The notes beneath the pieces were generated by a model, which ran no database searches, was not told the origin of the DNA, and worked only from the letters and a program-made list of their open reading frames with translations. Shown piece by piece: positions 1 through 64,000 of a DNA stretch of 64,000 nucleotides (position 1 is the first letter of the stretch; each line of letters starts with the position of its first letter). The translations under genes and the position numbers were made by a program. Location of the stretch: IMG/VR virus record IMGVR_UViG_3300023313_000005, positions 1 through 64,000 of that record; one strand, given 5' to 3'. This stretch comes from a virus.

Positions 1-1
1 A

Positions 2-3000
2 CTAGATGATATAGATAAATTAAAAACTCAATTTAGATCATTAGAAGACTTAATGACTAAAGTTAAAGATAGATATAAAGAGGAAACAAAAACTAAAAAA
101 CAAAGAATAAAAGAATTAAAAAATACTACTAGGAATGTAGTAAGAAATAGAATAGCTGACGAAATTACTAAAGAGATATTTGATGCTGTTTATTCAATAT
201 ACCAAGCAGATCCTGATAATTTTACAGATATAGAAGGGGTAGAACGTGCAATTGATGAATTAAAAATAATAAAGGGTTCGTTACAAGCTAGAACTAATGC
301 TAATAATTGGAAAATTAATAATAAAACTTTTGTTAAGATACATGTTAGAATTAGGGATTTGGAAGATATCTTAAAGAAAGCTAAAGATAATGCTAATAAT
401 CGTGATATAGCACAAGACTTATCGTTAGTAGATAAGATTAAACAAATATATAAAAGTATAGGAGTTACTATTAAAGAAGATGGGAGCTATGAAATAGATA
501 ATAATGAGTTAACTGACACCATAAAAGAAGTCGTAGGAGAGACTTATTTTAAAAAGATAATGGATGATGCCAAAGATAATGCAGCACGTCCGTATCACCC
601 TATTTATGCAGAAGTAATTATCCATAAAATAAAAAACAGTAGAAAAGTAAAGAGTGCATTAAAGAAACAGATTTCATTATCCGCTGAATCTATAAAATTA
701 AAAGGATTAGAAGATTGGAAAACAGAAATAAAGTCTAGACCTAGTAGAATTTTAGAAAATTATATACATTTAGTATTTAATGTAACCGATATACAAAATG
801 AGAATAAAAAGAATCATCCTTTTTCTGTATACAAAAGAAATCAAAACTTTTATGAGTTTTATAGACTAGTATTAGCCGCCCCTGAAAATAGTTTATTTTT
901 ACAAAATGGTATAACAAAAGACGAAATTGTTGATGAATTAAAGAAAATTACTCATCTAATTAGTTATGTATCATTAGCATATAAAGTAAAATCTGATTTT
1001 GATATTGTAAATTCTGTAGTTGCAGAAATTAACACATTTCAAAATATAAAAAAAGAGAATGGGGATAACACTATAATAGCACCATCTATACAACAAGAAA
1101 TTGCTTTACGTGAATTACAAGAATTTTGGGGAGCATCTTTTAGTAGACAGTATCAGGGTAATATTGCATATTTGAAGGGGATAGCAGGTACAGGTAAGAC
1201 TACAGCAATGAGTTTTATTGTAAAGTATTTGGGTTTATCTAAGAGTGAAATATTAGCATCTGGTCATTCTAAAACATCTTCTCATAATTTAAATCAAGGA
1301 CTTGGTATAGATAGTAATAAATCTGTAGAAGAATTAACAAAAGAAGATCTTAAAGGAAAAAAATTAATAATTGTAGATGAAATAGCGGGCACCACATTTA
1401 AACAATTTGAGCATTTAATTGAATTAACAAAGGATGAAAAAATAAAAGTTATTGTATTAGGAGACCCATTACAGATCATAAGAGAAAGAGTATCTCCTAT
1501 GGATATAAATGTAACTAAATCCAGAAGAATTGATATCTCTCCGTTAACTGTAGTTTATAGAACAGATGTGGGTATAATTAATACAATAGGTGGTTTATTT
1601 CGAGATAATTTCAAAGAGATCTCAAATGTAGTATTATCTGCAAATAATGAGATAGGTCAGGCCGGTGCTATGGGTATGCATTCAGCATTAGGTTTTATAG
1701 AAATGGATAGTGCTATAACAAATAATGCTACCGATAAATCAGCAATTATAGTAGCTAATGAAGAACAAAGAGTAGAGCTTGAAGAAAGATATAAAGATTC
1801 TCCTGCTAAAGTAATATTATATACAGATGCACAAGGTAGAACTTTCGATAATGTTTTTATATTCTTAAATAAAGATGAAAGGAATATAAAAAATGAAAAA
1901 TGGAAAGATATTCATGAGTTTAATACAGCAATGTATAATATGGTTAGCCGAGCTCAGAATTATGCTGTGATATTAGGAAGTAATATGGGATTTACTAATA
2001 GTATAGACCCCAGTATAGGACAGCGTACATCAGATAGCGAGAAGAATAAGGAGGAAAATGAGATTCGTCACTATGAAAATAAAAAGTTTGAACACGATGT
2101 ATTATCAAAATATTTAGATGATGTTGAGAAACCTGATAACTACAATCCATCAGAAAATCCACCTCCCATTACACCTCCCGATACTGACTCTGAAGATGAC
2201 TCAGATGATAATACTCCAGTACCAGGCACTAGTAGCGATGGTGTAAATGATGGATGGAGAAGACAACCTCCTACTGGTGCTAAATCACCATCTAATCATA
2301 GATTATGGTTCCCTTCTAGTAGGTTTATAAATTTACAAAAATTATCAATTAATAATATATCAGAAATAATTGATCCGTTAGTAAAAGCAGGTTCTAAAGT
2401 AGTTATATATAGAACAAGGTATGAAGGAGAAGATGCTTATTATGTATTAGGGCAGCTTAAAGATAGTGATAAATATGGACAAATCGCAATTTTATCTAAA
2501 GAAGAATTAGAAACAGAGTTTGGTAAAAATGTATCTGCTGTTGATTCGGGATATGGATCTTTGATTAGAACTTCTGATAGTAAAGTATTTAAGTTACCAA
2601 ATGGTGATGGGGGAGTTGTTTATAAGGGTACAGTAAGCTATGCGAGTCCTTTATCTTATGAATATAGTAATGCTATCCAAAAAGAAGGTAATGGGATTAC
2701 TTCTTATATAAAAGATATTTTTGAGCACGGAATGTTTGTAATGGCAGGGCTTCCTATTCCAGATGGAATTAAGTATGAATATAAAATATATACTAAAAAA
2801 GAAATAACAGAACTTGAAAAAATAGATACAGGGGTAGCGAGATTTGGATTACATCCTGGTGTGCCATATATGGCTATAACAATACCGGGTCATAAAATAC
2901 CTCAACATATTAGATTAAATTCACGAGCATTAAATGAGACTGATGATGAAGTAAAAACCATGATGGAATTCATGAGTATTGTTGATGATATTGAAAAAAC

Positions 3001-6000
3001 TTCTAATCTGAAATTAGGTACTCAAGAATTTAATGATGCTCTTTCTAAATTTAGAAGTAACTATAGTCTTACATTGTTAGCTAATGGGGAAGTTAAAGTG
3101 AAAAAAAAGAGACGAACTAGTAATTTTAATTATTCATCAGCTACAGCAAAGGCGTTAACTAAACTAGTTCCTTATATTTATACAGGTGTATCTAAAGTAA
3201 AAACTATTACTGAAGAAGAATTTGAAAAAGAAGAATACGATACTAATAAATTTGATGCAATAAAGCGAGGGAAAAATTATGTATTACAATATAAAAATAC
3301 AGAAACTCTAGAACATATTGCAGTATTAAGTAAGGGTAAAGGTAAAGCACAGAACGCATTTAATAGAATTGCTTTAGCTAATAGTTACGCTGATTCAAAA
3401 GATAAAGAAACATATAAACAACATAAGCAATATATGTATGTTTCAGAAAGAAGAAGGTCTGATGGAAAAAGAATTGTTGTTGCTAAATCATTGGTTACTG
3501 ATCCTCGTCAAAGTAAAAAATACTATCAATTTATTTTAAATACACTTAAAGACCATATAGAAAATGGGTCTGCACCAGAAGGTGTTACAAGTGTTAGATG
3601 GATTAATGAAAAAAATGTAGCAGAAGCAGAAGCTTATATTACATCACAGGGTATTATTTCAGTAGAACAATTACATGATATAAAAGAGTCATTCTCTAAT
3701 GTAGTTACTTCTGATTTTTTAAAAGGACTATTTAAGTTTGATGAATCAGGTAATCATTCTTCATCAGGATATTGGTTGCGTAAACCACTTTTTTTAAGTG
3801 ATATGCAAAAATCAGAAAATGAGATTGAAAAATTATTAACTACAAAAGTAAAATCTATTACCCCTACTGAGATAGAAATAGAAAATAGTACTCAACAAAA
3901 AGCATCACCTTCTGATAATAGTTCGTCACAGCCTTCCCCACGTTCTGCAAGAAGAGGAAGAGGTGGTAGAAGAACTTTAAAATCAACAGATGATTCCGGT
4001 AATTTAGGTGTTGAAATTACTTTAGAAGAAGCTAGAAAGTTAGCAAAACAATTAATACCTGGAATTACAGAAGAAGAATTAGAGTTTGTTAGTAACCATA
4101 TACTAGCTCAAAAAGCATTACCTGGTGAAGATTTATTAGGTTTAATGGAAGATGGTGTAGTGTGGGTATCGACATTACAAAATGGTAAGACTGTACACAA
4201 GAATGTATTAAGACATGAGCTCTTCCATTTATTGTTTAATTATTATTTAGCTACAGATTTTAAAAATGAATTATTAAATTTAGCAAAAAATGAGATAAAT
4301 GGTTTTGATACATTAAATATTGTAGAACAAGAAGAAAAGTTAGCTGTATTATTTCAAAATTATGTTAAACGTAAGTCATCTGTAAGTTATAAAATAGGTC
4401 AAATATTTAAAAAACTTTTAAAATTATTAGGATTTGTTAGTAGAAAATCAATAACATTAAATGATTTATTTGAACAAATAGAACATAATGAAGGGTTACG
4501 GTCTTCTAAACAATCCGGCATTATTACACGCAGGACATTAATTGATATAAGGAATACATTTAAAACAACTGCTAATTATAGAGCAGCAGAAAATTATGTC
4601 ATAGATGCAATATATGATTTTTATGATTCTGATGAAGGGATACCTCTTAATTTTACAGAATCTATAATAGAAGTGTTAAATCTGATTAAAGAAGATCGTA
4701 GTTATATTGAAAAAATTCCGGCTAAACAAAGAACTTCTTACCAAGTTGATGATTTAGAAATGTATAATATTTTATTAACTCCTTCTGGAAAAAATAGAAT
4801 AGTATATGATGATTTAATTAATGAGATATATCCTAATTTTGAATTTAGTAAATCAGGTAAATTATTAAAACCAAAAGATAACGAAGTTAATTTATCAGAA
4901 CATATTACTTCTGTAAATACAAGAAATGAAGAATTAAGTACTACTGACTTGGTGAAACATTTCATGTATAATATAGTTAAAGATAGGATAGTTACACTTA
5001 AAGAATATGAAAAATATTGGAAAGATCATTATGATAAAAAACCTATTGGTAGTAAGACAGGATTGTATCATTTAATAACTAAAGATACAGGTGAAATAGT
5101 TAAAGAAGTATTAGATCCGTCTTTTGTATATGTTAAGCTATTACAAGGATTCACATCATTAGATTTAAGTAAAAATATAATATCTCAATTAAGTGAATTA
5201 TTACCTAATACTACTAGTTCGGAAGGAGCAATATTTGAAGCACTTGCTACACTCTATGAAAGGGCTACTAATGAAGTATTAGGTAATGCGTTAATTAGTG
5301 ACTATAACTTTGGTGAATTTATAAGCCCTATTAAATTTGTAATAAATAGAGATAAGGTAAAGAATCCTTCCAAAAGTGGATTAGAGCTTGTTATTAAGCG
5401 TAAAAATATGTCTACAGAAGAATTTTTAAATAAAATAGCAAAATTATTACAAAATAAAGTTAATGACAGTAGAATAGATTTACAATTAATAATTGATTTA
5501 TATAGAAGATCGGTAGCTGCTAATTTATGGACAGAAATATCAAGTCATTTTGGTTCACAAAGGGAATCTCATTTAAAAACAATTAAACAAAAATATCATT
5601 TTGTTAGACGAGATGGAATTACATATAGTGTTCCTGAAAATAAATACATCAATTCAAAACAACGTGGTCATCACACTGTAATTAAAGGATTATTGCATAA
5701 AGCATTATCAGATAATTTAGAAACCAAAGCCGATGTAACTGCTTTTTTGAAGAAACATAATAATGAAGGTACTAAATATATTCCTTATTTAAAGAGTAAT
5801 GACCTTAGTGAAAAATTTATAGGTTTAAAAGGAATATTAAGAGATTTGGGTTTAAAAGAACAAGTTGTTAAATCTATTCCTCTTCCTATAGTATCTAGTA
5901 TTGCTAATAATTTTTATTCTTTTCTTGTTAATGATTTGAAGGAAGTAGGGGATATAAAAAATGTAAATAAGGAAGAATCTGAAAATATTGATAATAATAT

Positions 6001-9000
6001 TGAATATGTAACAACCAGTGATGTTATTGATAAATCAGGTAATGGTATATTAAATTCAATTACCGCATGGTTAATAGCAGATAAACCATTTTTGAGAGCA
6101 ACTTCTGCAATAAATGCTGAAGGAGAAAAGGTATATTTATTCCATATGTCTTCTAACGGTATTGATATTATTGATAATCTTTTATCTAATGGTAAATTCG
6201 CAGGAAGTAAAGGGAAAAAATCTCACTTAGATTTACCTTCTCACTTAGAAGATTCTTTTTATGAGCATAATATTTTTATGACAGGTTTTCAAACAATGCA
6301 TAGATTAATTGATCATGACGGTACAATTAACAATGATTTTGGTACATTATACAAAAACGAAACTGATGCTAAATGGATGAACCGTGTATTTAATGCAGGG
6401 TTTATTGATGTTATAGCAAAAGGGTTGTCATCTAATCCTAGATATATACAGTATTTTTATACTATTTCCGATAGACCTAATATAATGGGAGTAGAAGTTA
6501 ATGTATTAGATCATACTCAAATTAAAGATTCTATAAAAAATATTATATTACAACATTTATCAAGACCTATTGAATTAGAGCATTATTTAAAAAACTTTAA
6601 TGTATTGAGTAATGCTAATTTTAAAATTCTAAATAAAGAAGATTTATTAAAATTAAGAGAGGCACAAGAAAAAAATAAAAATATAACTAAATTACTAAAT
6701 AAAATAGTAGAAAAAACATATAATAATTTACAACAAAAAGCGGATACTTTTACAGATACTTTATTATCAGAAAAATTTATAGCAGATATTAATTTAAATA
6801 AAGCTAAACTTAAAATTGATAATATTAAAAAAGAAATTGATAAAAATGATGAACAATCTGTAAAAGCAGAACCTGTTGTATCGAAGGCACCTAAGAAACA
6901 TGATGGTAAATATGTATTAGATAAAGAGACACTTCATCCTATGGCAGAATTGTTTTATATGAATAATTATATAAATAGTTATTCTTTAAATCAACTTGTT
7001 ACAGGAGATTATGCTGCATTTAAAAGTAAAGGACGTGATTTAGAAGCGTTAGATTTAGTTAAAAGAATGTCAGGAGTATTTGGTCCTGGTAAATTAGGAA
7101 ATACTGATTTATTATTAGGTAATAAACCTACATATAAAACTGTAGTAGTAGAAGATACTATTATGGATAAAGAACATGTTAAAAAATTCTTAGAGAAATT
7201 TTATGAAATAGAAGATGAGGTAAATGATGCGTTAAAAAAATACCAAGAACTTACAGAAATAACAGATGGGCAAGGATTTATTTTACCAAATAGGAGAGAT
7301 GATATATCTAAATCATACGGTGCTAGTTATGGATTAAAGAATGTATTAAAACCATCATATTATGGATTTAGTACTAAAGTAATAAATGGTGTTACCGTAC
7401 AGTTCCCTGTAATGCTTAAATACTCAGCTACAGTACTATCTGATAGTTTAGTCAATAATAACCCTGTATTACGTATTATACGAGATAATATGGAAAAACA
7501 CGGGATTGATGAATTAGTATTTGAATCAGCTATCAAAGAGGGAGTTCCTAAAAAAATTACATCTTTTGAAGAAATAAGTACAGAAGGGCATCAAATACAT
7601 CCTGATAGTATATTAGAATTACATTCTGATAAATTTAGATTACAGTTAAATCCTTATTCAGATATTGATGCTAAAGTAACACAACCTACACAATTACTTT
7701 ATTTTTTATCTGTACTTAAATTAAATGATAAACGGTCCGATAATGTTTATCAATCATTAGGTGAAATTATTAAATTAAATAGAGAATTATTTGGAACAGA
7801 TATAACTGAATCTGATATAATTAAAAAATTAAAACAATCATTTAAAAATAATAATAGGGAACAACGTTCTTTTGAATTATTAAATGAAGGGCTTTCTGTT
7901 AATTTCCCTGCACTTACCCAAAGCAGTATTATTCAATTTGCAAGTATGTTATCCAAAGATTCTGTACAAGTCAAATTTCCAGGATCTAAATTGATATTAC
8001 AAACTGATGAAGGAATTGTTAATCCAAATACTAAAGAAAGATTACAGTATGTAAACAAAAATGGTGAAATGTATGTAGAAGCAATCGTACCTAAAGGTTT
8101 ACGTGACATATTAAAAAAGGGTGATTTTATTACATCAGCAGATGCTGTAGCCTTTAGAGTACCTACTTCAGGATTACATTCAGCATTACCTATTAAAATA
8201 GTAGGATTTTATGATACTGAAAATACAAATAGTATTATTGTACCGAGAGAATCAATTGCAATTTTAGGGTTTGATTTCGATGTTGATTCATTATTTATAT
8301 TGAGAAGAGAGTATGATAAAAATGGATATCCAATAGGGTATCATGAAAAGAATAATTTATTTGAATTAGATTCTAAATTTTTAGAAAATATAGATACTAA
8401 TAGTAAAGAGGGTAAAAAGTTAGCTATAAAATATCATAAAAATATAATTATAGATAATATATTAAAAGCATTAAGTTCTAAAGATAATATAGAACATATG
8501 TTATCTCCTATTAGTTTACTCAGATTAGAAAAATACAAAGAAGAAAAATCAGTAGATCTATCTGATGTTTTGGATAATAGGTTAATGTTTAGGTCTAATT
8601 TTGATTCTGCTGCTCTTACTGGAGTATTTGCTAATGCATCTAAATCATTAGGTTATCTTGCTAAATTGAGAGATGGAAATAACAATAGCTTACCGTTAGT
8701 TGTTGAAGATAAATTTATTAAAATAAATGGTAAAATTTATAATTCATTTGTAGAGTTTGAAGAAAATACTAATATTTCAATTTTTGAAACATTAGATTCA
8801 TTATTAAATGCGGCATTAGATAATGTCAAAGTACAAATATTATATCATATTAATGCTAATGGTGTTACAGGTAATGCTATTGCTGTATTAGTGGGATTAG
8901 GTATTAATTTGGATACAATAGTTGATATATTAAATCAACCTGTTATTCGTCTATTAGGAACAACTAAATCAAAAAATGCGCTTTTTGAATTAAGAAATGA

Positions 9001-12000
9001 TTTATATGAAGCATATTTAAATTTAGAAAGTCGCGAATATAATAGAGAGGGCATATCTAAAAATTTACCTGAGATTAATGATGATATGTTAAAGACGAAT
9101 TTAAATAAAGATATTAATAATTTAACAGAAAATGAGATATTAAATCAATTAGCTGTATTAGAACAATTTGAATACGCAATGTTCTTAGGGGAAAAATTAG
9201 CTGATTTTTCTAAATCAATAAAATTCGCAAAAGAGTTACCTGTATTTGTTAAAGATATTAAATCTAATTTAGAATTATGGAATACGGTTAAATCTAAATT
9301 TATAGTTAATACTGAAAATATAGAAAAGAGATTACCTCACTTATATGAAGGGGGTAATACATTAGCAATGTTAAATGATATAATCGCAGAAGTGTATGAT
9401 ATACATGGCGAAAATTCATATGCTTTTCTTAATCAATTAAAAGAGGTATTTAATATTAAAATTAAATATAATTCTTTTGAAAATACTGAAGAATTAAAAA
9501 AAGAATTGGTTAAATATATTATATCAGGTATTGACTTATTAGATGAAATATTTGAAACTCCTCCATCAAAAATAGGTGCTAAATCATATAATAATATTGC
9601 AACGTGGAATAGAGAATTAATTCAACAACTATTAGATGAATTTTCTAAATTACCAAATAATATATTAATTAATTATTTAAATATACGTAATAATAAAATT
9701 AGTTTTACAGGAGGTGGTGATTTAAATGCTTCCCAACTTGTTGATTTTGAAGATGCTTTTTTAGAATTATCTGAATCTTTGCAACAAAAACTTATAAAAT
9801 ATGAGCTATTAAATAATGGGACATTATTTGGTACCAGTAATTTAAGTAGTATTATCCCAGGTGATATATTACAAGAAGCCAATAATGAAATAATACGTCA
9901 ATTTAAAAAATTACTTCCTTCATTACAAACTAATATACTTGAAACAGAAGAAGGTAAAGTGATTAAATTAGAAAATACTAATAATCATTTAGATTTTTTA
10001 ATTCAGGTAGCTCTTAATAACTCTAAACAATTACCGTATGTTTCAGTAAAAGCGGAAAAAGAAACTAAATTTTTAGCGGGGGTTACTGAACAAGGACTTT
10101 ATTATGATCTTAAATTTTTAAATCCTCAAACCAAAAGCGGTTTTAAATATTCTAAATCAGCATTTCCCAAATTTATAAAAAGAACATATAATGAAACATC
10201 TGAGGTAGTTTATATGCGAGTTACAGATCCTTTAACACACGAAGTGTTATATCAAAAAATAGGATTTGGAAGAAAACACAAAATAAATATTCGTACCAAA
10301 AATGTAAATACTGTTGAAAAAAATGCAATAGAATCTGCTTTTTCAGGTGCTCCTTATTTTAAAATAAAGAGTCACGATAACACCACATTTAATTCAACTC
10401 ATGAATTATCTAAAAATGAAATTGTATATTTGTATGTTGATGATAACAGGTTAGATGCGGAAAGTTATGAAATTGTAAAAGCAGTTAAGCGATATGATAT
10501 GATGGATGAGTTTTTAGGGTATATGTATACTGTAAAAAAAGTAAAAAGTAATCCATCTAGTAAGACATCTAGAGTATTTAACTTAGAAAGTAAAAGAATA
10601 AATGTAGATATAGTCGAAAATATTAACGAAGGGGATCATCTTGAATTAAATGAATTGTACGAATTGGTTTATAATTCAGAAGATGCGGGTTTAATATCTA
10701 GACTTGATGCTTTGAAAGGGTTACTTCCTGAAGGAATTAAAATAAAAGTAGTAAAACAATCAGATATTAAGGGCGAGGCTTCAGCATTTGCAGGATTTTC
10801 TACAGAAGAAGGACACTTTATAGTATTTGGTGATAAGAGTATTAGTTCACATAGTATAGTTCATGAATTAACACATATAGCATTATATAATTTAATAGAT
10901 AATTATATTAAAGTTGATAAAAGATATATAACAGATAAGCAATATTCATTAATGAGTAAATTAGAAGATATATTTTATTCATTACGAAATCACCCCAATT
11001 TAAAAGGAGAATATGGTTTAACAAATTTACATGAATTTATTTCTGAAGTAATGTCTAATAGTGAATTTAGAGAAAAACTATCTAATATTAATCACTATGA
11101 AAATAATAATCGTATTTCTCTTTTAGACAAAATTCTTAATTTTATAAAACAATTATTAGGGTTTGATTCTAAAATATCTAATGAGAGTATAGTTTCAGAT
11201 TCTGTATTAATGGTAAGTGATAAAATATTACAAGAGGTAATAACATCATATAAGGGTAATATTAAATCTAATTCTTCTTTTACTGCTAATTTAGAGTCAA
11301 ATACAGAAGACGATTCTGTAGATAATAACATAAAAGAATTAATAGAAAAATTAAAAACTGATATTACTAATAGAGATAAAGACGCTACAGTAGGGATAGA
11401 GAATGGAGAAGAAGCCGATTATTACATTGTTAATGGCGAAAAGATACCTAGGGTTCACACGGTTGTTTCAGAGTTCTCTAACGCCTTTAAAAATAAGACC
11501 GGATCTATTGCAGAAAGGGCTGCTAATAAATATTGGATAGAGGGTATAGATCATGACACTAAATTAAATACTGATTTAGGAGAAATGACCTATGAAACTT
11601 ATGTAGAATATAAAGATAAAGAAATAAAGGATAATAAATTACGTGGTAAAATAAACCATAAAATATTAGAGACAGCCGGAATGAATGAGACGGAAACTAT
11701 GAAAGCTATGCAAGATATTAAAGATAAATTAGCTGAAATAGGGATGTCTATAATGCCTTTCCAATGGTTATTTAAAAATAAAGAAACTATATTAGAAAAA
11801 TATGGTATTAATATTAAAGACGACGTATTATTATCAGAAAAAACAATTTATTCTACGCTTTTAAATTTAGTAGGTACTCCTGATTTAGTATCCATAGATA
11901 AATTTGGTAGGTTAAGTATTACTGATTGGAAAACAGGAAGTGCATTTAATGTGGAATTTGTTAATACCATAATGAAATATGGTGATCAAGTTATAGATGT

Positions 12001-14806
12001 TACTGATAGTCAAAGAACAAGGGCTAAATTACAAATCATGCTTTATGCGTTAATGATAAAAATGAATAACCCTGAAGCAACATTTAAACATTTACAAGTT
12101 GCTTGGATACCGGGGGAATCAGCCATGTTTATGAATGACCATAAATCTCAAGTAGAAATTAACGTGTATTTAAATATGTTAGAAACATATTTTAAAACTG
12201 AAAAGCCTGAGATATATGAAACTATGATAAAAGAATCTCCGAATATTTTTAATCATTCTCATTATAGCTCAGTAGAAACTGAATTAAAAGAACAATTAAA
12301 TAGTAGTTCTGCTGTACATACATTAGAGCATAAACAGGCATTGCTTACAGAATTAATTAGTAAAAGTGCTACAGGTGTAACATTAAATGCTACCCAAAGA
12401 GATCAAGTAAATAAATTAACATATGAAATAATCGAATTAAAAAAGGATCCATCTGTTATATTAAATGCTGATATTGAAAAAATGGGATTGTCTGATATGA
12501 CAGTATCTAAATTATACTCAGGTCTATATTCGGATACAGACAATCCATTTCTTCATACATTTGAGCAATTAATGCAAGAAGGTAAAGAGAAAGTACATAG
12601 ACTTTATACTGAGAAAAAAAATAAATTTGATAGGTTAATGCTTCCTATTTTTAATAATTATTTAAAACGTAATGGGAAATCTTTAGTGGCTAATATGACA
12701 CATAAACAATTAAATTTTGTTAAATATTATATAGGAAATGGTAAAGGTTTATTTGATTTTGCTTATGTAAATAGAACAAAGGATAATTTTAATTATTTAG
12801 ACTTTGTTACTCCTAGTGATGCTCAGTGGTCAAATTTATCTGATTCTGAAAAAAGATTAATGTTATATATAATAGAAGAATTTAAAAAACCGTTTGATGA
12901 AAAAACAGGGTATTTAAATAAAGTTATTACAAAAGATAGATATGGTAGAGATCTTACTTCAATGGATTTAATTAATAGGAATAGAGCAATACCCTTTAAA
13001 TATACACCTAGTTTTATGCCTCGTGTACCAATGGGTACTGAAGAAGTTCGTCAACAATACCCTTTATTTTCTAAAGAAAAAATTAAGCATTTGTTTCGTA
13101 AACATATGACTACATATATAGAAGATAATTTTGAAGGTTATCGTAGTCAGGAAGCATTGCCTATGAAATATTTAGGGAATAGTCATATTATAAGTTCTGG
13201 AAATTATAGTAAGAATTTAGAAATAATATTTGATAAATTCATAAAAGGATCGTTAATGAAAGAACATATGCAAGATGCATATTCTATAGGTAAAGGATTG
13301 GAAATATTCTTTGATTCTAAAAAGGAAGGTACAGAAGATTTAATGCCTAATACTACTAAATTTTTAAAAGAAAAGATTAATATGGATATACTAGATAAAC
13401 ATCGTAAAGGTAGTATATCTCGTAAGAAATTAAAAATAGGTAAATATACATTATCTCCTCATAATATTACAAGGATGATAACTAAAATTACTAGTGCTCC
13501 AATAATGTGGTTACAACCAATCAATGGTACTAGAAATGGTATATTTATATCAATGCTAAATGCTAAAAAAGCAGTATCAGACTCAATTTATTCTAAATTA
13601 GCAGGTGTTGAAGAATCAGTAGTTGATTTCACACTTCCCGATTTAACAGCAGCGTGGGGAGAATGGGCTAAAATGTCAGCAGCTATGATAACTGGTAATG
13701 GTAAACATAATAAAATGTGGCTAATGGCTAAAGAGTTTAGATATTTACCAGATAATTATGATTGGGCTACCAGAAGTAATTTATTAATGACAGAACGTAA
13801 AGATTTAAGAACTGCTGCTTTTGGTAGTAGAACTATGTATATGTTTCATACATTGCCTGAAGAATGGCATGCTATGATGATTATGGTTGCACAAATGAAA
13901 AATATGAAACATAATGGTAAATCAATGTATGACAATTATGAAGTAGTAACAAAAGACGGAGTATCTCATTTAGAGTGGGTAGGAGGTGTTAGAGGAGTAG
14001 TTAAAAATAAAGAGACGGGAGAAGTAATTAAAGAATTGAGGGGATTGGACCACAAAGAAATGATACGTTTGAAGAGAGTTTATCAACAAATGCATGGTGG
14101 TTATAGGAGGGATGAAAGAACTGTCATGGAGGCTTTCATATGGGGGAAATTGATATTACAATTTAAAAAATATTTACCATCAGTATTACAAAATGCTTTT
14201 AAATCTAAACATGTAGATTACTCCATAGGTAATTATGAATTTACCGGTGATAAAGAAAATGGAGTTGAGGTAATGGAGTGGGTAGGTAGAATGACAGAAG
14301 GAAGATGGTTAGTAATGGGTAAAGTAATTGCTAATATGATTAAAATTCAAAATAATCCTGATTACAAATTTAAAACAATGCCTCCTCAGATGAAAAAGGA
14401 ACTCATTGATGGATTAGTGACATTATCATCTTGGGCATTACTATATGCGAATTATTTAATGATATTTGCAGGAGCAGATGATGATGATTCATTTAAGAAA
14501 TTGACTAATATAATTATTCAAAATTATAGTCAACAATATAATATTTGGGACATAGGCCGTAACTTTACTACAGCGCCTGCTTCGATTACTAAAACTTATG
14601 ATGCTACTAACGCATTGGGTACATTAATGTTATCATCAATGCTTTACTCATTTAATGTAGACAATCAATTAACTAATAGAGGAGAGTTACGTGGATGGAC
14701 TCAGACTAGAAGGTCGCTTCCGTATTTATCTACTTATTATAATATAGTAAGATTTATGGAACATTCAGATGATGCTGAAACATATATTCCTTTTAGAGTG
14801 AGATAA
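2..14806 (+). CDS. Giant virion polyprotein: SF1 helicase, zincins, RNA polymerase, PD-(D/E)XK nuclease (5' partial)
   Basis: The frame is open to the left edge, so the true start lies outside; residues are numbered from the Met at position 53 (4,917 codons). SF1 helicase region about 370-660: Walker A GIAGTGKTT (K382), Walker B VDE (441-443) and a C-terminal VSRAQN motif. A Pro/Asp-rich linker lies near 700-745 and an Arg/Gly/Ser linker near 1290-1308. HELFH (1388-1392) and HELTH (3604-3608) are zincin signatures. DFDVD (D2741, D2743, D2745), preceded by a conserved RVPTSG stretch, matches the catalytic loop of crAss-like virion RNA polymerases (YonO/two-barrel type). A RecB/Cas4-like nuclease has D3944, D3958 and K3960 (DWK). 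A hydrophobic segment lies near the C-terminus. In crAss-like phages the polymerase and its partners are ejected with the DNA; here they form one chain, and the protease domains suggest processing. Domain borders and processing are inference. Confidence 0.9.
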   Translation, partial: LDDIDKLKTQFRSLEDLMTKVKDRYKEETKTKKQRIKELKNTTRNVVRNRIADEITKEIFDAVYSIYQADPDNFTDIEGVERAIDELKIIKGSLQARTNANNWKINNKTFVKIHVRIRDLEDILKKAKDNANNRDIAQDLSLVDKIKQIYKSIGVTIKEDGSYEIDNNELTDTIKEVVGETYFKKIMDDAKDNAARPYHPIYAEVIIHKIKNSRKVKSALKKQISLSAESIKLKGLEDWKTEIKSRPSRILENYIHLVFNVTDIQNENKKNHPFSVYKRNQNFYEFYRLVLAAPENSLFLQNGITKDEIVDELKKITHLISYVSLAYKVKSDFDIVNSVVAEINTFQNIKKENGDNTIIAPSIQQEIALRELQEFWGASFSRQYQGNIAYLKGIAGTGKTTAMSFIVKYLGLSKSEILASGHSKTSSHNLNQGLGIDSNKSVEELTKEDLKGKKLIIVDEIAGTTFKQFEHLIELTKDEKIKVIVLGDPLQIIRERVSPMDINVTKSRRIDISPLTVVYRTDVGIINTIGGLFRDNFKEISNVVLSANNEIGQAGAMGMHSALGFIEMDSAITNNATDKSAIIVANEEQRVELEERYKDSPAKVILYTDAQGRTFDNVFIFLNKDERNIKNEKWKDIHEFNTAMYNMVSRAQNYAVILGSNMGFTNSIDPSIGQRTSDSEKNKEENEIRHYENKKFEHDVLSKYLDDVEKPDNYNPSENPPPITPPDTDSEDDSDDNTPVPGTSSDGVNDGWRRQPPTGAKSPSNHRLWFPSSRFINLQKLSINNISEIIDPLVKAGSKVVIYRTRYEGEDAYYVLGQLKDSDKYGQIAILSKEELETEFGKNVSAVDSGYGSLIRTSDSKVFKLPNGDGGVVYKGTVSYASPLSYEYSNAIQKEGNGITSYIKDIFEHGMFVMAGLPIPDGIKYEYKIYTKKEITELEKIDTGVARFGLHPGVPYMAITIPGHKIPQHIRLNSRALNETDDEVKTMMEFMSIVDDIEKTSNLKLGTQEFNDALSKFRSNYSLTLLANGEVKVKKKRRTSNFNYSSATAKALTKLVPYIYTGVSKVKTITEEEFEKEEYDTNKFDAIKRGKNYVLQYKNTETLEHIAVLSKGKGKAQNAFNRIALANSYADSKDKETYKQHKQYMYVSERRRSDGKRIVVAKSLVTDPRQSKKYYQFILNTLKDHIENGSAPEGVTSVRWINEKNVAEAEAYITSQGIISVEQLHDIKESFSNVVTSDFLKGLFKFDESGNHSSSGYWLRKPLFLSDMQKSENEIEKLLTTKVKSITPTEIEIENSTQQKASPSDNSSSQPSPRSARRGRGGRRTLKSTDDSGNLGVEITLEEARKLAKQLIPGITEEELEFVSNHILAQKALPGEDLLGLMEDGVVWVSTLQNGKTVHKNVLRHELFHLLFNYYLATDFKNELLNLAKNEINGFDTLNIVEQEEKLAVLFQNYVKRKSSVSYKIGQIFKKLLKLLGFVSRKSITLNDLFEQIEHNEGLRSSKQSGIITRRTLIDIRNTFKTTANYRAAENYVIDAIYDFYDSDEGIPLNFTESIIEVLNLIKEDRSYIEKIPAKQRTSYQVDDLEMYNILLTPSGKNRIVYDDLINEIYPNFEFSKSGKLLKPKDNEVNLSEHITSVNTRNEELSTTDLVKHFMYNIVKDRIVTLKEYEKYWKDHYDKKPIGSKTGLYHLITKDTGEIVKEVLDPSFVYVKLLQGFTSLDLSKNIISQLSELLPNTTSSEGAIFEALATLYERATNEVLGNALISDYNFGEFISPIKFVINRDKVKNPSKSGLELVIKRKNMSTEEFLNKIAKLLQNKVNDSRIDLQLIIDLYRRSVAANLWTEISSHFGSQRESHLKTIKQKYHFVRRDGITYSVPENKYINSKQRGHHTVIKGLLHKALSDNLETKADVTAFLKKHNNEGTKYIPYLKSNDLSEKFIGLKGILRDLGLKEQVVKSIPLPIVSSIANNFYSFLVNDLKEVGDIKNVNKEESENIDNNIEYVTTSDVIDKSGNGILNSITAWLIADKPFLRATSAINAEGEKVYLFHMSSNGIDIIDNLLSNGKFAGSKGKKSHLDLPSHLEDSFYEHNIFMTGFQTMHRLIDHDGTINNDFGTLYKNETDAKWMNRVFNAGFIDVIAKGLSSNPRYIQYFYTISDRPNIMGVEVNVLDHTQIKDSIKNIILQHLSRPIELEHYLKNFNVLSNANFKILNKEDLLKLREAQEKNKNITKLLNKIVEKTYNNLQQKADTFTDTLLSEKFIADINLNKAKLKIDNIKKEIDKNDEQSVKAEPVVSKAPKKHDGKYVLDKETLHPMAELFYMNNYINSYSLNQLVTGDYAAFKSKGRDLEALDLVKRMSGVFGPGKLGNTDLLLGNKPTYKTVVVEDTIMDKEHVKKFLEKFYEIEDEVNDALKKYQELTEITDGQGFILPNRRDDISKSYGASYGLKNVLKPSYYGFSTKVINGVTVQFPVMLKYSATVLSDSLVNNNPVLRIIRDNMEKHGIDELVFESAIKEGVPKKITSFEEISTEGHQIHPDSILELHSDKFRLQLNPYSDIDAKVTQPTQLLYFLSVLKLNDKRSDNVYQSLGEIIKLNRELFGTDITESDIIKKLKQSFKNNNREQRSFELLNEGLSVNFPALTQSSIIQFASMLSKDSVQVKFPGSKLILQTDEGIVNPNTKERLQYVNKNGEMYVEAIVPKGLRDILKKGDFITSADAVAFRVPTSGLHSALPIKIVGFYDTENTNSIIVPRESIAILGFDFDVDSLFILRREYDKNGYPIGYHEKNNLFELDSKFLENIDTNSKEGKKLAIKYHKNIIIDNILKALSSKDNIEHMLSPISLLRLEKYKEEKSVDLSDVLDNRLMFRSNFDSAALTGVFANASKSLGYLAKLRDGNNNSLPLVVEDKFIKINGKIYNSFVEFEENTNISIFETLDSLLNAALDNVKVQILYHINANGVTGNAIAVLVGLGINLDTIVDILNQPVIRLLGTTKSKNALFELRNDLYEAYLNLESREYNREGISKNLPEINDDMLKTNLNKDINNLTENEILNQLAVLEQFEYAMFLGEKLADFSKSIKFAKELPVFVKDIKSNLELWNTVKSKFIVNTENIEKRLPHLYEGGNTLAMLNDIIAEVYDIHGENSYAFLNQLKEVFNIKIKYNSFENTEELKKELVKYIISGIDLLDEIFETPPSKIGAKSYNNIATWNRELIQQLLDEFSKLPNNILINYLNIRNNKISFTGGGDLNASQLVDFEDAFLELSESLQQKLIKYELLNNGTLFGTSNLSSIIPGDILQEANNEIIRQFKKLLPSLQTNILETEEGKVIKLENTNNHLDFLIQVALNNSKQLPYVSVKAEKETKFLAGVTEQGLYYDLKFLNPQTKSGFKYSKSAFPKFIKRTYNETSEVVYMRVTDPLTHEVLYQKIGFGRKHKINIRTKNVNTVEKNAIESAFSGAPYFKIKSHDNTTFNSTHELSKNEIVYLYVDDNRLDAESYEIVKAVKRYDMMDEFLGYMYTVKKVKSNPSSKTSRVFNLESKRINVDIVENINEGDHLELNELYELVYNSEDAGLISRLDALKGLLPEGIKIKVVKQSDIKGEASAFAGFSTEEGHFIVFGDKSISSHSIVHELTHIALYNLIDNYIKVDKRYITDKQYSLMSKLEDIFYSLRNHPNLKGEYGLTNLHEFISEVMSNSEFREKLSNINHYENNNRISLLDKILNFIKQLLGFDSKISNESIVSDSVLMVSDKILQEVITSYKGNIKSNSSFTANLESNTEDDSVDNNIKELIEKLKTDITNRDKDATVGIENGEEADYYIVNGEKIPRVHTVVSEFSNAFKNKTGSIAERAANKYWIEGIDHDTKLNTDLGEMTYETYVEYKDKEIKDNKLRGKINHKILETAGMNETETMKAMQDIKDKLAEIGMSIMPFQWLFKNKETILEKYGINIKDDVLLSEKTIYSTLLNLVGTPDLVSIDKFGRLSITDWKTGSAFNVEFVNTIMKYGDQVIDVTDSQRTRAKLQIMLYALMIKMNNPEATFKHLQVAWIPGESAMFMNDHKSQVEINVYLNMLETYFKTEKPEIYETMIKESPNIFNHSHYSSVETELKEQLNSSSAVHTLEHKQALLTELISKSATGVTLNATQRDQVNKLTYEIIELKKDPSVILNADIEKMGLSDMTVSKLYSGLYSDTDNPFLHTFEQLMQEGKEKVHRLYTEKKNKFDRLMLPIFNNYLKRNGKSLVANMTHKQLNFVKYYIGNGKGLFDFAYVNRTKDNFNYLDFVTPSDAQWSNLSDSEKRLMLYIIEEFKKPFDEKTGYLNKVITKDRYGRDLTSMDLINRNRAIPFKYTPSFMPRVPMGTEEVRQQYPLFSKEKIKHLFRKHMTTYIEDNFEGYRSQEALPMKYLGNSHIISSGNYSKNLEIIFDKFIKGSLMKEHMQDAYSIGKGLEIFFDSKKEGTEDLMPNTTKFLKEKINMDILDKHRKGSISRKKLKIGKYTLSPHNITRMITKITSAPIMWLQPINGTRNGIFISMLNAKKAVSDSIYSKLAGVEESVVDFTLPDLTAAWGEWAKMSAAMITGNGKHNKMWLMAKEFRYLPDNYDWATRSNLLMTERKDLRTAAFGSRTMYMFHTLPEEWHAMMIMVAQMKNMKHNGKSMYDNYEVVTKDGVSHLEWVGGVRGVVKNKETGEVIKELRGLDHKEMIRLKRVYQQMHGGYRRDERTVMEAFIWGKLILQFKKYLPSVLQNAFKSKHVDYSIGNYEFTGDKENGVEVMEWVGRMTEGRWLVMGKVIANMIKIQNNPDYKFKTMPPQMKKELIDGLVTLSSWALLYANYLMIFAGADDDDSFKKLTNIIIQNYSQQYNIWDIGRNFTTAPASITKTYDATNALGTLMLSSMLYSFNVDNQLTNRGELRGWTQTRRSLPYLSTYYNIVRFMEHSDDAETYIPFRVR

Positions 14807-14807
14807 A

Positions 14808-14831
14808 AAAGAGGGGATTTCTCCCCTCTTT
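14808..14831. terminator. Bidirectional terminator between convergent units
   Basis: Perfect hairpin with arms AAAGAGGGG / CCCCTCTTT, flanked by A-rich and T-rich sequence. It lies two bases past the stop of the giant plus-strand gene and before the end of the minus-strand mazG-like gene, so it can end transcription from both sides. Confidence 0.85.
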
Positions 14832-14876
14832 CTAAATTCACATATTATAAACTACTAGGGCAACCTAACGCTTATA

Positions 14877-15230
14877 TCATCTATTATCTCCATCACCTTG
14901 TATAGTATTATTAATTCTGCGTTTATTTAATTTAATTAAATTTCTAACAGCAATTGTTTCTAAATCTATATTTAGTGAATCAGACAATGCGGCAACATAC
15001 CATAATACATCACCTATTTCTTTGCTTAGTTCTCTAATAAAGTTATCATCTAACTCTTTGTCACCGCGCATTACTTTTTTTACTTTATTAGCTATTTCAC
15101 CTGCTTCTCCTACCAGACCCATTGTAGTATATACAATAGCATCATCGTCAGAATAAACAGCTGTAGCTAGTGCTTCATCTTGGTACTCATTAAGAGTTAA
15201 TGTCGAATCATCTCCAATATCCAAATTCAT
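14877..15230 (-). CDS. MazG-like nucleotide pyrophosphohydrolase
   Basis: A 117-residue all-alpha NTP pyrophosphohydrolase of the MazG family. The metal-binding pattern is visible as GEAGEIANKVKK and then ELSKEIGDVLWYV, the usual E-x2-E ... E-x2-D arrangement. Such enzymes split NTPs or dNTPs to NMP plus pyrophosphate. In phages they adjust nucleotide pools or alarmone signalling. It is the last gene of the minus-strand replication block and overlaps the gene upstream by 23 bases. The substrate cannot be told from the sequence. Confidence 0.85.
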   Translation of the reverse strand: MNLDIGDDSTLTLNEYQDEALATAVYSDDDAIVYTTMGLVGEAGEIANKVKKVMRGDKELDDNFIRELSKEIGDVLWYVAALSDSLNIDLETIAVRNLIKLNKRRINNTIQGDGDNR

Positions 15231-15399
15231 AATGTATTTCTTTCCATTTTAATAATTTATACTTAATAGGTCTTTTAAAATTACCTATCTGTTTATTTTT
15301 TGAAATATAATTACAAGTTATCGGTTCGTTATTATCAAAATAACCTAATATTCTTTGAAATTTTTTAGGTTCTTGTTTTGTAATATCTATCCATTCCAT
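15208..15399 (-). CDS. Small protein, DUF551-like start
   Basis: A 63-residue protein starting MEWIDITKQEPKK. The 'W-I-x-I-x-x-x-x-P' opening resembles small phage DUF551-type proteins; the protein at 42437-42736 has a similar segment. The Met at 15399 is preferred because it sits just after the reductase stop (15401); the upstream Met at 15453 would overlap that gene by more than 50 bases. Function unknown. Confidence 0.6.
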   Translation of the reverse strand: MEWIDITKQEPKKFQRILGYFDNNEPITCNYISKNKQIGNFKRPIKYKLLKWKEIHYEFGYWR

Positions 15400-15400
15400 A

Positions 15401-17599
15401 TTATAATATTTCACATTTACCACCTGCACATGATATTGATCCCAATGTATCAATATTTACATAAGATGGTTTTAAATTAATAGTTTTCCAATCAATAGTT
15501 ACTAAATTATTGTTTATATCATTCCATCTTTTAAAATTATGGACATCTTTTAAACAATAAGTCATACGTTTATAATCATTATTAAAATAATTTTTACTAA
15601 ACTTTTTAGCTCGTCTTATCCAATCTCTTTGTAAAAGATTTTCAGAAGTTTCTATAGATAGATCAATTCCTTTATTTAATAAAGTATCACATGCTAGCCA
15701 TAAATTATTATTAAAAGCATGTAATCCGTCTACAATTAATCCTGAAGCAAAAATACTAGCATTTCCATATTCAGATAGAATTTCTTCGGGAGTATATATT
15801 GCAATAAAAGGTGCTTGGTTATAATCTTTATCTCCTGTTTTATCAATTAAAGATATTCCTGTAAACCATTCCTTATTATCATAAATATATTTACTAACTT
15901 TATCCCAGTCGTCTACTATGATAGTATTTGATACATTATGTCGTAATTTTTTATCAATACATAATTCTTCATTAGTACCATATTCTATCCAATTTTGACG
16001 TACTATTTTAACATAAGATAATTGATTAACTCCCAATAATTCTTTCTTAAATAAAGAATTAGGATTTACTTCTATTGGAAAACTAAATATATAATCTGTA
16101 TTATTAGCACTCCATACAGATTCTTCTACAGCTTTTGGATTTAAATTTTTAAATATTAATCCCTCATCTTCTTCTTTATTTACTTGAATATTTCTTATAT
16201 ATCTACGTGAATGTTCTCCATGAATTCCACTAGCTGTTTCTAATAATATAGAAGTATTTCCAGAAGGTTTTACTGTAGTAGTTCGTGCTGATTGATTAAT
16301 CTTTATAAGAGCAGCTATTTCTTTATTTACCTTTTTGATTAATTCAGCACCTTTTTTCTGTAAAGATTTGTTAAATAAAACAGAAGGATTATTCATCCAT
16401 CCAGTTAAAGAACAGCCCAATAGAGCTTCTTTATTAAATATCTGTCTAGATATACTAGGAATGTATTTAAAGTCTGTATATGACGCTTGTATAGTGCCTA
16501 AAATGGCTGCTCCTTCACATGCTTTGAGGAATGTTTCTTCATTATCACATAATCCTCCATTTATTTCACATAAATTACAGCCTTGCCATCCTGATATTCC
16601 ATCTTTTGTTTTAGGTATCATAGATATTTCAACACAAGGATTATACACTATATCTTCATTATCACTCCATACAAAACCTGGTTCTCCCCATTCCTTTACT
16701 TTATTAATTATTTTATCAAATTCTTCTTTACTAGTACTATTTCGTAATAATACTACAGAGTTATTTGATCTAGCGCGTTGAGGATTTTCAGAATACCAGT
16801 TTCCTGTTTTAGCATTTAACATATCATGATCATCATGACTAAATAAACATATTGTTGCAGAACGTCTTACGCCACCGCTTAATACAGCGTCGGACATATA
16901 CATTATACAATCATATGCAATAATAGATTTAAATATACCAATAGAATTATTTAATAAAGTTTCTATTTTAATTATACTATTACGTAGCCCATCGGAACCA
17001 GGAGCTTTAAATCCTCCTGATATATATGATCCTTTAGGTCTAATCTGAGAATAATCAAAATCTATTCTATATCCTGAATATTTATTATATTTGTTATCTA
17101 CTGTAGTATAAGAACTAATTAATACACCTATTGCATCTGACCATCCTTCTATTGAGTCTTCTATTACAAAAGTTTTAACTCCCTTTTCTCTAGATTCTAT
17201 ATCAGGTAATTTATTAGTATGACATTTTTGTACACTAAATCCTACACCACATCCGCATAATAACCAATACATGCATTCATTAAAAAATTCAATTCTATCA
17301 ACATATCCTGTAATACAATTAAACATTTTAGCTTCATGTTTTAAAATAGGGGCACCCCCGAATTGGAGTGCCCTTTGTGAACCTAAAATTAATTTATCTT
17401 TATATAATTGTTCAGCTAATTGAATTTTATCTTCTAATTCATTAGACATTACATCATTTAATTTTAAACGATGCATATCCATTACTCTTTTTACGGATTC
17501 ATCCCATGTTTCTTTTCTATTTAAATTATCAATATATTTAGCATAACTACTTTGGAATTTATAATCTGCTAATAATTTTCTACCTTTGTTTATGTCCAT
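15401..17599 (-). CDS. nrdJ: Class II (B12-dependent) ribonucleoside-triphosphate reductase
   Basis: A 732-residue monomeric adenosylcobalamin-dependent ribonucleotide reductase, close in length to the Lactobacillus enzyme. Visible family features are the LLCGCGVGFSVQ segment, the active-site NPCVEI motif (C322 as thiyl-radical cysteine, E324), the partner cysteine near C341, and the C-terminal redox pair in CAGGKC. It converts NTPs to dNTPs. It needs cobalamin, and no B12 gene is in view, so it would depend on host uptake, which is common in gut Bacteroidota. It sits between the mazG-like gene and an unknown gene (10-base overlap) in the nucleotide/replication block. Confidence 0.92.
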   Translation of the reverse strand: MDINKGRKLLADYKFQSSYAKYIDNLNRKETWDESVKRVMDMHRLKLNDVMSNELEDKIQLAEQLYKDKLILGSQRALQFGGAPILKHEAKMFNCITGYVDRIEFFNECMYWLLCGCGVGFSVQKCHTNKLPDIESREKGVKTFVIEDSIEGWSDAIGVLISSYTTVDNKYNKYSGYRIDFDYSQIRPKGSYISGGFKAPGSDGLRNSIIKIETLLNNSIGIFKSIIAYDCIMYMSDAVLSGGVRRSATICLFSHDDHDMLNAKTGNWYSENPQRARSNNSVVLLRNSTSKEEFDKIINKVKEWGEPGFVWSDNEDIVYNPCVEISMIPKTKDGISGWQGCNLCEINGGLCDNEETFLKACEGAAILGTIQASYTDFKYIPSISRQIFNKEALLGCSLTGWMNNPSVLFNKSLQKKGAELIKKVNKEIAALIKINQSARTTTVKPSGNTSILLETASGIHGEHSRRYIRNIQVNKEEDEGLIFKNLNPKAVEESVWSANNTDYIFSFPIEVNPNSLFKKELLGVNQLSYVKIVRQNWIEYGTNEELCIDKKLRHNVSNTIIVDDWDKVSKYIYDNKEWFTGISLIDKTGDKDYNQAPFIAIYTPEEILSEYGNASIFASGLIVDGLHAFNNNLWLACDTLLNKGIDLSIETSENLLQRDWIRRAKKFSKNYFNNDYKRMTYCLKDVHNFKRWNDINNNLVTIDWKTINLKPSYVNIDTLGSISCAGGKCEIL

Positions 17600-18180
17600 A
17601 TATTTTTTTCTATTTTTATATTTAACATATCAATATTAAATGTTTCTTTACTCATATCAGGAATTGAACTAACGTCTTGTGTTCTAGGAATATGTACAAT
17701 AGAATTACAACGTGGTTCAGATAATTCTTTTTCTAATTCTAGATACAATTCTTCTGATCTATATAAAATTTGTCTAAGTTTTAATATAAAATCAAAGTGT
17801 TGATCTTTAAAGAATTTGAAAATATAATTTTTATATTCATCATCCATATATGAATATTTACCTTTTAAAAATAAAAAATAATTTTGTTCATATCCTTCGG
17901 GTAAATTATAAACATACATAACATATTCCTCATTAATTACATAATGGTCATTATATAAATATTTATTAATTAACCATTCATGCAATTCAGTATACCATTT
18001 TTTATTGTTTCGATATAATAAAAATATTTTATCCGTATATTTTGTTTGAGTATTATCCCTAACAAAACATCCAGATAGATTAGAATATTCGGAATATTTT
18101 CCGCCTAATAATGGTAAAACGTAAGTAAAAGATTTGTTCTTTAATCTTAATGTGCTTACTTTTTTTACCATCTCTGTCAT
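17590..18180 (-). CDS. Unknown protein in replication block
   Basis: A 196-residue protein not recognised. It is rich in Tyr, Lys and Glu and has no signal peptide, membrane segment or clear motif. It lies 3 bases after the 5'-3' exonuclease gene and overlaps the reductase start by 10 bases, so it is co-transcribed with DNA metabolism genes. Confidence 0.8.
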   Translation of the reverse strand: MTEMVKKVSTLRLKNKSFTYVLPLLGGKYSEYSNLSGCFVRDNTQTKYTDKIFLLYRNNKKWYTELHEWLINKYLYNDHYVINEEYVMYVYNLPEGYEQNYFLFLKGKYSYMDDEYKNYIFKFFKDQHFDFILKLRQILYRSEELYLELEKELSEPRCNSIVHIPRTQDVSSIPDMSKETFNIDMLNIKIEKNIWT

Positions 18181-18183
18181 TAT

Positions 18184-18960
18184 TTATATTAGTTTAGATA
18201 AATCAATAGATTCATTATCATCATTATTGATATGATTAATAATTGGTTCTTTTGGTAAATAACCAATTGTACTCTCCATATCAAAATCATTACATAACAT
18301 ATAAATCATATTAAATGTTTCATAAAATCGTGTTATTCCTTCATGTATTCCATATTTTTTTATATATTCATTTATACAAATACTTTGATAAGTATCTGTT
18401 GCTAATTTATTTTCAAATAGTTTATTAACTGTTTTTATTCCCATGCCTTCTAATCCTTCTATACCATCTGTAGAATCTCCCATTAAAGTTTGTGTAAAAA
18501 TAAATCTATTTACATCATCATACGTTACTGTTATAAATGCATTTTTACTATAATTATAATGAGTACCTATGTTTTGATATAATACATCTTTATCAATTGC
18601 TGATATTATATTATTAGTATATTTTGTACTAAAATATGAAACTAAATCATCCGCTTCTAAATTAGTATCATAATATGCGTTATAATTTTGTATCATATAT
18701 TCTTTTAATGCATAGAATATAGGAGGTTTAGATACATCTTTCCTATTATGCTTATAACCTTTACTGTATTTATAATTTTTATATCTAAAACACTTGCCTT
18801 TTGTAATAAATAATATATATTTAGTAGTGTTACATGATTTATTAATATCATTAATTAATGTATTTAATCGTTTAATAGATGCTTCATATGATCGATCTAA
18901 GTCATTTTTTCTGGGTAAACTTAAATATAATATAGAATCTGCGTCTATTAAATTAACCAT
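18184..18960 (-). CDS. 5'-3' exonuclease / FLAP-type nuclease
   Basis: A 258-residue PIN-domain nuclease of the T4 RNase H / Pol I 5'-exonuclease family. Acidic metal ligands are visible in order: D6 and D8 (LIDAD), E102, D104 and D105 (LEADD), D123 and D125 (DKD), then a MGDSTDG segment followed by an H3TH-like GMGIKTVNKLF. Likely role: removal of RNA primers and 5' flaps, which fits the neighbouring primase, polymerase and helicase. It overlaps the resolvase-like gene by 8 bases. Confidence 0.9.
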   Translation of the reverse strand: MVNLIDADSILYLSLPRKNDLDRSYEASIKRLNTLINDINKSCNTTKYILFITKGKCFRYKNYKYSKGYKHNRKDVSKPPIFYALKEYMIQNYNAYYDTNLEADDLVSYFSTKYTNNIISAIDKDVLYQNIGTHYNYSKNAFITVTYDDVNRFIFTQTLMGDSTDGIEGLEGMGIKTVNKLFENKLATDTYQSICINEYIKKYGIHEGITRFYETFNMIYMLCNDFDMESTIGYLPKEPIINHINNDDNESIDLSKLI

Positions 18961-19315
18961 TTCTAATTTGTTTTATCATATTATAATACGTATTTTTTTT
19001 CATATATACAAATTCTCCTTGAGGTAAAAATATTCCTTTTTCAGAACGCTTAACATGTTTGTGAAAAATAACTAAATCTTTTTCATCTCGTCCTGTATTT
19101 AATAAAATATTATTTATTTCTCGTTTACTTATTGATTTCTTTATTTTACATTGAATATCATGGAGTAATTCATCTCCAAATATATCAATGCCTTTATTAT
19201 CCATATTACGTGATTCACTTCTTGAAGTAACACAAAACATGTTCATATTTTTTAGTTCATTAACTATTTGTCGTTCATAGTTATGACCTGCTGTTCGATT
19301 ACGATTTTTAGCCAT
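18953..19315 (-). CDS. PD-(D/E)XK nuclease, archaeal-Hjc/VSR-like resolvase candidate
   Basis: A 120-residue compact nuclease. Residues E14, D44 (GIDIFG) and the Q55-C-K57 strand reproduce the E...D...(E/Q)xK core seen in Hjc-type Holliday junction resolvases and related phage endonucleases. It lies between exonuclease and primase genes, with overlaps on both sides. Resolution of replication or recombination intermediates is the likely role; specificity is inferred. Confidence 0.75.
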   Translation of the reverse strand: MAKNRNRTAGHNYERQIVNELKNMNMFCVTSRSESRNMDNKGIDIFGDELLHDIQCKIKKSISKREINNILLNTGRDEKDLVIFHKHVKRSEKGIFLPQGEFVYMKKNTYYNMIKQIRNG

Positions 19316-20321
19316 TGTTTATATTGTTACTCAATAAATGTTTATTTATTAATTCCATAGTATTACTTTTCCCCTCATTATAAATATAATCAGATATGTC
19401 TTTATAAATAGGTGTTATAAATATACTAAATTCTGGAAATCTATTATGTAATTTATGTGCCGCTATTTTACCTGTTTTATCATTATCATAATTAATAATT
19501 ATATTATCTGCTATTGTTTGTAACATGTTTATTTTATCATCAGATATTAATGTTTGTTCTCCTATAGGACATATAGCTGATAGTCCTAAACTATCATATA
19601 CCATTACATCTTTATATGATGATGTAATTATTAAAGTATTAACATGATTAGGTAATTGTTCTAATCCCATTAATGGGGAATTTTTAGCATTAGTTCTAAA
19701 TTTATCTTTCTTATTATAAGCATATGGTCTATATATTTGTATCTCTTTTGTTTTTTTAGATATTAAATATTCAAATAATGGATCTTTTTTAAATTTACCA
19801 TACCATATTATTTTTCCTATAAATGCTCTAAATATAGGTCTGACATTAAATTTAGAAAGTATTTCGGTAGTTATATTATATTTATACCAATAATCTAAAT
19901 GGAAAGGTTTAAATTTATTATAACATTCATTTATTAATTGTGTTCTTTTATCTTTTTTTACTATAAATTTTTGACTAATTTGTGTAGAGTAAGGTAAATA
20001 TTTATCATTAAATGTTTTAGGCATTAAACATAAATTAAAATCATGATCAATTATTTGTATAACTTCTTGCAAAAAAGAAGAATTTAAATCTAATTTATTA
20101 GCAATAGCACACATCATAAAACAGTCTCCTGATAAATCAATATGAGAAGTATCTCTAAATATTAGTCTATTTGATTTGTTATAATAAAAATAACATCCTG
20201 GATTTTTATCTTCCCTAAATGGATTTTTATATTGTTTTTTTAAAGCAACTTTAATACCCAAATAACGTTCCATAATTGATATTTCATCTATTAATGATAA
20301 TATTGTATATGTTGTTATCAT
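19308..20321 (-). CDS. DnaG-type primase
   Basis: A 337-residue protein. The N-terminal part (NPFREDKNPGCYFYY ... FRDTSH) matches the region next to the CHC2 zinc domain of DnaG-like primases, but zinc-binding cysteines are not obvious. The C-terminal part holds a TOPRIM-like fold: LIITSSYKDVMVYDSLG, then IINYDNDKTG (DxD). It should make RNA primers with the DnaB-like helicase encoded about 2.3 kb upstream in the same direction. It starts just after the terminator that follows the SSB candidate. Confidence 0.85.
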   Translation of the reverse strand: MITTYTILSLIDEISIMERYLGIKVALKKQYKNPFREDKNPGCYFYYNKSNRLIFRDTSHIDLSGDCFMMCAIANKLDLNSSFLQEVIQIIDHDFNLCLMPKTFNDKYLPYSTQISQKFIVKKDKRTQLINECYNKFKPFHLDYWYKYNITTEILSKFNVRPIFRAFIGKIIWYGKFKKDPLFEYLISKKTKEIQIYRPYAYNKKDKFRTNAKNSPLMGLEQLPNHVNTLIITSSYKDVMVYDSLGLSAICPIGEQTLISDDKINMLQTIADNIIINYDNDKTGKIAAHKLHNRFPEFSIFITPIYKDISDYIYNEGKSNTMELINKHLLSNNINNG

Positions 20322-20336
20322 GTTATATAGGTAATA

Positions 20337-20360
20337 AAAGGAGGGGAAAACCCCTCCTTT
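20337..20360 (-). terminator. Terminator after the SSB candidate
   Basis: Perfect hairpin AAAGGAGGGG / CCCCTCCTTT with a 4-base loop, between the stop of the SSB candidate and the primase start. The primase and later genes must use read-through or a promoter inside this gap. Confidence 0.8.
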
Positions 20361-20365
20361 AATGA

Positions 20366-21133
20366 TTAAAATAAATTATTAGTATCTAATGCATCGGAAC
20401 TCATTTCAGTATCTGTAGAGGGAGTTGGTTTATTATATTTTTGTAACTCCATGCTATTTTGAAAATCTGATTTCCAAGGATATGACTCATCGTTAGCATA
20501 TTTTTCCATGTTACCAGTGGAAGTAATATGTCCTCTATTGAAATACCCTTTATATACATCTTGGTAAAGACCATCCTTAACACCTAATAGTACAATAATT
20601 TCTTTACCGTATTTTTGAAGAATATCATTTAATTCTGATACATCTCCATTAAATATAGCATCCAAATTAGATAATACTAAATTAGTATCTGGATCATTAG
20701 TATTAGCGTTAATCGATGCTATAATTAAACGATATAATGATTCTTCACCTACTTTACATTTACGTACAGATGTAGTATCATACCAATCATATTGAATATT
20801 ATTAACATCATTAACATACAAAGTTTTTCCTTTGTTATTAATTATTTGAAAATTACCCGATTGAGATACTTTATCTCTATTTTCTAAAAATAAAGAAATC
20901 TTATTAATGAAATTATGATCTTTATTTTCAATAAAGAAATCTAATCTGATTTTTTTAAATTTATTTCCCTCATTATCAACTCCTTCTGAAACATATACTG
21001 GGGATTTTGCACTATCGCCATATATTTCTTGTAATTGAGAGTGAGTAGGATTAACATGAGTTATTTTAACGGGCATCATACCTGTCCATAATTGTTTATC
21101 AACACTTGTCGATTCTGTGAATTTAAATTCCAT
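20366..21133 (-). CDS. Single-stranded DNA-binding protein candidate
   Basis: A 255-residue protein whose size, position (between ATPase and primase) and acidic, Asn/Asp-rich C-terminal tail ending in TNNLF fit crAss-like phage ssDNA-binding proteins. An OB-fold would lie in the first ~170 residues (alternating hydrophobic strands, then IRLDFFIEN). No catalytic motif is visible. A gene followed directly by its own terminator often needs high expression, as SSB does. Family assignment is partly by context. Confidence 0.65.
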   Translation of the reverse strand: MEFKFTESTSVDKQLWTGMMPVKITHVNPTHSQLQEIYGDSAKSPVYVSEGVDNEGNKFKKIRLDFFIENKDHNFINKISLFLENRDKVSQSGNFQIINNKGKTLYVNDVNNIQYDWYDTTSVRKCKVGEESLYRLIIASINANTNDPDTNLVLSNLDAIFNGDVSELNDILQKYGKEIIVLLGVKDGLYQDVYKGYFNRGHITSTGNMEKYANDESYPWKSDFQNSMELQKYNKPTPSTDTEMSSDALDTNNLF

Positions 21134-21138
21134 ATTTA

Positions 21139-21792
21139 TTAATTATTATAATTACTAATTGCTTTATTTACTATACTCAAATCATTAGGGATATACTCCT
21201 CTTTAAACATCCCTCTAGGTGATTTAGCAGGATATTTTTCAGTATGATTTGTTACAAAAGAATAACTAGTAGGTGATGTGGATGTGTCTACATCTGTGTA
21301 TAAAATTATTTCAAATAATCCTTCCAGTGTTATATAGGCATCAATCATTCTTCCTACAGTTTTCATTTTATATACGCCATCTTCTCCTACTTCGGGATGC
21401 CATAACATAAATACATTCAAATCATCTCTTAAATTACGTGCTGTTTGAAATATACTATTAATATGCACACCTATTTCATTAAATTTATCGTACCCTTTTT
21501 CACTAGCACGGTTCATAAATTCAAAACCCATTAGATATTGTCCATCATCTATCACAATGTTTTTAATATCTTTTCGGTCTTGATTTATTCCTTCTAAAAT
21601 TTGATTAATTACTTTCCAGTTATGTGTTTCTACATAATTTTTTAATTTTTCGTTATACAATTTTTTAAATCCTTTAATGGGGAGAGATTTACCTGCTACA
21701 CTTATTATATAAGTTTCTTTGTTATTTAATCCCTCAACGGATGTAGATTTACCTGTTCCACTTTTACCAACTATTGCAATTACTTCACTCAT
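21139..21792 (-). CDS. RecA-fold AAA ATPase (Sak4-like)
   Basis: A 217-residue P-loop ATPase: Walker A GKSGTGKS (residues 9-16) and Walker B IVIDD (D82, D83), ending in a typical short RecA-like core. Phage proteins of this shape are annotated as AAA_24 / Sak4-like ATPases and often act with SSB in annealing or recombination. It lies 5 bases before the SSB candidate and overlaps the fused nucleotide enzyme by 4 bases, which supports a replication/recombination role. Confidence 0.8.
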   Translation of the reverse strand: MSEVIAIVGKSGTGKSTSVEGLNNKETYIISVAGKSLPIKGFKKLYNEKLKNYVETHNWKVINQILEGINQDRKDIKNIVIDDGQYLMGFEFMNRASEKGYDKFNEIGVHINSIFQTARNLRDDLNVFMLWHPEVGEDGVYKMKTVGRMIDAYITLEGLFEIILYTDVDTSTSPTSYSFVTNHTEKYPAKSPRGMFKEEYIPNDLSIVNKAISNYNN

Positions 21793-22646
21793 ATTTTTAT
21801 ATATTTTATAATTTTATTTAATTCATGTAAATTGTGTATTCGTTTAGCTCCTACATCATAATGTCTATTATATGGGGCATCCATTAAATAACATAATATC
21901 CCATTTTTATTGAGATCGGCAAAGGTACGAAAATTATCGTCAACAAACAAATTTAAATTTTCTTTTTTTGCAGATTCTAATTTGGAACCTGAAGTACATA
22001 TTAATTTTACATTAGGATAATTATTTTTTATTAACCATTCTTTACGTATATTATAAAACTTTTTAGGCATTCCTGTTATATAACATGTTGGTTCAAAAGG
22101 AATGTCTTCAGGTTTTATTTTAATAGGTAAATTTTTCCAAAATGATGCTCTATTTGCTAATTTATTATACATTTCTTCCCATTTACCATTAGTCCAATGA
22201 TATATTTCTGTCGGATTTATATTAAGTAAAGATGCAATATAACCATTCATATCACATAATATATCATCAATATCTAATCCTATTCTAATTGTAGAATACA
22301 TATGATACTTACGATCATCTAAATGAGGATGGGTATAATAATACTCATTTAATGCCATAGCGTTCCATATGACATGCGTAATATGTAATAAATTGGTTTC
22401 CTTATCATAATCTTCACATAATTCATATGCGGCAAGATGTCTCTTTAAACTAGCTATACAAGTGCTCCAATCCATTCCCTTTTTCCAATTATCTTCTTCG
22501 TATTTTTCAGCACCTTTTTTATACAATTCTGCTAAATCAGCTAAAGGTAATGTAGGAATTAAATCATAACGAGGTTTGTCTTTATTATATCTCAATGCTT
22601 TATTTGAGAAATTCTTTAACGTATGTCCCATTTTGTACTTTTTCAT
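21789..22646 (-). CDS. Fusion: dATP/dGTP diphosphohydrolase-like domain + HAD 5'(3')-deoxyribonucleotidase-like domain
   Basis: A 285-residue two-domain protein. Residues about 17-105 (LRYNKDKPRYDLIPTLPL, GAEKYEEDNWKKG, SLKRHLAAYELCEDYD, LLHITHVIWNAMAL) match the dGTP_diPhyd_N / DUF5664 family. From about 120, IRIGLDIDDILCDMNGY gives the HAD catalytic D125-x-D127, and TSGSKLESAKKENLNLFVDDN gives the later HAD motifs, as in 5'(3')-deoxyribonucleotidases. The fusion could take a dNTP to dNMP and then to nucleoside. The start at 22646 overlaps the helicase end by 47 bases; M6 (22631) is an alternative. Confidence 0.85.
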   Translation of the reverse strand: MKKYKMGHTLKNFSNKALRYNKDKPRYDLIPTLPLADLAELYKKGAEKYEEDNWKKGMDWSTCIASLKRHLAAYELCEDYDKETNLLHITHVIWNAMALNEYYYTHPHLDDRKYHMYSTIRIGLDIDDILCDMNGYIASLLNINPTEIYHWTNGKWEEMYNKLANRASFWKNLPIKIKPEDIPFEPTCYITGMPKKFYNIRKEWLIKNNYPNVKLICTSGSKLESAKKENLNLFVDDNFRTFADLNKNGILCYLMDAPYNRHYDVGAKRIHNLHELNKIIKYIKI

Positions 22647-23667
22647 AATTTATATTTTCACTTTTAGGTAATTCCACCATTAAGCCATTTTCACCAATAA
22701 ATTGATATCCTATTCTATAATCATCTATTCCATATGAATTTTTAATTACCTTTAATGCTCTAAATCTATTATAATTTTTATTATTAACAAAATCTTTAAT
22801 ATTATATCCCATATAATCAAATACTTTTAATTTATATGGATTCATTAATCCAATTACAACATCTGCATTTTCATAAATATCTGCAGAACCTTTAAAATCT
22901 TTAGGTTGTACATCTATTTCTGTTTTAACTGCGCGGTATGTATCTTCAATACCTCTATTTAATTGAGATATATCTATAACAGTCATCCCGTAGTAATCAC
23001 GTAACACACTCATATATTCAGAATGTTTATCTAATATTGCTTTATCAGTGTTACATCCTTCTTCAGTACGTACTTTACCTATATGATCTGTAATATGTAT
23101 AATTATTTCATTAGGATTATCAGGAATATATCTAGTATTGTATTTATCAATAGGTTCTTTCTTTCCTCTGGATAATGCAAAGTTTTTAGCAAAACTATAT
23201 ACTTTTGTTGGGTGAGCGGCCCCATCTATTATAGTAATATGTTTTTCTAATTCTTTAAAAAAATCAGAGTATGAATCTATTATTGCAATATGTTCTTTAG
23301 ATAATTCAAATAATTTATTAGGCCATCCCATTAATGTGGGAACATCTAACAATATTCCATGATCTATATACATTAAATATGCTGTCCATTTTGCAATTTT
23401 TAATTCTTTAGATCGTTCCATAGAACGGTAAATCCAATGAATATTAATATTTGTTTTATTTTTTAACCACCACCTATAAGGTTCTAATACAAACATTGTA
23501 TCAACAATAGCTGTTTTACCACTACCGGGTAATCCTCCAAATAAATAATACATTCCTTTACCGAATACAATAGAAGAACCTAATTTCCCTTGTTTCAAAG
23601 GAATCCATGTGTGTAAACCATCTATTCCTTTTTGTACTTGTTGTCTAAATAAATTAAATGTTGTCAA
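22600..23667 (-). CDS. DnaB-like replicative helicase (SF4)
   Basis: A 355-residue RecA-fold helicase. Walker A GLPGSGKT (residues 45-52, K51) follows a typical strand; IIIHITDHIGKVR and VIDISQLNRG are the H4/Walker B-side and sensor motifs of DnaB-family helicases. The N-terminal DnaB primase-binding domain is absent, which is usual for phage SF4 helicases. It should unwind DNA at the fork with the primase and family B polymerase. Overlaps: 4 bases with the gene upstream, 47 with the gene downstream. Confidence 0.85.
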   Translation of the reverse strand: MTTFNLFRQQVQKGIDGLHTWIPLKQGKLGSSIVFGKGMYYLFGGLPGSGKTAIVDTMFVLEPYRWWLKNKTNINIHWIYRSMERSKELKIAKWTAYLMYIDHGILLDVPTLMGWPNKLFELSKEHIAIIDSYSDFFKELEKHITIIDGAAHPTKVYSFAKNFALSRGKKEPIDKYNTRYIPDNPNEIIIHITDHIGKVRTEEGCNTDKAILDKHSEYMSVLRDYYGMTVIDISQLNRGIEDTYRAVKTEIDVQPKDFKGSADIYENADVVIGLMNPYKLKVFDYMGYNIKDFVNNKNYNRFRALKVIKNSYGIDDYRIGYQFIGENGLMVELPKSENINYEKVQNGTYVKEFLK

Positions 23668-24191
23668 AAGTCTATAGTATTTGTTGATGTTACATTATTT
23701 TCACCATTAAGTATTGCTTCACATTCTTGTTCTAATGTACTAGTTTCTGAATCAAATATAAATTTTGAATTCTTTTTAGTATATTGCCAATTATAATGTT
23801 CTTGTCGAGTTAAATAATTAGTAGTGGCTTGTATAATAATATCTTTATCATATTGCGGAAATATTTTTTGAAATCTTACCATTCGTTTCTTACATTCTAA
23901 TGAGTTACCTGATACTCTATATCCATTAGGTAATAACATAGTAGGCCATAATGATAACCACTCTTTTATCCATGAATTAATTGATTCACTAGTGATATCT
24001 TTAAATAATCCGGGAGGAACATTTAATCCTCCCGAACTATTAATAAAACCTTTTGTAATTAACGAATCGTAAATATTAGACAAATTTAATTCTTTAATTT
24101 CTAAATTAATAAATTTTAAGTATAATGCTATATATTCATTAGCATTAATCTTATATTTTATTAACTTTTCTATGTCTATTACTACATTCAT
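23664..24191 (-). CDS. Unknown protein next to the replicative helicase
   Basis: A 175-residue protein with a Trp-rich middle (SWIKEWLSLWP) and an acidic C-terminus. No family recognised. It lies directly upstream of the DnaB-like helicase with a 4-base ATGA overlap, so it is translated together with it. A helicase loader or partner is possible from position alone. Confidence 0.75.
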   Translation of the reverse strand: MNVVIDIEKLIKYKINANEYIALYLKFINLEIKELNLSNIYDSLITKGFINSSGGLNVPPGLFKDITSESINSWIKEWLSLWPTMLLPNGYRVSGNSLECKKRMVRFQKIFPQYDKDIIIQATTNYLTRQEHYNWQYTKKNSKFIFDSETSTLEQECEAILNGENNVTSTNTIDF

Positions 24192-24300
24192 TACATTTTA
24201 TTATTTTATATTTATTAATTGTTATAAATTTTGTACCATGACAATATTTACAAACTTTATTATAACCATAATGTTCTAATATTTCGTCTATTGTATTCAT
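24151..24300 (-). CDS. 49-residue zinc-knuckle protein
   Basis: A short frame encoding two CxxC pairs, CKYC and CNEC, about 15 residues apart, the spacing of a treble-clef or DnaJ-like zinc finger. It overlaps the next gene by 41 bases and the previous small gene by a similar amount. The paired cysteines argue for a real gene. Function unknown. Confidence 0.55.
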   Translation of the reverse strand: MNTIDEILEHYGYNKVCKYCHGTKFITINKYKIIKCNECSNRHRKVNKI

Positions 24301-24409
24301 GTATTGTCATATATTTGTTTATATAATAACCCGTTGTTATGAAATCATATTCATTTTTTAAAAAATTAAATATTTGTTTATAACTTTTTTTAAACTCCGT
24401 AGTATTCAT
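24260..24409 (-). CDS. 49-residue hypothetical protein
   Basis: Short frame starting MNTTEFKKSYKQ; the frame extends upstream into the amidotransferase gene, but this Met gives only a 20-base overlap. Lys/Tyr-rich and helical, not recognised. It fills the gap between the amidotransferase and the zinc-knuckle gene. Confidence 0.4.
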   Translation of the reverse strand: MNTTEFKKSYKQIFNFLKNEYDFITTGYYINKYMTIHEYNRRNIRTLWL

Positions 24410-25112
24410 CATAGATATTATATTTTCCATAATTATCCTGTCTTTGATAAAAGTTTTCGGCATAAATTCTCCCATAATTGAATGAATATTTTCCATGAGT
24501 AGGGCATTCATCTCCTAAATAATTAGTATTAGAATACCATAATTGATGTTCTTTTTCATATACCCATTTACCTAATAATAAAATAGGTTTTTCGGGAAAC
24601 ATAATTGCTAATTTATTAGTATCTAATTTAATTAATCTTTCGGCATATACAGGATCTATTTTATAACATTCATATAACAAATTAAGAAGATTAGGTTTTA
24701 CCAATTCATTTTTAATTTTAAGTATAGTATCGGTATCGTTAGATTTATTCATGAGACTATATTCCCTAAATGTACCATTATGTGCAATTACTGGATATTT
24801 ACTATAACCTTCTTCTTGAGTTATATTATCTATATCACATACATAAGGATGACAATTTATTACGGATTTATCACCTACGGATACTTTACGTAAATGTACT
24901 ATTAATTCATCATTTTTTTGAACATTGAAATTTTTAATAGCTTTTAAAAAATTAGATATTTTAAAATATCCTTTAGATAAGTATATTTTATTATCTCTTT
25001 TTATGGAAAAACCTAATCCATCTTTATTTCGTAAATTAAAAGCTTCTATTGTACTTTTATTTAAAAATGATGTTACATCATCACCTTCTTTTTTAACTAT
25101 TATTAAACACAT
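24390..25112 (-). CDS. Class II glutamine amidotransferase-like protein (Ntn fold)
   Basis: A 240-residue protein starting MCLIIV, so Cys2 can become the N-terminal nucleophile after Met removal. Family positions follow: DGLGFS, VHLRKVSVG (like the HTRxAS arginine motif), PVIAHNGTF (the AHNG oxyanion motif) and SNDTDT. Such domains release ammonia from glutamine, or hydrolyse gamma-glutamyl amides. No synthase domain is attached. It overlaps the amidoligase gene by 10 bases, so it belongs to the amide-bond cluster. Confidence 0.8.
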   Translation of the reverse strand: MCLIIVKKEGDDVTSFLNKSTIEAFNLRNKDGLGFSIKRDNKIYLSKGYFKISNFLKAIKNFNVQKNDELIVHLRKVSVGDKSVINCHPYVCDIDNITQEEGYSKYPVIAHNGTFREYSLMNKSNDTDTILKIKNELVKPNLLNLLYECYKIDPVYAERLIKLDTNKLAIMFPEKPILLLGKWVYEKEHQLWYSNTNYLGDECPTHGKYSFNYGRIYAENFYQRQDNYGKYNIYDEYYGV

Positions 25113-26446
25113 GATATAACACTTTTTAAATTATTAGTTTTATATACGTCATCGTTATTATCTAAATATTCTAGACGTTCATTATTTGCTTTTTTAAATT
25201 TTTCCTTACGTTCTTCAAAATATGAAATTAAATAATTAGATAATTTTTTATCATACACATTATTCAATATTGTTTTAATATGTATTTTAGATTTATTTAT
25301 GATATCTAATTGATTATTTTCAACATAATGAACAAACGCCATACAGAATAATATCCAATTTTTAATTTTATTAAAATTTAATGACGCTCCGTGAGGTCTA
25401 AATTCTATAGTATATGAATTATTATTTCTGATATTAAAATTAGCAGGTATTAAATTAATCCAATTATATCTTGGTAATCGATGCAGTGCGATATCATGTT
25501 GATATCTATCTGTATATCTTCCACCAGGATGATTATATGATTTATTATATTTATTACCTAATTGTCTAGATGGTAATATATGTTGATTTAACATAATATT
25601 ATATAAATATTCGTAAGCTAAATCTATACCATAATAATATCCATATTTTTTAATATAAGGTAATAAAACATAATTAATTTTATTAGCGTATGAATTATTT
25701 TTTCTACTAAGAGGAAGTGTTTCAAATACTTCCTCTTGTAAATGCATCGCTAATAGATTAGATAATACGGTAAATGCTTTATTATTAATAAATCCTCCAA
25801 TGTGAACATGTACGGCACATTTATGATCTATTTCGCATCTTTTATTTATAATATTTAGACTTTGTTTAAGATTATTCATTCCTAAATCACCTGATAAAAT
25901 ACCAGTTACATATTCTCCTCCTAATAAATCACCATCATCATTTACTAATGAACCATCTCTAACACAACTTAAATTTAAATTATGATCTGTATATAAAGCA
26001 GGGTGTAATCTACCACTACATGTTTCAATTTCTACCCCAAAAGTATATTTTAAATGTCCTGTAGAAATGTATGATGGTGATTTTGTGTTATTTGATGAAT
26101 TATGATATTCTGTATACCAACCTATATTTTTATTTTTAAATATAGATTTTTGTATATCATCAACTAAATCTTCACCATTATACGCCTCATATAACCCATA
26201 TTTACGAGCTGTATTTAAAGAATCATAAAATGTAATACGATTATAAGTATTATGTACTATCTTTTTTTCATATATGCCTATTGGGACATAATCTGTACTT
26301 ATAACATATGATGTCTTATCTTTAGTTTTTATTTTAACTAAATGTCTAGTATTAATTACACAAAAACCTGTATCTATATGAATTTTAGGACAGTATATTT
26401 CATATTTATTAGTATTTATAACAAATACACTTTTTTGTTTATCCAT
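25103..26446 (-). CDS. Amidoligase (COOH-NH2 ligase, PF12224-like)
   Basis: A 447-residue ligase of the glutamine-synthetase/gamma-glutamylcysteine-ligase-like fold. Motifs in order: TFGVEIETCSG (metal-binding EIE), a DGSL segment, LGGEYVTG, AVHVHIGG (the conserved HxHxG) and IEFRPHGASL. The first ~130 residues form an extra N-terminal region not recognised. The family makes amide bonds between an acid and an amine using ATP. Its gene overlaps a class II amidotransferase on each side, which could supply ammonia or trim amides. Substrate unknown. Confidence 0.85.
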   Translation of the reverse strand: MDKQKSVFVINTNKYEIYCPKIHIDTGFCVINTRHLVKIKTKDKTSYVISTDYVPIGIYEKKIVHNTYNRITFYDSLNTARKYGLYEAYNGEDLVDDIQKSIFKNKNIGWYTEYHNSSNNTKSPSYISTGHLKYTFGVEIETCSGRLHPALYTDHNLNLSCVRDGSLVNDDGDLLGGEYVTGILSGDLGMNNLKQSLNIINKRCEIDHKCAVHVHIGGFINNKAFTVLSNLLAMHLQEEVFETLPLSRKNNSYANKINYVLLPYIKKYGYYYGIDLAYEYLYNIMLNQHILPSRQLGNKYNKSYNHPGGRYTDRYQHDIALHRLPRYNWINLIPANFNIRNNNSYTIEFRPHGASLNFNKIKNWILFCMAFVHYVENNQLDIINKSKIHIKTILNNVYDKKLSNYLISYFEERKEKFKKANNERLEYLDNNDDVYKTNNLKSVISCV

Positions 26447-27641
26447 AATAATCTACTATATTTTGTAATTCATTAACCTTTTTAATAACCTTTGATAATT
26501 TGAATTTTATTTTTTTAGGAACTACTTTTTGAATATTATGTAATTCCTTTTTAATATCAGTAGTTATTTTTTCACATACTTCATATGGATCATCATCATC
26601 TACATTATTTGTTTCGTTATGAAAAAGTTCCATTAATTTTTCAATATTGTCTATTAAAAATATATCATTAGTATTATCATTATAAGTTCTTAATAATTGA
26701 TATACACTATGTGTTTCATTATAAATGATTCTATCTTCTTTCCAAACTCTAGTACTAAATGTTGAAAAATTAAATACAGAACATGCTCCATATTTAGATG
26801 TCATAGTAATCCTACCTTTATAATTATAAACATTGGTAATATTATCAATTTTAGAATATCTAGTAAGACCAACATTATTATTTACCCATAATAAGAATTG
26901 ATTATTTTTTGTTATTTTTACCTTTTTCTTAATTAATGGATTTCTTTTAATTTTAACATTAGACTTATTTAAAATAACACCATCTTTTATTTGATAATGA
27001 ATAAAACTTTTAAATTCTTCAATTTTAGTACATCCTATTATTTTTAAAGGTTCTTTTTCTGAAGAAATATATATACTAGGTTCGTTATTTTGTGTAATTA
27101 TTCCATAATGAAGAGGTCTTTCTTCATCTTTATATATATTTAAGATATTAGTATCTTTAACATGCCACATTAACGCACATGCTCCTTCATAATCTGAAAG
27201 TATTTTAAGATTACCTATCGTATTAATATAATAAGGGAATATTTTAGAATCCACATCAATTGTGTAATTATTAAATGCATTATTTGGATACATATTATTA
27301 TATGTTTTTAATAACATATCTAAATTTCTAAGTGTTCCATTATGAGCACCTACTACATCTCCATACATAAAAGGATGTGTATTTTCAATACATACTGTTC
27401 CTACAGTAGCATGTCTAGTATGTCCTATAAATAAATTACTTTCTTTAAAATCATGATTTGTTAATACTTGATTAATAACTCCTCCTGTTTTTTTAAAAAC
27501 TCTATCTTCCCATTTGATTTTTTTATTATTATTAAAATAACCTGATGAGTGATAACCTCTATCTTGATTAAGAATAAATAATATTTTAATCAAATCTTTA
27601 TTATAATTGTTCTTTCCGGAATAACCTAATAATCCACACAT
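26439..27641 (-). CDS. Class II glutamine amidotransferase (GlmS/PurF-type N-domain)
   Basis: A 400-residue protein. MCGLLGYSG gives the Cys2 nucleophile; RGYHSSGYF, GHTRHATVG and VVGAHNGTL are the classic GATase-II motifs; YEGACALMW follows. The C-terminal ~200 residues replace the SIS or PRTase domains of GlmS/PurF and are not recognised. It is the second class II amidotransferase in the cluster, 8 bases overlapping the amidoligase. Likely role: ammonia supply or amide exchange for the ligases. Confidence 0.85.
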   Translation of the reverse strand: MCGLLGYSGKNNYNKDLIKILFILNQDRGYHSSGYFNNNKKIKWEDRVFKKTGGVINQVLTNHDFKESNLFIGHTRHATVGTVCIENTHPFMYGDVVGAHNGTLRNLDMLLKTYNNMYPNNAFNNYTIDVDSKIFPYYINTIGNLKILSDYEGACALMWHVKDTNILNIYKDEERPLHYGIITQNNEPSIYISSEKEPLKIIGCTKIEEFKSFIHYQIKDGVILNKSNVKIKRNPLIKKKVKITKNNQFLLWVNNNVGLTRYSKIDNITNVYNYKGRITMTSKYGACSVFNFSTFSTRVWKEDRIIYNETHSVYQLLRTYNDNTNDIFLIDNIEKLMELFHNETNNVDDDDPYEVCEKITTDIKKELHNIQKVVPKKIKFKLSKVIKKVNELQNIVDYYG

Positions 27642-27669
27642 ATATTATATTAATTTATAATTATAAAAA

Positions 27670-28125
27670 TTAAATACTGTCAACATCTGTTATTAAGATA
27701 TCATCATTATTTTTTGATACACTACCGCTTTTTGTTACGGATTTTATTTTTTCTCTAAATTTTCGATAATCATTATCTGCAATGATAGATCCTAATGGTT
27801 CATTAAAATAAATATATGCTTTATGTGTTTGATTATTATCATCAATCACACTAATTAATTTTCGTTTATACCATGACCCAGAATAATCATTTTCATTAAA
27901 TCCTTCTAGATAATCTAATTCCATTAATGTATCTTCATTAACTTCATATAATTCACCTTTTACAGGAAATTTACTCTTTACTCCTTCTGCTACATATGGA
28001 ATTCCCTCTTGATACATTTGATAATTAAATGCAGTTACTGCTTTACCTAAAAATTTAGAAGATCTTAGTAGATAGTTATTACCAAATCCTTGCATTAATG
28101 TTCCGTATACAAATACTTTTATCAT
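27670..28125 (-). CDS. Gamma-glutamylcyclotransferase-like protein (GGCT/AIG2)
   Basis: A 151-residue protein beginning IKVFVYGTLMQGFGN, the glycine loop of the GGCT/AIG2/BtrG fold, followed by VKGELYEV and LMELDYLEGF, where the family has its catalytic glutamate. Members release 5-oxoproline from gamma-glutamyl amines or cut gamma-glutamyl protecting groups (BtrG). Beside amidoligases it could trim or reverse a gamma-glutamyl bond. It follows the ATP-grasp gene by 2 bases. Confidence 0.85.
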   Translation of the reverse strand: MIKVFVYGTLMQGFGNNYLLRSSKFLGKAVTAFNYQMYQEGIPYVAEGVKSKFPVKGELYEVNEDTLMELDYLEGFNENDYSGSWYKRKLISVIDDNNQTHKAYIYFNEPLGSIIADNDYRKFREKIKSVTKSGSVSKNNDDILITDVDSI

Positions 28126-28127
28126 TT

Positions 28128-28880
28128 TTATTTAATTAAATTGTTAATAATTTTTGTTATTTCTGTTTTATATTTATTAAATACAATATTTCCATTTAAA
28201 GAAGGTGCTGAATTTATTTCTATAATCTTATATATTGGATTATTTCTAATTTCACCATTTTTATATTGGCTTTGTACTCGAACATCACAAGCACCTATAT
28301 CTAAATTAACTGCATTTAATGCTTTTACACAATCATTTACTATTTGTTCCCAATTAATTGGTTTTTCAAACATTTTATTATTTTCTAATATCCAATTAGA
28401 ATTATTAGAATTTCTATAGAATCGTGTAGTAGCTGTTGATTTTAATAATTTTCTACATGCATGAAAACATCCATTTTTAGAAACATGTATTCTATATTCT
28501 CTTACTCCTGAAAAATATTCTTCAAAAATATAATTTGAAAATTTTAATTTATTATAATTTTGCTCATCTCGTAATAAAAATATATCTTTAGCACGAGATC
28601 CATAAATAGGTTTAGCTATAATAGGGTATTTTAAATTATCAATTTTATATAATGAATATTTGCAAGTAGGAATATCATACTCATTAAAACATTGTTTCAT
28701 AATTCTTTTATTAGCACTATTTTTACATGCATTTGATGAATTAATTTCTAAATATTTATGTTTTAATGGAGTATTATGAGTAGAACCTAATCTAAGTAAT
28801 ACTCTTTTTGGAAAAAATGGTAATTCTTTTCTTAATCTATTATGAGAAGGATGTCGTGATCTAATTATAGGTTTAAACAT
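28128..28880 (-). CDS. ATP-grasp ligase
   Basis: A 250-residue ATP-grasp enzyme. PIIAKPIYGSRAKDI is the nucleotide-binding Lys/Gly-rich loop, YIFEEYFSGVREYRIHV the hinge and strand, and GACDVRV ... YKIIEINSAPSL the metal-binding D-x-E/N motifs. The family activates a carboxylate as acyl phosphate and joins it to an amine (RimK-like, carboxylate-amine). It gives the cluster a third ligase beside the two amidoligases. The nearest neighbours (GGCT-like protein; unknown protein 2 bases upstream) suggest peptide or amino-acid conjugation. Confidence 0.85.
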   Translation of the reverse strand: MFKPIIRSRHPSHNRLRKELPFFPKRVLLRLGSTHNTPLKHKYLEINSSNACKNSANKRIMKQCFNEYDIPTCKYSLYKIDNLKYPIIAKPIYGSRAKDIFLLRDEQNYNKLKFSNYIFEEYFSGVREYRIHVSKNGCFHACRKLLKSTATTRFYRNSNNSNWILENNKMFEKPINWEQIVNDCVKALNAVNLDIGACDVRVQSQYKNGEIRNNPIYKIIEINSAPSLNGNIVFNKYKTEITKIINNLIK

Positions 28881-28881
28881 T

Positions 28882-29610
28882 TTATACTTTTTTTAGACAT
28901 TTTATATTAATTGTTTTTTCTTTATTATGTTGATCAGTTACGATACAATAATTATTTTTAATACGCTTTACAATAAATAATTCATTTAATTTAGTATTAA
29001 TAGAATATTTATCATATTTTATATATTTTACAATATTACCTTTTTCTATCTTATTTTTTAATACTGATAATCCGTAATTAAAAATAGTATGTTCTAATTT
29101 ATATATTTTATTAATCGAAAATACACGACGAGTAAAAGGTTGTATAAAACAAGCTAAATTAAGAGAATGTGGCCATAATAACTTTTGATGGTTTTTTGCT
29201 ATATAAGTAACAGTTGGGGAAGCTATATCATTAACTGCATATAATTTCCTTGTATGAGATAATGAATTTACTTCGGTATTATCATTATATATAAAAAATT
29301 TACCAAATACATTTATATAAAGAACTTTATCATAATCAATATGAAAAGAAATTTCATTTGATTCTGTAGGATAATTATTATCTGCTAATAAAAAATGTTT
29401 TTTAGAATATAAATTACCGTCTATAGAAACATAATTCTTAGTAGTTTTATGAACATAATAATATGTATTATATATTAATTTATTTCCTGAATAACTTGCA
29501 CTATTGCTTAAAACTACCCCATTAGATAATATTATATCATTATCTATTTCAGATAAAGGTTTATAATTTTGAAATAACTGATCTCTGATTTGATTCTCTA
29601 ACTCTTCCAT
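28882..29610 (-). CDS. Unknown protein of the amide-ligase cluster
   Basis: A 242-residue protein, Tyr/Asn-rich with many predicted beta strands and no recognised motif. It starts inside the end of the type 2 ligase gene (50-base overlap) and ends 1 base before the ATP-grasp start. Its position makes it a candidate carrier, substrate or accessory protein, but this is context only. Confidence 0.75.
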   Translation of the reverse strand: MEELENQIRDQLFQNYKPLSEIDNDIILSNGVVLSNSASYSGNKLIYNTYYYVHKTTKNYVSIDGNLYSKKHFLLADNNYPTESNEISFHIDYDKVLYINVFGKFFIYNDNTEVNSLSHTRKLYAVNDIASPTVTYIAKNHQKLLWPHSLNLACFIQPFTRRVFSINKIYKLEHTIFNYGLSVLKNKIEKGNIVKYIKYDKYSINTKLNELFIVKRIKNNYCIVTDQHNKEKTINIKCLKKV

Positions 29611-30391
29611 TTGTAATAATTGAAATATTATATTTATTAATAATATTAGTTGCTAATATTTTATCATTATTATTTATAGCATTGATTATATTACTTTTTA
29701 ATTCATTTGTAATTATATTATTATTATTAACAAAAGTTATTGCTTGTAAGGTTTGATTAAATACCCATTTTTGAAGTGATGTATTTTTTAACCAAAAATT
29801 AGAAATTGTACGGTACTCAATACCATATTTAGTAAATCTAAATCTACCCGCTTTTCCATATTCTTGTTTTCTAATATCATCATTATCCATAATTACAGCA
29901 GGTACTCCTAGAAATAAATCCATTGCTTTAACTAACTGTTCTGATATTTCCATCTCTGGCGTATCCCATCCTACATGTATATGACCTCCCGCAAATCTAT
30001 ATTTAGGATGAGGTTTTATGGGAGTCATCATATTAGTAGTCCATACATCAAAATCAATACTACATCCAAATGTAGATGCTTGTTTAGTTTTAAGAACTTT
30101 CTCTGAAAATTCCATAGAAGGGTCAGCTATTAATTTCATACCACTAGGTAATAATTTTGTAATTTCTGTTTTACAAAATTTTATTTCTCTTATAAAGGAC
30201 TTATAATCTATTACAGGAGGAATATTAAATTCTACCATTACATTATCTTCTTGTACAGCATGTCCGTTATTTGATAATTTGCGAGGTTTTCTTTTAGTTC
30301 CTCCTAAAAGTCCTTCTGCAGAAATTGAATTATTATTATTATCTATAATAAACATTTCGGGATCTGTTCCTATTGTTATATTAGTTATCAT
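29561..30391 (-). CDS. Phage-type COOH-NH2 ligase (PF14395-like)
   Basis: A 276-residue second amidoligase. ITIGTDPEMFI opens the fold (metal-binding DPE); AVQEDNVMVEFNIPP, GCSIDFDVWT, FAGGHIHVG and RFTKYGIEYRTISNFWL are hallmarks of the phage type 2 ligase family, which is distinct from the PF12224 enzyme 3 kb away. It is predicted to form amide bonds with ATP on small molecules or proteins. It overlaps an unknown gene on each side (4 and 50 bases), so the cluster is tightly coupled. Confidence 0.85.
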   Translation of the reverse strand: MITNITIGTDPEMFIIDNNNNSISAEGLLGGTKRKPRKLSNNGHAVQEDNVMVEFNIPPVIDYKSFIREIKFCKTEITKLLPSGMKLIADPSMEFSEKVLKTKQASTFGCSIDFDVWTTNMMTPIKPHPKYRFAGGHIHVGWDTPEMEISEQLVKAMDLFLGVPAVIMDNDDIRKQEYGKAGRFRFTKYGIEYRTISNFWLKNTSLQKWVFNQTLQAITFVNNNNIITNELKSNIINAINNNDKILATNIINKYNISIITNGRVRESNQRSVISKL

Positions 30392-31059
30392 TTGTTATTA
30401 TTTATTGTTTTAATAATTCCAGAATTGTTGTGTAAATCATAATTATCACTAAAATCAAACCATGAAGTGTGATACACTTTAACTTTATTAATTATATCAA
30501 TAAACGGTTTACCTTTTATTAAAAATTTGTCATTTGATAAACATTCACTATTGTCTATGTTTTTAATAAAATTATCTACTGTACTATTGTTATAAAAAAT
30601 ACCAATTCTTAATAATAATAAATACATACTTAATAAATGAGGCTCAGATCCCCATTGTTTATCAAACCTTACTTTTATACATTTATTATGTAGTGATAAA
30701 TCTGTTTCATTTATTAATGTTTGTAATGTAATTATAGATTTTGGTATTTCAAAATTACGTTCAATATAATGAATAAAATGTTTTAAATTATTTACATTAT
30801 TTTTATTTAATTCAAAATCATCATGATGAAGTATTAATGTATATTTATTTCGTTTTTTTAATAAAGAAGAGTTACATTTAAATCCGTAAATTGATATATC
30901 ACGACCTGTAATTTGAGACCAAAATATATCTTGAAAATAATCTTTACAGTACGTTAAAGGTGTAATATTTATATTATTTTCAATTAAAGAAAATTGTATA
31001 CCTGATGTTACTGCTTCCTCTAATTTATGCTGTAAGTTGTTCTGAATAATTGTGATCAT
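30388..31059 (-). CDS. Unknown protein of the amide-ligase cluster
   Basis: A 223-residue protein not recognised. It contains a KCIKVRFDKQWGSEPH segment and a hydrophobic helix (LLSMYLLLLRIGIFY). Genes for unknown proteins with this arrangement accompany phage type 2 COOH-NH2 ligases, but I cannot name a family. It overlaps the class I amidotransferase gene by 35 bases and the ligase by 4. Confidence 0.7.
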   Translation of the reverse strand: MITIIQNNLQHKLEEAVTSGIQFSLIENNINITPLTYCKDYFQDIFWSQITGRDISIYGFKCNSSLLKKRNKYTLILHHDDFELNKNNVNNLKHFIHYIERNFEIPKSIITLQTLINETDLSLHNKCIKVRFDKQWGSEPHLLSMYLLLLRIGIFYNNSTVDNFIKNIDNSECLSNDKFLIKGKPFIDIINKVKVYHTSWFDFSDNYDLHNNSGIIKTINNNK

Positions 31060-31639
31060 AACAATATTTTTTTAATAAATCTTTTACTAATTTACATGAA
31101 GGGTGAGAGGTCTCTTCATATTCAGGATGAAATTGTACCGCTAATGCATTTAAATCTTTATAATAAATAATTTCATATTCAATTACATTAGAAGTTATAT
31201 TAGTAGCTATTTTATTTTTACAAAATGCTAATGGTAAATATGAATTAATATTTGTAGGATTCATCATTTGATGATGATAACTATTAACTTTAATTACTTT
31301 ATTATTACAAATAATTTCATGATCTTTACAATTATGATTATTTACATCTTGAATTAATGATCCACCAGATACAACAGTTAGTAATTGAGCACCTCTACAT
31401 ATTCCTAATATTGGAATATTATGTAATTTAGCCATTTCAATTACTTTTATTTCTTTATAATCACGATTTTTATCTGGGATATCATTTTTTAAATCTTCAT
31501 ATTGATCATATAATTTAGCGTTTATATCAGTACCTCCTCCTAATATTACTAAATTAGCATCTTTTACAGTGTATACTTCTTTGTAATTACTTAACCATTC
31601 ATGTGATTCATTAGGTGATGTCATATAAATTTTAAGCAT
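31025..31639 (-). CDS. Class I glutamine amidotransferase / gamma-glutamyl hydrolase-like (PuuD/peptidase C26)
   Basis: A 204-residue class I GATase fold. LVILGGGTDINAKLY is the PuuD-like opening, ILGICRGAQLL has the nucleophile C81 in its elbow, and AVQFHPEYEE supplies H171 and E173, completing the triad. The family hydrolyses gamma-glutamyl bonds or moves ammonia. With two class II amidotransferases and the GGCT-like protein, the cluster holds four enzymes able to act on glutamine or gamma-glutamyl bonds. Confidence 0.88.
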   Translation of the reverse strand: MLKIYMTSPNESHEWLSNYKEVYTVKDANLVILGGGTDINAKLYDQYEDLKNDIPDKNRDYKEIKVIEMAKLHNIPILGICRGAQLLTVVSGGSLIQDVNNHNCKDHEIICNNKVIKVNSYHHQMMNPTNINSYLPLAFCKNKIATNITSNVIEYEIIYYKDLNALAVQFHPEYEETSHPSCKLVKDLLKKYCYDHNYSEQLTA

Positions 31640-32198
31640 TTTTTAATAATTTTTTATTACGGTTATAAACATATGTTAAATCTGACATTAAATTGGTAAA
31701 TGATAACTCATCAATATACCAATCATCGCCTTCTTCATCAATTTCTAATTCGTGATCATTCATAATTACTCTTATATCAGAATAAAATTGATCATCATCT
31801 AATTGATAATATTCATCATTACTATTTTCACATGATGATATATAAGTAGATGACTTAATTACTATTTTGTATGTTGTACAACAATACCATAAATAATAAT
31901 TTAATTTATACAATACTCGTAATAAACTCTTATAAAACATATAATATGTCATATTAGGGAAATAATTACGTGTTAATGCATATAATGATGTTACTGATCT
32001 AGATGCATTAGTACTACAATTTATATAACCTGGAGTAATTATATTTGCTGTAGCAGGTGATCCTTTTTTTATATAATTTAATAAAAAAGAATATGGTGTC
32101 TTATATAAAAAATAAGGTGTTTCAGTATCTTTATTATAAATTTTCATCATAGGACACATATCTAACGCTCTTTTTGAATTAAAATTGTAATTTTTCAT
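31632..32198 (-). CDS. Unknown acidic protein
   Basis: A 188-residue protein with a Tyr-rich middle and an acidic C-terminal half (DDQFYSDIRV, ELEIDEEGDDWYIDE). No family recognised. It overlaps its neighbours by 8 and 20 bases, between the DNA polymerase side and the amidotransferase. Confidence 0.75.
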   Translation of the reverse strand: MKNYNFNSKRALDMCPMMKIYNKDTETPYFLYKTPYSFLLNYIKKGSPATANIITPGYINCSTNASRSVTSLYALTRNYFPNMTYYMFYKSLLRVLYKLNYYLWYCCTTYKIVIKSSTYISSCENSNDEYYQLDDDQFYSDIRVIMNDHELEIDEEGDDWYIDELSFTNLMSDLTYVYNRNKKLLKNA

Positions 32199-32733
32199 AA
32201 TCTCTTTTAATTATTAGATTTTTAATTACATGATATTTATTATTTTTACCATATAAAATAGAATTATGTTTTTTTATTTTATATTTATATTCTTTGAATG
32301 TTAATATTTTTTGATCTTTAAAATCGGTTGAATTATTAGTATCACAATAATGACTATATTGCAATAATTCAATAGGATTTAAATCAAAATTATCTTTTAG
32401 CCATTTGAAAGTTTTTAATATTGTGTTTCTTTCTTTATCTATATAAGATATCAGTTTTATAAGTAACTTTAAACTATTAAATGTATGTTCGTTACCCATT
32501 AAAATTAATTCATTAGTTTTAGTATTTATAGAAAATGGTAAATTTAAATCATTTTTTATAAAATCTAACCATTCATCAATTAAGATACCTGTCATATCAC
32601 CATCTATTGTAATAATAACATCTTTAATTTTATCTTTAATTTTAAGTAATTTAAATTCATCATACGTATTAGCTAAATCATAGTATATATAATTGTTATC
32701 TGTTTCTATTGATATATATAAATTGGGTTCCAT
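32179..32733 (-). CDS. Unknown protein beside DNA polymerase
   Basis: A 184-residue protein not recognised: Lys/Asp/Asn-rich, mixed alpha/beta, no motif. It begins 1 base after the polymerase stop, so it is co-transcribed with it. Confidence 0.75.
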   Translation of the reverse strand: MEPNLYISIETDNNYIYYDLANTYDEFKLLKIKDKIKDVIITIDGDMTGILIDEWLDFIKNDLNLPFSINTKTNELILMGNEHTFNSLKLLIKLISYIDKERNTILKTFKWLKDNFDLNPIELLQYSHYCDTNNSTDFKDQKILTFKEYKYKIKKHNSILYGKNNKYHVIKNLIIKRDYEKLQF

Positions 32734-32734
32734 A

Positions 32735-34540
32735 TTAAAATAAAGTTAATTGTTTATTTTCAATTACGTTTATAATTTTATAACATTCTCTAATATAATA
32801 ATTCATATTTATATTTTTTAAATAATTAATATTACTATCATAGTCATTTAATATTGTAACATTAAAACCTGATTCAATAGCTTCTATACGTCCATCTTCG
32901 TGGTGTTTATACAATGAATTATTACTATTGGATATAATATATCTATTTGTTTTTTGTAATCGTTTATACCCCTTTAAAGTGTGTAATATAGTAGCCCATC
33001 CTTTAGTAGCTGTAAAACTTTTACAAAAATCAAATATGTTACATTCATTTAATGATTGTTCTATTGGAATAGATTTTAAAAAATAATTACTAATTGCGAT
33101 TCTTACTGCTTTCATAGAATGATTTTTATGCCAATCTCTTTCTATTTCAAAAGCACCTTTATATTTTATTTTGTTATCAATTGTACAAGCTATATAATTA
33201 TTTACATCACGTATTATCATTTGTTTATAATTAACATATTCTAATTCTAAATTAGTTAATTTTTCCCATGATTTACATATTTGTATACATTTATTATATT
33301 CAGATTTTGGTAATAATATTGTTAATCCATCTGTATTAATTTGTAACATTGTTACATCATATAATAAATCTACTATTTTTTCAGAAAGCATTGTTAATAA
33401 TAACTGACCATTAATAGTAATGTTCATTGTAAATAATGGGTCATATAAAAAACTATATTCACTATTAGATTTACCAAAAGATCCATTTAACGCAATTTTA
33501 ATTACATAATTCTGAGGAGTACCTTTTTTAAATGTTTTTCTTATTTCATATTGTTGTTTATATATTTTACAAAATGCTAAACCTAAATGTTTAGGATAAA
33601 AATTATTACTAATAGCTAAGTTAGGATAATATGATTTTACATCAATATCTAAAATCATATGAGTATTAGAATTAGAGTATCTTCCGGGTGAAATACAACC
33701 ATGAATTCCTCCTGTACCAAATTCATATTTAAAATTTTTATATATTACATTTAAATTTTTAAATACTCCTTTTGTTTCGGTAATAATTTTATTTTTAAGA
33801 ATTGATAGAAAATTGTTAAATTCTTTACTTGAATATTTAACATAAGGTAATATACAATCTTTTAATTTAATTTCTTTTCTATATGTACGTAATTGATTAA
33901 TTGTTGATATACTAGTATTTAATTCTTCAGATAATAGTTTTTTAAAAATACTTTCACCTATACCTGCATCAGGTTTATTTAATACATTTATATTATATAT
34001 TTTGCTAATTTCTTTTCTTAACTCAATTACAGGTAACGATTTTAAATAAAATTCATATGTTGAATCTACATCATTTATGCAATATTTTATTATATCAGGT
34101 ATTTGGTGTTTTTCTATAATAGCATCGGGCGATAATGGTAAATCTTGAACTTTTTTCCAACGTAATGCTATTTGTATTTTTTTCAAACTAGTACGTTTGG
34201 CTTTATTATCAAAATGCCAAATTTTATATAAATCTATTTGAGGAATAATTACTTCTGATTCATATATTGATGAATATTTACTATTTATTATTTCTTTACT
34301 TTTATTATATAATCCTTTTATATTTCTTGTTTTTATTAAATAATGTAATAAAGGATAATCATAATTAATATTATTAAATCCTATTAATTGAATATCAGAT
34401 AATAAAAATTTTATATATTCATCAAAGTCATTTTTACTGTCATGTAATATAAATATTTTAGTTTCTTTAGTTTTTATATTAAAGAATATACCACAGTGGA
34501 AATTTTTAAATTGTTCTAAATCATATATATAAGTATCCAT
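32735..34540 (-). CDS. Family B DNA polymerase with 3'-5' exonuclease
   Basis: A 601-residue polymerase. Exonuclease motifs: ExoI Y-D7-L-E9, ExoII FNNINYD61, ExoIII YCIND157. Polymerase motifs: A DVKSYYPN with D300, B KIALNGSFGK (348-357), C INTDG with D404; the first Asp of the usual DTD is Asn here (N402). It is smaller than phage T4 gp43, nearer protein-primed or compact B polymerases, and crAss-like groups with a B-type enzyme are known. It is the first gene after the terminator at 34551, leading the whole minus-strand replication unit. Confidence 0.9.
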   Translation of the reverse strand: MDTYIYDLEQFKNFHCGIFFNIKTKETKIFILHDSKNDFDEYIKFLLSDIQLIGFNNINYDYPLLHYLIKTRNIKGLYNKSKEIINSKYSSIYESEVIIPQIDLYKIWHFDNKAKRTSLKKIQIALRWKKVQDLPLSPDAIIEKHQIPDIIKYCINDVDSTYEFYLKSLPVIELRKEISKIYNINVLNKPDAGIGESIFKKLLSEELNTSISTINQLRTYRKEIKLKDCILPYVKYSSKEFNNFLSILKNKIITETKGVFKNLNVIYKNFKYEFGTGGIHGCISPGRYSNSNTHMILDIDVKSYYPNLAISNNFYPKHLGLAFCKIYKQQYEIRKTFKKGTPQNYVIKIALNGSFGKSNSEYSFLYDPLFTMNITINGQLLLTMLSEKIVDLLYDVTMLQINTDGLTILLPKSEYNKCIQICKSWEKLTNLELEYVNYKQMIIRDVNNYIACTIDNKIKYKGAFEIERDWHKNHSMKAVRIAISNYFLKSIPIEQSLNECNIFDFCKSFTATKGWATILHTLKGYKRLQKTNRYIISNSNNSLYKHHEDGRIEAIESGFNVTILNDYDSNINYLKNINMNYYIRECYKIINVIENKQLTLF

Positions 34541-34550
34541 GTTTAAAATA

Positions 34551-34574
34551 AGAAAGGGGAATTACCCCCTTTCT
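34551..34574 (-). terminator. Terminator between array A unit and DNA polymerase unit
   Basis: Hairpin with 9-base arms AGAAAGGGG / CCCCTTTCT followed on the minus strand by a T-rich run. It closes the transcription unit that holds array A and isolates it from the replication unit. Confidence 0.8.
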
Positions 34575-34612
34575 GTTTAAGTTAAATTAATAATTCATAC
34601 ACATTAAAATTA

Positions 34613-34632
34613 AAGAACATGTACGTTCTTTA
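34613..34632 (-). terminator. Second hairpin at the end of the array A unit
   Basis: Perfect inverted repeat AAAGAAC / GTTCTTT overlapping the stop codon of the membrane protein gene, followed on the minus strand by an AT-rich tail. Probably a weak terminator or 3'-end stabiliser. Confidence 0.45.
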
Positions 34633-35016
34633 ATCTTTTCTTTTTTTTATTTTAATATTATGAATACGTGAACATACTCTTAAAAATGAAACATCGTCAT
34701 CCTCAATCCAATATTTTATTAATAGTCTAGATTGTTTACTACTAATATGAAAAATATTACTTAATTTTAATATTAATATATAATCATCTAATTTAGAATT
34801 ATTATCTATGTAATTCCAAATTTCATCAGGATAAAATCGTATTTCTGAATAATGATTATAGTAATAAATTAAATATAGTATTGCTATTAATAAAAAAGTT
34901 ATAATTATTCCAATCATTAATTTATTGTTTTTTATGTTTAATAAATTACATTTAAATAAAATTTTAATTTTGTATCTATCATAATATATTTTTATAATGA
35001 ATTGAGTTCTTTCCAT
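34630..35016 (-). CDS. Single-pass membrane protein closing array A
   Basis: A 128-residue protein with a strong hydrophobic segment at about 34-54 (MIGIIITFLLIAILYLIYYY), then a basic C-terminus ending in KIKKRKD. The start at 35016 overlaps the last array gene by 25 bases; the Met at 34917, directly at the membrane segment, is an equally good start. It is the last gene of the array A unit. Not recognised. Confidence 0.6.
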   Translation of the reverse strand: MERTQFIIKIYYDRYKIKILFKCNLLNIKNNKLMIGIIITFLLIAILYLIYYYNHYSEIRFYPDEIWNYIDNNSKLDDYILILKLSNIFHISSKQSRLLIKYWIEDDDVSFLRVCSRIHNIKIKKRKD

Positions 35017-35228
35017 TTTCCCATAGACATAGACCCTTTATAACTATATTTTAATCCGTATCCACTTCCCCAATTAGTACCTTTTCCACTTCCCTCTCCA
35101 GACCCATTCCCTATTCCGCCTGTTGAACAACATCCACTACCATCCATATATCTATGTGTATAAAGATATTCTATATTATTCATATCTATAAGTATATTGT
35201 CTAATCTATCTATTGTAAAATCTATCAT
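34992..35228 (-). CDS. Array A gene 18: short Gly-rich MID-family protein
   Basis: A 78-residue member. The head MIDFTIDRLDN keeps the family start, but the first half is ordinary sequence; Gly/Ser runs (NGSGEGSGKG) fill the middle. It has adjacent cysteines (GCCST). It starts 8 bases after the previous member ends. Divergent last copy. Confidence 0.65.
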   Translation of the reverse strand: MIDFTIDRLDNILIDMNNIEYLYTHRYMDGSGCCSTGGIGNGSGEGSGKGTNWGSGYGLKYSYKGSMSMGKWKELNSL

Positions 35229-35236
35229 ATTATTTT

Positions 35237-35494
35237 TTAATAAATTGAACTATCTAAAATTAAAAATTCATTCCCAGTTCCAAGATCATGTCCCGTCCTT
35301 TCACTTTCACCATAATCTGCTATGTATAAATTTTCATGCTGAGTATTTACTAAACTACAATCTATCCATCCTCCGTATTTATTTCCTCCACCTGTTCCGT
35401 GTCCCATAGAATTAATTTTTGGTGCGGTAGAACTTAAAAATAATACCCCTCTAGGATAACATTCCCCATAATCATTAATATTATAATCTATCAT
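35237..35494 (-). CDS. Array A gene 17: MID-family protein, less repetitive
   Basis: An 85-residue member beginning MIDYNINDYGE. Only a short Gly-rich core (GHGTGGGNKYGG) remains; the rest is mixed sequence. A 4-base overlap links it to the previous member. It may show what a non-repetitive fold of this family looks like. Confidence 0.65.
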   Translation of the reverse strand: MIDYNINDYGECYPRGVLFLSSTAPKINSMGHGTGGGNKYGGWIDCSLVNTQHENLYIADYGESERTGHDLGTGNEFLILDSSIY

Positions 35495-35745
35495 AATATA
35501 CTAATTTCTTCTCCTTTTCCGATATCATAATGATAAATATATTTATCATTATATGTACTTTCATATCCACATCCATATTTAGTTTCGTACGTGCATTGTA
35601 TATATCCTAACCCACACCCATTTCCATTTTTCTCTCCATACTCAGATGAATTTCCACTTCCGTGCCCATTTCCATATCTATAACCTTGTCCATTTCCTCT
35701 TCCCCCATGTCCCGTTCCTTTATTATTAAGTCTTGTATCTATCAT
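35491..35745 (-). CDS. Array A gene 16: Gly-rich MID-family protein
   Basis: An 84-residue member: MIDTRLNNKG head, Gly at nearly every second residue to about residue 50, then a Tyr-rich tail with two cysteines and the common -IL end. ATGA overlap with the next gene. Confidence 0.7.
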   Translation of the reverse strand: MIDTRLNNKGTGHGGRGNGQGYRYGNGHGSGNSSEYGEKNGNGCGLGYIQCTYETKYGCGYESTYNDKYIYHYDIGKGEEISIL

Positions 35746-35939
35746 AATATATTTATATATTCATGTCCACATCCTTTTTCATCTATATATCCTATTCCAT
35801 ATCCACTTCCATATCCATCTTTTATTCCCTTTCCTAATCTATCTCCACCATCATCTCCCACTCCTTGTCCATATCCATACCCATTGGCATTCCCGAATTC
35901 ATACCAATTTCCATTATTATTAATATTATAATCTACCAT
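35742..35939 (-). CDS. Array A gene 15: Gly-rich MID-family protein
   Basis: A 65-residue member starting MVDYNINNNG (Ile2 to Val) with GYGYGQGVGDDGGD-type repeats and one Cys near the end. It overlaps the previous member by 7 bases and the next by 4. Confidence 0.7.
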   Translation of the reverse strand: MVDYNINNNGNWYEFGNANGYGYGQGVGDDGGDRLGKGIKDGYGSGYGIGYIDEKGCGHEYINIL

Positions 35940-36238
35940 AATATATTGTTTATATATTCACATCCATCTCCATATCCACTTTCATGATTGTTTCCATATC
36001 CATTTCCGCACCCTTTTCTACAGCTATATCCATATCCATTTCCAAGTCCATCTCCATCTCCACATCCGTATCCTTTTCCATATCCTTTCCCATTTCCATA
36101 TCCATTTCCATTTCCATCTCCATCTCCAAGTCCATCTCCATCTCCATCTCCAAACCAATGCCTATATTTATTTCTATTACTATTTCCACATACTATTCTA
36201 TATCCTTTTTCATTAATATCAAGTGTTGCGTCAATCAT
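35933..36238 (-). CDS. Array A gene 14: longest Gly-rich MID-family protein
   Basis: A 101-residue member: MIDATLDINEKG head, then about 60 residues of alternating Gly with Asp, Asn, Tyr or Lys. It has several spaced cysteines. Third codon positions vary within the repeat (GGA/GGG/GGT, TAT/TAC), more than a fresh DNA expansion would show. Confidence 0.7.
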   Translation of the reverse strand: MIDATLDINEKGYRIVCGNSNRNKYRHWFGDGDGDGLGDGDGNGNGYGNGKGYGKGYGCGDGDGLGNGYGYSCRKGCGNGYGNNHESGYGDGCEYINNILW

Positions 36239-36474
36239 AATATATCAATTTCATTTCCATTTCCGTTAATATATTTATTTATATAGTCATATACATAACC
36301 ATATCCGTATCCATATCCATTTTCATTATTATCATTATTTTCTTCTCCGTATCCTTCTCCGTAATCATCCCCATAACCGTCTCCATGTCCACCTCCATAT
36401 CCATGTCCTTTTTTATATCCAACATCATCAGAGAATATATAACATCCCCTATTATTATATTCTATATCTATCAT
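36235..36474 (-). CDS. Array A gene 13: Gly-rich MID-family protein
   Basis: A 79-residue member: MIDIEYNNRG head, GHGYGGGHGDGYGDDYGEGYG core, a short acidic/Asn stretch and -IDIL end. It begins 3 bases after gene 12 ends and overlaps gene 14 by 4. Confidence 0.7.
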   Translation of the reverse strand: MIDIEYNNRGCYIFSDDVGYKKGHGYGGGHGDGYGDDYGEGYGEENNDNNENGYGYGYGYVYDYINKYINGNGNEIDIL

Positions 36475-36477
36475 AAT

Positions 36478-36711
36478 TTATAAAACAAAAGGTTCTTTCC
36501 ATTTCCCACGGTTATATCTATTCAATCCTATATTTTCACCATCTCCGACTCCTTGTCCATTACCTTTTCCACATTTATCTCCCCATCCACTACCTTCTCC
36601 ACGTCCATTACCTTGACCATATTTATTACCTACTCTTATATCATAATGCATTCCATTATCAATTAAATGTGATTTTTTATATCCATTATCATTATATTTT
36701 GTATCTATCAT
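36478..36711 (-). CDS. Array A gene 12: Gly-rich MID-family protein
   Basis: A 77-residue member: MIDTKYNDNG head, a non-repetitive 15-residue insert, then GQGNGRGEGSGWGDKCGKG-type core. Ends KEPFVL instead of the usual -IL. ATGA overlap with gene 11. Confidence 0.7.
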   Translation of the reverse strand: MIDTKYNDNGYKKSHLIDNGMHYDIRVGNKYGQGNGRGEGSGWGDKCGKGNGQGVGDGENIGLNRYNRGKWKEPFVL

Positions 36712-36848
36712 AATATATCATTTTCATACCCGTCCCCATACCCGGTTTCATTGTCATGTCCATCTTCACCACCATCTCCATGCCCATATTCATTTCCAAA
36801 CCCATTTTCATATTCTATTCTATTATTAGTAAATGCTGTATCTATCAT
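36708..36848 (-). CDS. Array A gene 11: shortest Gly-rich MID-family protein
   Basis: A 46-residue member, easily missed by length cut-offs: MIDTAFTNNRIEYENGFG head, then alternating Gly with His/Asp/Glu/Asn, ending ENDIL. Four-base overlaps on both sides place it exactly in the chain. Confidence 0.7.
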   Translation of the reverse strand: MIDTAFTNNRIEYENGFGNEYGHGDGGEDGHDNETGYGDGYENDIL

Positions 36849-37078
36849 AATGCGTTATTTTCATATCTTATTCCATAATTATTATATTTATAATTATATT
36901 CCTCTCCTCCACCATGTTTATTTCCATATCCATTCGCATGTCCTTTTCCATACCCATTTCCGTCTTCAAATCCATATCCACTTCCTTCTCTATATCCCCC
37001 TCCTTCTCCATTTCTATATCCTATTTCATGTCCTATTTTATGTCCTGTTCCAATATTATTAAAATTTACATCTATCAT
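36845..37078 (-). CDS. Array A gene 10: Gly-rich MID-family protein
   Basis: A 77-residue member. The Met at 37078 (MIDVNFNNIG) is the family start; an upstream in-frame Met at 37126 lies inside the previous gene and is rejected. Core has Gly with His, Lys, Glu and Tyr; Tyr/Asn-rich tail. Confidence 0.7.
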   Translation of the reverse strand: MIDVNFNNIGTGHKIGHEIGYRNGEGGGYREGSGYGFEDGNGYGKGHANGYGNKHGGGEEYNYKYNNYGIRYENNAL

Positions 37079-37338
37079 GATATAGTATTTACATATCCGT
37101 AACCATTTCCATCTCCATATCCGCATCCATCTATATATCCGTATCCATTTGCATATCCATATCCGTATCCTTTCCCATTTTCATATCCGTCCCCACATCC
37201 ATATCCATTAATATCCCCATCCCCATTTCCATATCCATATCCATATCCATATCCATGTTTACTCTCACATCCGTGTCCTTTTCCGTATCCGTATCCTATT
37301 CCACTATCATTATTATTATTAAATTTTACATCTATCAT
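37075..37338 (-). CDS. Array A gene 9: Gly-rich MID-family protein
   Basis: An 87-residue member: MIDVKFNNNN head, then almost pure Gly-x repeat with Tyr most common, and several Cys. Lacks the -IL end (VNTIS). ATGA overlaps on both sides. Confidence 0.7.
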   Translation of the reverse strand: MIDVKFNNNNDSGIGYGYGKGHGCESKHGYGYGYGYGNGDGDINGYGCGDGYENGKGYGYGYANGYGYIDGCGYGDGNGYGYVNTIS

Positions 37339-37514
37339 AATACATCGTTTATATCCTCATTTCTATCGTTTCCGTATCCATCTCCACATCCATTCCCGTA
37401 TCCATCCCCATATCCATATCCATATCCACTTCCATTTCTATCTCCTTGCCCATATTCGTATCCTCTTCCATATCCATATTCTATTCCGATATTACTAAAA
37501 TTTGTATCTATCAT
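37335..37514 (-). CDS. Array A gene 8: Gly-rich MID-family protein
   Basis: A 59-residue member: MIDTNFSNIGIEYG head, GYGYGYGDGYGNGCGDGYG core, NDVL end. Four-base ATGA overlaps with genes 7 and 9 confirm the frame. Confidence 0.7.
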   Translation of the reverse strand: MIDTNFSNIGIEYGYGRGYEYGQGDRNGSGYGYGYGDGYGNGCGDGYGNDRNEDINDVL

Positions 37515-37729
37515 AATATACGAATTTCTATTCCTATTCCATTTCTATTTTCATGATTATATTCTTCTCCAAACATAAATCTTTTTCCAAATCCTTTTTT
37601 GAGTTCACTATCATACCATTTTGTATTTTCACTCCATTTTCCAAGTCTAGTACTATATCCTGTTCCAGATTCCTCCCCTAATCTTTCTAAATAACTAAAT
37701 CCCTTATTGTTAAAAGTTCTATCTATCAT
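37511..37729 (-). CDS. Array A gene 7: MID-family member without the repeat
   Basis: A 72-residue member: MIDRTFNNKG head and IEIRIL end are kept, but the body is ordinary charged/aromatic sequence with few glycines. It shows that the head, the end and the ATGA linkage are conserved apart from the repeat. Confidence 0.7.
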   Translation of the reverse strand: MIDRTFNNKGFSYLERLGEESGTGYSTRLGKWSENTKWYDSELKKGFGKRFMFGEEYNHENRNGIGIEIRIL

Positions 37730-37896
37730 AGTATAGTATAATTATTTCCATTCCCTTCTCCATATTCATTACCATGTCCTCCACCATGTCCGTGACCATA
37801 CCCATTTCCATAATTATCTCCACATGACAATCCATATTTTATTTCAAATGTTATTCCATATCCATTTCCATCAGTATTGATATTCATATCTATCAT
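37726..37896 (-). CDS. Array A gene 6: Gly-rich MID-family protein
   Basis: A 56-residue member: MIDMNINTDG head, an ordinary stretch (ITFEIKYGLSCGD), then GNGYGHGHGGGHG and a YTIL end. ATGA overlaps on both sides. Confidence 0.7.
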   Translation of the reverse strand: MIDMNINTDGNGYGITFEIKYGLSCGDNYGNGYGHGHGGGHGNEYGEGNGNNYTIL

Positions 37897-38105
37897 AATA
37901 TATCATTTATTTTTTCATAACTATGTCCATATCTATATCCATTTCCTTTACCATATCCATTCCCATTTCCACATCCATTTTTATAATCGTCCCCATTTCT
38001 ACTTCCGGATCCATATCCATATCCTCTTCCGTCTCCATAGCCATTTCCAAATCCAGATCCGTATCCATATCCAACACCATTAATATTAAGTTTTGTATTT
38101 ATCAT
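37893..38105 (-). CDS. Array A gene 5: Gly-rich MID-family protein
   Basis: A 70-residue member starting MINTKLNINGVG (Asp3 to Asn), Gly-Tyr/Asn/Asp/Ser core, ending KINDIL. It starts 13 bases after gene 4 ends, one of the few gaps in the chain. Confidence 0.7.
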   Translation of the reverse strand: MINTKLNINGVGYGYGSGFGNGYGDGRGYGYGSGSRNGDDYKNGCGNGNGYGKGNGYRYGHSYEKINDIL

Positions 38106-38118
38106 AGTACATAAATTT

Positions 38119-38397
38119 TTATTCTATATATATATCATCTCCTATACCATATCCATCTCCCGCACCATTCTTATATCCTTTCCCATTTCCATATATATTT
38201 CCTTTTCCATTTCCACATCCATTCCCGTCTCCACATCCATTTTTATCTCCATATCCACATCCATTTCCAAACCCATTCCCGTACCCTATTCCATTTTCAG
38301 ACTCGCTTCCATATCCATATCCTAATTTACTTCCATACCCATACCCTTCTCCATATTCGTATTCTATTCCGGTATTGTTAAAATATGTATCTATCAT
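38119..38397 (-). CDS. Array A gene 4: Gly-rich MID-family protein
   Basis: A 92-residue member: MIDTYFNNTGIEYEYG head, long Gly core with periodic Cys (NGCG three times), ending DIYIE. ATGA overlap with gene 3. Confidence 0.7.
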   Translation of the reverse strand: MIDTYFNNTGIEYEYGEGYGYGSKLGYGYGSESENGIGYGNGFGNGCGYGDKNGCGDGNGCGNGKGNIYGNGKGYKNGAGDGYGIGDDIYIE

Positions 38398-38594
38398 AAT
38401 ATATTATTTTTATCTCCATATCCATAACCATGTCCATTTCCATTTCCATTTCCATATTTCTTTCCGTATTCATATGTATTTCCATACCCATATGCATTTC
38501 CTTTTCCATAATTATATCCAGTATTAGAACTATATCCATCTCCAAATCCATTTCTATATTCTATTCCAGTATTATTAAAACTTGTGTCTATCAT
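38394..38594 (-). CDS. Array A gene 3: Gly-rich MID-family protein
   Basis: A 66-residue member: MIDTSFNNTGIEYRNG head (very like gene 4), GYGNTYEYGKKYGNGNG core, KNNIL end. ATGA overlaps on both sides. Confidence 0.7.
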   Translation of the reverse strand: MIDTSFNNTGIEYRNGFGDGYSSNTGYNYGKGNAYGYGNTYEYGKKYGNGNGNGHGYGYGDKNNIL

Positions 38595-38818
38595 AGTATA
38601 TCATTTATACATCCATATCCACTTCCATCCTCATATCCATTTCCATCCCCACATCCTTCTCCGTATCCATTTCCGTTTCCGTATTCATTGCCATATCCAT
38701 TTCCATCCCCATTTTCATTTCCACATCCATTTCCGTACCCATATCCGTATCCTATTCCATTTTCATATCCATATTCATCTTCACCATATCCATTAATATT
38801 AAGTTTTGTATCTATCAT
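38591..38818 (-). CDS. Array A gene 2: Gly-rich MID-family protein
   Basis: A 75-residue member: MIDTKLNINGYG head (very like gene 5), regular Gly-x core with Asn, Tyr, Asp and Cys, INDIL end. ATGA overlaps on both sides. Confidence 0.7.
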   Translation of the reverse strand: MIDTKLNINGYGEDEYGYENGIGYGYGYGNGCGNENGDGNGYGNEYGNGNGYGEGCGDGNGYEDGSGYGCINDIL

Positions 38819-39012
38819 AATATATTTTCATTTCCGCGTCCATACCCATATCCGTATCCATCTCCATTTCCTTGTCCATGTCCATGTCCATATCCCCCAT
38901 ATCCATTTCCGTGTCCCCTTCCATCTCCATTTCCATGTCTATTCCCAGATCCATATTGACTATCATAACTGATTTTATGATGTCCTGTACTATTAAAATA
39001 TATATCTATCAT
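38815..39012 (-). CDS. Array A gene 1: Gly-rich MID-family protein
   Basis: A 65-residue first member: MIDIYFNSTG head, His-containing stretch, then GNGYGGYGHGHGQG core and NENIL end. It follows the hairpin at 39027-39052 by 15 bases on the minus strand, so the array starts as its own unit or by regulated read-through. Confidence 0.7.
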   Translation of the reverse strand: MIDIYFNSTGHHKISYDSQYGSGNRHGNGDGRGHGNGYGGYGHGHGQGNGDGYGYGYGRGNENIL

Positions 39013-39026
39013 AACTCATAAAATTA

Positions 39027-39052
39027 AAAGGGGAGATATTACTCTCCCCTTT
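39027..39052 (-). terminator. Hairpin at the head of array A
   Basis: Ten-base perfect arms AAAGGGGAGA / TCTCCCCTTT with a 6-base loop, between the DUF6948-like gene and array A. It can act as terminator of the module or attenuator of the array. A weaker hairpin occupies the same place before array B. Confidence 0.7.
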
Positions 39053-39078
39053 ATTTGACTAAAATTTAGTGCATTGAC

Positions 39079-39486
39079 TTAAAGATTAATAGCAGTCTGA
39101 GCTTCACGTTCTCGGATTTGGTCTTCCATTTTCTGAATAATAGCATCTATGCTCTCTGCAGACTTAGATGATATCTTCCAATAAGGAATAGTAGAGAATT
39201 GTTCAACTGCCTCATCAGTCATTCTAATAACTTCTATGGCAGTCATACTATTTTGAATTACAGGCATTGTAAATTCACATTCAGAGGGTTTACTAGAACC
39301 TAAAGTAGCTAATTCTGATAGAGTATGAGCTCCTGCCCAAGACCTAATTCTTCTTGTTTTTTGGAGTGTTACATACATTCCATTTTTGGTATCTTTAACA
39401 TTTACTAATTTACCAAAATGTACTCCTGCAGAGTATGTTCTTACAATTACTTGTTCGCCTAAATCTGGATGATTTGTGTTTTCCAT
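39079..39486 (-). CDS. DUF6948-like phage protein
   Basis: A 135-residue protein. EQVIVRTYSAGVHFGKL, the LQKTRRIRSWAGAHTLSELA segment and the following EIIP-like part match, from memory, the small phage family DUF6948. Function unknown. It is the last gene of the module before array A; the array B module lacks a copy. A helical C-terminal tail (IDAIIQKMEDQIREREA) follows. Confidence 0.6.
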   Translation of the reverse strand: MENTNHPDLGEQVIVRTYSAGVHFGKLVNVKDTKNGMYVTLQKTRRIRSWAGAHTLSELATLGSSKPSECEFTMPVIQNSMTAIEVIRMTDEAVEQFSTIPYWKISSKSAESIDAIIQKMEDQIREREAQTAINL

Positions 39487-39505
39487 GGTTTTTGTTTATT
39501 AATTA

Positions 39506-39772
39506 TTAATCAATTGAGTTCATCATTTTTTTAGTTACAGGATTATATTCCTGTTGTACTATTTTTATTACACATGGGGTATCTTCACTTGTTTTTACAG
39601 TAAAGTGATGACCATGCTCCACAATAACAGCCCCATTAGGTTCCAGAACTACTGTACCCATTTTTTCAAACTTCTTAATTACTTTTACATCAGTAGATTT
39701 CTTTAAATCCACATAATGTTCTCCATTACTGTGCTCCAGAATCAATTTCTGATTTTCTTGTTCTGTATTCAT
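39506..39772 (-). CDS. Module protein 2 (88 aa), paralogue of 45504-45731
   Basis: Shares with the protein at 45504-45731 the pattern G-x2-x-L-x-NG-x-V-x-H-G-x-H and the end QQE(Y/L)NPVTKxM. This resembles, from memory, small bacterial proteins with a TH-x-EH ... RQREY motif that sit beside DUF6745 proteins. The histidines could bind metal. It is paired with the larger protein upstream (17-base gap), as in the other module copy. Confidence 0.65.
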   Translation of the reverse strand: MNTEQENQKLILEHSNGEHYVDLKKSTDVKVIKKFEKMGTVVLEPNGAVIVEHGHHFTVKTSEDTPCVIKIVQQEYNPVTKKMMNSID

Positions 39773-39788
39773 TTGTTTGTTTTTATGC

Positions 39789-40550
39789 TCAAGATTGAGC
39801 GGTTAATAATTCAAAATATGATTTTTTAGACATATGTATAGGATCTTCATTAGGTAAAGGTACTATTTTCTTATCCATTTCAAATAAGAATACATCTCCT
39901 TGACGTATAATACTTTTAATATGACCTTCCATAGATGGATAATACATACATAAACTAGCAACTGCTTCTAAAGGAGATCCATTTTTAAAATGTTCAGGTA
40001 CCCATAACCAATGTTCGTCATTAGTACTAGTACAATGACATCTAATTACAGGTACTATAGGATCTTCTACTGCATCAGGATCTTGTAATTTTGTAATATC
40101 CACATGCCATAGTTCATACATTACATGATAATCTATTTCCTCCATCTTATCTAATGTTTCATTATATACCCTATTGATAAGATGTTCTCCTTCAGTTTTT
40201 ATTCTTTCTGAAGGTAAATTATCCATCATCTCTCTAATAGAAATAACTCCAAATAAAGCAGCTCTATAGTTGCTATTTTTAATGCTAAATGCCTCTTGAT
40301 AGGTATATTTATCAAAAGCATCCCAATAAGCCATTAATCCCTCTATATAAGCGGCTTCTTCAAATTCCCCATAAGTACAAATATCTTCAATCATAGGATC
40401 AAAGAATCTGGATTTAGCCCGTTTAAAATTATCATTGTACTTTGTTTTTAAAAATCTTATGATTGTAGGATCTTTTAAGGTAGCATTATTCACCTGAAAA
40501 GTTTTACTCTCTGAGTAGTACGTAATACCTTCAATTGGTAATGTTTTCAT
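39789..40550 (-). CDS. Module protein 1 (253 aa), DUF6745-like, paralogue of 45736-46554
   Basis: The C-terminal third carries RCHCTSTNDEHWLWVP, then SPLEAVAS and IIRQGDVFL, the shape of DUF6745 (KxVxCPSTG-x-Y-x-LRVPP ... GDV). It ends FELLTAQS, as its paralogue 6 kb away does (FGLLTAQS). The first half is helical and acidic. Function unknown. It heads the module that precedes array A. The DUF6745 match is from memory. Confidence 0.65.
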   Translation of the reverse strand: MKTLPIEGITYYSESKTFQVNNATLKDPTIIRFLKTKYNDNFKRAKSRFFDPMIEDICTYGEFEEAAYIEGLMAYWDAFDKYTYQEAFSIKNSNYRAALFGVISIREMMDNLPSERIKTEGEHLINRVYNETLDKMEEIDYHVMYELWHVDITKLQDPDAVEDPIVPVIRCHCTSTNDEHWLWVPEHFKNGSPLEAVASLCMYYPSMEGHIKSIIRQGDVFLFEMDKKIVPLPNEDPIHMSKKSYFELLTAQS

Positions 40551-40583
40551 AATTAATTAATCTGTTTGTGTTTATATCTGTAT

Positions 40584-40826
40584 TTATTTTTGTAAAATAC
40601 CAAAAGAATCTCCGTTTCCTTTTGAAGTTGATAAATTTAATATTATTCCAGTTCCTACATCAGATTCATATTCAAGTCTATGTATATTTCCTTTTCCATT
40701 TCCTTTACCATCACCAATTCCTATCCCATCACCATCACCATATCCAGTTCCTTGGTTATATCCTAAACTATCTATTAATGAATCTAAACCTCCACGTCCA
40801 GTTTTTTTAAATTTATAATCTATCAT
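40584..40826 (-). CDS. Detached MID-family protein (Gly-rich)
   Basis: An 80-residue member: MIDYKFKKTGRGG head, GYGDGDGIGIGDGKGNGKG core, but a longer non-repetitive C-terminal half. It lies upstream of the array A module, so the family is found on both sides of it. It overlaps the next MID gene by 14 bases. Confidence 0.65.
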   Translation of the reverse strand: MIDYKFKKTGRGGLDSLIDSLGYNQGTGYGDGDGIGIGDGKGNGKGNIHRLEYESDVGTGIILNLSTSKGNGDSFGILQK

Positions 40827-41016
40827 TATTAAATGTAATAACTATTTTTTCTATTCCATATCCAGGTCTAGATATTTGTTCTTTGCATTCGTTATTTAAA
40901 TCATGTGTAACTGAAGCTTCAATTATAATATTTCTGATAATTTTATGTTGACTCACATAATAAGAAACTTCAGAATCTACAAAACTTCCGAAATTAGTAA
41001 AGTTTATATCTATCAT
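40813..41016 (-). CDS. Detached MID-family protein without repeat
   Basis: A 67-residue member starting MIDINFTNFGSF at 41016 (an upstream Met at 41058 would run into the previous small gene). The body is ordinary mixed sequence with one Cys. With array genes 7 and 17 it represents the non-Gly-rich version. Confidence 0.6.
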   Translation of the reverse strand: MIDINFTNFGSFVDSEVSYYVSQHKIIRNIIIEASVTHDLNNECKEQISRPGYGIEKIVITFNNDRL

Positions 41017-41026
41017 AATATACATA

Positions 41027-41164
41027 TTATTTTTGAGTACGTAATCTTTCCACCTCATTCTCCATTACCTGAAGTAACTTCTGAAGTTGGTTGTACGTTG
41101 GTAGGTCGTTGTAAGATAGTGATAATTCCACACCATCTCTTTCAAAGGTTATCTTGTTTTTCAT
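41027..41164 (-). CDS. 45-residue hypothetical protein
   Basis: Short frame starting MKNKITFERDGVEL with a C-terminal coiled-coil-like helix (LQKLLQVMENEVERL). Ends 10 bases before the MID gene start. Not recognised; kept because it fills the gap exactly. Confidence 0.5.
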   Translation of the reverse strand: MKNKITFERDGVELSLSYNDLPTYNQLQKLLQVMENEVERLRTQK

Positions 41165-41200
41165 TCTATAACTCTTTTGTCATTACATCTAAGTTTGAGA

Positions 41201-41458
41201 CTACACAAGCTCAAAATACCTCTCAAATTCCCAAACAACCCAATCTCTTTTACTTCTTGATAGCTTTGATTTTTTCTGTTGGATTAATTCGTATTCTTTC
41301 ACAATATCAACCGATAACATTTGTTTTGACCTTTTATCATAAAAGTCAGTAAAACCAAAAGCGGCACTCATAGTTAATATAGTTGTCATTGTTTTACTTA
41401 TCGGTTTCCTTTTTGGGAGTTCTCTTTCCCTGTATTTCAATCCGTTTATTTCTATCAT
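41201..41458 (-). CDS. Hypothetical basic protein
   Basis: An 85-residue protein, basic N-terminus (KYRERELPKRKP), Trp/Glu-rich end. It overlaps the upstream gene by 4 bases. Not recognised. Confidence 0.6.
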   Translation of the reverse strand: MIEINGLKYRERELPKRKPISKTMTTILTMSAAFGFTDFYDKRSKQMLSVDIVKEYELIQQKKSKLSRSKRDWVVWEFERYFELV

Positions 41459-41655
41459 TTCACAACTCTTTTAATATTTCCTCTATTTATTAATTCTTGA
41501 CATTCTTCAAGAGTTCCTTGACAATCAATAAATTCTATATGTTTTACTCTCCATGCAAAATATCCATCTGTTTTTAAATCCCTAAATCTATTAGGAAATC
41601 TACTTACTTGGATTCCGAATTTACCATTTTCAAATTCTACTATTCTTGGTTTCAT
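41455..41655 (-). CDS. Hypothetical small protein
   Basis: A 66-residue protein, beta-rich, with ENGKFGIQVSRFPNRF, a form common in small phage accessory proteins of Bacteroidota. One gene of the string of short accessory genes between the two arrays. Not recognised. Confidence 0.6.
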   Translation of the reverse strand: MKPRIVEFENGKFGIQVSRFPNRFRDLKTDGYFAWRVKHIEFIDCQGTLEECQELINRGNIKRVVK

Positions 41656-41665
41656 TTGTTTTGTT

Positions 41666-41842
41666 TTAATATTTTAAATCTTCTGTAATTATATCTATAA
41701 CTACCATTAATAATACTATAAATAATACTACCCGAATCCGAAACAATGTATCTAAATCTGTTATATTTATATCATTTTTGAGGAATATTACAAGAATTAG
41801 AGAAATTCCTACTACTGATAGGTATTTGATTAGTTTTTTCAT
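41666..41842 (-). CDS. Small two-helix membrane protein, copy 2
   Basis: A 58-residue protein starting MKKLIKYLSVVGISLILVIFLK, with a second hydrophobic helix (VVLFIVLLMVVIDII). Tandem paralogue of the next gene (same KLIKYLSVVG start). Function unknown; possibly acts on the host envelope. Confidence 0.6.
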   Translation of the reverse strand: MKKLIKYLSVVGISLILVIFLKNDINITDLDTLFRIRVVLFIVLLMVVIDIITEDLKY

Positions 41843-41846
41843 CTTA

Positions 41847-42020
41847 TTAATCTATATCTTTTGTTATTACAGCTGTGAGGATTATAAATAGCGCTGTAAA
41901 TGCTATCATTGCAAATCTATCAAAAGGAGATGATTCCATTATATTAGTGTCACCTTTGATGAATATTATAAGAAGTAAGGTAAGCCCTACTACTGATAGG
42001 TATTTGATTAGCTTTCTCAT
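41847..42020 (-). CDS. Small two-helix membrane protein, copy 1
   Basis: A 57-residue protein starting MRKLIKYLSVVGLTLLLIIF, second helix AFTALFIILTAVI. Paralogue of the gene at 41666-41842. It overlaps the upstream gene by an ATGA. Confidence 0.6.
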   Translation of the reverse strand: MRKLIKYLSVVGLTLLLIIFIKGDTNIMESSPFDRFAMIAFTALFIILTAVITKDID

Positions 42021-42289
42021 TCCTTTTTGTCTTTAATGAATACTTTTAATGTTCTTCCCTCGTCTTGTAAACTCAACTCTACTTCGCAATGCTTGTTTTT
42101 GTTTACGTATTTTCTGCCTTTCGGGTCTATCACCTCTACTCTGGTGACTTCGCTTAATTCTACTAGCGTTCCTTTCACCACCCAATCTTCAAAGCCGTCA
42201 AACTCCGCACAGCTTCTTTCCATTTCTTCCAACTCCTCCTCTGTGACTAGACGAAGTTCGTTGTCTGATAGTTCAATTAGTATCTTCAT
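42017..42289 (-). CDS. Hypothetical acidic protein
   Basis: A 90-residue protein, Glu-rich in the first third (TEEELEEMERSCAEF), then beta-rich. Codon use is somewhat less AT-rich than in the replication block. Not recognised. Translationally coupled to the membrane protein downstream. Confidence 0.6.
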   Translation of the reverse strand: MKILIELSDNELRLVTEEELEEMERSCAEFDGFEDWVVKGTLVELSEVTRVEVIDPKGRKYVNKNKHCEVELSLQDEGRTLKVFIKDKKE

Positions 42290-42436
42290 TTTGTTTTGTT
42301 TTTTAAACTAACACGTTGTATGTGGTCTGAACGTCTTGACAAGCATAATAATAAATGTCTGCAGTTCCCGTTCGTGTTGCCTCATATTAACATTGTTTAT
42401 ACGCCATGCTGCGCACGGGCGCATACACGGGTGTTA

Positions 42437-42736
42437 TCAACAAGGTGGTTTGCACCATTCTTTTACTATCATATTTTCAAAGTTGTATTTCCAGCAATTA
42501 TCATTTTCCCACCATTCATTAATTCCGTATTTACCATTTTCGTATTTAACAAACACTTGTTTGTCATCAGTAGGTAAGGCATCTTTAATCGCTACCCAAT
42601 TGCTAATATGTGGTATAGATAATTGCTCTATACAGTGGTTTATTAATTCGTGTAAAGTCCAGTAACTATCGCAGTTGTTGTCTATTTTTTCAACTGGGTT
42701 TATTCCCATTTCTTCTAATAATTTTCTTGTTGTCAT
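42437..42736 (-). CDS. DUF551-like small protein
   Basis: A 99-residue protein; the segment WVAIKDALPTDDKQVFVKYENG is typical of DUF551-like phage proteins, after a ~40-residue helical start. The 140 bases after its stop (42297-42436) hold a GC-rich patch around 42400-42435 and no gene I can support. Confidence 0.65.
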   Translation of the reverse strand: MTTRKLLEEMGINPVEKIDNNCDSYWTLHELINHCIEQLSIPHISNWVAIKDALPTDDKQVFVKYENGKYGINEWWENDNCWKYNFENMIVKEWCKPPC

Positions 42737-42748
42737 TTTGGTTTTATT

Positions 42749-42994
42749 TTAAAGTTCAACTCTTTTTTTGTAGTAAATCTCGTCCGTGATTCCATCCTCC
42801 AACTCTATCACTAAGACAATGTCCTCACCCCTTTCCTCTCTGGTCACAGAAAGCACCCCCACATCTTCACTGATTAGCCGCCCGTCCAATGTTTCCACGA
42901 TGGTGGGCATATCTATTATCTGATCTCGCTTGAAGTGCTCCTCGTGGAAGACTACTCCGTCTGTGGTTATTCGTTTGTATGGGCTTATATCCAT
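42749..42994 (-). CDS. Hypothetical protein
   Basis: An 81-residue acidic, beta-rich protein (LSVTREERGEDIVLVIELED). It overlaps the upstream gene by 10 bases. Not recognised. Confidence 0.6.
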   Translation of the reverse strand: MDISPYKRITTDGVVFHEEHFKRDQIIDMPTIVETLDGRLISEDVGVLSVTREERGEDIVLVIELEDGITDEIYYKKRVEL

Positions 42995-43491
42995 GATGAT
43001 TTTTCAATTAATTCCTTATGGAATTCTGCAAACTTTTTTGCTCTTTTTTTTGTTGGGAAAGCAAGGAATGATATTTTATCGCGTGTTTCTAGAATCTCAT
43101 AACTTGGCTCCCCACAAATAGGTAGTATTATAGATTTAGCTGTTTTATCGTACCATTCTAAATTCTTTTCTTCTTCCCAATTTGGACTCCAATCTCCATT
43201 ATAATCAGCTACCAATTGGGATAGCATGGCTTTGGCAATACTAGCTTCTGCTTGCTTTCTTGTTTTGAATATATTACCATCATTATCAGTTCTGCGTGGA
43301 ATACCTATTGGATAAATATTACTAAAAGCATCTATCCAATACCCTCCTACTTTTTCTAACTCTTCCCGAGTCTTTAATTTCCCTTCTTGTGGCTCTTCCT
43401 TGAGTGTCTTTAACACCCTCTCCAATTCTGGAATATCTTTTTTTGAAACTGTGATTTTGACTGTGTCGGTATTCAATTCTGTTACTTTCAT
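42985..43491 (-). CDS. Phage hypothetical protein (YNGDW type)
   Basis: About 168 residues from MKVTELNTD. The FKTRKQAEASIAKAMLSQLV then YNGDWSPNW arrangement is a recurrent phage hypothetical family in Bacteroidota. An upstream Met at 43512 is possible but would overlap the pentapeptide gene. Function unknown. Confidence 0.65.
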   Translation of the reverse strand: MKVTELNTDTVKITVSKKDIPELERVLKTLKEEPQEGKLKTREELEKVGGYWIDAFSNIYPIGIPRRTDNDGNIFKTRKQAEASIAKAMLSQLVADYNGDWSPNWEEEKNLEWYDKTAKSIILPICGEPSYEILETRDKISFLAFPTKKRAKKFAEFHKELIEKSSWI

Positions 43492-43492
43492 G

Positions 43493-44080
43493 TTATTTGT
43501 TTTTGATTGCATTTTCTAAATGTAAAAAGTACGCTTTATATGCTTTGTACATTGCTTCTATTCTGATAAATTCTTCTGTACCTCTTTTTGTTTCAAATTC
43601 GTCATCACCCTTAAACCATTCATCCCATTGTTCAATAGTTTTGCATTCACATCCAATTTTTATTTTATTATTCACTATACCAAAACTCCATTTTGAGTAA
43701 ATAGGCATAATTGCATTACTTATATCTGCTCTACGAAGGTTTACCCCGTCAAAGTTTACTCCACGAAGGTCTGATTCACGAAGGTCTGCTTCATCGAGGA
43801 TTGATTCACAAAGGTTTGCTCCACGAAGGTCTGCTCTGTAAAGGTTTGCTCCACGAAAATCTACTCTACGAAGGTTGGTTTCATAAAGATTTGCTCCACG
43901 AAGGTTAGCTTCATAAAAGTTGGCTTCAAAAAGGTTGGCTCCACAAAAATTTGCTTCAAAAAGATTGGCCCCATGAAAGTCTGCCCCACGGAGGTCAGCT
44001 CTACGCAAGTAGGCTCCTATTAATGTATCGCCTTCAATTTCTTTTAATACTTTTCCGTTAAAATCTTTAATTTGTATCAT
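43493..44080 (-). CDS. Pentapeptide-repeat protein
   Basis: A 195-residue protein with about 18 consecutive A(D/N)LxG-type pentapeptides (residues ~24-120: LRRADLRGADFHGANLFEAN...), which form a right-handed square beta helix. Some members mimic DNA and bind gyrase; others are structural. The C-terminal ~75 residues are not repetitive. It lies 55 bases after the last array B gene and is probably in the same unit. Specific function unknown. Confidence 0.85.
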   Translation of the reverse strand: MIQIKDFNGKVLKEIEGDTLIGAYLRRADLRGADFHGANLFEANFCGANLFEANFYEANLRGANLYETNLRRVDFRGANLYRADLRGANLCESILDEADLRESDLRGVNFDGVNLRRADISNAIMPIYSKWSFGIVNNKIKIGCECKTIEQWDEWFKGDDEFETKRGTEEFIRIEAMYKAYKAYFLHLENAIKNK

Positions 44081-44135
44081 GACTTTTTGATTACATTTTT
44101 TAATGTAATAAATATATCAACAATATTTATTTATA

Positions 44136-44288
44136 TTACAATTCATAACTTAATATATGTTTATATTTAATATGAGTATAAGGCGTAAACATTGAATTAA
44201 ATTTATTTGCAATCATTATAGTAAATTTTAAATTTGGATAATCAAGTCTAGTACGTGCTTTACAATCTTTGAGTATTACCAGTTTCAT
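44136..44288 (-). CDS. Array B gene 9 (50 aa)
   Basis: Starts MKLVILKDCKARTRLD and ends YEL. Shares M-K-L-(I/V)-x-L-K-(N/D)-C-K and PYTHIKYK with genes 7 and 8. Only member ending in TAA. Closes the chain. Confidence 0.65.
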   Translation of the reverse strand: MKLVILKDCKARTRLDYPNLKFTIMIANKFNSMFTPYTHIKYKHILSYEL

Positions 44289-44434
44289 AGTTTATAAGTT
44301 TTTTTAGATTCGTATATAATATGACTATAGGGTAAATATACTGAATAATATCTAGTAGATATTATTATATTGTATGGTTCATTATAATAACTAATACTTT
44401 TTGCTTTACAATTTTTAAGTATAATTAATTTCAT
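44285..44434 (-). CDS. Array B gene 8 (49 aa)
   Basis: Starts MKLIILKNCKAKS, has LPYSHIIYESKKTYKL end. ATGA overlaps with genes 7 and 9. Confidence 0.65.
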   Translation of the reverse strand: MKLIILKNCKAKSISYYNEPYNIIISTRYYSVYLPYSHIIYESKKTYKL

Positions 44435-44583
44435 AGCTCATAAAAATTTTTAGATTTGTATCTAATACGACTATAAGGTAAATATAATGAATGATATGCA
44501 TCAGATATTATTATATCATATGGCATAAAATATTGACTGAGTGTATTTATTGTTTTACAATCTCTAAATATTATTAACTTCAT
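44431..44583 (-). CDS. Array B gene 7 (50 aa)
   Basis: Starts MKLIIFRDCKTIN, has LPYSRIRYKSKNFYEL end. Closest relative is gene 8. ATGA overlaps on both sides. Confidence 0.65.
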   Translation of the reverse strand: MKLIIFRDCKTINTLSQYFMPYDIIISDAYHSLYLPYSRIRYKSKNFYEL

Positions 44584-44723
44584 GGCCAATAAAAGGTTAT
44601 ACTTTTATAATATATCTTAAAATAAGGAGTATAAAATATCTTATATCTAAAATCTATATAAAGGTTAGAATCATCTGGTTTATTAGTATGAAATTCACAA
44701 TTTTTAATTACAATTAGTCTCAT
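44580..44723 (-). CDS. Array B gene 6 (47 aa)
   Basis: Starts MRLIVIKNCEFHTNK, Tyr/Phe-rich body (TPYFKIYYKSITFYWP). ATGA overlaps on both sides. Confidence 0.62.
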   Translation of the reverse strand: MRLIVIKNCEFHTNKPDDSNLYIDFRYKIFYTPYFKIYYKSITFYWP

Positions 44724-44860
44724 AAGTAATAAGTAGTTATAGTTTTAAATTTAATTTTATAGCGAGAAAAACAAAATATATTATTTTGTAATACTATAGG
44801 GTAAGTTACGTATTTAAGTTCATTAGCTAGTTTACAGTCTTTAAGTGTTATTAGTTTCAT
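44720..44860 (-). CDS. Array B gene 5 (46 aa)
   Basis: Starts MKLITLKDCKLANEL, ends TTYYL; body YKIKFKTIT. ATGA overlaps on both sides. Confidence 0.62.
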   Translation of the reverse strand: MKLITLKDCKLANELKYVTYPIVLQNNIFCFSRYKIKFKTITTYYL

Positions 44861-45003
44861 ACCATATGAATTTTCATTTTTTCACCTTTTATACAAAAAT
44901 TAAAAGTGTATAATGTTATAAATTGATAATCTAAAAGTACACTATAAAATATAGATGAATGATAATCATGTATTACACAATTTTTTATTATTATTAATCT
45001 CAT
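44857..45003 (-). CDS. Array B gene 4 (48 aa)
   Basis: Starts MRLIIIKNCVIHDYHSS; C-terminal end differs (GEKMKIHMV). ATGA overlaps on both sides. Confidence 0.6.
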   Translation of the reverse strand: MRLIIIKNCVIHDYHSSIFYSVLLDYQFITLYTFNFCIKGEKMKIHMV

Positions 45004-45155
45004 AATTGATACATTTTACAATTTCCAAATTTTACATTTTTAATACTTATTAATGCATATGAAGTAGTAGATACATGATATTTATAGCATATAAGATCTA
45101 CAAAAGGTAAATATTGAGTAAAATCTTCATTTATAGGAATTACTATTAAATTCAT
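45000..45155 (-). CDS. Array B gene 3 (51 aa)
   Basis: Starts MNLIVIPINEDF; most divergent head, lacking the early Cys, but with later cysteines (ICYKY, GNCKMYQL). ATGA overlaps on both sides. Confidence 0.6.
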   Translation of the reverse strand: MNLIVIPINEDFTQYLPFVDLICYKYHVSTTSYALISIKNVKFGNCKMYQL

Positions 45156-45301
45156 AACTCATATTTGTTAGAATAACTATACATAATACAAATATCACTT
45201 AGGTATAAAAGATAATTATTACTACATAGATCTGAATTTAATACAATATTTGAAATAGAAGAAGTAATATCGGCATATTTATTTAATAGTACTAAAGTCA
45301 T
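45152..45301 (-). CDS. Array B gene 2 (49 aa)
   Basis: Starts MTLVLLNKYADI and ends YSNKYEL; same length as gene 1 and the closest pair in the array. ATGA overlaps on both sides. Confidence 0.65.
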   Translation of the reverse strand: MTLVLLNKYADITSSISNIVLNSDLCSNNYLLYLSDICIMYSYSNKYEL

Positions 45302-45447
45302 AATTCATATCTATTAGAATATTTATATGTAATGCAAATATTACCTATATATAAAAGATAAATATCACTATATAGATCTGAAATTAACCTATCGTTTGAT
45401 GAAAGCATAAAAATATCATCATATTTATTTAATATTACTAAAGTCAT
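45298..45447 (-). CDS. Array B gene 1 (49 aa)
   Basis: Starts MTLVILNKYDDI and ends YSNRYEL. The Met at 45447 is chosen because it aligns with gene 2; an upstream Met (45507) would run through the hairpin. First gene of the chain. Confidence 0.65.
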   Translation of the reverse strand: MTLVILNKYDDIFMLSSNDRLISDLYSDIYLLYIGNICITYKYSNRYEL

Positions 45448-45467
45448 ATTTTGTTGTGTTGTAATAA

Positions 45468-45496
45468 AAAGGTGCAGAGAATTTCCCCACACCTTT
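45468..45496 (-). terminator. Hairpin at the head of array B
   Basis: Arms AAAGGTG / CACCTTT with a 15-base loop, between module protein 2 and array B gene 1, the same position as the stronger hairpin before array A. Terminator or attenuator; weaker evidence. Confidence 0.5.
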
Positions 45497-45503
45497 AACC
45501 CTA

Positions 45504-45731
45504 TCAATCAAATGCATCCTGTAACATTTTAGTTACAGGGTTCAGCTCTTGTTGAGTATATTTAATGATGTTTTCACTTTCTGTTTTTAATGTCCCATGC
45601 TCGCCATGGGTTACTATTCCGTTACTACCTGTTTTGATGAGAAGAGCACCTTTATACTCCTCACTAACAATGTCCCCTTTTACCTCTAAAGTATGAGGAT
45701 GGGTAGACTTTTGAATTATTAATTTTTCCAT
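45504..45731 (-). CDS. Module protein 2 (75 aa), paralogue of 39506-39772
   Basis: Starting at MEKLIIQKS it aligns with its paralogue from the fifth to the last residue: KGALLIKTGSNGIVTHGEHG, then QQELNPVTKML. The in-frame Met at 45770 would overlap the upstream gene by 35 bases and adds no matching sequence. Paired with the larger module protein upstream. Function unknown. Confidence 0.65.
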   Translation of the reverse strand: MEKLIIQKSTHPHTLEVKGDIVSEEYKGALLIKTGSNGIVTHGEHGTLKTESENIIKYTQQELNPVTKMLQDAFD

Positions 45732-45735
45732 TATA

Positions 45736-46554
45736 TTAAGATTGTGCTGTGAGTAATCCAAAATACTCATCAGCTGTTAAACTTCTTTTTTTGGGGTTGT
45801 AAGATATTAAATCTTTTAGTTCTTCAATATCTTTATCATATTCTGTGATAAAAACATCTCCTTGACGTTTTATCTCTTTGATGTAAGGAATAACTGATTC
45901 ATGAAAGACTGCCGTAGATGCTATGGCTGTTAAAGCACTATTGTCTTCAGGTTTATTTACCCAAAGATAATGCTCTTCATTAGTAGTGGTACACCAGCAC
46001 TTAACTACATATAGTTTATTAGTACTAAATTTAGTTCCATCAACTTCTAGTAATTCATAAACTACATGGTAATCTTTCATACCGGTAAAATTACCTTCAT
46101 AATCGAATGTTTTATGAGTTACTTCCTTACCTCCTACATCTATAGTAGTATAACCCATACCCTCTATCAATTCTTTTACATCCAACAATTCAAATACTAA
46201 AATTTGAAAGGCATTATTTTTGATTTCGAATGCCTCTTTAAATGTTATAGGAGGAATATCCTCCCACATATCTAATAGTATCTCTACTTTAGACACACAA
46301 CTTTTAAAAATGTTAGCACCTTCTATTTCTTCTCCTTCGGCTATTTTCTTGTCAATTTTTTCAGGGAGCTCTCGGAATTTGTTTATAATAGTATTTTCAA
46401 ATTCTTTCTTAGTTCCCTTCAACTTATAATATTGGATAAGTTCTTTTTTTGTAATACCTATCCAAATATCAGTTGTTGCCTCGTATTTTAATTCTGATGT
46501 TACCTCTATGATATGGAGGTTTTTTAACTTACGAAGTTTATTTTCATCTTTCAT
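45736..46554 (-). CDS. Module protein 1 (272 aa), DUF6745-like, paralogue of 39789-40550
   Basis: Shares with its paralogue a mid segment around FKEAFEIKNNAFQ, then YHVVYELLEVD, VKCWCTTTNEEHYLWV, SALTAIAS, IKRQGDVFITE and the end FGLLTAQS. The N-terminal ~90 residues are more charged. The same order (protein 1, protein 2, hairpin, small-gene array) recurs at 39-40.5 kb. The DUF6745 resemblance is from memory. Confidence 0.65.
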   Translation of the reverse strand: MKDENKLRKLKNLHIIEVTSELKYEATTDIWIGITKKELIQYYKLKGTKKEFENTIINKFRELPEKIDKKIAEGEEIEGANIFKSCVSKVEILLDMWEDIPPITFKEAFEIKNNAFQILVFELLDVKELIEGMGYTTIDVGGKEVTHKTFDYEGNFTGMKDYHVVYELLEVDGTKFSTNKLYVVKCWCTTTNEEHYLWVNKPEDNSALTAIASTAVFHESVIPYIKEIKRQGDVFITEYDKDIEELKDLISYNPKKRSLTADEYFGLLTAQS

Positions 46555-46573
46555 GTTTATTGAATTTTGGTTT

Positions 46574-47269
46574 TTAATATAAAAAAGATATATGTTGTCT
46601 AATATTAAATTTAGAATCTTCTATTAATAATAAACATTGATTAGAATTTATTAAAGTATCTATAAAAATATAGTCTTTATCTAATTCTATATTATCTCTT
46701 TTTGTATGACCTACTACTTGAATATAATCATCTATTCCATACAATTTTAAAGATCTAGGACGTATCCATAAAGGTCCTGCGAGTTGTGAATCACCATGCG
46801 GATCAACACCTCTAAATGTAAATGATAGAGGTTTATATTTAAATAGTTCATTTAAATCAAATGCTATGGTGTCGGATTTAGGATTTATACCTACATTTTC
46901 ACACCAAATTTTACTTACTCCCGCATGAGTAAACAAATAATAATCATATTCATAAGCTATTTGAAATAATTCTAAATTATCAGTAATTAATTTTTGTATC
47001 TCAAATGCTGAAGATTGATATCCTGAATAACGCTCATTAATATTTGGGAAATAGTGATAGTCATGATTTCCAATTAATAAAATTGTATTATCAAAATTAT
47101 CATTTTTATATTTTAATATTTCCTTAAAATTATGAACTTGTTCTACTAAACTATGATTAAAACTATCAAAATAGTCACCAATAAATATTACTTTATCAGG
47201 ATTTGTTTTCTCAATGTGATCCTTCCATTTAGTACAGCCATGGATATCACCAATAACTAATGTTTTCAT
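46574..47269 (-). CDS. Calcineurin-like metallophosphoesterase
   Basis: A 231-residue enzyme with all family motifs: GDIHG (D8, H10), GDYFDS, GNHDYH and GHTKRDN. Such phage enzymes act as protein, nucleotide or RNA 2',3'-cyclic phosphatases; the substrate is not predictable. It overlaps the gene upstream by 4 bases. Confidence 0.88.
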   Translation of the reverse strand: MKTLVIGDIHGCTKWKDHIEKTNPDKVIFIGDYFDSFNHSLVEQVHNFKEILKYKNDNFDNTILLIGNHDYHYFPNINERYSGYQSSAFEIQKLITDNLELFQIAYEYDYYLFTHAGVSKIWCENVGINPKSDTIAFDLNELFKYKPLSFTFRGVDPHGDSQLAGPLWIRPRSLKLYGIDDYIQVVGHTKRDNIELDKDYIFIDTLINSNQCLLLIEDSKFNIRQHISFLY

Positions 47270-47517
47270 GTTACTGATTTGTATACTTCTGGAAATAAAT
47301 TATTTCCATAAAGTATTGGTTTATTAAATGCTGATTTTAGAACTTCATGTGTCCATTCTAAATCAGATAATTTTCTAGCACTCATTGTAGAAAGTTCATA
47401 TTTAAATGGTTTATTATTTAAATCAAAAAATACATGACCTATTCTAAGAGTTACATTACCGTCATCATTTAATAATGCAATAACTCTAAATTCCCAATTT
47501 CTATATGATTTCTTCAT
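47266..47517 (-). CDS. Hypothetical protein
   Basis: An 83-residue protein. The start MKKSYRNWEF at 47517 is chosen because the frame's earlier Met (47574) lies inside the tRNA. Mixed alpha/beta, not recognised. Confidence 0.65.
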   Translation of the reverse strand: MKKSYRNWEFRVIALLNDDGNVTLRIGHVFFDLNNKPFKYELSTMSARKLSDLEWTHEVLKSAFNKPILYGNNLFPEVYKSVT

Positions 47518-47532
47518 AATTTTTAAAATTTG

Positions 47533-47617
47533 TACCCGGAGCGGGACTTGAACCCGCACGAGCGCAATGCTCATTGGATTTTAAGTCCAACGTGTCTACC
47601 AATTCCACCATCTGGGC
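47533..47617 (-). tRNA. tRNA-Leu (UAA)
   Basis: An 85-nt class II tRNA. The anticodon arm TTGGA-CTTAAAA-TCCAA carries anticodon UAA; the long variable arm (TGAGCATTGCGCTCG), D-loop TTGGTAGA and T-arm GGTTCAAGTCC are intact. The acceptor stem has one A-C mismatch and one G-U pair. CCA is not encoded. UUA is a frequent Leu codon in this AT-rich genome. Confidence 0.93.
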
Positions 47618-47627
47618 AAATTAATAA

Positions 47628-47650
47628 AAAGGGGGAGTAATTCCCCCTTT
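47628..47650 (-). terminator. Terminator upstream of the tRNA
   Basis: Hairpin AAAGGGGGA / TCCCCCTTT-like, just after the stop of the 68-residue gene on the minus strand, separating it from the tRNA. Confidence 0.7.
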
Positions 47651-47653
47651 ATT

Positions 47654-47860
47654 TTATCCTTTGAAAATAGTCTTTCCTTTAAATTTTCTGTCTAACCATC
47701 TTGTAAAGGGAGTTTTTCCCCTTTTACAAGAGAAATCTAAAGGTGCAACTTTGGTGGTTGTTAACCACCTCTGATTAACAATGATTTTTTTTTGTTCTAA
47801 TGGAACGTATTTATCTCTTAGAAAATTCGATTGTGCTTTTGTGAAATCACTCTGTTTCAT
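47654..47860 (-). CDS. Basic 68-residue protein
   Basis: Lys/Arg-rich small protein (DKYVPLEQKKIIVNQRWL, KGKTIFKG end), possibly nucleic-acid binding. The coding DNA contains two strong hairpins (47700-47730 and 47753-47769). Not recognised. Confidence 0.6.
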   Translation of the reverse strand: MKQSDFTKAQSNFLRDKYVPLEQKKIIVNQRWLTTTKVAPLDFSCKRGKTPFTRWLDRKFKGKTIFKG

Positions 47861-47871
47861 GGTAATACTTT

Positions 47872-48018
47872 TTAATTTGGGTTTAATATTCCGTTTAAAT
47901 AAATTACTACTTTACATTTATCTGTAATTATGATAAATGCTTTTTTGTTTACATCATACCCGGAACTTTTAGGTAAATTGATGTCGTGCATATACTGGAA
48001 TAAATTTTGTAAGTTCAT
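47872..48018 (-). CDS. 48-residue hypothetical protein
   Basis: Short frame MNLQNLFQYMHDINL..., coupled by ATGA to the secreted protein upstream. It contains an 8-base hairpin (47915-47939). Not recognised. Confidence 0.55.
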   Translation of the reverse strand: MNLQNLFQYMHDINLPKSSGYDVNKKAFIIITDKCKVVIYLNGILNPN

Positions 48019-48377
48019 AACTTATCAGTGTTATATGTCCATTTGAATTGATGATCTCTTGTAAACCATATTATTACATCCGGTTTATCTAATTTAATAT
48101 CACATTTTAATACGAAATACTCATCCATGTGTTTAGGATCTATCCAAATAGATTTTGTCCTATTTACAGTGGTAATATCTATTCTAGTATTATCGGATAC
48201 TAAAACATCAATACCATCTGTATATTCAGATAATACATATTCTACCATTAAATCGTCTGATTCTATGGTGATTATACATGCCTTTTTTTCAGGGTTTATA
48301 ATATTACCCCTAAAATATAATTGAGCATTGAGATTTAATCCCATTCCCAATAACATAATAATAAATAGATTTTTCAT
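48015..48377 (-). CDS. Exported small protein
   Basis: A 120-residue protein with a clear signal peptide (MKNLFIIMLLGMGLNLNAQ, cut likely near residue 18-19), then a beta-rich domain. Probably acts in the periplasm, possibly against superinfection. Not recognised. Confidence 0.65.
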   Translation of the reverse strand: MKNLFIIMLLGMGLNLNAQLYFRGNIINPEKKACIITIESDDLMVEYVLSEYTDGIDVLVSDNTRIDITTVNRTKSIWIDPKHMDEYFVLKCDIKLDKPDVIIWFTRDHQFKWTYNTDKL

Positions 48378-48577
48378 GTTTTTTGTTTTAATAGTTTAAA
48401 TAAAACTAATATGGACAGTTGAATACTACCCATATTAGTCAATTATGAGGTGCTACTTCCCCTCATTAGTCAACCTTTGAATAAAAGGATTTAATATTTT
48501 TTAGATAAAAAAGGGAAGGGAGAAATTCTCTCCCTATCCCTATATTAAACCAAAAAACACCTCTGAATCAGAGGTAA
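48378..48577 (-). other. Intergenic with hairpins
   Basis: Holds a 10-base perfect hairpin at 48405-48439 (ACTAATATGG / CCATATTAGT), a smaller one just after it, repeated ATTAGTCAA, a terminator-like hairpin near 48513-48540 (GGGAAGGGAGA / TCTCCCTATCCC) and a 7-base hairpin near 48558-48575. No gene seen. Confidence 0.6.
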
Positions 48578-48829
48578 TTATAAAGTAGTTTCAATATTCT
48601 CTTTCCGACGTTTTTTTCTGAGATCTGTTATCTCATTGAATAAGGTATCATCATGGACAATTTTTTTAAGTTTGTCCATGATAGTGTTATATCCAGTGCC
48701 ATAACTACTATCCTCGTTAGCTATACTCGATAAAAGATTACGTAAATCACGTGATCTTTTATCAATTGGCGCATTTGCCAATTGATATAAGTACTCAAAT
48801 TGCTCGTTTGTTAATACTATTCGTTTCAT
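48578..48829 (-). CDS. Hypothetical helical protein
   Basis: An 83-residue basic, mostly helical protein (EQFEYLYQLANAP, LRKKRRKEN). Its coding DNA holds several strong hairpins: 48651-48681 (10 bp), 48729-48763 (10 bp plus an inner stem) and 48760-48787 (11 bp). Not recognised. Confidence 0.6.
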   Translation of the reverse strand: MKRIVLTNEQFEYLYQLANAPIDKRSRDLRNLLSSIANEDSSYGTGYNTIMDKLKKIVHDDTLFNEITDLRKKRRKENIETTL

Positions 48830-48849
48830 GGTATTTTATTTTTTTTGGA

Positions 48850-49116
48850 TTAATAATATTCTGTCAAAAGCATTATTATTGATGTATATAGTATCAATAA
48901 TAGTATTCTTAAAAATAATTTTAAGATTCTATCTGGTTTTACCCAGATGGAAAATGATGCCGCAATACAACACATTACGGCCATTGAGCCATATGCGCAT
49001 GCAACATTTGTTGTATCCAATGGGTAAATACCCCATGAATATAAATCCCAGGATAAACCTCCTAGGACTATCGATAGTAATACTACCATTACTGATAATG
49101 CTCTTTGATTTTTCAT
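48850..49116 (-). CDS. Three-helix membrane protein
   Basis: An 88-residue protein with hydrophobic helices at about 8-25, 38-58 and 66-86. No motif. Its coding DNA also has hairpins (48874-48902, 48907-48926). Confidence 0.65.
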   Translation of the reverse strand: MKNQRALSVMVVLLSIVLGGLSWDLYSWGIYPLDTTNVACAYGSMAVMCCIAASFSIWVKPDRILKLFLRILLLILYTSIIMLLTEYY

Positions 49117-49309
49117 TTTTTTGTTTTTTTTGGATTAATAGAAACTCATCCCTTTGATATTATCGCAGGGATGAGGGAATAGGGTATAATCTTCACATTT
49201 TTTAGAAAGGATGATTACACAATGGCCACTTCCTGCAATAAGTTGTTACAGGAAGATTTGGACAGCTCTTTGGCTGTTAGTCTTAAATACTAACCACAAG
49301 GACTTCTCC

Positions 49310-49456
49310 TTATGACTCCCCTCCCGAAGGGTTTAGTTTTTTGGTACGGCGGGATCTACCTCTATATTTGTAGTTATAGTTGTAGCACGTACCTTTAATA
49401 AAATTTACATATACCTCTGTTAGTGAATCACATACAGGTCGAGGTAATAGCTGCAT
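49310..49456 (-). CDS. 48-residue basic hypothetical protein
   Basis: Short frame MQLLPRPVCDSLTEVYV..., with a YNYNYKYRGRSRRTKK basic end that could bind RNA or DNA. It lies in a hairpin-rich stretch; coding status uncertain. 49117-49309 beyond it holds hairpins but no gene I can support. Confidence 0.4.
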   Translation of the reverse strand: MQLLPRPVCDSLTEVYVNFIKGTCYNYNYKYRGRSRRTKKLNPSGGES

Positions 49457-49508
49457 ATGATATAATTGTAAGCCCATCCCTTAGATTACTCTTTGGGATG
49501 GGATAAGA

Positions 49509-49673
49509 TTAGTCATTATACAAGGTATTCATTATGATGATACCAATACCTGTTGGGATGAATATCATCCCACAGGCTACCCTAAATAAATTTACTCCTG
49601 GGTATTTTAGGAGTAAAAATGTTCCTAGGGATGTTATAAACATCCCTATTAGTGTGATTATTAGTTTCTTCAT
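49509..49673 (-). CDS. 54-residue two-helix membrane protein
   Basis: MKKLIITLIGMFITSLGTFLLLKYPG, then a second hydrophobic helix (MIFIPTGIGIIIM). Same plan as the pair at 41.7-42.0 kb. Three strong hairpins (49549-49576, 49591-49617, 49626-49648) lie within its coding DNA. Confidence 0.55.
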   Translation of the reverse strand: MKKLIITLIGMFITSLGTFLLLKYPGVNLFRVACGMIFIPTGIGIIIMNTLYND

Positions 49674-49757
49674 GGTTTGTTTATTGGTTTGAGCGTAGTA
49701 AATACCTAAACTTACATGATATGTAGACCAAATAGCACTCTATTGAGTGTATTTTGC

Positions 49758-49844
49758 ACCAATAAGTTGACCCGATACTGTTAACTTGGTAAAAAATAAT
49801 GTTTTTAATAATGCTATACTTATTTGACCCGATACTGTTAAGTA
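49758..49844. repeat. Twin hairpins with an identical 18-base core
   Basis: TTGACCCGATACTGTTAA occurs at 49767-49784 and 49824-49841. Each copy sits in a hairpin whose outer stem differs: ACCA..AGTT / AACT..TGGT in the first, ATACTTA / TAAGTAT in the second. Conserved loops with different paired stems suggest a conserved RNA element or a pair of protein-binding sites. Confidence 0.6.
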
Positions 49845-49856
49845 TATTTAAAAAAA

Positions 49857-49876
49857 CCCCCTACATATGTAGGGGG
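49857..49876 (-). terminator. Rho-independent terminator
   Basis: Palindrome CCCCCTACAT / ATGTAGGGGG followed on the minus strand by seven T. It ends the 141-residue gene upstream. Confidence 0.88.
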
Positions 49877-49887
49877 CTTGGGGTGGG

Positions 49888-50313
49888 TTAAAAATCAAAA
49901 TCTTCTTCCTCAACTTCTTCATCCTCTTTAACTTCAACGCCTTCAGGGGCTTTTACGCCCCATTTAAGGCGCTCTTTGCCCTCTTTGTTTTCGTGAACTT
50001 CGAATGTAAGTTCAACATCCTTTGAAAGGTTTAACAAAGTGTTTTTGTCAGTGCACTGCACCGACTCCACGGATTGCGCAACCCCTTTTTGATTGGTGAT
50101 AACACCAACCAAATTGCAAGGTTTGCTACCGTACCACCCCTTACTCTCATGTCCTGATGGGGTAACGGGTTCACCAAATGTGAATCCCTGAACTTTGATA
50201 GTGTAAAACCCATGCTCTAATCCGCATGAGAAACTATCAAAACAAAAGATATTATCTATCTTTTGTTTCAATGCTGTTAATGGAGCATTGGTTAATTTAT
50301 GTATTTTGTTCAT
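49888..50313 (-). CDS. Acid-tailed protein, possible second SSB-like protein
   Basis: A 141-residue beta-rich protein ending in a strongly acidic tail (EDEEVEEEDFDF), the style of SSB C-termini that bind partner proteins. An OB-fold over residues ~15-110 is possible but not proven. Base composition is clearly more GC-rich than its neighbours. It has its own terminator, and a 12-bp perfect hairpin lies in its 5' coding part (50240-50268). Confidence 0.6.
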   Translation of the reverse strand: MNKIHKLTNAPLTALKQKIDNIFCFDSFSCGLEHGFYTIKVQGFTFGEPVTPSGHESKGWYGSKPCNLVGVITNQKGVAQSVESVQCTDKNTLLNLSKDVELTFEVHENKEGKERLKWGVKAPEGVEVKEDEEVEEEDFDF

Positions 50314-50559
50314 AATTCATGCGCGTTGGTAGGACGCACCCCCTTTTAAGTTTGTAAAATGTGAAAATCTGACGTTTCAGGACTTGCAAAACGCTGCGTG
50401 ATGCAGAATTTTTGAGGCCGTTTTACGCCAGTAAAGCCTTAGGGGGTTTTTTTTGGGGTACAACACCCCCTCAAAATTTTAGAAAAAATATAAAAAAACA
50501 CTTTTAAAATTTTAGAAAAAAATAAAATTTAGTAATTTTTAGAAAAAATAAAAAATAAA

Positions 50560-50587
50560 AAAAGCCCCACAAATATGCAGGGCTTTT
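50560..50587 (-). terminator. Terminator
   Basis: Hairpin AAAAGCCC / GGGCTTTT with a T-rich run after it on the minus strand (TTTTTTTATTTTTT). Confidence 0.75.
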
Positions 50588-50604
50588 AGATAGTTCCTCC
50601 TTTT

Positions 50605-50679
50605 TTAGAAAGGTTTATGCTCGAACAAATCGGAAGTGATTGAGCAACCTGCACTTCCGCAATTAAACTGTGTTTTCAT
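50605..50679 (-). CDS. Possible 24-residue microprotein
   Basis: Frame MKTQFNCGSAGC..., with two cysteines, followed closely by a terminator. Its size makes it uncertain; listed because it sits between a plausible transcript start and a terminator. Confidence 0.25.
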   Translation of the reverse strand: MKTQFNCGSAGCSITSDLFEHKPF

Positions 50680-50751
50680 AATTTAAATTTTAAGTTAATA
50701 CGGTGAGGGGCATTTCACCACACCCCTCGTGATAAGCAGTAGCGAATATTC

Positions 50752-51123
50752 TCAGCGAGAACGGCGGCCTATCAAAATGTTTTTTAAGTTAGTGTATAAT
50801 AGCTCAAATAGTCCACTAAATATTAGTTTAATACCTATAAAGCATAGTAAAGGATTATTAGTTGTGAGACTAAATAGAAGCTGCCATGAGGTATGAAAGA
50901 CGAATTGGGATAGGTGCCACCCATCTGTAAATGATACAAACCATCTTGATGATCCCCAAAACTTCTCTTTTTTTACATATTTGTTGTTGATGATAACTGT
51001 CTTCCATTTTTTAGTCCAAGATTCAGATTTATTCCAATAGGATATATTGAAAAGATTTTCTGAAGATAGATCCATTATTACATTACTTACTACTAGAAGA
51101 CTTATTAGAAATATATATATCAT
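50752..51123 (-). CDS. Membrane protein
   Basis: A 123-residue protein with an N-terminal hydrophobic helix (MIYIFLISLLVVSNVIMDL), a Trp-rich soluble middle and a second hydrophobic region (LLCFIGIKLIFSGLFELL). Not recognised. It overlaps the upstream membrane gene by 41 bases. Confidence 0.6.
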   Translation of the reverse strand: MIYIFLISLLVVSNVIMDLSSENLFNISYWNKSESWTKKWKTVIINNKYVKKEKFWGSSRWFVSFTDGWHLSQFVFHTSWQLLFSLTTNNPLLCFIGIKLIFSGLFELLYTNLKNILIGRRSR

Positions 51124-51310
51124 ATGATGTTAATAGGTTGTAGAATACTGTTATTTTTATTACAATCATTAATATTGTAAAGAGGTATATTTTATCAGAG
51201 ATACTTATTATTATACCATAGGTTATAAAAAATAAGAAAAACAGTGTGAACAGTAGTCTTTCTTTAATTAGAAACTTCCAAAAGTTTAGTATAAATAAGT
51301 ATTTTATCAT
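51083..51310 (-). CDS. Small membrane protein
   Basis: A 75-residue protein with two hydrophobic helices (about 20-38 and 44-64). First minus-strand gene at the strand switch. Not recognised. Confidence 0.55.
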   Translation of the reverse strand: MIKYLFILNFWKFLIKERLLFTLFFLFFITYGIIISISDKIYLFTILMIVIKITVFYNLLTSYDIYISNKSSSSK

Positions 51311-51546
51311 TTTTTAAAAAAGATAGATATTGAATATAGTTCCTGCAGTAACTATCGTGAAGTGTTACCCTATAGTACTCGCGTACTAGGGTTTCATCGA
51401 ATGTTCCTGCGTCACATCCGCATCACTTCTATGCAAAGATACTACTTTTTTTTGAGACTACCAAATTTTTTAAGTACTTTTTTATAACTTTTTTTGTATA
51501 TCCTATTAATTTTTATTGAATATTTGGTATTTAGAAATATTTTATT
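51311..51546. other. Divergent strand-switch region with large inverted repeat
   Basis: Between the minus-strand accessory genes and plus-strand late genes. GAAGTG near 51359 pairs with CACTTC near 51425, enclosing CCCTATAGTAC / GTACTAGGG; GTTCCTGC occurs twice (about 51340 and 51400). Likely holds divergent control signals. No gene seen. Confidence 0.5.
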
Positions 51547-51554
51547 TATATTTG
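51523..51554 (+). promoter_or_regulatory. Bacteroidota-type promoter for the first late gene
   Basis: TTTG at 51523-51526 and TATATTTG at 51547-51554, 20 bases apart, matching the -33 TTTG and -7 TAnnTTTG of Bacteroidota sigma factor promoters. The ATG at 51573 follows by 18 bases, which decides the start of that gene. Confidence 0.75.
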
Positions 51555-51572
51555 TATAAAAATAAACAAGTT

Positions 51573-51857
51573 ATGGGAACAAAACATTCAGGTCAATATA
51601 AAAGGAAGGTTATTGTGGATAAAGTAATACCTTCTTTTGAGAGTAAAGCTACTGAAATTGTACATGAGAATGGTGTGATGTATGTAGTGGAGTTAACGCT
51701 TCCTCAAGATAGGAAGTTATTTTTAGATTATTATAATACTCAAGAACATAATCAAACAGGTAATGGTTATATATATCAAAGATCTCCATTTATGTATGCT
51801 GATCCAACAGAAAATAATAGAATATATAGACTTACTAATTTTGATAGAAAAAAATAA
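51573..51857 (+). CDS. Hypothetical first late gene
   Basis: A 94-residue protein from MGTKHSGQYKRKV; the earlier in-frame Met (51516) lies upstream of the promoter and is rejected. Basic start, then beta-rich. Not recognised. Confidence 0.65.
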   Translation: MGTKHSGQYKRKVIVDKVIPSFESKATEIVHENGVMYVVELTLPQDRKLFLDYYNTQEHNQTGNGYIYQRSPFMYADPTENNRIYRLTNFDRKK

Positions 51858-51870
51858 ATAGTAAATATGT

Positions 51871-51900
51871 TGTGTATATAAAATATATTTTGTATATTTG
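51871..51900 (+). promoter_or_regulatory. Bacteroidota-type promoter
   Basis: TTGTG at 51870-51874 and TATATTTG at 51893-51900 with a 20-base gap from the end of TTG, ahead of the gene at 51932. Confidence 0.7.
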
Positions 51901-51931
51901 CACAAATAATGTATAACTATAATAAAAATAC

Positions 51932-52756
51932 ATGGAAAATGTACTAATTAAAAATGTGAATTTAATTCCAGAAGTAGAACAGTTTAATGCTTCTGTATTA
52001 TTGCAAGTAGGTATGCTCTATAAAAGAGGTAATATTTGGTCTAAGCCAATTTTAAACAATTATCCTGGTAATGTATTGTTTAATGGAGTAACTGATGTTA
52101 AAAGTGATAATAATAATTTTATTCTCACATATGAAGGCGGTAGTAAAAAATATTTAGAAGCAACATCAGAGGGTATTGATTATAGATTATGGAACAATGC
52201 TTCACCGGATAAAGCTACAAATGTCAAATTATTAGTGAAAGGTAATCCTAAAAGAGATCTGTATAATGTTAACCTGACTGTTAATATCGAATACCTAAAT
52301 GATAATACTACTCTAATACGTAATTTATCTACGTTTAATAACGAATTATGGGAAAATGTTCAATTTAATCAAGAGTTGAGAACATTAGGTTTCCAATGGT
52401 ACTTGCATGGTGTATCAGGTGGTGATTTTGCCCAAGGTGATTTTATAGCTAATGATAATAAATTGGATTTTAATACAGGTAATGGTGATAGTAGATATTG
52501 TGTTATTACAATAGATCCTAACTTCCCAATTGCTAATAAAGCAGGAATAGAGGATGTTAATGGAAATATTGTAGCTGCACATTATTATTTAAATTATGAA
52601 AAGGAAGTGCTAGATATAGGTGATGAATATCTAACCTTAATTGCTTACACACGTACAAAAAAGATGCATAGAGGGTTGGTAGATAATAATCATCCAGATA
52701 GTGATTTAAATATTTCTTTACAACAGTTATTTCCTAATAAAAAATTAACAAGATGA
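51932..52756 (+). CDS. Unknown late protein
   Basis: A 274-residue, beta-rich protein with a GTGNGDSRYCVITID segment. No recognised family. Position among late genes suggests a virion or assembly role. Overlaps the next gene by 4 bases. Confidence 0.7.
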   Translation: MENVLIKNVNLIPEVEQFNASVLLQVGMLYKRGNIWSKPILNNYPGNVLFNGVTDVKSDNNNFILTYEGGSKKYLEATSEGIDYRLWNNASPDKATNVKLLVKGNPKRDLYNVNLTVNIEYLNDNTTLIRNLSTFNNELWENVQFNQELRTLGFQWYLHGVSGGDFAQGDFIANDNKLDFNTGNGDSRYCVITIDPNFPIANKAGIEDVNGNIVAAHYYLNYEKEVLDIGDEYLTLIAYTRTKKMHRGLVDNNHPDSDLNISLQQLFPNKKLTR

Positions 52757-53634
52757 ATATTACAAAACAAGAATGGTCTGATATTATCAATACCGAATGG
52801 GGTCTTAACCTAAGTGATTATGAAATAACCACTAGTAATGGGGTAATGCTCACTAGAACCAATGCATTAAAACCATGGCACGCTATTAAAGCTAATGCTA
52901 TGGCTAAACAATCAATACCTGGTTTAATAGGTGATATTTCAACTATAACCTTTATTGACACAAGTACTGCAGAGTTGGTAGTTGATTATATAAAATATGG
53001 TAAGCACCAGTATAGGGTATTTCATATCATTAAAATAGGTGTTGAATTAAATGTTATTCTTAAACAGAATAATGGGTATGCAGACTTCATAGTAAGTAAA
53101 ATGGAAGATTTAAAAAGTGACCCTAATTTTTATGCTAATCTGAATAGTTGGTTGGGCACTAATTCGTACGAAATAATGAATGATTATGATGTAGCATTAC
53201 TTATGACGTATAGGACGTTTAATGTTAGAAAAATAGCAGTAGATGCAGTTTTGGACAATGCTACTTTAGTGTTTAACGTGACTAACCAAAATGATGTGAT
53301 TAATGTAGATATGGTTCTATATAATGGAGATACTCAAATAGAAACAAACGGTAATTTAATATATTTCACACCAAGAGGTAATCACTTTAGTCATAGGTAT
53401 AAAGGAGGATCTGAGCTAGGGTCATCTCTTAGTATTTCCACAGATTTTAGAAATAGGGAACCTGGCGTACAACATTTATATGCTGAATCTATAGATGATT
53501 TGAAAAATCTATATTTATTTGGGAAAGCACAGGCAATGGGTGATTCAGGGGAAGTTAAATATTTTACTACAGCTATGGTAATAGATATAGATAATATAGC
53601 AAGCTTTTATAAATATGCCGAATTAAACAAATAA
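52753..53634 (+). CDS. Unknown late protein
   Basis: A 293-residue mixed alpha/beta protein, coupled to the gene before it by ATGA. A conserved-looking RGNHFSHRYKGGSELG segment. Not recognised; virion or assembly role possible by position. Confidence 0.7.
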   Translation: MNITKQEWSDIINTEWGLNLSDYEITTSNGVMLTRTNALKPWHAIKANAMAKQSIPGLIGDISTITFIDTSTAELVVDYIKYGKHQYRVFHIIKIGVELNVILKQNNGYADFIVSKMEDLKSDPNFYANLNSWLGTNSYEIMNDYDVALLMTYRTFNVRKIAVDAVLDNATLVFNVTNQNDVINVDMVLYNGDTQIETNGNLIYFTPRGNHFSHRYKGGSELGSSLSISTDFRNREPGVQHLYAESIDDLKNLYLFGKAQAMGDSGEVKYFTTAMVIDIDNIASFYKYAELNK

Positions 53635-53732
53635 TGGAAAAAGGCAAAAAAACTATCGACAGTATATGGACAATTTGGTTTGTTTATATACTGTTGATAG
53701 TAATTATGTTAATAATAGGTCATGGACAATAA
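53634..53732 (+). CDS. 32-residue single-pass membrane protein
   Basis: MEKGKKTIDSIW, then a hydrophobic helix (TIWFVYILLIVIMLIIG). Shares one base with the stop before it and overlaps the next gene by 11. Such tiny membrane proteins in phages may aid lysis, but this is unproven. Confidence 0.55.
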   Translation: MEKGKKTIDSIWTIWFVYILLIVIMLIIGHGQ

Positions 53733-53982
53733 CTTAAAATATATTATAAATGAAATAGAGTCCCTTACCCCTGATGATAATATAAGTGTAAAAGTTTCTT
53801 GGACGATGGGAAATGAGTATCACGGTGTTACAGAAGTATCTAAACTATTTAATAATATTGCAGAAATGGAAGATGCAGGTATTTATAGTAGTAATAGAGA
53901 AGTAACTGCATTTTCAGAAAAAGGGTTATCTAAATTAATAGGGATGGGATTTAGTGAGAGTGAAATAATAAAAAAATATTAA
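53722..53982 (+). CDS. Hypothetical protein
   Basis: An 86-residue acidic protein ending in a helical stretch (GLSKLIGMGFSESEIIKKY) that resembles a UBA-like or DNA-binding helix pair, without proof. Not recognised. Confidence 0.6.
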   Translation: MDNNLKYIINEIESLTPDDNISVKVSWTMGNEYHGVTEVSKLFNNIAEMEDAGIYSSNREVTAFSEKGLSKLIGMGFSESEIIKKY

Positions 53983-53985
53983 GCA

Positions 53986-54378
53986 ATGGAGATACCAATG
54001 GGAGTGTCATCCAAAGAAGAAGTATTAGAACATTATAATAGAATTATAAATACATTCTTAGATGATAAAATGAAATTAACAAAAGGAGAAGTAAGAGCAT
54101 TGGCTCTTATAATGCTTATGGATAATAAGGATAGAACTCCTATAGACAGAGAAGCAATGCTTCTTGATTTTAAAACAGTGAAAGAGAGGATAATGTTCGA
54201 TATGGATGTAAGTAAAGCAAGATTAGGTAACATATTAACATCACTTCGTAAGAAAGGAGCAATAAAAACCACACAAAACGGAGATGAACTGAATCCTATC
54301 TTTAGCTCTATCATTAATGAAGAACCTCCTTTCAATTTGAATATAGTATGGCATATAAACAAGAAAGAAGAAATTTAA
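53986..54378 (+). CDS. Winged-helix-like protein
   Basis: A 130-residue helical protein; MKLTKGEVRALALIMLM ... MDVSKARLGNILTSLRKKGAIKTT has the look of a winged helix-turn-helix (recognition helix, then K-G-hairpin). Likely DNA-binding, perhaps controlling late genes or acting in packaging. Overlaps the IHF-like gene by 31 bases. Confidence 0.6.
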   Translation: MEIPMGVSSKEEVLEHYNRIINTFLDDKMKLTKGEVRALALIMLMDNKDRTPIDREAMLLDFKTVKERIMFDMDVSKARLGNILTSLRKKGAIKTTQNGDELNPIFSSIINEEPPFNLNIVWHINKKEEI

Positions 54379-54635
54379 CACGTCCTGTTAAAAAAGCATG
54401 TCATAAAGCAAGTATAGATTTAAACATCCCTAAACCAATTGTAGAAGAAGTAATATATAGATATTACAGGATGATTGCTGATGAAATCAAAAAGGGCGAT
54501 GTTATGGATGACAATACATTTCATATATTTAATATAATAGGATTAGGTAAATTATACCCGAGTAAAAGAAAAATAAACTATCGTAGAAATAAAAAACAAA
54601 AAGAAAATGGAGGCAAAACTAGCAATAAAAATTGA
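54348..54635 (+). CDS. IHF/HU-like DNA-binding protein
   Basis: A 95-residue basic protein. LNIPKPIVEEVIYRYYRMIADEIKKGD ... FHIFNIIGLGKLYPSKRKINYRR follows the HU/IHF pattern (two helices, then G-x-G strand and basic end). An IHF-like protein upstream of terminase and portal is a conserved marker of crAss-like phages. Confidence 0.7.
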   Translation: MAYKQERRNLTRPVKKACHKASIDLNIPKPIVEEVIYRYYRMIADEIKKGDVMDDNTFHIFNIIGLGKLYPSKRKINYRRNKKQKENGGKTSNKN

Positions 54636-54810
54636 TGATGAGAGAGTGTTTACAGAGTTTAGGTTTAAACCCGCAGAAGTTAAAGGATTTTATGTAACAA
54701 ATGACGATGAGGAAGGAATAAAATATTGTACGATACAATTAGGAGATACTGATTATAGTTTGTTATATACAGAAAACTTATATGAAGATTTATTAGCAGT
54801 AATAGAATGA
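54607..54810 (+). CDS. Hypothetical protein
   Basis: A 67-residue acidic, beta-rich protein. Overlaps 29 bases with the IHF-like gene and 4 with the next one. Not recognised. Confidence 0.6.
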   Translation: MEAKLAIKIDDERVFTEFRFKPAEVKGFYVTNDDEEGIKYCTIQLGDTDYSLLYTENLYEDLLAVIE

Positions 54811-55157
54811 TAGATTTTGTAGAATTACCTAAAGGAGATATTAAGTTAAGATTATACAATTCTTTCAAACCTTTCAGATTAAAAGCTGAAGATACAGGTT
54901 CGTTAGAAGAAACAAAAGAAGAATATAGGATTCGTCAAAAAACCATTAAACGATTTTATAAACAAAGAAAAAATGTAAAACATGTATCTACAATGTTGAT
55001 TCCTTCATTGGATAATAACGGTGATATGATATATAATGACAAAGGAAATCCTGTATTTTTAGGAAAAACAAAAGGTAAAACATATATTAAAAACGACAGT
55101 TCTACACATTTTAAAAGAGCAGATCATTTAAAACAAATTAAAAATGGAAAAGAGTAA
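54807..55157 (+). CDS. Hypothetical basic protein
   Basis: A 116-residue basic protein (RIRQKTIKRFYKQRKNVKHV), likely nucleic-acid or assembly related. Overlaps the GroES-like gene by 14 bases. Not recognised. Confidence 0.65.
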   Translation: MIDFVELPKGDIKLRLYNSFKPFRLKAEDTGSLEETKEEYRIRQKTIKRFYKQRKNVKHVSTMLIPSLDNNGDMIYNDKGNPVFLGKTKGKTYIKNDSSTHFKRADHLKQIKNGKE

Positions 55158-55551
55158 AGTAAGTTTGAACATTGATTCGATACCGGAAGATCAACCTATA
55201 ATGAAAAATAATTTTACAGTAGAAGAAGCTATTAATTATCTAAAAGATAATAATTATTCACCTATTAGTGACGGGGTACTATTCTATGTGAAGTATGTTG
55301 ATGAGATAGACGAAAAACCAGAACAGCTCATTGGTACAAAATCACAAGAAGATGCTATAATGGAAGAATATGAAAAAGCATGGGTTGATGTAGTAGCTGT
55401 TGGTCCCGAAGTAACTACAACAAAAATAGGAGATAAGATATTAATTAACCCTAAGTTTTGGGTAACAGCAATAATGGAAGTATATATTAATGGTTTGAAA
55501 TTTGGGTTGCTAAAAGAAGGTCTTATAGCAATGACTCATAGTAAAAAATAA
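55144..55551 (+). CDS. GroES-like co-chaperonin
   Basis: A 135-residue protein. After ~35 extra residues, SDGVLFYVKYVDE resembles the GroES first strand; a flexible stretch (EKPEQLIGTKSQEDAIM) fits the mobile loop position; VDVVAVGPEV ... KIGDKILINP and the end GLLKEGLIAMT match the GroES core and C-terminal I-x-A motif. It lies 7 bases before groEL, the order of a groESL operon. T4 gp31-like divergence is expected for phages. Confidence 0.7.
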   Translation: MEKSKVSLNIDSIPEDQPIMKNNFTVEEAINYLKDNNYSPISDGVLFYVKYVDEIDEKPEQLIGTKSQEDAIMEEYEKAWVDVVAVGPEVTTTKIGDKILINPKFWVTAIMEVYINGLKFGLLKEGLIAMTHSKK

Positions 55552-55558
55552 AGGTCAA

Positions 55559-57181
55559 ATGGTAAGGAGAGTAGTATTTAACGCTGATGCTAGGCAAAAA
55601 TTATTGTCTGGCATCAGCATTCTAGCAAATGCAGTAAAAGTTACATTGGGACCTAAAGGTCGAAATGTGATAATTGATAAAAACTTTATAACACCTCATA
55701 TTACTAAAGATGGTGTAACTGTAGCACAAGATATTATATTAGAAGAAAGAGTTCCTAATATCGGGTGTTCTATGATTAAAACAATCGCGAGAAAAACAGC
55801 AGAAGAAGCAGGCGATGGGACAACAACAGCAACTGTTTTAGCACATTCTATTTTTTCTTTAGGGATGAAAGCATTGGATGAATATAATCCTATAGATATA
55901 AAAAGAGGAATGGATAAAGCTGTAAAATCAGTAACTGATTATATTAAAAAAGTATCAACAAAAGTTACTAATTTAAAAGAAGTAGCCGTTATAGCTACTA
56001 ATGGCGATATTGAAATGGGCAATCTAATTGCAGAAATAATGGGAAAAATAGGTAAAGAGGGTACAGTTACTGTAGAAAATTCCAATTCCCATAAAACATA
56101 CTATGAAATAGTGGAGGGGCATAAATATGATTCCGGATACATTTCTCCGTATTTTGTAACTAATAATGATAAACAATCCGTTGAATTTGATAATTCTATG
56201 GTATTGGTAACTGACGAAAAGATAAATAGTTATGATGTAATAGAAGGATTTGTTCAGTTATGCCATTCTAAAGGAGCACCATTACTTATTATATGTGAAG
56301 AAATGAGTGGGCAAGCTTTATATCTATTGTTGGCTAATAAAGCAAATAAAGGACTTCAAGTATGTGTTACATCAGCACCGGGTTACGGAGGCCAACGTAA
56401 AGCATTACTTGAAGATATAGCAGGTAGTACAGGAGCTACTTTATTGGGTAATAGTTATGGAAGACCGTTCCATATGTATAACGGAGACAAACTAAAAGCT
56501 AGTGTTTTGGGAGGTGCTAAAAGAATAGTAGTTAACAGAGAAGGAACTATTATCATAGGAGGTAATGCATCTAAGGATAAAATACAAAATATGATTAGTA
56601 CTATAGAACAGCACCGTGATCTAGAGCCAGACAAGGCAGTAAAAGAATTATTTACCTCACGAATAGCAAGACTAAAAGGGGGAGTAGCAGTACTAAAAGT
56701 TGGCGGTTATAGTGAAGTAGAAGTGAATGAGAAAAAAGATAGAATTGACGACGCAATTAGGGCAGTCCAGTCTTCTATGGAGGAGGGTATAGTAGCAGGA
56801 GGAGGTACTACGTACATAAATGCTATTGGCAGTATTAATATAAAGGACGCAATTAATGTTTCTGAAGAAAAGGGCATGGAGATTATAAAGGAAGCATTAG
56901 AAACTCCATTTAATAGGATAGCGATAAACGCAGGACATGATCCAAAAGAAATTAAAAAACAAATAACTACTACAATAGGGTATGATTTTAGAGATGATGA
57001 AATTTGTGATTTATTGAAAAAAGGAATAGTAGATCCTGCTAAAGTATTGAGAGTAGCTTTGGAAAATGCAGTAAGTGTTTCAGGACTATTGTTAACTACA
57101 GAGTGCATTGTTTACAATAAACTTACTGATATTGATGTAGCCATGTTAGCAAAAGGACCTCAAATGAACAAACATAAATAG
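55559..57181 (+). CDS. groEL: GroEL chaperonin (phage-encoded)
   Basis: A 540-residue full-length type I chaperonin. VTLGPKGRNVIID, AGDGTTTATVLA (the ATPase Asp equivalent to D87), a complete apical domain, and IDDAIRAVQSSMEEGIVAGGG (Asp equivalent to D398) are all present. The C-terminal GGM tail is missing; it ends GPQMNKHK. Placed upstream of terminase and portal, it probably folds capsid or giant virion proteins. Stops with TAG. Confidence 0.95.
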   Translation: MVRRVVFNADARQKLLSGISILANAVKVTLGPKGRNVIIDKNFITPHITKDGVTVAQDIILEERVPNIGCSMIKTIARKTAEEAGDGTTTATVLAHSIFSLGMKALDEYNPIDIKRGMDKAVKSVTDYIKKVSTKVTNLKEVAVIATNGDIEMGNLIAEIMGKIGKEGTVTVENSNSHKTYYEIVEGHKYDSGYISPYFVTNNDKQSVEFDNSMVLVTDEKINSYDVIEGFVQLCHSKGAPLLIICEEMSGQALYLLLANKANKGLQVCVTSAPGYGGQRKALLEDIAGSTGATLLGNSYGRPFHMYNGDKLKASVLGGAKRIVVNREGTIIIGGNASKDKIQNMISTIEQHRDLEPDKAVKELFTSRIARLKGGVAVLKVGGYSEVEVNEKKDRIDDAIRAVQSSMEEGIVAGGGTTYINAIGSINIKDAINVSEEKGMEIIKEALETPFNRIAINAGHDPKEIKKQITTTIGYDFRDDEICDLLKKGIVDPAKVLRVALENAVSVSGLLLTTECIVYNKLTDIDVAMLAKGPQMNKHK

Positions 57182-57182
57182 T

Positions 57183-57329
57183 ATGAAATCTAATATTGAT
57201 AATTATATTAATAATTTTTATATTTGCCCCAATTGTGGTGAAGAAATTATATCAAATAGTTTTAACATAAAAAGACATAATAAGTTAGAATGTAAAAAAT
57301 TAAATAAAAAGAATGAGCGTAATAAATAA
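57183..57329 (+). CDS. 48-residue zinc-finger protein
   Basis: MKSNIDNYINNFYICPNCGEEI ... FNIKRHNKLECKK: CPNC followed by H and C gives a C2HC zinc finger. It sits between groEL and the small terminase candidate and overlaps the latter by 17 bases. Function unknown. Confidence 0.6.
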   Translation: MKSNIDNYINNFYICPNCGEEIISNSFNIKRHNKLECKKLNKKNERNK

Positions 57330-57867
57330 GTTTGATACCAACTCTAACTTTTGGAAGATGAATCCCCAGTTTAAAATACTGGAGCCGTTTAAATCTTTAT
57401 ATATCAAAGATAAAACTGCGGGGAAGAAATACACTTCTAAAGTAATGTGGGCGGTAGCTTTTTTATTAGACCCTTCTAAGGATAACATTTACAGAAATGT
57501 CCCTACAGATGAACGTAAAGAACTCATCTGTAGGGATTTTTTAGGTTATTCTGTATCTAAATTCGATAAGTACCAAAATATAATGGATTTTTATAAAAAA
57601 CAAGTTTTATCTCAAGCTGCTAAAAGTTTATTAGTATGGGAGGACATTATGACAGATAGAGAAAAGACATTAAAAGGTATGTATAAAGAAGCATTAAAAA
57701 ATAAAGATATTGATTTAATAGTCGAATTGGATAAATTATTAGCTACTACTCCTAAATATTATATGGATTATGATAAAATAAAAAAGACATTTTTAGAAGA
57801 AGAAGAATCCAATAATAGGGGTAAAGGGAATAGAGTCAAATCATTAACAGATACAGGTGAGATCTAA
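57313..57867 (+). CDS. Putative small terminase subunit / terminase partner
   Basis: A 184-residue helical protein directly upstream of the large terminase (11-base overlap), the place of the crAss-like small terminase candidate. Contains MNPQFKILEPFKSLY and long helices (KALKNKDIDLIVELDKLL). No HTH is obvious; call rests on position and size. Confidence 0.55.
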   Translation: MSVINKFDTNSNFWKMNPQFKILEPFKSLYIKDKTAGKKYTSKVMWAVAFLLDPSKDNIYRNVPTDERKELICRDFLGYSVSKFDKYQNIMDFYKKQVLSQAAKSLLVWEDIMTDREKTLKGMYKEALKNKDIDLIVELDKLLATTPKYYMDYDKIKKTFLEEEESNNRGKGNRVKSLTDTGEI

Positions 57868-60800
57868 ACACATACCTAATTCAAAATTTATTGTAGGGGA
57901 TATACCTGAGTTTAATCCTGTTTCCCAATACTATGAACGACTTACCTGGTGGAAAGAACAGAAACGTAGGTGCATAGAAGGATATTGGGTAGATGGTAAA
58001 TGGTGCCCTGGTGTTTTATATTTTTATATAAATTTTTGGAATATAGAAGTAGAGGCAAGAGAAGGATCATTAGGTAAGGTAATTGGGACTCCGTGGTTTA
58101 GAGATTTAGAGTGGGACAAAGGGTATGTTATGGTAGAAGCAAGAGGGTTTTCCGGATTTACTAATGATGATGAATATACTTGTAACATTGCAGTATTAAA
58201 AAAAGAAGAATTACATAACGACGGATTATTAGATTTATATATAAAAAACGGATATGTTCGTAAGCAGGATTTAAGTAAAGAATATGTTCCCGCACGAGAA
58301 TATTTACGAAAAATACATAAAGGTAATTTAGGGAAACCACTATTCCAAAATGAGGCATGTAATGTAGTAGATTTGGAATCTCGCGGAGGAGGTAAAGATT
58401 TAAAATCAACAGAAGTAGTTTATACAGAAACAGGCAAACTACCCATTTCTAAAATCAAAGTAGGTGATCGTATTTTTGGCGCAGATGGTAAATTGACAAC
58501 AATAACTTCTCGTAAAGATTTTTATGATCAGCAACAGTACAGGGTAGTATTCTCTGATGGGAGAAGTATAGAATGTGGAGGAGGGCATTTATGGACAGTG
58601 TATAGTAGAAGTAAGCACGGATACAAGAAAAAAGTATTATCTCTTGATGACATAAGAAAAGATTATAAAATTGGTACACGGGGTGATAGTAGATATTTTG
58701 TACAATTATGCCAACCATTAGAATATTCTGAAAAAGAATTACCAATAGATCCTTATTATTTAGGATTATGGTTAGGTGATGGTAATTCAAATAATACATG
58801 TATAACTTCTGCCGACGAAGAAATAAAGGATAGTATTAAAAAATATGCTGAAGAGTTAGGTATGCGTATGAGCATTAGTTACCCTAACGAAACTGCTTCT
58901 GTTTATAGAATATGTGAATTAAAAAATGGTGTTGAAAATAAACTTATTACAAAATTAAAACAACTAAATGTTTTATATAATAAGCACATCCCTGATATAT
59001 ACTTACATAGTTCCAAAGAACAACGTCTAGAATTATTAAGAGGGCTTATGGATAGCGACGGATATGCGGATGAAAGACATATTGAATTAACTACTAGCTA
59101 TAAAGGCTTACAAAAAACAATTCCCGAACTAATTCATTCATTAGGAATTAGAACAAAAATACGCATCAAAAAGACTACGCATAAAAATAGTCTTAGAATA
59201 TCATTGTTAACAGATTTACGGATATTTAAACTTACCAGAAAACTTAAATTTGTAGGGAAAAATAGATCTAAATTTGCTATTACAAATAGAACAATGAGCG
59301 CTATACGTGAAATTATTCCAACAACCGTGCATCATTCTGTATGTATAAGTGTGGATAATACTGATTCTTTATTTGTAGCGGGCGAAGGTTGTATTGTAAC
59401 ACATAATTCTTTTTGGGGAGGTGGTAATATAGGTCATAATTTCTTATTCGATGGTGCTATTGATTATGATGTATACTTGTCTAAAAAAATGACAGATAAG
59501 CCTTTAACTACACAAACATTAGTAGGTGCTATAGATTCGTCTTTTTCTAAAGATTTGCTTGCTAAATTTAAATTAGGAATGAAGCATTTACCTGGAGCTA
59601 TAGAATATAATAATGAAACATATCCTTCCCCATTATCTATAGATTATACAGGATCATTAATGCCGGGTAAATTCTTAGTATCTACTGCTACTGGTAGTAA
59701 AATACATCATAGATCATTTAAAGATAATCCTTTAGCCGCAAACGGTACCAGGCCATCATTATCATATTTAGAGGAGGTCGGGTTCATGGATAATATAGAA
59801 GAATCGTTAGGGGCAATGAAAGAATGTGTTGCATCTGGAGAAAGACAATTCGGAAGTATTTACATGTTTGGTACAGGAGGTCTATTTAAAGGGATGGCAT
59901 CAATGCATATGAGTAATATATTTTATAATCCTTCCGATTATAATTGTTTGGAATTTGATGATGAATGGGAAGGGCGTGGTAAAATTGGTTATTTTATACC
60001 TGCGTATAGAACACTTAATGGATTTAAAGAAACTGAAGATTATATAACGAATGATGAAAAGGCATTAAATTTTTTATTAAAAGAACGTAAATCAGTATTA
60101 AAAAATAAAATTAAATATGCATCGGAAGTAATTAATAGACCTATAAAACCTTCTGAAATATTCTTTTCTACAGAAGGTACTTTCTTCCCATTAACTGAAC
60201 TTAAACAGAGTCAGGAGAACTTACTAAAAAATGATAAATTATTAAACGCATCATGGAAAGGATTTGTTGTAATATCAGAAGATGATACATTAATATGGAA
60301 AAATACGGATGATATGCCTATAACACAATGGCCCTATAAAGCAGGTAAAATGGGGGAAGGCTGTATAGAAATATTTGAAATGCCTGTAAAAAATGTAGAA
60401 AATGAGGTAGTAAATAATATATATATTGCAGGATGTGACCCGGTTGACGATGATGGCTTTGAAGGGTCATTACAATCATCATTTATTATGAATAGGCTTA
60501 CGGGTAGAATAGTTGCTGAATACACAGCACGTCATGAAAGGGCAGACCAATATTATGAGAATTTAAGAAAATTACTTTTATTTTTTAACGCAAAGTGTAA
60601 TTATGAAAATAACAAAAAGGGTTTATTTCAGTATTTTCATAATATGAATTGTTCATATCTATTATCAGAAACCCCTAAATTATTAAGGGATCAAGGCATG
60701 GTTAGAACAGTAAGCATTGGTAACAAGTCGTATGGTACACCTGCTAATCAATATGTTAATAGATGGGCTAGAGATTTAATAAAGAAATGGTTATTAGAAC

Positions 60801-61072
60801 CTGCTATTAACAAAGATAACAACATAAATGCCGATACTATACGTTCTATTGCATTAATAGAAGAATTAATAAGATGGACAGATAAGGGTAATTTTGATAG
60901 GGTATCAGCATTGGGGATGTTAATGATATTAAAAGAAGAAAAATATAAAAACGCAGTAAGTTTAGAAACCACACATCAATCAATATTTAATAGATGGTCA
61001 GGTAGATTAAAGAAGAAAGGTATCGGTTATAAAAAAGCTATTACGAAACAAAATTTTTTACAGAATAATTAA
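57857..61072 (+). CDS. terL: Large terminase subunit, interrupted by an intein
   Basis: A 1,071-residue precursor starting with GTG. Extein parts: residues 1-180 and 518-1071 (734 residues after splicing), with GGGK | SFWGGG forming the ATPase Walker A across the intein, Walker B as LSYLEEVGF, and a nuclease Asp cluster near CDPVDDDG. The rejoined protein is a crAss-type terminase that cuts and packages DNA into heads. Without splicing the P-loop is broken, so packaging depends on it. The portal follows. Confidence 0.92.
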   Translation: MRSKHIPNSKFIVGDIPEFNPVSQYYERLTWWKEQKRRCIEGYWVDGKWCPGVLYFYINFWNIEVEAREGSLGKVIGTPWFRDLEWDKGYVMVEARGFSGFTNDDEYTCNIAVLKKEELHNDGLLDLYIKNGYVRKQDLSKEYVPAREYLRKIHKGNLGKPLFQNEACNVVDLESRGGGKDLKSTEVVYTETGKLPISKIKVGDRIFGADGKLTTITSRKDFYDQQQYRVVFSDGRSIECGGGHLWTVYSRSKHGYKKKVLSLDDIRKDYKIGTRGDSRYFVQLCQPLEYSEKELPIDPYYLGLWLGDGNSNNTCITSADEEIKDSIKKYAEELGMRMSISYPNETASVYRICELKNGVENKLITKLKQLNVLYNKHIPDIYLHSSKEQRLELLRGLMDSDGYADERHIELTTSYKGLQKTIPELIHSLGIRTKIRIKKTTHKNSLRISLLTDLRIFKLTRKLKFVGKNRSKFAITNRTMSAIREIIPTTVHHSVCISVDNTDSLFVAGEGCIVTHNSFWGGGNIGHNFLFDGAIDYDVYLSKKMTDKPLTTQTLVGAIDSSFSKDLLAKFKLGMKHLPGAIEYNNETYPSPLSIDYTGSLMPGKFLVSTATGSKIHHRSFKDNPLAANGTRPSLSYLEEVGFMDNIEESLGAMKECVASGERQFGSIYMFGTGGLFKGMASMHMSNIFYNPSDYNCLEFDDEWEGRGKIGYFIPAYRTLNGFKETEDYITNDEKALNFLLKERKSVLKNKIKYASEVINRPIKPSEIFFSTEGTFFPLTELKQSQENLLKNDKLLNASWKGFVVISEDDTLIWKNTDDMPITQWPYKAGKMGEGCIEIFEMPVKNVENEVVNNIYIAGCDPVDDDGFEGSLQSSFIMNRLTGRIVAEYTARHERADQYYENLRKLLLFFNAKCNYENNKKGLFQYFHNMNCSYLLSETPKLLRDQGMVRTVSIGNKSYGTPANQYVNRWARDLIKKWLLEPAINKDNNINADTIRSIALIEELIRWTDKGNFDRVSALGMLMILKEEKYKNAVSLETTHQSIFNRWSGRLKKKGIGYKKAITKQNFLQNN
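58397..59407 (+). other. Intein (class 3 type) with LAGLIDADG endonuclease in TerL
   Basis: Residues 181-517 of the precursor (337 residues). The first residue is Asp, not Cys or Ser. Block B has HLWTVYS, block F SVCISV, block G VTHN followed by Ser+1: this is the W-C-T set of class 3 inteins, which use the block F Cys as first nucleophile. Two LAGLIDADG-type blocks, GLWLGDG and GLMDSDG, lie between. The site is right after the Walker A Lys. Confidence 0.85.
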
Positions 61073-61087
61073 AAAAGTGTATTACAT

Positions 61088-61110
61088 AAAATAATATATA
61101 TATATATTTG
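61088..61110 (+). promoter_or_regulatory. Probable promoter of the portal gene
   Basis: TATATTTG at 61103-61110 matches TAnnTTTG; the -33 element is weak. It lies 26 bases before the portal start. Confidence 0.5.
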
Positions 61111-61135
61111 TAAATTGTTATAAATTATCATATAG

Positions 61136-63637
61136 ATGACTGTAAGTAGAATTAAAAAAGAAGGTTCTTCGGGAGCAAAATTTCCTCCACAAAAAAAGTC
61201 AACTAGCGAAAAAGGTAAATCTTTTGGTATAGAATGCATAGAGGGTGCTGAAAATTTAGCATTGTTTTCAAGTCATGAAATTAGGCAATCATATTATAAT
61301 AAAAAGAAAAATTATGATTTGGCTAATGATATAATTGATTTAAAAGATGTAGAATCGGTATGTAGCCCATTAGGATTAGATATGTCAACTTTCCCTGCTA
61401 CAATGCAAAATTATCCATTAGCTAACCCTAAGATTAAGCTATTGATGGGAGAGGAAATGAAACGTCCTTTTGAATTTAGAGTAAGATCTACAAATCCAAA
61501 TACTGCTAATAAGAAGGAAGAAGCATACAAAAATGATATTTTGGAGTATGCAATGAATAATATAAGTAAAGAAGGTCTCGATGAGAAACAAGTTACCATT
61601 GAGATGGATAAAATAAAAAGATATTACGATTATACGTATCAAGATTTTCATGAAAAAATGGCATCTGATATATTGTCGTATTTTTGGAAAGAACAAGATT
61701 TAAGTGATAAATTTTCTAAAGGATTTCAGGATGCTCTTATCGCAGGTGAAGAAATATATAGGATTGATATTGTTGCAGGTGAGCCTGTGGTTGTCAAATG
61801 TAATCCCCTTAACATATTTACATACGGTATGGGTGAGAGTCCATACTTGGATGATGCTGATATTATAATAGAAGATACATATGTATCTATAGGTAAGGTT
61901 ATTGATGAGTTTTATGAATATTTGAAACCAGAAGATATAAACGAGTTAGAAGAACAACGTACTAATAAAACAGGATCTAGGAGTAGCACAGGAGATACAT
62001 TAAATTATAAAAACTTTTTTCCACAGTTATTATCATCTACATTTACAGGAGAATCATTTACTGTATCTAGTAATGAAGGAAGAAATCGTTTTGGTGGATA
62101 TAGAGACGACGCAGGTAATATTAGAGTGACAAGGGTAGTATGGAAATCACGACGTAAAATAGGCAAGCTTACATATTATGATGAATTTGGTGATATGCAA
62201 CATACCATTGTAGATGAATATTATAAACCAAATAAATTAGAAAATGAATCAGTAAAATGGTTATGGGTAAATGAATATTGGGAAGGTACTCGTATAGGAA
62301 AAGATTTATATGTAAAAATACAACCCCGTCCAATTCAATTCAGATCTATTAATAATTTGTCCAAATGTAAATCTGGATATGTAGGTACAGCATATAATAT
62401 TAATAGCTCTCGAGCTAGATCATTGTATGACCAAATGAAACCTTATCAGTATTTGTATAATATTTTTATGTATAGGACTGAATTAGCATTTGCTAAATAT
62501 AAAGGACCCATAATGGAAATTAATGCCGCAGCTATTCCAGACGATATGGATCTCGAAGAATGGTTGTATTATGCTGAAGTTACAGGTTATGCGTTAATGG
62601 ATCCATTCAATGAATCAAAAAAAGGACCTTCTCAAGGTACATTAGCGGGATCTATGAATACCGTAGGTGGTAAAATATTATCGGATGATTCTATAGGTAA
62701 CTACATACAGTCTAATATACAAATGCTACGTTATATAGAAGAGCAATTAGGTTCTATTTCCGGAGTTTCTCAACAACGTCAAGGTCAAATTGAAACTAGG
62801 GAGTTAGTAGGAAATGTTGAAAGGGCTGTATCACAAAGTGCTCATATTACAGAGCCCTGGTTTCATACACATGAACATGTTAAATTGAGAGTACTTAATG
62901 TTTTATTAGAAACGGCAAAGTATTGTTTTAAAGACGAAACTGATAAAAGATTACAATTTGTTACAGATGATATGTCTACTATCACAATTAATGTTGATGG
63001 TAAAATGCTGAATGAATCTGAATATTCGGTATTTGTAAATAGTGGAATGAGAGATTTAGAATTTGAACAAGCATTGAAACAATTGGCGCAAGCAGGTTTG
63101 CAGAGCGGTAAACTAAATTTTGCAGACGTAGTTAAAGTGTATCAGGCTAATAATATGACAGATAAGGCTAAACTAATAGAAGAGGCAGAAGCTAAAAAAG
63201 CACAAAGTGATGCAGAACAGCAACAAAAACAACAAGAGCATGAACAACAATTACAGCAAGCTCAACAACAAGCTGCACAAGAATTAGCTAAAATGCAAAT
63301 TGAAAATAGGGAGGATGAGCAAGCTGCTAAATTAGAAGAGATAAAAGTAAAAGCAGAAGAGGAACGTAAAACCCTTCTTTTAAAATCTCAAGTAGAAAAT
63401 GAATTAACAGCTAATGCTAAAGATTTAGAACGAGAAAAATTAAGAATAAATAAAGAGATAGAACAAGAAAAATTAAAATTAGAGAAAGAAATATCTGAAA
63501 ATCAATTACGTGTCAAACAAAAAGAATTAGATGCCACATTGGCATTTAAACGTCAAGAATCAAATAATAAATTAAAAGTAGAGCGTGAAAAAATGATTGC
63601 GGATAGAAAAGCAAGAAATAAAAATAATAGTAAATAG
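61136..63637 (+). CDS. Portal protein
   Basis: An 833-residue crAss-type portal. It has the usual ANPKIKLLMGEEMKRPFEFRV early segment, a central wing/stem region, and a long C-terminal Gln/Glu/Lys coiled coil (from about residue 690: EQQQKQQEHEQQLQQAQQQ). The portal ring is the DNA channel and packaging motor dock at one capsid vertex, matching the preceding terminase. The last ~140 residues are almost entirely helical and may be a barrel inside the head. Confidence 0.85.
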   Translation: MTVSRIKKEGSSGAKFPPQKKSTSEKGKSFGIECIEGAENLALFSSHEIRQSYYNKKKNYDLANDIIDLKDVESVCSPLGLDMSTFPATMQNYPLANPKIKLLMGEEMKRPFEFRVRSTNPNTANKKEEAYKNDILEYAMNNISKEGLDEKQVTIEMDKIKRYYDYTYQDFHEKMASDILSYFWKEQDLSDKFSKGFQDALIAGEEIYRIDIVAGEPVVVKCNPLNIFTYGMGESPYLDDADIIIEDTYVSIGKVIDEFYEYLKPEDINELEEQRTNKTGSRSSTGDTLNYKNFFPQLLSSTFTGESFTVSSNEGRNRFGGYRDDAGNIRVTRVVWKSRRKIGKLTYYDEFGDMQHTIVDEYYKPNKLENESVKWLWVNEYWEGTRIGKDLYVKIQPRPIQFRSINNLSKCKSGYVGTAYNINSSRARSLYDQMKPYQYLYNIFMYRTELAFAKYKGPIMEINAAAIPDDMDLEEWLYYAEVTGYALMDPFNESKKGPSQGTLAGSMNTVGGKILSDDSIGNYIQSNIQMLRYIEEQLGSISGVSQQRQGQIETRELVGNVERAVSQSAHITEPWFHTHEHVKLRVLNVLLETAKYCFKDETDKRLQFVTDDMSTITINVDGKMLNESEYSVFVNSGMRDLEFEQALKQLAQAGLQSGKLNFADVVKVYQANNMTDKAKLIEEAEAKKAQSDAEQQQKQQEHEQQLQQAQQQAAQELAKMQIENREDEQAAKLEEIKVKAEEERKTLLLKSQVENELTANAKDLEREKLRINKEIEQEKLKLEKEISENQLRVKQKELDATLAFKRQESNNKLKVEREKMIADRKARNKNNSK

Positions 63638-63704
63638 TAACAATAACTGGTTATCTAAAATGCTATTACAATGTTAAAAAGTTAAGCATATTAATTAAAA
63701 AACT

Positions 63705-63736
63705 TTTGGAAGTAATATTTATAATAATTAAATTTG
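63705..63736 (+). promoter_or_regulatory. Bacteroidota-type promoter after the portal gene
   Basis: TTTG at 63705-63708 and TAAATTTG at 63729-63736, 20 bases apart, 7 bases before the next ATG (63744). Confidence 0.7.
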
Positions 63737-63743
63737 TAGCAAA

Positions 63744-64000
63744 ATGGAAAAAACAGAACTAGGATTAGATCAATTAGCCAAGCAAATAAAGGGAGAGGGA
63801 TCATTTGTAATACCCGAAACTACTCCCAAGCCTGCTGATATACCTGACGATAAAGTTGTAGAAAATCAAGAAGGTAATGTAAACCAAAATACTAATGGTG
63901 ATGAGTCATTAGAAGATGATAATATTTTAAATAAACCTATTGACATAAGTGATGCGGTAAATATACCACCGAGTTCATCTGATGATAATGAGCCCCCTGC
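63744..64000 (+). CDS. Acidic protein, start only (3' partial)
   Basis: Open to the right edge, at least 85 residues. MEKTELGLDQLAKQIK, then a very acidic, Asn/Pro-rich, probably unfolded stretch. Position after the portal fits a scaffold- or head-assembly-type gene, but the rest is outside the window. Confidence 0.7.
   Translation, partial: MEKTELGLDQLAKQIKGEGSFVIPETTPKPADIPDDKVVENQEGNVNQNTNGDESLEDDNILNKPIDISDAVNIPPSSSDDNEPP

Follow-up and report, generated by a model that had tools for sequence, protein, structure and literature searches.

Array A, a run of 18 tandem genes on the minus strand of a crAss-like phage, is an expanded form of a widespread phage gene pair and is not peculiar to one phage. 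The pair consists of a DUF6948 gene and a short gene encoding an alternating-Gly (Gly-x) protein. Together with the L054 array, array A is the largest contiguous expansion among the arrays seen here. Generality across phages is limited to the body of the Gly-x protein, its partner, and the coupling between them, because the fixed heads of the proteins differ from phage to phage. The window analysed is a stretch of 64,000 nt from a 75.5-kb record, and its relevant features are collected in Table 1.

Table 1. Features of array A and its surroundings (window positions).
Feature	Position	Strand	Basis
Terminator-like hairpin downstream of array A	34551..34574	-	
Small ORF, 95 aa from internal ATG, hydrophobic segment, directly after array A, without family match	34630..34917	-	
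Head remnant of a further unit, 14 codons, MIDTKLKFYLNVIY*, after the last array A gene	~34938..34982	-	
Array A, tandem run of 18 Gly-x genes of 46-101 codons	34992..39012	-	ORFs and codon test
Terminator-like hairpin between DUF6948 gene and array gene 1	39027..39052	-	
DUF6948 protein, 135 aa, standing Gly-x partner	39079..39486	-	Pfam PF22253, E 3.8e-19
A2a, 88-aa small all-beta protein adjoining A1	39506..39772	-	
A1a, 253-aa DUF6745-like protein, confident predicted fold without PDB match	39789..40550	-	
MID-headed Gly-x gene of 80 aa, lying upstream of A1a	40584..40826	-	ORF listing
MID-headed 67-aa gene without Gly-x body	40813..41016	-	ORF listing
Array B, nine genes coding for 46-51 aa each, with heads like MKLI.LK.C, directly after A1b-A2b	44136..45447	-	
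A2b, 75 aa, paralogue of A2a (39% identity)	45504..45731	-	
A1b, 272 aa, paralogue of A1a (34% identity)	45736..46554	-	

Organization and Coding Capacity of Array A

The ORF listing of the window contains the 18 consecutive minus-strand genes that an earlier, sequence-only reading had described, including genes 6, 8, and 11, which are indeed shorter than 60 codons. The MID start ascribed to nearly all of them is present in 16 of 18, the remainder beginning with MIN and MVD (one each), but the supposedly common -IL ending was found in merely 10, Leu being the last residue in 14. Most junctions (13 of 17) are, as claimed, 4-nt ATGA overlaps; the others comprise one 7-nt overlap and three short gaps. 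Gly-alternating bodies are characteristic of the array generally, but not of genes 7, 17, and 18, with just 14–19% Gly. The limits assigned to the array are real, but more units lie outside them, namely, the two MID-headed genes upstream and the head remnant downstream. A degenerate head pattern matched the 75.5-kb record 13 times, always on the array strand (0 for the reversed-pattern control), while the exact DNA head pattern of array A had no match in viral contigs. A scan of the region for terminator-like hairpins gave 15 sites versus 2.2 expected.

Array A is coding. Open frames alone do not prove this, because the same low-complexity strand is also open in the other two frames, which give ORFs of the MDMDMEM type. 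At the expected-Gly positions of the window, however, there are 35 third-base and 21 first- or second-base variants, the expected ratio being 1:2 (p = 7.5e-6), and the TAN codons between glycines are TAY in 69 cases and TAR in none. A third-base excess at Gly was also observed in the L054 array (p = 1.1e-67) and over 62 single-copy Gly-x genes (p = 2.6e-16; 507 TAY, 0 TAR). Together with the ATGA overlaps, the codon tests bear out the idea of a translationally chained protein array. The contrary case, a non-coding low-complexity DNA expansion, could draw on the tandem hexamer-like repeats of array A, on the three open frames, and on the conservation of the heads at the nucleotide level, where third bases are as conserved as elsewhere. 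Its probability is nevertheless negligible in view of the silent-site variation, the avoidance of stop codons, and the exactly overlapping reading frames; moreover, other phages write the same protein pattern with different Gly codons (GGA in the window, GGT in L062, and a mixture in L054).

The DUF6948 Partner

The DUF6948 gene of the window scores well above the curated Pfam cut-off of its family (69 bits versus 27), and array A begins 66 nt past its stop codon on the same strand. The two therefore form a module as defined here, i.e., a gene of the DUF6948 superfamily followed directly, in the same orientation, by a short alternating-Gly gene. A DUF6948 scan recovered at least 574 viral relatives. 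A short Gly-x gene was found no more than 3 kb from DUF6948 in 66 of the 78 loci checked, invariably on the same strand (66/66), and in 49 loci of that check the DUF6948 stop and the Gly-x start overlapped by exactly 13 nt. None of 22 control polymerase loci (PolB relatives, without an array) contained a Gly-x gene. When the test was reversed, a DUF6948-superfamily gene lay directly upstream in 28 of 40 loci found solely by the Gly-x DNA pattern, and across 80 A1 loci (see below) short Gly-x genes occurred only where DUF6948 was present. The 13-nt overlap is common but not universal: it is absent in the window, where DUF6948 has an extended C-terminus and a terminator-like hairpin lies between the two genes. 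Most phages possess one Gly-x gene, and a few with arrays possess 3–20.

The superfamily partner is about 100 aa long, and three partner groups could be linked by hhalign (E 1.7e-7, 2.2e-6, and 4.5e-15). Kinship between DUF6948 and A2 was considered and rejected upon comparison, and a sequence search of DUF6948 against solved structures gave no match. A DUF6948 scan of 198 Bacteroidota genomes also returned nothing, but the controls were equally silent, so this result is uninformative.

The DUF6948 + Gly-x module is apparently undescribed. The sequence-only reading knew of no phage system of such a form, and the search found none matching: literature searches for DUF6948 and DUF6745 came back empty, none of the papers searched names DUF6948, and the relatives' Gly-x genes that were compared had no match in PHROG or NCBIfam. 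Hundreds of viral contigs carry a gene pair that seems to have passed unremarked because its second gene is short, of low complexity, and in some records (Iodobacter phage PhiPLPE, CV-1-33) left without annotation or assigned a wrong frame. The pairing rule makes the module directly testable in isolated phages.

The A1-A2 Pair and Other Repeat Genes

Repeat-protein genes in these phages have a second partner of a more general kind, the A1-A2 pair. It flanks array A and arrays of MORN-type genes (assigned by HMM and Pfam MORN_2), and it also adjoins LRR genes; in array B, which follows the second pair of the window, all eight junctions are 4-nt overlaps. In bacteria, A1 is found fused to LRR-like repeats. 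Single- or two-sequence queries with the window A1 yielded no close relatives, while a broader alignment recovered A1 homologues, in which one Cys is invariant and a Cys and a Trp are near-invariant. A distant relationship of A1 to DUF6745 is supported by these homologues, 9 of 49 of which weakly match PF20530 (best 6.7e-5), and by the predicted fold: among viral structures, the A1 model is matched best by a DUF6745 protein from Microcystis phage LMM01 (probability 0.99, but E 0.03). Against Pfam, A1a hit no family and A1b only unrelated ones weakly, neither exceeding the PF20530 cut-off. Foldseek against PDB produced nothing below E 0.001 for A1 or A2, and a sequence search of solved structures had no match for either.

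This neighbourhood might suggest a repertoire of neutralisers, where each tandem repeat protein binds its own target among host toxins and defence proteins and A1-A2 and DUF6948 serve as common adaptors. Polyimmunity loci include a class defined by homogeneous arrays of small paralogues, as well as others with LRR genes (PMC3482391), and the association of A1-A2 with MORN, LRR, and Gly-x genes, as well as the A1-LRR-like fusions, would fit. Such a repertoire is unlikely, however, given that Gly-x bodies lack binder-like surface diversity, a similar composition recurs across unrelated phages, most loci have a single gene, and PADLOC gave no credible match for the A1 set scanned (1 of 49 members, at E 0.008 only).

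It can also be supposed that the head serves as a leader and the Gly-x body as a core modified by A1 or DUF6948 in a RiPP-like manner, or that the two genes are a toxin–antitoxin pair. Within each array the head is fixed and the body variable, the small gene pairs overlap, and a conserved A1 with its invariant and near-invariant residues is nearby. Yet heads are unrelated across phages and partly forced by the gene overlap, the repeat starts within six residues in some Gly-x proteins, A1 is missing from most DUF6948 + Gly-x loci, and its fold has no enzyme-like match, all of which makes this supposition quite improbable.

The Gly-x Body and Its Possible Role

In the Gly-x body, Gly occupies every second position, and x is Ser (38%), Tyr (27%), or Asp (23%), with Asn also among the main residues. 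Two Gly flank Tyr in 507 of 586 cases in single-copy genes and in 69 of 163 cases in array A. RTX calcium repeats were dropped as a candidate, their period being 9 residues rather than 2. The fixed head as a common functional domain was rejected as well, as it is different in each of the other arrays; in single-copy genes, the overlap with the DUF6948 stop codon dictates its hydrophobic fourth residue. As regards the diversity-generating family that had been suggested as one role, body similarity within array A does not depend on position, and the close relatives found, all of one other array (L062/L063/L064), are near-identical. Selection keeps the Gly-x pattern and not length, order, or head; therefore, the protein probably acts through bulk physical properties rather than through a specific folded surface.

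The neighbours of DUF6948 + Gly-x loci (ERF, RecT, RusA, Gp157, DnaB, and helicase) are early DNA-processing genes, ERF or RecT being nearby in at most 16 of 78 loci. One in-frame Gly-x-ParB fusion, a single metagenomic case, was also encountered. Gly/Tyr-rich proteins are adhesives in animals, and a secreted or virion-bound adhesive role had been put forward for array A; it is very improbable, considering the early DNA-processing surroundings and the lack of any hydrophobic or secretion-signal segment in the array A proteins.

Our preferred reading, tentative and at somewhat less than an even chance, is of Gly-x as a self-assembling low-complexity protein of the cytoplasm, produced early, which DUF6948 controls and which serves the replication and recombination machinery. 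Tyr residues would act as 'stickers' separated by Gly, Ser, Asp, or Asn spacers; by binding, the DUF6948 protein would initiate, anchor, or hold back assembly, and the assembled material would concentrate or protect the phage machinery. In phages with arrays, extra units may provide a higher dose and several compositional grades. By analogy, one may go further and imagine that in many phage lineages the pair forms, within the infected cell, a Tyr/Gly condensate resembling silk or FUS that organises early DNA replication and recombination, with DUF6948 as the controller and the scaffold expanded up to ~20-fold in some; this extended version is doubtful. Tyr-rich Gly/Ser low-complexity domains of the FUS type undergo reversible condensation through multivalent contacts (PMC6018615). 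Counting against assembly, FUS condensation also makes use of Arg partners and the array A proteins are mostly acidic; besides, the pattern is weak or absent in array genes 7, 17, and 18 and in the 67-aa upstream gene, so this phage does not require a Gly-x body in every such gene.

That length is tolerated and no fold is fixed would also suit a tract acting by its scarcity of side chains, for example, a decoy slipping in or occupying host AAA+ unfoldases (ClpXP, Lon) and thereby shielding phage proteins, with the partner delivering or capping it. Poly-Gly and Gly-Ala tracts impair grip or release by ClpX, dissociation being faster for Gly-Ser than for Gly-Ala repeats (PMC9531181). We consider such jamming unlikely: the Tyr enrichment and strict alternation are left unexplained, Gly-x tails differ, with no degron-like tail in common, and the published effect needs an adjoining folded domain, which most Gly-x proteins lack. 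Should the assembly reading prove true, phages would possess, in this pair, a minimal low-complexity assembly system of natural origin.

Comparison with Known Systems

PF22253, to which the partner gene of the window belongs, is described only as a domain of unknown function; here it appears as the partner that regularly precedes Gly-x genes, and neither this partnership nor the 13-nt overlap or the array form was found described. With DUF6745, A1 shares the weak family matches of its homologues and the LMM01 fold, whereas the A1 proteins of the window do not match PF20530 and A1 is paired with A2 and repeat-gene arrays. The likeness to polyimmunity loci, where tandem small paralogous genes sometimes occur with LRR proteins, is confined to array organisation, since neither toxin genes nor known immunity families were seen here and the bodies are of low complexity.

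As in FUS-type domains, Tyr tends to be regularly spaced by Gly/Ser, more so in single-copy genes than in array A, length is not fixed, and hydrophobics are few; however, there is no homology, and the phage proteins are stand-alone, largely Gly-alternating, and provided with a dedicated partner. Silk fibroin, with which no homology is claimed either, consists of GX dipeptide repeats with Gly at every second residue and mainly Ala as x. Gly-x proteins have the alternating Gly in common with it, but their x is Ser, Tyr, Asp, or Asn, and they are short and apparently cytoplasmic.

Array layout and coding status

The virus record containing the window comprises 75,553 bases. The portal protein shares 39% identity with its counterpart in Bacteroides phage crAss001, which identifies the phage as crAss-like. 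A very long ORF (4917 codons) presumably recalls the giant RNA-polymerase-type proteins of crAss-like phages, and another, after a GroEL-like gene, by eye resembles a large terminase with an intein-like insert (see the table).

Array A encodes short proteins with Gly at every second residue (Gly-x). ORF counting bore out the sequence-only reading of 18 consecutive minus-strand genes, and the 4-base ATGA overlaps claimed for most junctions occur at 13 of 17. The proposed Met-Ile-Asp head (the fixed N-terminal start) opens 16 of the 18 genes, the other two starting MIN and MVD, while the statement that almost all end in -IL was too strong (-IL in 10/18, L in 14/18). Beyond gene 18 lies a remnant head of 14 codons.

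The purine-rich strand of array A is open in all three frames; long ORFs are thus weak coding evidence here, and a codon-variant test was therefore used. At positions with Gly two codons away on both sides, codons differing by one base from the majority Gly codon were counted; third-base and first- plus second-base variants are expected at 1:2. The ratios were 35 to 21 in array A (p = 7.5e-6), 170 to 10 in the related L054 array (p = 1.1e-67), and 107 to 59 in 62 single-copy Gly-x genes (p = 2.6e-16). This excess is a stronger test than stop avoidance (between glycines, TAT/TAC 69 vs. TAA/TAG 0 in array A; 507 vs. 0 in the single-copy set), which is partly built in because whole reading frames were chosen. 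The same pattern is written with different Gly codons in other phages. The Gly-x bodies are under selection as protein.

In codons 4-10 of the array A heads, variation at the third base does not exceed that at the first; the conservation of the heads may thus stem from recent duplication or from a translation-start element. A separate fixed head marks each of the clearest arrays (MID..., MEIKSYGKN, MNIKISKG, MGLKAFLKFG, MLKIKNIYSFG, MKEKHNMNNNG); heads are thus shared within one phage or near kin, not across unrelated phages. MNIKIS is common to loci L136 and L062, and the L330 heads are alike only loosely. Most loci have a single Gly-x gene; arrays comprise 18 plus two more headed genes in the window, 19-20 in L054, about 9-10 in L330, 5-6 in L062/L063/L064, 5 in L136 and L199, 4 in L141, and 3 in L146 and L257.

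Coordinates of the features discussed
Sequence	Positions	Strand	Feature
Window	53-14806	+	Single ORF
Window	34992-39012	-	Array A, ORFs of 46-101 codons
Window	39079-39486	-	DUF6948 gene
Window	40584-41016		Two additional MID-headed genes
Window	43493-44080	-	Pentapeptide-repeat protein
Window	44136-45447	-	Array B after A1b-A2b: nine genes, 46-51 aa, MKLI.LK.C-type heads, 4-nt overlaps
Window	57857-61072	+	Long terminase-like ORF
L315	10273-12411		Gly-x/ParB frame
L300	5823-6626		Gly-x tract with C-terminal region
L047	10542-10889, 11262-11606		Repeat proteins flanking A2
PhiPLPE (L333)	about 1170-1410		Gly-x gene, unannotated in GenBank
CV-1-33 (L331)	4270-4530		Gly-x ORF, 86 aa; GenBank annotates wrong frame (MAMAMAL...)

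The DUF6948 partner

The gene preceding array A encodes a DUF6948 protein (PF22253). A four-sequence alignment gave at least 574 matches in viral contigs. Of the 80 top-ranking loci, which were kept, 78 were confirmed by HMM, and a short Gly-x gene lies within 3 kb in 66 of these, always on the strand of DUF6948 (66/66). Most neighbourhood statistics here come from metagenomic contigs found by similarity, with near-identical ones only partly removed. In 49 loci, the two genes overlap by exactly 13 nt, counted from the Gly-x start to the end of the DUF6948 stop codon, and conserved Trp-Lys codons of DUF6948 are read as Met-Glu in the other frame. This overlap forces the hydrophobic fourth residue of single-copy Gly-x proteins (60/60), which is therefore not independent evidence of function. 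Neither gene occurs in 22 control polymerase loci (381 kb), and, of the 80 A1 loci, none without DUF6948 has a short Gly-x gene.

In the reverse direction, a DNA-level pattern for alternating Gly-[Y/N/D/H], which took no account of neighbours, matched at least 120 stretches. Forty of these had a short Gly-x gene and no less than 450 nt of upstream sequence; in 28 of them the gene immediately before it, on the same strand, belongs to the DUF6948 superfamily, in most cases with an overlap of 1-19 nt, and three further loci have such a gene near by. Many of these partners belong to two further groups of ~100 aa, not DUF6948 itself, and profile comparison links the three groups (hhalign E 1.7e-7, 2.2e-6, 4.5e-15).

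The pair is present in Pectobacterium phage Koroua, podovirus MW202898, Iodobacter phage PhiPLPE, and Chlorobiaceae phage CV-1-33, the last also with the 13-nt overlap. No description of it was found in the open-access papers searched.

The A1-A2 pair and other repeat-protein genes

Paralogous A1 and A2 genes precede array A and also array B, which is unrelated to it (A1, 253/272 aa, 34% identical; A2, 88/75 aa, 39% identical). Array B contains 146-bp tandem DNA repeats, and the members tested had no family match; another repeat-protein gene, of the pentapeptide type (Pfam E 4e-33), follows directly.

A widened A1 alignment gave 100 viral relatives, of which 80 were kept; A2 accompanies A1 in most. 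In Flavobacterium caseinilyticum, A1-A2 is followed by an LRR gene, and in three other genomes from the same phylum or family A1 is fused behind LRR-like repeats. Phage MORN-type gene arrays with fixed heads and tails also adjoin A1-A2. Such tandem arrays were seen in contigs L038, L039, L040, L041, and L043, those of L039 and L041 having many 11-nt overlaps in which the same bases read as YYAR-stop and MQDK. In L047, another repeat type (EYDTNGN.IYYENS.GYW...) had no Pfam match.

No homologue of the window portal was detected in 11 other A1 records (possibly fragments), which is consistent with the occurrence of A1-A2 in unrelated phages. The predicted A1 fold is confident (pLDDT 93.6) and has no match in PDB. 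Weak Pfam DUF6745 matches in 9/49 homologues and a viral DUF6745 fold match (E 0.03 despite a probability of 0.99) suggest a distant kinship. A1 is absent from most DUF6948-Gly-x loci; A1-A2 is thus an added, not essential, partner.

Possible function

Within 5 kb of the DUF6948-Gly-x pair, ERF (8 loci), RecT (8), and DEAD-type helicase (6) genes recur, along with RusA, Gp157, and DnaB, which points to early DNA processing, though most loci have no such recognised neighbour. In L315, a single contig, one frame starting within the 13-nt DUF6948 overlap runs from a Gly-x tract into a ParB_N/HTH_ParB protein; in L300, the tract runs on into a different C-terminal region of about 170 aa. The window array proteins have no hydrophobic stretches, the non-Gly residues of single-copy genes are mainly Ser (38%), Tyr (27%), and Asp (23%), and alternation is kept throughout lengths of 30 to 200 aa. 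Together, neighbours, fusions, lack of hydrophobic stretches, composition, and length tolerance tentatively favour, over a specific fold, the possibility that the Gly-x protein acts by multivalent, weak contacts. The best-studied analogue of such proteins is the Tyr-rich domain of the FUS type (PMC6018615).
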